A stretch of DNA of 15,304 nucleotides from Fusobacteriota bacterium (GTDB lineage: Bacteria > Fusobacteriota > Fusobacteriia > JAPLKR01): positions 1-15,304 of the forward strand of contig JAPLKR010000096.1 of NCBI GenBank assembly GCA_026387965.1. Direction: 5' to 3'. Under the pieces are notes generated by a model, which was given only the letters and a program-made list of their open reading frames with translations, searched no databases and had not been told where the DNA came from. Positions 1 to 15,304 of the stretch are shown in pieces. Made by a program: the position numbers and the translations under genes. Every line of letters starts with the position of its first letter. Position 1 is the first letter of the stretch.

Positions 1-351
1 CCTTCCTTGTGGGTTATTGAAAGCTTCGGCACCGTGATTTTCATATTCTTTCTTCCAATGCGCAATAATGCTACTTTCAGAAATACAGAAATGAAAGGAC
101 GTTTCACTATATGAAGCTTTGTTATGCTTCATATAGTTTATTATGTTTATCTTGAATTCGCTACTATTTTTTTCATTTTTATTTTTTTTTGTGATACCTT
201 TAAACTCCACTCCCCGATATCTTTTTACCCATTTCAATATTTCATTGCCAGACTTTATCCCATATTTTTTAGCTAATTTAGTTGAACTCATTACCCCTGT
301 ATTATACTCTTTTACCACTAAACTCTTTAATTCATCACTATATTTTGACAT
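1..351 (-). CDS. IS3-family (IS150-like) transposase OrfA, cut by window edge
   Basis: The minus strand from an ATG at 351 is open for 117 codons and runs off the window at base 1, so the C-terminus and any OrfB are not visible. The protein starts MSKYSDELKSLVVKEYNTG and shows two helix-turn-helix-like blocks: residues about 5-45 (TKLAKKYGIKSGNEILKWVKRYR) and about 75-110 (SYSETSFHFCISESSIIAHWKKEY). This double-HTH layout is typical of the OrfA DNA-binding subunit of IS150-group IS3 elements, which acts with an OrfB carrying the DDE integrase domain. A purine-rich AAGGGGGG stretch precedes the start. The ORF reaches the edge without a stop or frameshift, so the element may be intact. The family call is confident; activity cannot be judged. 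Confidence 0.85.
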   Translation of the reverse strand, partial: MSKYSDELKSLVVKEYNTGVMSSTKLAKKYGIKSGNEILKWVKRYRGVEFKGITKKNKNEKNSSEFKINIINYMKHNKASYSETSFHFCISESSIIAHWKKEYENHGAEAFNNPQGR

Positions 352-369
352 AGAAAATGCCCCCCTTGA

Positions 370-403
370 TTAGACTCGCGTCTAACTTTTGGGGAGCGGT
401 ACA
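370..403 (-). mobile_element. Terminal end of the IS3-type insertion sequence
   Basis: Read on the minus strand, the bases just upstream of the transposase begin TGTACCGCTCCCCAAAAG and continue into GTTAGAC. This resembles the terminal inverted repeat of IS150-group elements (5'-TG start, CCCC-AAAAGTTAGA core). The outer boundary is placed near 403. A short hairpin, TTAGAC-TCGC-GTCTAA (370-385), lies just inside the end. The opposite end lies beyond the window, so neither the inverted-repeat pairing nor a target duplication can be confirmed here. Confidence 0.6.
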
Positions 404-419
404 CTGAAGGCTCTTTTTT

Positions 420-560
420 TTAATTTGAATGCATATAGTTTCTAAGTGATACTTCTACAATTTTGCTCATAGGAATCATTGTTTTATCTGAATATTCTTT
501 TAAAACTACTTTCAAATCTTTTGATATTGTCGTTGTAAACATCTCTCTTTTTCTAATCAT
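420..560 (-). CDS. Small ribbon-helix-helix (CopG/Arc-like) regulator
   Basis: A 46-residue ORF starts at the ATG at 560 behind a good ribosome binding site (AAGGAG, about 7 bases upstream) and ends in TAA. Residues 7-12 (MFTTTI) fit the DNA-contacting beta strand, residues 14-27 (KDLKVVLKEYSDKT) helix A, and residues 32-44 (SKIVEVSLRNYM) helix B of the ribbon-helix-helix fold. The 'IPMSKIVE' turn is characteristic of CopG/MetJ-Arc antitoxin-type repressors. Such proteins bind DNA as dimers and usually repress their own operon. It lies on the same strand as, and 37 bases beyond, the second small peptide ORF, suggesting one transcription unit. No toxin of a known family is visible beside it; the IS begins 17 bases beyond its stop and may have displaced a downstream partner. 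Confidence 0.75.
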   Translation of the reverse strand: MIRKREMFTTTISKDLKVVLKEYSDKTMIPMSKIVEVSLRNYMHSN

Positions 561-596
561 CTTAGGTCTCCTTAAAATTTATTATTATATGATTTT

Positions 597-743
597 TTAT
601 GGTGCTACGGTTTGATATACTTGGTTAAGTTGATAATCTTGCTAAATTTGAGCAGCATTTTTTGCACTAAAGTTTGAAAAAAATATAATTGATGAAAGCG
701 TTAGTGTTAGAATTAAAACAGCTAGAATGCTTTTAGATTTCAT
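597..743 (-). pseudogene. Tiny secreted peptide gene with in-frame amber codon
   Basis: An ATG at 743 sits 4 bases after a strong AGGAGG. The frame encodes 33 residues, MKSKSILAVLILTLTLSS followed by IIFFSNFSAKNAAQI, then a TAG at 642-644. It continues open for 14 more residues (QDYQLNQVYQTVAP) to a TAA at 597-599. The first 25 residues look like a signal peptide (Lys-rich start, long hydrophobic core, A-x-A-like FSAKNA region). The Gln-rich sequence after the amber codon resembles the Gln-rich tail of the neighbouring peptide, so the TAG probably replaced a Gln or Lys codon. Either the gene is broken or the true product is 33 residues. It begins 8 bases after the stop of the upstream peptide gene, whose TAG codon merges with this ribosome binding site. 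Confidence 0.5.
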
Positions 744-751
744 TTGACCTC

Positions 752-919
752 CTAGAAATCAAATGTGCCTAAATCAAGCTGTGTAGATTGTGCAGTTTGT
801 GTTTGGTCAACAACAGGTATATTATGATCTGAGTCGCTATATAGCACATCTGAAAAACTAAAAACTGATACTGATATTGCAATTATAGCTATCAAAAAAA
901 TGTGAGTAATTTTTTTCAT
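752..919 (-). CDS. Small secreted peptide of unknown function
   Basis: The chosen start is the ATG at 919, which has AGAGGAG 7 bases upstream; an in-frame start 16 codons earlier lacks a comparable site and would spoil the signal peptide. The 55-residue product starts MKKITHIFLIAIIAISVSVF, a classic Sec signal sequence, followed by a short hydrophilic acidic and Gln/Thr-rich tail ending LDLGTFDF. No Cys or lipobox is present, so export as a small soluble or processed peptide is more likely than lipidation. It heads a minus-strand run with a second signal-peptide ORF and an RHH regulator. The family is not recognised. A secreted signalling or bacteriocin-like peptide is possible but unproven. 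Confidence 0.6.
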   Translation of the reverse strand: MKKITHIFLIAIIAISVSVFSFSDVLYSDSDHNIPVVDQTQTAQSTQLDLGTFDF

Positions 920-1196
920 CTTTAATCTCCTCTTTGGAATTATTTGGTCACATACACATCTTAACACGCTAATTTATGTCAGTTTCCCAACATCTACTCT
1001 AAAATAAGGAGGGAATTGCAAAGTAATTAAAAAGCTATGTGTGATTCCTCAAATTATTTATATTCTCCAAGAAAATAGAAGCTTACAAAAAATAACACAA
1101 CAAACCCGAAAATTTAATGCACTCTAATAAACGCTTCCCAGTTTATATTTAACTATTAAATCTGCGAGTTAAAATTTAAATCGCTACTTACATACT
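920..1196. other. Intergenic region without recognisable gene
   Basis: Between the divergently read peptide gene (minus) and the promoter of glycerate kinase (plus) I see no ORF with a ribosome binding site, no RNA gene and no strong hairpin. It should hold the promoter of the small minus-strand operon, but no well-spaced -35/-10 pair stands out. Confidence 0.4.
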
Positions 1197-1224
1197 TTGT
1201 GTATCTGGGAGAATGTGATATAAT
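1197..1224 (+). promoter_or_regulatory. Putative extended -10 promoter for glycerate kinase
   Basis: TGATATAAT (1216-1224) is an extended -10 element with a perfect TATAAT; a weak TTGTGT (1197-1202) lies 16 bases upstream of it. It would give a leader of about 200 bases before the glycerate kinase start. That leader contains a 60-odd-codon frame without a ribosome binding site, which I do not call as a gene. Confidence 0.4.
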
Positions 1225-1432
1225 TTTAATGTATGAAATGAAAGAAAAATTTTTTAATGATTTAAATATGAACCTTATGTTTATAAAGGTATCTCGGAAC
1301 CACGTATTATTGGATATTACACTGTTTTCATATGTCTTGTCGTTAATTGAATGGAATAAATATATCTCAGTAAAGTTTGGAAGAGAATACTGTATGAAAT
1401 AGAATTATATAAAAGTGATAAAGTAGGTGAAT

Positions 1433-2545
1433 ATGAAATATATCGTGTGCCCCGACTCATTTAAAGACTCCATGAGTGCTGTGGATGTGTGTGAAATAAT
1501 AGCAGCTAAAATAACTGAAAGATTTCCCAATGCACAAGTCATTAAAATACCCCTTTCAGATGGTGGGGAGGGATTTGTAGCCTCCCTTGCTATAGCCACG
1601 CAGAGTGAAGTAGAAGTAGTAGAGGTTAGAGATGCATTGCTTAGACCAATCGATGCACACTACTTGCTACTTGATGAAGGGAAAACAGCGGTACTAGAGC
1701 TTGCTCAAGCGAATGGGCTTGAGCAGATTCCAATAAATTTAAGAAATCCGTTGAAGACGTCTAGTTATGGGACAGGAAAAATGATACAACATGTATTAGA
1801 GTGTGGAGTAAGTAAAATTATAATAGGTCTCGGTGGTAGTGCGACGAATGATGGGGGAATGGGGCTGCTTCAAGCATTAGGCGCCAGATTTTATGATTGT
1901 TTTTCACAAGAGCTTCCGGGATGTGGTGCGAATTTAAAAAAAATCGAAAATATTGATGTTTCAAATATCGACCCGAGACTTCAAGCGGTTGAACTGATTA
2001 TAGCAACAGATGTGGAAAATTTACTTTTAGGTAAAAATGGCGCAACGTGGATTTATGGCCCTCAAAAGGGGGCTACACTAGAAATGTGTGAGAAACTTGA
2101 AAGTGGTATGACGCACTTTGCATTAAAACTAGAGAAGTTGTGTCAATGTGATTTGACCCACTGTGTTGGTGGTGGGGCAGCTGGAGGGGTTGGTGCGGTC
2201 CTTATTGAACTGTTAAGAGGAAAGCGTGTAAGTGGTATTGAATGGTTGCTCGACAAAGTTGAATTTTCCCAGAAAGTTATGGATACGGATATTGTTATTA
2301 CGGGGGAGGGATGCGTTGATTTACAAACTTTTAATGGTAAATTAGTGTCAGGCATTATAAAAATGGTGGAATCTAGAAATATCAAGCTCATTATTATGGC
2401 TGGGCATGTTAAAGATGAAGCAAGAAAATTTGAAAATGCTTCGATTAAAATGTTTCAGATTACCCCCATTGGTCAAAAATTAAAGAATGCACTCATATAT
2501 GCAAGGGTAAATTTAAGTGAATGTTTTAACAATTTTATCAAGTAA
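1433..2545 (+). CDS. Glycerate kinase (GK-I family)
   Basis: The 370-residue product matches the usual length of family I glycerate kinases (garK/glxK type, about 375-380 residues). They phosphorylate D-glycerate with ATP and feed it into lower glycolysis after glyoxylate, tartronate or sugar-acid breakdown. Family marks in order: N-terminal MKYIVCPDSFKDSMSA; IPLSDGGEGF near residue 40; GLGGSATNDGGMG near 135; ATDVENLLLGKNGATWIYGP near 195; GGGAAGGVGA near 240; and the C-terminal ITGEGCVDLQTFNGK near 285. The ATG at 1433 matches the family N-terminus; a GTG two codons earlier (1427) is the alternative. AGGTGA lies unusually close to the ATG, so initiation may be weak or use the GTG. No transporter, regulator or other glycerate-pathway gene is adjacent, so the physiological source of glycerate is not evident. 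Confidence 0.93.
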   Translation: MKYIVCPDSFKDSMSAVDVCEIIAAKITERFPNAQVIKIPLSDGGEGFVASLAIATQSEVEVVEVRDALLRPIDAHYLLLDEGKTAVLELAQANGLEQIPINLRNPLKTSSYGTGKMIQHVLECGVSKIIIGLGGSATNDGGMGLLQALGARFYDCFSQELPGCGANLKKIENIDVSNIDPRLQAVELIIATDVENLLLGKNGATWIYGPQKGATLEMCEKLESGMTHFALKLEKLCQCDLTHCVGGGAAGGVGAVLIELLRGKRVSGIEWLLDKVEFSQKVMDTDIVITGEGCVDLQTFNGKLVSGIIKMVESRNIKLIIMAGHVKDEARKFENASIKMFQITPIGQKLKNALIYARVNLSECFNNFIK

Positions 2546-2592
2546 TATATTATTTAATGATGTTTGATCATAAATTCAAAATTATAATAGTA

Positions 2593-2621
2593 TTTACAAT
2601 TTTGTGAAATTGGTGTATAAT
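2593..2621 (+). promoter_or_regulatory. Promoter of small membrane protein gene
   Basis: TTTACA (2593-2598), a 17-base spacer and a perfect TATAAT (2616-2621) form a good vegetative promoter. It leaves a leader of about 70 bases before the start at 2698. Confidence 0.7.
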
Positions 2622-2697
2622 GAAAACTCTGGAGATTTTTTTTGATATGAAAAAATAATGGGGATAGAAACTTTTACAACTGATTTTAGGAGGCAAC

Positions 2698-3066
2698 ATG
2701 AATCAGAAGTTTTCTGTTAAAGAAACCTTATTTTGGATATTATGTGGTGTATCATTATTATTGGGAGTAAATCTGATTTTACATCCTTTAAATATTTATA
2801 CATTAATTTTATTTGGCGTTAGTGTAATGGCTTCTTTGAGATTATATGTTGTCGATAATGACAACACAATCGAAAAAGAAGTAAGAAAAGCGTATCAAGA
2901 TTATTTTGATGAGTTGAAAAGTGAATATTTGTCTGGCTATATAACACGAGCTTCGCTACATGCAATGGTTTGCAAGATTACCCAAAGCCTTGAAGGGGAT
3001 AAATATAAGTTCATTAAAGTACGTGTGTTAAAACAGTTAGAGCGAGATACATTGAGAGTAAGCTAA
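2698..3066 (+). CDS. Small membrane protein of unknown function
   Basis: AGGAGG lies 4 bases before the ATG. The 122-residue product has a short cytoplasmic-looking N-terminus (MNQKFSVKE), two hydrophobic segments at about residues 9-27 and 32-50 separated by a short HPLN turn, and then a charged, probably helical cytosolic domain of about 70 residues (IEKEVRKAYQDYFDELKSE onward). The pattern is a two-helix membrane anchor with a soluble helical tail. It has its own promoter and an immediate terminator, so it is monocistronic. I do not recognise the family; no catalytic motif or metal-binding Cys/His cluster is visible. Confidence 0.75.
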   Translation: MNQKFSVKETLFWILCGVSLLLGVNLILHPLNIYTLILFGVSVMASLRLYVVDNDNTIEKEVRKAYQDYFDELKSEYLSGYITRASLHAMVCKITQSLEGDKYKFIKVRVLKQLERDTLRVS

Positions 3067-3090
3067 AGAGAGATTAATCTCTCTTTTTTT
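3065..3090 (+). terminator. Intrinsic terminator
   Basis: A perfect palindrome, AAAGAGAGATT/AATCTCTCTTT (3065-3086), overlaps the stop codon of the small membrane protein gene and runs into a U tract (TTTTTTT). Confidence 0.85.
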
Positions 3091-3091
3091 A

Positions 3092-3120
3092 TTGAATTAA
3101 TAGCCGAATTAGTGTATTAT
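3092..3120 (+). promoter_or_regulatory. Putative promoter of beta-barrel protein gene
   Basis: TTGAAT (3092-3097), a 17-base spacer and TATTAT (3115-3120) come directly after the preceding terminator and 45 bases before the next start. An overlapping TATAAT at 3118-3123 would need a 20-base spacer. Confidence 0.4.
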
Positions 3121-3164
3121 AATAGTGATAGAATTAAAGTTTGAGAGTATAAAGCGAGGATCAT

Positions 3165-3755
3165 ATGATTAAAAAAGTAGTAGCTTTAGTAGTATTAATT
3201 GCAGGAATATCGACAATTTCTCTTTCGTATAATTGGAATACTCAAGCCAATATTGGGATTTCTAAAGTTTTAGCGGTAAGTTTTTTTAATGCGAGCAGCC
3301 AACACACTTATGCAAGTAGTTCTGTCCCACTTATTTTGTCGCTTCAAGAATACTATCAATTTCATAATGCACCTTTTTGGAATAATATCTGGTTAGGCGG
3401 AGGAATTGAGTATAATTCAATTCAAAATTATAACAATAATGGAGAGCAAGCAATGTTCTCAAATGTCCCGATATTTTTGGCAATGAGAATAAATGCCAAT
3501 GTATCAGGATCTTCTTTAAACCCCTATATTGAGGGTAGATTGGGTCTAAATGCTCCACTGGGAAATCAACTGCCTCAACCTGTAGGCATGGGAGGTTACG
3601 CGGGATTTGGGATAGGAATATCGCAAGCGACTCAGTATCAATCAGGATTAAACGCAGAAATACTATTTGAACTTTCGCAAATTATAATGCAAAATCAATC
3701 TTTATTTACCACAAAAATTGGCTTTGCTGTTGGTTATAATTTTAATATGTCGTAG
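3165..3755 (+). CDS. Secreted outer-membrane beta-barrel-like protein
   Basis: The ATG follows GCGAGGA at good distance. Residues 1-21 (MIKKVVALVVLIAGISTISL) form a Sec signal peptide. The mature 175 residues contain no Cys and show about eight alternating-polarity stretches that could be antiparallel strands, such as NWNTQANIGISKVLAV, VPLILSLQEYYQF, NIWLGGGIEYNSI, VPIFLAMRINANV, LNPYIEGRLGLNA, GGYAGFGIGIS, LNAEILFELSQI and FTTKIGFAVGYNF. Length and pattern resemble small 8-stranded outer-membrane barrels (OmpA/OmpW-like transmembrane domain), which implies a diderm cell. The barrel ends YNFNMS, so the terminal aromatic residue recognised by the BAM machinery would be Phe three residues from the end. 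The specific family and substrate are unknown. A secreted monoderm beta-sandwich protein is the main alternative. Confidence 0.65.
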   Translation: MIKKVVALVVLIAGISTISLSYNWNTQANIGISKVLAVSFFNASSQHTYASSSVPLILSLQEYYQFHNAPFWNNIWLGGGIEYNSIQNYNNNGEQAMFSNVPIFLAMRINANVSGSSLNPYIEGRLGLNAPLGNQLPQPVGMGGYAGFGIGISQATQYQSGLNAEILFELSQIIMQNQSLFTTKIGFAVGYNFNMS

Positions 3756-3799
3756 AAGTAAAATGTATCATGTTCTAAATCCCATTAAAGATCTACGTT

Positions 3800-3856
3800 T
3801 AAAGAAACCTCAATTCTCAATTAAGTGCAACTTAATTGAGAATTGAGGTTTCTTTA
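3800..3856. terminator. Long perfect hairpin, bidirectional terminator
   Basis: A 26-bp perfect stem (3800-3825 with 3831-3856) closes a 5-base TGCAA loop. It lies between the convergent beta-barrel gene (plus) and Big2 lipoprotein gene (minus), with TTTCTTTATATTTTT on the plus side and an AAAGAAACC-derived TTTCTTT on the minus side. A shared terminator for both genes is the simplest role; the stem is much longer than termination requires. Confidence 0.8.
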
Positions 3857-3890
3857 TATTTTTAGACTTACACTTTGTTTAGAAATTGTA

Positions 3891-4022
3891 TTACGTCACT
3901 TGAACTGTGCAATCTGTTTGAACAGAATTGTTATATGCTGAAGCAGTAATTGTTGTAGTGCCTGTTACTGATACATCACATGTAGCTTTTAAGTTTGCGC
4001 CCGCTTGTATGGCTGTTATGAA
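3891..4022 (-). pseudogene. Frame-shifted C-terminal tail of the Big2 lipoprotein
   Basis: In a different minus-strand frame from the lipoprotein gene, this stretch encodes FITAIQAGANLKATCDVSVTG and then TTTITASAYNNSVQTDCTV, ending QVT and a stop. The first part repeats the end of the Big2 domain already encoded upstream. It has no start or ribosome binding site of its own, so it is the orphaned natural C-terminus of the lipoprotein, detached by a 65-base out-of-frame repeat offset. Confidence 0.75.
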
Positions 4023-4085
4023 GGGCCTGTTACTGATACAGCACATGTAGCTTTTAAGTTTGTACCCGCTTGTATGGCTGTTATG
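3960..4085. repeat. 61-bp imperfect tandem repeat at the lipoprotein 3' end
   Basis: Copies at 3960-4020 and 4025-4085 differ at only a few positions (for example TCACATG/GCACATG and TTTGCGCCCG/TTTGTACCCG). The offset of 65 bases is not a multiple of three, so it shifts the reading frame. A related copy lies at about 4275-4336 and a more diverged one at about 4506-4567; these in-frame copies encode the ends of earlier Big2 domains (GTATITAIQAGTN-KATCAV). Confidence 0.85.
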
Positions 4086-5071
4086 GTGGCTGTACCCATT
4101 CCTACAAAGGCAACATTTCCATTTGCATCCACAGCTGCAACTAAGGGAGAATTCGATGACCATGTAACTTTTGCGGGATTATTTTTTGTTAATGTCAATT
4201 TAGTTTTGGTAATTGGCGCAGTAATAAATCCATATAAAGAAGTGGGAGAAAGGCTTAGTGTTGACAGAGTTACTGTTACAGCACATGTAGCTTTTGCGTT
4301 TGTGCCCGCTTGTATGGCTGTTATGGTGGCTGTACCTGACGCTCCAAAGCTAACCATCCCATTTGCATCCACAGTCGCTACGTTGAGATTATCTGATGAC
4401 CAAGTCACCGTTCCGGGTTGTTCTATCGTTACTTTCAACGGAAACGCGGGCGATGAAGTATATCCCGTTAAAGTAGGTGGGGTAATGCTTAATGCCGGCT
4501 GAGTTACTGTTACAGCACATGTAGCTGTTGCTCCTGTAAGTGTTTGTGTGGCTGTTATGATAGCTGTGCCTGAAGCTCCAAAGCTAACTAAGCCAGTTGA
4601 ATCTACTGTCGCTACGGCCGCGTTATCTGTTGTCCAACTAACTATTCCAGTTTTTACTGTCGTTTCTGTCAACTGAACAGGAGTCGCTGATACAAACGCT
4701 CCTATGTCATTTTGAGATATTGTTATCTGCGCTACTCCTGTTACAACTACAGAACATGTAGCTGTAACATTTGTTCCCAGTATCGTTGCTACAATATTTG
4801 TGGTTCCTGGACCATTCGCAACAATCACCCCTTCTTGATTAACTGTTGCAACACTATCATTTTGGCTTGACCAAACTATCGGTACTGTCCCAGTTGATTC
4901 AGTTGCCGTCAATTTCAATGTTCCAGATGCTGCTAACGTTGTTGAATTTTCAGATAGCGAAATTGAAAGTTTTGTTGGTGTAGAAGGTGTGTTTCCACTT
5001 CCTGCGCTTGAACATCCAAAAAGTCCTATCGCTATCACCATTACAATTACTACTATAACTATTTTTTTCAT
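4016..5071 (-). CDS. Lipoprotein with four Big2 (Ig-like) repeats, truncated
   Basis: The start at 5071 has AGGAGG 4 bases upstream; a start 10 codons earlier gives a poorer signal peptide. Residues 1-20 (MKKIVIVVIVMVIAIGLFGC) are a lipoprotein signal with lipobox LFGC, so Cys20 should be lipidated. A Ser/Gly/Thr-rich linker leads into four tandem bacterial Ig-like group 2 domains at about residues 34-111, 115-190, 194-268 and 271-348, each with a VTWSS..N..VA.VD..G.V core and a GTATITA...G....ATCAV end. Big2 domains are typical of cell-surface adhesion or wall-binding proteins. The frame stops two residues after the fourth domain (GPS), and the probable natural tail lies in another frame at 3891-4022. 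The protein is 351 residues as encoded and is probably still exported. Confidence 0.85.
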   Translation of the reverse strand: MKKIVIVVIVMVIAIGLFGCSSAGSGNTPSTPTKLSISLSENSTTLAASGTLKLTATESTGTVPIVWSSQNDSVATVNQEGVIVANGPGTTNIVATILGTNVTATCSVVVTGVAQITISQNDIGAFVSATPVQLTETTVKTGIVSWTTDNAAVATVDSTGLVSFGASGTAIITATQTLTGATATCAVTVTQPALSITPPTLTGYTSSPAFPLKVTIEQPGTVTWSSDNLNVATVDANGMVSFGASGTATITAIQAGTNAKATCAVTVTLSTLSLSPTSLYGFITAPITKTKLTLTKNNPAKVTWSSNSPLVAAVDANGNVAFVGMGTATITAIQAGTNLKATCAVSVTGPS

Positions 5072-5101
5072 CTTTCCTCCTATTGATATTATTTTTTTCA
5101 C

Positions 5102-5417
5102 AACAATATTCTTTGCCCGTTTTGTCGAGAATAATGCTATACAACCCCCCCTTTTATTTTAATAGCATGATTGTAAAACTATAATGTGTTTTTAATGGTT
5201 TCTTAAGATATTTTTCACTATGAGTTATGTTCACCATCGTTACATATAGTATATCACACTATTAATAAAATTTAAAGTTATTTTTAAATGCATTTATATA
5301 TATATTATTTTCTATTAATCGACATATGCCGCCCCAAAGAAATATATCAGAAGAAATAAAAAAGATATTCCGAAATGAAAAGTATGTTGGAATATATAAA
5401 CATGGAGGAATATCTAA
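5102..5417. other. AT-rich intergenic region upstream of the lipoprotein gene
   Basis: No gene with a ribosome binding site is seen. It should carry the minus-strand promoter of the lipoprotein gene, but no clear -35/-10 pair with good spacing stands out. The right part (about 5320-5417) probably already belongs to the IS remnant that follows, since the OrfA start codon is at 5418. Confidence 0.35.
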
Positions 5418-5819
5418 ATGAAATAACAATGGGAGCAGTATAGTACAACCTTTAAGACAAAAGTGGTTTTGGAAGTACTGAAAAACGAAAAATAATGGCA
5501 GAAATAGCAAGTGAGTTCAATGACTTACCTCAGAGTATCAACTCATAGAAAAAGATATTTATAGAGAATTCAGAAATAGATATGAATCCAAGTAAAATAG
5601 TCAAAGAATATAAAGAAGAAATAGCAGAGTTAATTCAAAGAATGAGAGAAATACAAAGCAAATCGGAGAATTTACGATTTAGAAAGAGTGGTTAGCGGTA
5701 AAGTTAAATAGCACAGAGTCGACAAGGTTAACCTTATCGACTCTGTGCTATCAGAATTGGCATTAACTAAGCTGTGGAACATACTAGGTGTTTCGACAAG
5801 TAAAGTCTACCTCTCTTGA
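5418..5819 (+). pseudogene. Decayed IS3-family transposase (OrfA plus start of OrfB)
   Basis: GGAGG (5404-5408) precedes an ATG at 5418, but the frame hits TAA two codons later. Fragments in shifting frames then spell an IS3-type OrfA: YSTTFKTKVVLEVLKNEK (5439 on), then IMAEIASEFNDLPQSINS with a TAG where the family has Trp, KKIFIENSEIDMNPSKIV, EYKEEIAEL, and KQIGEFTI-KEWLAVKL. From 5727 another frame spells the start of OrfB: VNLIDSVLSELALTKLW then NILGVSTSKVY, ending at 5819 where similarity stops. Several frameshifts and at least three nonsense codons show it is dead. The catalytic DDE part of OrfB is missing. Confidence 0.85.
5708..5751. repeat. 44-base near-perfect palindrome at the OrfA/OrfB junction
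   Basis: Two 22-base arms (5708-5729 and 5730-5751) meet around AAGGTTAACCTT and pair with a single mismatch (C5724 against A5735). No U tract follows on either side, so it is not an obvious terminator. The arms coincide with the end of the OrfA remnant and the first codons of the OrfB remnant. Confidence 0.85.
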
Positions 5820-5883
5820 TCATACTACTGTCCACTTTACATTTTAAAATTAGTGTTGTTAGAACAGCGTAAAATGTATTTAA

Positions 5884-5997
5884 ACTGGGGGCTACAGCGT
5901 ATTCTAACGCTATTTCTTGTAGTGTTTTTCGCTCCTTTAAAGCTTCTATCGCTACCTCTTTTTTAAATTCTGATTTATAGTGCTGCCGTTTGTTCAT
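5884..5997 (-). pseudogene. N-terminal fragment of a second IS3-type OrfA
   Basis: From the ATG at 5997, with AGGAGG upstream, the minus strand reads MNKRQHYKSEFKKEVAIEAL and then KERKTLQEIALEYAVAPS, the first helix-turn-helix part of an IS3-family OrfA. After residue 38 the family similarity ends abruptly. The open frame continues for another 38 unrelated residues to 5767, into the oppositely oriented IS remnant, so this is a truncated gene and not a 76-residue protein. GGACAGAAGTTAGCGACACG (about 6044-6065, minus strand) upstream of it resembles an IS end. Confidence 0.75.
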
Positions 5998-6099
5998 GGA
6001 GTCCTCCTATTATTGGATATATTTTAGCATTTTATTCCTTACGTGTCGCTAACTTCTGTCCAAAATACCTACTCCATTATAGTTTACAATCAAAAATTA

Positions 6100-6146
6100 T
6101 TAGTTCCAAAAATTAAAAGCAGAAAGAGAAAAAAATCTCTTTCTGC
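6100..6146 (-). terminator. Intrinsic terminator of the 109-residue protein gene
   Basis: An 11-bp stem, GCAGAAAGAGA/TCTCTTTCTGC (6119-6129 with 6136-6146), with a 6-base loop is followed on the minus strand by TTTTAATTTTT. It lies about 60 bases beyond the stop codon at 6209. Confidence 0.85.
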
Positions 6147-6208
6147 CGCTTAACCTTGGAAATATCTTTCTGAAAAATTCCGTCTCATTTTTCTGGAGCG
6201 GTATAAAA

Positions 6209-6538
6209 TTATTCTTCAGAATCTGTAACTTGTATTGTATAAACAGTCGGATTGTTTTGTGAAATAGAAACATTTGAAAAATTTTCAAATAAAAACCCCG
6301 AAAATGCTTTTTCAAATTCTTCATCTTTAACAGATACTTCAAGGATCTCTTCCCACTCTTCATCATCAAACAGGTCAATAAGCTGAAAATCAACATTAAA
6401 TTCTGGTATTACATCATTATTTTGAGTTTTAAATACAGCACGTTTTAAAAGAACTAAAAAGTCATCGATTCGGTATTGTGCAATTTCTAGATATTCTTCA
6501 ACGCTAAGAGTAGGCTGTTTTGTTTTTTTTGATGCCAT
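6209..6538 (-). CDS. Small acidic protein of unknown function
   Basis: GGAGG lies 5 bases before the ATG, and a promoter and a terminator flank the gene, so it is a real monocistronic unit. The 109-residue product starts with a Lys-rich MASKKTKQPTLS and then becomes strongly acidic (LFDDEEWEEILEVSVKDEEF). It is predicted cytosolic, without Cys, a signal peptide or membrane segments. Hydrophobic stretches such as EYLEIAQYRIDDFLVLLKRA look helical, and the end NPTVYTIQVTDSEE looks like a strand. I recognise no family. Confidence 0.8.
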   Translation of the reverse strand: MASKKTKQPTLSVEEYLEIAQYRIDDFLVLLKRAVFKTQNNDVIPEFNVDFQLIDLFDDEEWEEILEVSVKDEEFEKAFSGFLFENFSNVSISQNNPTVYTIQVTDSEE

Positions 6539-6570
6539 TTATTCCTCCAGTTTCATTTTAATATGTTATT

Positions 6571-6599
6571 ATTTTATCATAGTAAATAACTTGTGTCTA
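6571..6599 (-). promoter_or_regulatory. Putative promoter of the small acidic protein gene
   Basis: On the minus strand TAGACA (6594-6599), a 17-base spacer and TAAAAT (6571-6576) lie about 30 bases upstream of the start codon. Confidence 0.45.
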
Positions 6600-6664
6600 T
6601 ATTCATTATGACCTAATTATAAGGCTATAAAATATAAAACTATCTATTGCAAAGGGAGTATGAT

Positions 6665-6718
6665 ATGATATTTATACAGGCATTGTTTTCCGTGAATGCT
6701 CAACAGTTGAATAAATAG
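6665..6718 (+). CDS. Possible 17-residue leader peptide
   Basis: AGGGAG lies 6 bases before an ATG that opens a short frame, MIFIQALFSVNAQQLNK, ending in TAG. The spacing of the ribosome binding site is good but the product is tiny. It precedes the Cys-rich protein gene by 44 bases and could be a leader or a chance frame. Confidence 0.25.
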   Translation: MIFIQALFSVNAQQLNK

Positions 6719-6762
6719 AGCTGATAATATAACTTTAAATATACTAACTTGATGGAGGAAAA

Positions 6763-6981
6763 ATGATCATTAGTATTACGCCCGAAATAGCATATTTGTT
6801 ATTAGATAAGAAAATTACAAAAAATATGAATAAAAAAATTATCCGAAAAGTTAAATCTGAAAGCTGCAAAGGTTGTTTTTTCTTTCTTTATAGTAAATCA
6901 AGTTGTGCTATTAGCGAAGAGATCGAAGCACAACTTGGAAAATGTGAAGAAGATATTTTCGTTTCAATACAAAGAATGTGA
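6763..6981 (+). CDS. Small four-cysteine protein of unknown function
   Basis: GGAGG lies 5 bases before the ATG, and a strong terminator follows the stop. The 72-residue product has a basic N-terminal half (LLLDKKITKNMNKKIIRKVK) and a C-terminal half with a CKGCFFFLYSKSSC motif plus a fourth Cys in GKCEEDIF. The CxxC-x9-C-x13-C arrangement resembles small putative metal-binding proteins often seen in phages and accessory regions of low-GC bacteria, with the recurring form 'CKGCxFxxxxxxC...lGxC..diiF'. The function of that group is not known to me. Zinc or another metal as ligand is inference. Confidence 0.7.
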   Translation: MIISITPEIAYLLLDKKITKNMNKKIIRKVKSESCKGCFFFLYSKSSCAISEEIEAQLGKCEEDIFVSIQRM

Positions 6982-7006
6982 TTTTTTATTAACTATTATT
7001 AAGCAT

Positions 7007-7037
7007 ATAAAAACAGCGCACAAGCGCTGTTTTTTTG
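7007..7037 (+). terminator. Intrinsic terminator
   Basis: The stem AACAGCGC/GCGCTGTT (7012-7019 with 7024-7031), loop ACAA, with a TTTTTTTG tract on the plus side and an A tract before it. It ends the four-Cys protein gene. Confidence 0.9.
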
Positions 7038-7087
7038 TTTTGATTATATGTTTTAATAATTGATGCAGAAGTAGAAAGTTGGTGGGG

Positions 7088-7283
7088 AAGCAAAAATTAG
7101 AATTAACTTGGGTTACATGGATAATTAAGTTGTTCTGGAGTCGAGAACATTGCTTGATGACCCTGAAAAATTTTACAACAAGAGAAACAGTAAAAATATG
7201 CCGTTACACCGGGGGGTAACCTTTTAGCGATAAAAGCTTTAGAACGAGAATATGCTGGTGGAGTAAAAATGTATCAATTTTGA
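7088..7283 (+). pseudogene. Remnant of a site-specific DNA methyltransferase (Mod-like)
   Basis: Three frames in succession spell pieces of the N-terminal part of adenine-specific, type III Mod-like methyltransferases: KQKLELTW (7088-7111), then LESRTLLDDPEKFYNKRN and SKNMPLHRG, then GNLLAIKALEREYAGGVK (7215 on). Intact relatives read 'LEPRxLLxDP' and 'HGDNLLALKALExxYxGKVKxIYIDPPYNT'. Here the frame ends just before the catalytic DPPY position. Frameshifts and an in-frame TAA show it is dead, and neither the catalytic core nor a Res subunit is found in the window. Confidence 0.65.
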
Positions 7284-7464
7284 ATAAAGTGATTACGAGA
7301 TCGTAAAAAAGGAAATGAGTAGGGATTATAAAAATATCTGAACCTGGCACAACAATTGATGGTAAGTCATCGGGTTGTTCCTTTATAGGTTATTTGACTT
7401 ATTGATTTTTAGAAGATGGATATAAAATATTATGCAAAATGAAAAAAGAATTTCTTTGAAGAAG
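7284..7464. other. Intergenic debris between methylase remnant and cbiA
   Basis: No gene is seen. An imperfect hairpin lies near 7349-7381 (ACAAC...GATG / CATC..GTTGT). A weak AAAGAA/TTCTTT stem near 7443-7456 with a short U run could end cbiA on the minus strand. Confidence 0.3.
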
Positions 7465-8853
7465 TCATAATATGCAGTTTTGAGAAGCTTTGTTTATAAA
7501 CGATTCTGCGACTAATTGGCAGCTTTTGAAATGAATATGAAGATATGATGCATAAACATTTTTATATGAGTACCCTTCAAGCAGATTTATTTTAGCATCA
7601 ATGCTTTTTATGATGCATGATTTTTTTGTATTGTCTTTTTCTATAACTTGGGATTTGTGAAAGATGTGGCCTTTAAAAGTATCACCTTTGCTTCCGATAA
7701 GGCAATCTTGTGAAAGTTCGCCTACAGCATAGCTTAAGGAGAGCTTGGCGTTCATGTTAGCTTCCATTGGAAAAATTCCTACTGATTTGAATTTCTTGTT
7801 TGTTTCAAATTCGCCCAGATCCTCACAGAGATACATCAGTCCACCGCATTCGGCGTAAATCGGCATTCCGTTATCGGCAACAGTTTTTATTTGATTAATC
7901 AAAGCAGTATTAGCTGATAATTCAGATGCGAATACTTCGGGAAACCCCCCTCCGAGATAAATGCCGTCGATATTGTAAGGAAGAGCTTTATCATTTATCG
8001 GACTAAAATAGACAAGTTCGGCTCCGAGTCTCTCCAGGCAGTCAAGGTTGTATTGATAATGAAATGAGAACGCTTTGTCTCTAGCGACAGCAATCCTGCA
8101 TTTGTATTTTTGATGACTGATTGTCTCAACTAGATATTGTAATGGGATTTCAACATTCAATTGTAAGATGAAATCAAGGTTAATAATTCTGGAGAAAATT
8201 TCGGCAAGATAGTTTGTCCTTTCCGAAATGTTATCTGTTTCGCTTTCTGTTATTAGCCCCAAATGCCTTTCATTGATAAAAAGCTTTTCGTCAGCAGAGA
8301 TATACCCAATTATTTTGTCTTTATGCTGTGGAGAGATGGGTTCAATGATTTTTTCAAAATGTTTATCAGAACTGATTTTGTTTAATACCACTCCTGCAAT
8401 TTTAAGTTCTGGGTTGTATTCAAATAGGGGATTTAACATGATTCCGAGAGTTTGACAAAACGAGAAACCGTCGGCAATGAGCAATATTGGGATGCCCAAA
8501 TCAATAGCAATTTGTGCAGGATTGTTGCCGTCATTGTTCCAGTCGTCGAAGAGTCCACCGACACCTTCTACGACCAGTGCATCGGAAGTTTCAGCGTATG
8601 AATAGAAAGTCTCTTTTAAAATCTCTTTTTGCCTGTAATTTTCACCAAAAGGGGTTAAAAGAAACTTATCAAGGTTAATGCATGGTGTGCCTGTAATTTT
8701 TGCATGGTATGAACTGTCTATATAATCGGGCCCTAGTTTGAAACTTCTTACATTTAATCCTTTTTTTATCAGAAGCGAAAGAATTCCTTGTGTGGCAGTA
8801 GTTTTTCCAGTGCCACTGGTTATGCCTGCAATCATGAAAGCTATCTTTTTCAT
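7465..8853 (-). CDS. cbiA: Cobyrinate a,c-diamide synthase
   Basis: CbiA amidates the a and c acetate side chains of cobyrinate using glutamine and ATP, an early step of corrin-ring decoration in the anaerobic cobalamin pathway. The 462-residue product (usual length about 450-460) has the N-terminal ATP-binding synthetase domain, with AGITSGTGKTTATQGIL at residues 9-25 and KLGPDYIDSSYH at 39-50. The C-terminal class I glutamine amidotransferase domain has YLGGGFPE at 299-306, AECGGLMYL at 334-342 (nucleophile Cys336) and ASYLHIHF at 435-442 (His439 of the triad). The ATG at 8853 matches the family N-terminus, although GGAGG is about 12 bases away, further than usual; an in-frame start 17 codons upstream adds residues that do not fit. 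No other cob/cbi gene is nearby. The related hydrogenobyrinate enzyme CobB and the F430 enzyme CfbB share this fold. Confidence 0.93.
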   Translation of the reverse strand: MKKIAFMIAGITSGTGKTTATQGILSLLIKKGLNVRSFKLGPDYIDSSYHAKITGTPCINLDKFLLTPFGENYRQKEILKETFYSYAETSDALVVEGVGGLFDDWNNDGNNPAQIAIDLGIPILLIADGFSFCQTLGIMLNPLFEYNPELKIAGVVLNKISSDKHFEKIIEPISPQHKDKIIGYISADEKLFINERHLGLITESETDNISERTNYLAEIFSRIINLDFILQLNVEIPLQYLVETISHQKYKCRIAVARDKAFSFHYQYNLDCLERLGAELVYFSPINDKALPYNIDGIYLGGGFPEVFASELSANTALINQIKTVADNGMPIYAECGGLMYLCEDLGEFETNKKFKSVGIFPMEANMNAKLSLSYAVGELSQDCLIGSKGDTFKGHIFHKSQVIEKDNTKKSCIIKSIDAKINLLEGYSYKNVYASYLHIHFKSCQLVAESFINKASQNCIL

Positions 8854-9560
8854 ATTAGTATATATCCTCCATCTGGGGTCATTGTTCGATTTTATCCTCA
8901 TCAAACTTCATTTTTCTTTCAGTTTAACACAACATCATTTTTTTTGCAACGGACCCCTTAATTATAATGTGTAGTAACGTTTTTTTTAATTAATAAATGA
9001 AGAAGTCCTAGATTTTCACAGACATATTTCTTTAAATCATTTAGAAAATTTAGTAGAAATGGGAATTCTCGTTGAAATAAAACTTAGTAGAAGTAAATTT
9101 TTTATCAATCAATGACTCTATGATCTTTTCAAAAAAAACTAACGGTAAGTAAAAAAAATTAATCTTCGAAATATAAATAAAAATTATGAAGACATTTTCT
9201 ATGAAGAGCATGATTTTCTTAATTTGTTGAAATATTGAAACTTTAAAAGGCTTTAATAAAATGCACGAAAATCGAAAAAAAAAATTTTTACAAGAATAAG
9301 ATTTGTTTTTAGGCGACATTGTCGTATTCTCCAAGCAAATTATCATATTTACAGAGTAAGGTATAAAAATGAAGGAAGTGTAACAGCAGATAAAAAACAC
9401 GCAACCCTCAATGAAAGAGGTTAAAAGTAAAAAGCGACCTCACGTCAGAAAACAACAATGAAATCGCTAAAAATTAATTAATATTTTTGTTAATGAGATA
9501 TTAGTCCACATGGACAAAATATGGTGAATCTCTTTTATTATCTACTGAGTAGTGATAGAG
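8854..9560. other. Long gene-poor, very AT-rich region
   Basis: No intact gene is supported. The left part should contain the minus-strand cbiA promoter (TATAAT near 8958-8963 on the complementary strand, no clear -35). At about 9023-9108 the plus strand reads HRHISLNHLENLVEMGI then LVEIKLSRSKFFINQ, ending in TGA. This resembles the end of a winged-helix domain, so it may be a remnant of a regulator or Fic-like protein. A 116-codon minus-strand frame over 9050-9400 is low-complexity Phe/Ile-rich translation without a ribosome binding site and is not called. Confidence 0.4.
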
Positions 9561-9561
9561 T

Positions 9562-9646
9562 TGGTGCAGAGGAAGAGACTCGAACTCTCATGGATCTCTC
9601 CATACGGACCTCAACCGTACGCGTCTACCAGCTCCGCCACCCCTGC
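9562..9646 (-). tRNA. tRNA-Leu (anticodon GAG)
   Basis: The minus strand folds as a class II tRNA. The acceptor GCAGGGG pairs with CCTCTGC (one G-U). The D stem is GCG/CGC with a GG-containing loop. The anticodon stem TACGG/CCGTA encloses the loop TTGAGGT. A long variable arm TGGA-GAGA-TCCA is followed by the T arm GAGAG-TTCGAGT-CTCTT. The CCA end is encoded (9562-9564). Anticodon GAG reads CUC and CUU leucine codons; the long variable arm fits tRNA-Leu. Confidence 0.97.
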
Positions 9647-9708
9647 ATAACATAATAATTATAAAATATTTTAGAATAAATGTCAATATTAAATTTAGTG
9701 TCATTTCA

Positions 9709-9737
9709 TTGAATTGTTTTATAAAATGATATATACT
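9709..9737 (+). promoter_or_regulatory. Putative promoter of the nitroreductase gene
   Basis: TTGAAT (9709-9714), a 17-base spacer and TATACT (9732-9737) lie 30 bases before the start codon. A TATAAT at 9744-9749 has no well-spaced -35. Confidence 0.45.
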
Positions 9738-9766
9738 ATGTATTATAATAATCCTTAGGAGGCAAA

Positions 9767-10333
9767 GTGAAAAATCTAGTATTGGATGTAATCAAAAGCA
9801 GAAGAAGTATTAGAAAGTTTAAATCAACCCCAATTACTGATGAAGAGCTCTTTACCATTATTGAAGCAGGTAATTTCGCACCGAGTGGTCACAATGAGCA
9901 GCCATGGCACTTTACAGTGGTGAAAAACAGCTCGCTTATTGATGAACTGAGCAGTGACGTAAAAAAAGAGTGCGAGACATTTCCTGAACCATTTATTCAA
10001 TCTATGTCAAAAAATGCAGCTTTTCATGTGTTCTATCATGCACCAATGGTAATTGTTGTATCAGCAATGCCAAATGGTCTTACAAAAGTGGAAGATTGTT
10101 CTGCAGCAACACAAAACATTTTACTTGCTGCAGAGTCACTTAATATAGGAACGTGTTGGATAGAATTTATTAATATAGGATTTAAAAATACTGAATTTAA
10201 AGCAAAATACCTTAAAAAGCTTGAAATTCCTGAGGGAGCTACGCCAACTATGGCAATAGCGATTGGTTATAAGGATATGCCTAATATTCCTGTAAAAAGA
10301 AAAAACGAAACATGTTATAACATAGTAGAGTAA
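9767..10333 (+). CDS. Nitroreductase-family FMN-dependent oxidoreductase
   Basis: The GTG start at 9767 is 4 bases after AGGAGG. The 188-residue product begins with the family signature LDVIKSRRSIRKF (FMN phosphate-binding Arg and Ser residues), followed by NFAPSGHNEQPWHF near residues 36-49, a second flavin contact. It then has the hydrophobic AAATQNILLAAESLNIGTCW-type helix near 110-130 (here starting SAATQNILLAA) and the C-terminal PTMAIAIGYKD block near 160-170. These homodimeric flavoproteins use NAD(P)H to reduce nitro compounds, quinones or other acceptors, and the natural substrate is usually unknown, as here. The gene is monocistronic, with its own promoter and terminator. The length fits short family members. 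Confidence 0.9.
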   Translation: MKNLVLDVIKSRRSIRKFKSTPITDEELFTIIEAGNFAPSGHNEQPWHFTVVKNSSLIDELSSDVKKECETFPEPFIQSMSKNAAFHVFYHAPMVIVVSAMPNGLTKVEDCSAATQNILLAAESLNIGTCWIEFINIGFKNTEFKAKYLKKLEIPEGATPTMAIAIGYKDMPNIPVKRKNETCYNIVE

Positions 10334-10336
10334 TTT

Positions 10337-10365
10337 AAAGTAGGCAATATGCCTACTTTTTACTT
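10337..10365 (+). terminator. Intrinsic terminator
   Basis: The stem AAAGTAGGC/GCCTACTTT (10337-10345 with 10351-10359), loop AATAT, followed by a U-rich TTACTTTTA tract just after the nitroreductase stop. Confidence 0.88.
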
Positions 10366-10409
10366 TTATAGTCATTAGTAAAAATATGTATATAAATTAT
10401 CAAAACATA

Positions 10410-10438
10410 TTGACAAAATAGTAGAAATAGGATATAAT
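10410..10438 (+). promoter_or_regulatory. Consensus promoter of the rplM-rpsI operon
   Basis: A perfect TTGACA (10410-10415), a 17-base spacer and a perfect TATAAT (10433-10438) put the transcription start near 10445. This is the strongest promoter in the window, as expected for ribosomal protein genes. Confidence 0.88.
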
Positions 10439-10444
10439 TGATAA

Positions 10445-10501
10445 TTGAATGATCCTTTCCCACAGTCCGAGATCAATCAAAAAGTAATGGAGGTAGTTGA
10501 G
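10445..10501 (+). promoter_or_regulatory. Short 5' leader of rplM
   Basis: These bases lie between the predicted transcription start and the rplM start codon and end in the ribosome binding site GGAGG (10489-10493). Short autoregulatory L13 leaders are known upstream of rplM in low-GC bacteria. Whether this sequence folds into one cannot be decided by eye, so the regulatory role is inference. Confidence 0.35.
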
Positions 10502-10936
10502 GTGAAAAAATCAACTAAGACACTAAGAACCGAAGATGTTGTTAGAAACTGGTATACAATTGATGCAGAAGGAGTTATTCTAGGAAGACTCGCATCAAAG
10601 ATTGCAATGATATTAATGGGTAAAGAGAAATCTACTTACTCACCAAACATTGATGGTGGAGATTATGTTGTTGTTACAAATGCAACTAAGTTTGCTGTAA
10701 CAGGTAACAAAATGGAAGATAAGAAATATCACCACTACAGTGGATATAAAGGTGGTCTAACTACAAGAAACCTTGCTGATATGTTAGAAAGAAAACCTAC
10801 TGATGTTATCAGACTAGCTGTTAAAAACATGCTTCCAAAAAATAAATTAGCTGCACAAAGATTAAACAGATTAAAAATCTATGTTGCTTCAGAACATGAG
10901 CATGCAGCACAAAAACCAACAAGCTTTACGCTTTAA
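10502..10936 (+). CDS. rplM: 50S ribosomal protein L13
   Basis: The start is taken as GTG at 10502, with GGAGG 8 bases upstream, giving 144 residues, the usual L13 length. A longer frame reaching a TTG at 10445 would begin at the predicted transcription start and lack a leader. L13 marks are clear: RNWYTIDAEGVILGRLASKI near residues 15-34, MGKEKSTYSPNIDGGDYVVV near 38-57, HHYSGYKGGL near 78-87, and AVKNMLPKNKL near 106-116. L13 is an early-assembly 23S rRNA-binding protein of the large subunit. It is followed after 18 bases by rpsI, the conserved rplM-rpsI pair. Confidence 0.97.
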   Translation: MKKSTKTLRTEDVVRNWYTIDAEGVILGRLASKIAMILMGKEKSTYSPNIDGGDYVVVTNATKFAVTGNKMEDKKYHHYSGYKGGLTTRNLADMLERKPTDVIRLAVKNMLPKNKLAAQRLNRLKIYVASEHEHAAQKPTSFTL

Positions 10937-10954
10937 TTTTAGGGAGGAATAACA

Positions 10955-11344
10955 GTGAGTACAGTTTATTATGGAACAGGTAGAAGAAAAACTTCAACAG
11001 CAAGAGTAAGAGTAATTGCTGGTGAAACAGGAATTGAAATCAACGGAAGAGACGTTGTTGATTATTTTGGAAGAGCGGCTTACAGAATGATTCTTGAGCA
11101 GCCATTAGTTTTAACAAATACAGTAGGGCAATTTAAAATTTCTGTAAATGTTAAAGGTGGCGGACTTACAGGGCAAGCTGGAGCTATTAGACACGGTCTC
11201 TCAAAAGCTTTATTAGAGTATAACTTAGAGCTTCGTGGAATACTTAAAGCTGCAGGATTCTTAACTCGTGACTCAAGAATGGTCGAGAGAAAGAAATATG
11301 GAAAGAAAAAAGCAAGAAAAAGCCCTCAGTTCTCAAAACGTTAA
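10955..11344 (+). CDS. rpsI: 30S ribosomal protein S9
   Basis: The GTG start is preceded by GGGAGG with a 7-base spacer. The 129-residue product is full length: [16 protein letters not shown] at the N-terminus, then [28 protein letters not shown] near residues 69-86, and the basic tail [20 protein letters not shown] that reaches toward P-site tRNA. It is co-transcribed with rplM and followed by a strong terminator. Confidence 0.97.
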
Positions 11345-11420
11345 TTTGGGTCTACTTAAACAAACTATTATTTTCAATACTTTGCGAATTTCAAAAAGTA
11401 TTTGTTGCGTAGTTAATTTT

Positions 11421-11468
11421 AAAAAGTATAAAAGATAAGGCTTTAATGCCTTATCTTTTATACTTTTT
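11421..11468. terminator. Long perfect hairpin terminator after rpsI
   Basis: A 21-bp perfect stem (11421-11441 with 11448-11468) closes a TTTAAT loop. The core GATAAGGC/GCCTTATC is followed by TTTTATACTTTTTATT. It is symmetric enough to work in both directions. The right arm overlaps a decayed minus-strand reading frame. Confidence 0.88.
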
Positions 11469-11640
11469 ATTCAATATTTTCATGACCTTATCATCACCGT
11501 TTTTCAGTACGTGAGAATATAAATTTCAGAGAGAGCAACTTTTGTTAGACCAAAACAAGAAATTTTATCGAGCCCTTCGGCATAAATAATGTAGTTAATA
11601 TTGTCTAAATTTTCAAACTAAGCAAGTCTTGTGATTTTGT
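11433..11640 (-). pseudogene. Unidentified decayed gene end
   Basis: On the minus strand one frame reads FENLDNINYIIYAEGLDKI then SCFGLTKVALSEIYILTY before a stop near 11511. The next frame continues VLKNGDDKVMKILNKKYKR to a TAA near 11433. The amino acid mix is protein-like, with a TAG near the upstream end and a frameshift in the middle, so this looks like the last 60-odd residues of a dead gene. I do not recognise the family. Confidence 0.4.
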
Positions 11641-11701
11641 TTATATATGTATCTTAGAAATTGATCTACTCCAAATTTAGGAAAAAACATATGACAAGAA
11701 T

Positions 11702-11742
11702 AAAGAGAGATGTTACAATCATCGCTCTTTTTATTATATTTT
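11702..11742 (+). terminator. Orphan intrinsic terminator
   Basis: The stem AAAGAGAGATG/CATCGCTCTTT (11702-11712 with 11720-11730, one A/G mismatch) is followed by a U-rich TTATTATATTTTG. No plus-strand gene precedes it within 350 bases, so it probably ended a gene that has since decayed. Confidence 0.65.
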
Positions 11743-11744
11743 GC

Positions 11745-11772
11745 TTGAAAATTCATAAAATAATGTTATAAT
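11745..11772 (+). promoter_or_regulatory. Putative promoter upstream of the recombinase remnant
   Basis: TTGAAA (11745-11750), a 16-base spacer and a perfect TATAAT (11767-11772) lie about 90 bases before the serine recombinase remnant. It probably once served the recombinase. It could now contribute read-through transcription to the biosynthetic operon at 12222. Confidence 0.5.
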
Positions 11773-11857
11773 AAGATCAGAAAAAAATTAGTCTTAAAAT
11801 CAAAGTAAAAGTATTTGTAGAAAATGAGACTATTAATAACTATTCTGTGGTGTTAAC

Positions 11858-12206
11858 ATAAAAAGTGGCTATGTAAGAGTGAAGTACATAGATTATCAAA
11901 AAGATGTGCTAAAACATGTCTGATGCAAAAAAATCTTTCAGGAGATGATATCAGGAAAGAATTAAGAGCGTCCAGAGCTACAAAAACTATGAGAGTAACT
12001 TCGTAAAGATGATGTAGTGATAATTATTGATTTAACCTTGGAAGAAGTGTAATAGACTTATTTCCTTAATTGATAAAGTTGAAAATATTAGTGCCCATTG
12101 AACATCGTTGGAGGAATCCTGGATAAGTACGACAACGAGATATGGAAAATATTATTTTCTATCTTTTTAGAAATTAGCCAATTTGAATGAGATATTATTA
12201 ATAAAA
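11858..12206 (+). pseudogene. Decayed serine recombinase (resolvase/invertase family)
   Basis: Pieces in shifting frames line up along the catalytic domain of a resolvase/DNA-invertase: KSGYVRVKYIDYQKDV (11861 on, with ATA where the start ATG is expected), then FQEMISGKELRASRA, then LRKDDVVIIIDLTLEEV, then DLFPLIDKVENI-like residues, LEESWISTTTRYGK, and finally EISQFE-DIINK near 12171-12206. Intact family members read 'GYxRVST..Q', 'IFxExxSGk', 'LREGDxVVV..LDRLGRS', and 'FExxxI'. At least four frame changes plus stops, and a damaged RLGR motif, show it is dead. It ends immediately before the ribosome binding site of the condensation-domain gene. Confidence 0.75.
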
Positions 12207-12221
12207 AAAAAGGAGATAAAA

Positions 12222-13484
12222 ATGAAAAAAATAAGAGAATTAAACTTTTATGAAACAGCTTGTGCACTAGGGCATGATTTAGGTCATGGAGCATTTAATA
12301 TGACAATGGGATTTGAAATTAATAGAAAATTAGACGTAGAAATTTTGAGAAATGCCATTCGTTATTCGTTTGAATCTCATCTTTTACTTCGTGCGATTCT
12401 GTTTTTTGAAGAAAACCATTATATCTTTATTGAAAATAATGATTTTAATAAAGTATGCATCAAAGTTGAAGAGTGTGATAAAATGTTAGAGGAATGTTTT
12501 AGTGAAGAGCAAGATACAAGATTTTGCAATTCAGAATCTTTGATTCGTTTCAGAGTTATTAAAAAGCATGAAACAGATCTATTTTTAATGTCAATGCATC
12601 ATGGTCTTGGTGATGGGATGTCAATGTGGAAAATTATTAGAGAAATTTTTAACAGTTATTTGAAAATTCAGAAAAATGAAAAAGTTATTCTGAAAAGTAT
12701 GAAATATGATAAGAGTTTAGAGGATGTTGTAGAATCTGAAGTGAGTAAGCTAGGCGAAATAATAGAAAACTCATATAATAAGGAATTCATACTAAATAAG
12801 TATGTTCAAATAGAAGAGCGAAGTACAGGAGTTCAGCTTATTCACATAGAAAAAAATGAGTTCAAAAAAATTGTTATAGAAGCAAAGAAAATGAGTATTA
12901 CAGTTAATTCATTTTTAACACGAAATTTATTTGAAAGTATTGTCAATATGCTAAAAGTGCCTTCCGAAATTACAATTAATACCCCTTTTAATCTTTTTAC
13001 ACAATTTAATGTTATCGAACATTTTCCTGATACTGATTTTGGTAATGGGGTTGGTATGATTGTTCAAAAATATAAAAGTGATGATTATTCTACATTTTGT
13101 GAATGGTCGATGAAATTTGAAAAAGAATTAAAAGAGAAGATAAAAGTGTATAAAATTTCTAAGTTATCGGTAGATAACTTTTTAAGTGCGAAACATCTTA
13201 TAGAAACCTTAATAGAACAGTCTTCTAAAGGAACCATTCCATTGGATTTCATGCATAGTAATATTGGGAAAGTAACGCTACATAGTGAATTGGATTCACA
13301 AATAAAAGGTATGATTTCTGGCGGCGGTAGAAGAATGGGAGATCAAGTATTATTTGTTGTTCCCATATCCATTGATGGGGAGCTTTATGTTTCAGTAAGT
13401 TTTACAAGACCGTTTGTATCGGATGAGTGGGTCCATGAGTTTGTGAAAAATTACAAAAATAATTACAGAAGGGTTATTGGTTAA
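12222..13484 (+). CDS. Stand-alone condensation/acyltransferase-like protein
   Basis: The start at 12222 follows AAAAGGAG at good spacing; a frame reaching 12183 reads back into the recombinase remnant. The 420-residue product has the HHxxxDG motif of the condensation-domain/CoA-acyltransferase superfamily at residues 126-132 (MHHGLGDGMSM). It also has an NFYE...GHGAFNM N-terminal block like the substrate-channel start of that fold, a DFGNGVG motif in the second half, and a late SNIGKV segment as in PapA-type acyltransferases. The length equals one such domain, with no adenylation or carrier domain attached. It may release, acylate or esterify a peptide or lipid product made by the downstream NRPS-like protein. 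A stand-alone alcohol acyltransferase is the alternative. The next gene follows after 2 bases. Confidence 0.8.
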   Translation: MKKIRELNFYETACALGHDLGHGAFNMTMGFEINRKLDVEILRNAIRYSFESHLLLRAILFFEENHYIFIENNDFNKVCIKVEECDKMLEECFSEEQDTRFCNSESLIRFRVIKKHETDLFLMSMHHGLGDGMSMWKIIREIFNSYLKIQKNEKVILKSMKYDKSLEDVVESEVSKLGEIIENSYNKEFILNKYVQIEERSTGVQLIHIEKNEFKKIVIEAKKMSITVNSFLTRNLFESIVNMLKVPSEITINTPFNLFTQFNVIEHFPDTDFGNGVGMIVQKYKSDDYSTFCEWSMKFEKELKEKIKVYKISKLSVDNFLSAKHLIETLIEQSSKGTIPLDFMHSNIGKVTLHSELDSQIKGMISGGGRRMGDQVLFVVPISIDGELYVSVSFTRPFVSDEWVHEFVKNYKNNYRRVIG

Positions 13485-13486
13485 TT

Positions 13487-14689
13487 ATGGAATTTCGTGA
13501 AGAAAAAAAGAGTTTACTATTCTTTGTGTTTGCATTTGCAATAATGGGAAATTATTGTTTAGATAGTTTTTTACCATCAGTATCTAATATTGCTAAAACA
13601 TTATCGACAGATGTCGGGAAAATAGAATTGGGATTTGCATTAAGTGCGATAGGCTTAGCGATAGGTAGTTTTATATTTGGAATGCTTACATTGAAATATG
13701 GTAGACGAAGTTTAGGTTTAATCTCGCTGATTGTTTTGATAATTGGAGAATTATTTTGCACATTTCATTTAAATGTGGAGTTTTTTTGGATATCAAGAAT
13801 TATAGTAGGTATAGGTGCAGGCGCATTAATAACGATAATAGTGACCATACTTACTGAAGTGTTTCAAGGTGAAGAAATGGTGAAATATAACTCCTTTCTT
13901 ATGTTAACAATTGCATTATTACCTGCCGTTTCACCATTTTTTGGAGGTCTAATACAAACATTTCTAGGTCGATGGGAGTATAATTTTATTATACCGATGG
14001 TACTATTTATAATACTATTTATACTGTATTTTAGAAGTTTTAAAGAGTATAAAGAAGTTTCACAAGAGGTTTCAATTAATGTTGGAAAAATTATTAAAGA
14101 GTATTTTATCCCTTTTACAGAACTAAAAGCTACATTTGCAATTGTTGCGGGAATTTTTACTTTAGGAAGTATTTTTTTTTATTTAACAATTGGGCCCACG
14201 CTATTTGAAAGCGATTTGCATTTAACCCCATTCCAATATGGTGGATTTTCTGCATTGAATGCAGTAGGTTTTTTATGCTCTTCGTATTTAAATATTTTTT
14301 TGATAAAAAAAGGTATAAGAAAAATAATGATTTTTGGTAATAGTGTGGCTTTGATTGCAGGAATATTAATGATAGTACTATTTTTTAAAGTGGGATTATC
14401 TATTTTAGTAATTGTAGGGCCATCTGTTCTATTTATTTTCGGATTAAATCTAGTTCATATCAATACTCTACCAAATGCAATTTTTGTATACAAAAAGAAA
14501 AGAGGCAATATTGGAGCTACTTTCATATTTATTCAAACCTTATTTGCAGCTTTTTTTGGAATTTTTGCATCTTCTGTGAATATTGAAAATCAAAAAATTA
14601 TTGGAATTGTATTTGTATCAACGTCAATCATACTTTTTGTAATCATGAGTATTATATTTCATAAAGATAAAGGAGAGGTAAAACAATGA
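13487..14689 (+). CDS. MFS transporter, Bcr/CflA drug-efflux type
   Basis: The 400-residue product has 12 predicted hydrophobic helices and starts MEFREEKKSLLFFVFAFAIM. Helix 1 ends in CLDSFLPSVSNIAKTL, as in DHA1 multidrug exporters of the Bcr/CflA type ('D.Y.P..P.ia..l'). Motif A of the helix 2-3 loop is GMLTLKYGRRSLGL near residues 65-78, and helix 4 has RIIVGIGAGA. Its ATG is only 2 bases after the upstream stop with a distant AAGGG, so translation is probably coupled. It overlaps the next gene by ATGA. Placement inside a condensation-domain operon suggests it exports or confers resistance to the operon's product; that role is inference. Confidence 0.88.
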   Translation: MEFREEKKSLLFFVFAFAIMGNYCLDSFLPSVSNIAKTLSTDVGKIELGFALSAIGLAIGSFIFGMLTLKYGRRSLGLISLIVLIIGELFCTFHLNVEFFWISRIIVGIGAGALITIIVTILTEVFQGEEMVKYNSFLMLTIALLPAVSPFFGGLIQTFLGRWEYNFIIPMVLFIILFILYFRSFKEYKEVSQEVSINVGKIIKEYFIPFTELKATFAIVAGIFTLGSIFFYLTIGPTLFESDLHLTPFQYGGFSALNAVGFLCSSYLNIFLIKKGIRKIMIFGNSVALIAGILMIVLFFKVGLSILVIVGPSVLFIFGLNLVHINTLPNAIFVYKKKRGNIGATFIFIQTLFAAFFGIFASSVNIENQKIIGIVFVSTSIILFVIMSIIFHKDKGEVKQ

Positions 14690-15304
14690 AGAGAGTAAGT
14701 GACGCACAGAAGCGCATGTATTTTGAAGAGATGAAAGCAAAAGGAGAGAGAGTCTATAATATTAATGTATTCTATGAGATATTAGGGAAAATAGACTATA
14801 AAAAGTTAAAAGAGAGTGTAAAGAGCATAATCAATGAAGAAGAGAATTTAAGCAGTAAATATCACTTAATAAATGAAGAAGTAACGAAGCAAGAGAATGA
14901 GAAAGAGATAGAAATAATAGAAAAAGATATCTCAGAAGCCGAGATAAGAAATTTCATAAAGAATTATAAAAGTGTAATAGATATTGAAAAAGGTCCTGTA
15001 GTAAGAGTATCTATATTAAAAGTAAGTACAATATACTGTATTTTAGCAATAGAAGCGCATCATATATCAATGGATGGAACATCAGTAGATATACTACAAA
15101 ATAAGATATTAAACCGCTATCAAGGAAAAGAAGAGTTGAAAAAGGTTGAAGATCAAGAAATAGAGATAGAGAATGATATATCAATAAAATCAGAAGAAGC
15201 GAATCAATATTTTGAGAATGAAAACAAACAAGGGTATGAAGCGTTAGAGATAAGAGAATTTCATGAAAAAAATATTAAGAATAGTGAAGGCTTCAGTGTA
15301 GAAG
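14686..15304 (+). CDS. NRPS-type condensation domain protein, partial at 3' end
   Basis: ATG overlaps the exporter's stop as ATGA, with AAAGGAGAGG upstream. The visible 206 residues start KRVSDAQKRMYFEE, the C1 motif of NRPS condensation domains ('LS.aQ.r.wf'). An INVFYEILGKIDYKKLKESV block follows at about residues 26-45, and the active-site motif HHISMDGTS at 125-133 (HHxxxDG intact). The usual 'RHE.LR' segment is replaced by NEEENLSSKY near 50-59, and the stretch from 60 to 90 is highly charged. Composition is unusual: very rich in Glu, Lys and Ile, with Ile mostly ATA, unlike the genes before it. The gene runs off the window, so adenylation, carrier and thioesterase domains cannot be seen. 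The protein begins with a condensation domain, which would suit a starter C domain that N-acylates the first residue, or an elongation subunit. Confidence 0.82.
   Translation, partial: MKRVSDAQKRMYFEEMKAKGERVYNINVFYEILGKIDYKKLKESVKSIINEEENLSSKYHLINEEVTKQENEKEIEIIEKDISEAEIRNFIKNYKSVIDIEKGPVVRVSILKVSTIYCILAIEAHHISMDGTSVDILQNKILNRYQGKEELKKVEDQEIEIENDISIKSEEANQYFENENKQGYEALEIREFHEKNIKNSEGFSVE

Follow-up and report, generated by a model that had tools for sequence, protein, structure and literature searches.

A three-gene operon at the end of a contig from a Fusobacteriota bacterium (GTDB Fusobacteriia; JAPLKR01; GCA_026387965.1, contig JAPLKR010000096.1, positions 1-15,304 of the forward strand) is real and unusual. 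On balance, we favor the view that it serves to make and export one small metabolite, and that its synthetase is a nonribosomal peptide synthetase (NRPS) with condensation, adenylation, carrier and reductase domains (C-A-T-R) followed by a cyclic nucleotide-binding (CNB)-like domain that would act as a sensor-like gating module. The DNA itself shows the domain content, the order of the genes and the integrity of the core motifs. The window, that is, the whole stretch of 15,304 bases that was analyzed, is an entire contig (C67), and the NRPS gene is therefore truncated by the assembly, a draft of 1.79 Mb in 141 contigs that is 95.5% complete. The probable continuation of the gene lies on another contig, C135 (Table 1).

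Table 1. Features of the operon and of the probable continuation of its synthetase gene (window positions unless a contig is named).
Feature	Position	Strand	Basis
Expected promoter-bearing stretch, upstream of the operon	11345..12221		intergenic, after rpsI
Ribosome-binding site AAGGAG	12210..12215	+	read from sequence; 6 bases to ATG 12222
Stand-alone condensation-fold acyltransferase-like protein, 420 aa, HHGLGDG	12222..13484	+	Pfam Condensation 50.5 bits, residues 23-163
MFS exporter, Bcr/CflA-like, 400 aa	13487..14689	+	MFS_1 109 bits; TIGR00710 143.2 bits
NRPS 5' end, N-terminal half of condensation domain (HHISMDG), 206 residues	14686..15304	+	Pfam Condensation 80.4 bits, profile 7-171
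Probable NRPS continuation, 1194 aa: end of C, A, PCP, R, CNB-like	C135 11291-7707	-	domain matches

The tight coupling of the three genes described in the first-pass annotation is borne out by reading frames that are open throughout 12222-15304: the stop codon of the first gene (13482-13484) is followed by a 2-base gap before the exporter start, and the exporter and NRPS genes overlap in ATGA. A longer TTG start for the first gene (12183) is less likely than the ATG with AAGGAG ahead of it. In the intergenic region a TTGAAA-16-TATAAT match is present at 11745-11772, but it is no evidence of function because the consensus scan returned 8 sites where 6.3 are expected by chance. The operon is AT-rich, with a G+C content of 28-29% versus 33-39% in several other genes, and the ribosomal protein genes of the window resemble those of Fusobacterium (69.5% DNA identity). 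Elsewhere in the window, a helix-turn-helix protein resembling the first subunit of IS3-family transposases runs off the contig start (1-351, minus strand), and a lipoprotein-like protein with repeated bacterial Ig-like units is encoded at 4016-5101 (minus strand), where the G+C content is locally raised (43%).

The HHxxxDG motif is present in both proteins for which it had been noted, and the condensation matches of both exceed the Pfam cut-off (30.6 bits) and are thus not due to chance. The stand-alone protein is indeed strongly diverged, with no tblastn match among 72,556 plasmid records, none in 97 other Fusobacteriia genomes and a single weak full-length match among 391 clostridial genomes. 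Its best sequence match is a non-NRPS HHxxxDG protein that aligns over nearly the full length at 22% identity and whose gene adjoins an aldehyde dehydrogenase gene, while NRPS condensation domains align mainly with its first half; these alignments favor a free acyltransferase rather than an NRPS partner domain. A predicted model of modest confidence (mean pLDDT 60.7, pTM 0.61), whose input alignment consisted of NRPS C domains and so biased it towards the condensation fold, has the two-lobe fold across the whole protein together with the HHxxxDG motif, as would be expected of a condensation-fold acyltransferase. Structural alignment spans residues 1-420 of the model for SrfA-C (VIA-align Z 19.4, rmsd 5.2, 353 aligned), VibH and PapA5 (Z 16.4, rmsd 6.0, 315 aligned); as NRPS C domains, VibH and PapA5 differ by no more than 3 Z units, structure singles out no one family for the protein. 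As for the transporter, which had been called a Bcr/CflA-type exporter, its membership in the MFS stands, and it is Bcr/CflA-like, with a TIGR00710 score below the curated cut-off of 200.9.

Does the NRPS gene that is cut on C67 continue on C135? The gene on C67 breaks off near position 210 of the condensation profile, and an open frame at the end of C135 opens with the last ~50 positions of that profile (29.5 bits, just under the cut-off). Some 180 residues between the two are unassembled; no contig bridges this gap, and the ends of C67, C135 and a third contig, C1, share no overlap longer than 10 bases. Because the genome contains only three condensation-domain matches, two of which are complementary halves that sit at contig ends and point at each other, the simplest reading is that the two stretches quite probably form one gene encoding a C-A-T-R-CNB enzyme. 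C135 also fits the same organism, weakly, in that its UvrB is closest to that of Fusobacterium (54%) among the records searched. It is possible, though we consider it unlikely, that the two NRPS fragments belong to different genes in a multimodular pathway, conceivably one that includes the formyltransferase-adenylation NRPS at the end of C1. All three contigs end inside NRPS genes without an overlap to join them, the A content differs between the window C half (48%) and the start of C135 (42%), and the best tblastn matches of the window C half are condensation domains of Paenibacillus synthetases, not those of the C-A-T-R relatives. However, finding just three condensation matches in a genome this complete, with two of them facing each other as complementary halves, argues against separate genes, as does the fact that C1 carries no PF00668 match above threshold. 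The NRPS of the window could thus be a different or longer enzyme, as its junction with C135 is our reconstruction, but the single gene is the reading that we retain here.

Several neighboring or similar genes deserve mention in their own right. A geranylgeranyl-reductase-like FAD protein (L015, 5993-7261, plus strand) is encoded convergently to the synthetase gene, facing its 3' end, and could be either part of the pathway or unrelated to it. The NRPS on C1 (L030, 3592-5445) has a formyl-transferase domain followed by an adenylation domain that breaks off where the contig stops, and it could provide the window enzyme with an N-formylated donor. On contig C113 (L016, 5768-10835), two similar adjoining genes encode AMP-ligase/carrier/acyltransferase fusions of ~830 aa, and fusions of similar size were matched in many Fusobacteriia.

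The adenylation, PP-binding, NAD_binding_4 and cNMP_binding domains of the C135 protein all score above their Pfam cut-offs. The adenylation domain (PF00501, 231.8 bits) carries the motif YTSGTTGQPKG, and its core motifs are intact when it is aligned with relatives; an AMP-binding C-terminal domain separates it from the carrier (PF00550, 36.0 bits), in which the serine motif DLGVNSL is preserved. The terminal thioester reductase (PF07993, 154.3 bits versus a cut-off of 20.1; TIGR01746, 177 bits, below the cut-off of 213) has an intact TGATGFLG (GxxGxxG) and Y-x3-K, with Y856 and K860 invariant among relatives. These are elements of an NRPS module with reductive release. The idea that a biosynthetic operon starts in the window is supported, and adenylation and carrier domains do lie downstream provided that C135 is the continuation. 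The ten-letter adenylation code is unusual and reads DAI(F/Q)DGGLYK, position 278 being F in the multiple and Q in the pairwise alignment; to our knowledge, it corresponds to no described code, and it assigns no substrate. Reductase-terminated NRPSs, such as those in PMC11659414, release an aldehyde or alcohol by reduction and not a peptide acid. Since only one module was found, with a reductase instead of a thioesterase at its end, the classical acylated-peptide pathway proposed earlier is not supported, and the expected product is instead an acyl-amino aldehyde or alcohol, or else a heterocycle formed from it.

One such heterocycle would be the pyrazinone or pyrazine of an aureusimine-like pathway, formed when an aminoacyl or dipeptidyl aldehyde cyclizes nonenzymatically. 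An exporter and an extra acyltransferase-like gene are not known to belong to the aureusimine pathway, and the two-module layout of AusA is absent here, which makes this alternative rather improbable in our estimation. Nevertheless, the C135 protein scores highest in NCBIfam against AusA (NF047350), although its 601 bits are far under the cut-off of 2500, and a monomodular NRPS of Pseudomonas makes a pyrazinone core (PMC10979472).

The most distinctive part of the enzyme is its C-terminal tail, a CNB-like domain (PF00027, 41.5 bits versus a cut-off of 27.5) that is covered over nearly its whole length and whose nearest solved structures are CRP-type regulators. The tail reads GAFNLF and KKASYT in place of the usual GELSLF and PRTAT, and in an alignment with 2pqq both the Glu and the Arg of the phosphate-binding cassette are replaced by Ala. 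The domain may therefore bind no cyclic nucleotide, or it may be only structural. The fusion is unique in the sample that was searched: the tail is absent in all 46 reductase-NRPS loci, the fetched relatives end at most 28 residues past the reductase (median tail 0), and no C-A-T-R-CNB relative was found in the 97 other Fusobacteriia genomes, a sample containing no second genome of the source's genus, family or order. A query comprising the reductase and the CNB domain likewise gave no match extending into the latter (matches stop at query position 432 of 554) in the Brevinematales phylum (198 genomes) or the Gracilibacter class (82 genomes). No open-access paper was found that combines NRPS, reductase domain and cyclic nucleotide-binding domain, which, as exact words were used, is weak evidence of absence.

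Two other explanations for the tail must be weighed. A draft of 141 contigs might have wrongly joined the CNB domain of a regulator gene to the NRPS, and the single occurrence of the fusion would fit with such a misassembly; however, the frame is open without a stop over 1194 residues through the reductase-CNB junction, and two coding regions are unlikely to be fused in frame at their domain borders by accident, so that we regard this explanation as very improbable. A more serious scenario, tentative as it is, holds that the tail is an add-on without function, or else serves structurally as a dimerization module, in a reductive NRPS cluster that is otherwise ordinary and unconnected to signaling. 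The missing phosphate-binding residues speak for it, as do the single occurrence of the fusion and the short or absent tails of the relatives, but the domain is full length and above the Pfam cut-off, and the nearest relatives have sensor genes at the corresponding 3' place.

A scan of named genomes with a single protein found no relative, whereas an alignment-based scan did. In a tree of the A-T-R region, the C135 protein, on a long branch, clusters with Legionella and Cysteiniphilum enzymes of the monomodular C-A-T-R type (support 99/97), sharing 33% identity with the Cysteiniphilum enzyme over A-T-R and 36% with the Legionella reductase. In Legionella quateirensis (L064) the synthetase gene is followed, with a 23-base overlap, by a PAS-histidine-kinase hybrid gene, and on the Cysteiniphilum plasmid pQT6929 (L061) it is followed directly by a gene for a PAS protein. 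A kinase, HD, PAS or 7TM-sensor gene is directly adjacent in 37 of the 46 relative loci. Sensor-type genes account for 40 of 84 adjacent genes versus 25 of 164 further off (odds ratio 5), and the Fisher p of 1e-7 is optimistic because the 46 loci are interrelated, not phylogenetically independent, and were scored with small profiles built from these same neighbors. The Pfam counts point the same way: the 37 downstream proteins include 11 HD and 8 kinase ATPase domains, and the 34 upstream proteins 7 and 9, respectively. No sensor gene was seen adjoining the window operon. In the Gracilibacter class, 34 of 82 genomes have a reductase-NRPS match, one enzyme being followed by a 7TM histidine-kinase region and a second by an HD-domain protein. 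No open-access paper was found for thioester reductase, NRPS, histidine kinase and signaling molecule together (again exact words, hence weak evidence of absence), and one paper on Legionella secondary metabolism makes no mention of L. quateirensis or a reductase.

Further arrangements were encountered among these loci. One-module C-A-T-R NRPSs are widespread in the Gracilibacter class (L162, L195-L230), many with the code DILQLG and an adjacent HD membrane protein or histidine kinase gene, and the products of a glycine-code enzyme that has a reductase could be acyl-glycinal or acyl-ethanolamine compounds. At seven loci (L206, L207, L208, L212, L214, L222, L223) a ClpP protease gene lies directly 3' of the C-A-T-R gene and an HD-domain gene lies upstream on the opposite strand. 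A serine/threonine protein kinase gene follows the reductase NRPS with a 4-base overlap in L152 (2658-3521) and at the downstream end of L231. In a Brevinematales MAG (L066, 528-6692), a C-A-T-R NRPS is preceded by a C-A-T-C NRPS that carries a fused PilZ domain at its front, and each of the three reductase NRPSs of this genome has a histidine kinase within ~1.5 kb.

How might the operon work? That the contigs join is our inference, as are the chemistry and the export and, even more so, the gating. The adenylation domain would activate one amino acid, to which the condensation domain would join a donor, and the reductase would release the thioester as an aldehyde, or as an alcohol after a second reduction. 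The stand-alone HHxxxDG protein would most likely acylate an amine or alcohol of the donor or of the product, which the MFS protein would then export. By its position and by analogy, the CNB-like domain could gate the enzyme, most likely by reporting an intracellular ligand or partner and thereby gating or localizing it, a role that a separate kinase, PAS or HD protein encoded alongside would fill in the relatives. The fusion may thus tie production to a signal inside the cell. A doubtful extension is that the fused domain is a true receptor switching reductive release, and that C-A-T-R enzymes with neighboring or fused kinase, HD, PAS, PilZ or CNB modules make up an undescribed class of chemical signaling in Fusobacteriota, Clostridia-like anaerobes, Spirochaetota and Legionella-like bacteria. 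If the fusion does work as a receptor, it would physically and directly couple a bacterial second-messenger-type domain to a natural-product assembly line. The recurrence of a sensor gene beside reductive one-module synthetases also offers an easy criterion by which to pick out candidate signal-making systems in anaerobes, a group with few known small-molecule signals.

Parts of this system resemble known ones. The stand-alone protein is similar to VibH, SgcC5 and PapA5 in size, HHxxxDG motif and modeled two-lobe fold, but shares only 8-13% identity with them in structure alignments. The aureusimine synthetase AusA has reductive release in common with the C135 protein and is its top NCBIfam match, but it has two modules instead of one, and the C135 protein scores far below the curated cut-off. 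In HamD, from the signal-making cluster for valdiazen in Burkholderia (PMC11659414), a reductase also replaces the thioesterase, but that cluster, by its published description, forms a diazeniumdiolate with other enzymes, and nothing similar was seen beside the window operon. The C-A-T-R NRPSs of L. quateirensis, pQT6929 and the clostridial loci have the same domain order, whereas none of them has a CNB tail, and a stand-alone HHxxxDG protein and an exporter are absent from all fetched relatives; many of the clostridial enzymes carry the glycine-type code DILQLG, unlike the C135 enzyme. Finally, the tail matches the CNB domains of CRP/FNR-type regulators over nearly the whole domain, but it departs from them in having no DNA-binding domain, in the loss of the phosphate-binding Glu and Arg and in being fused to an NRPS.
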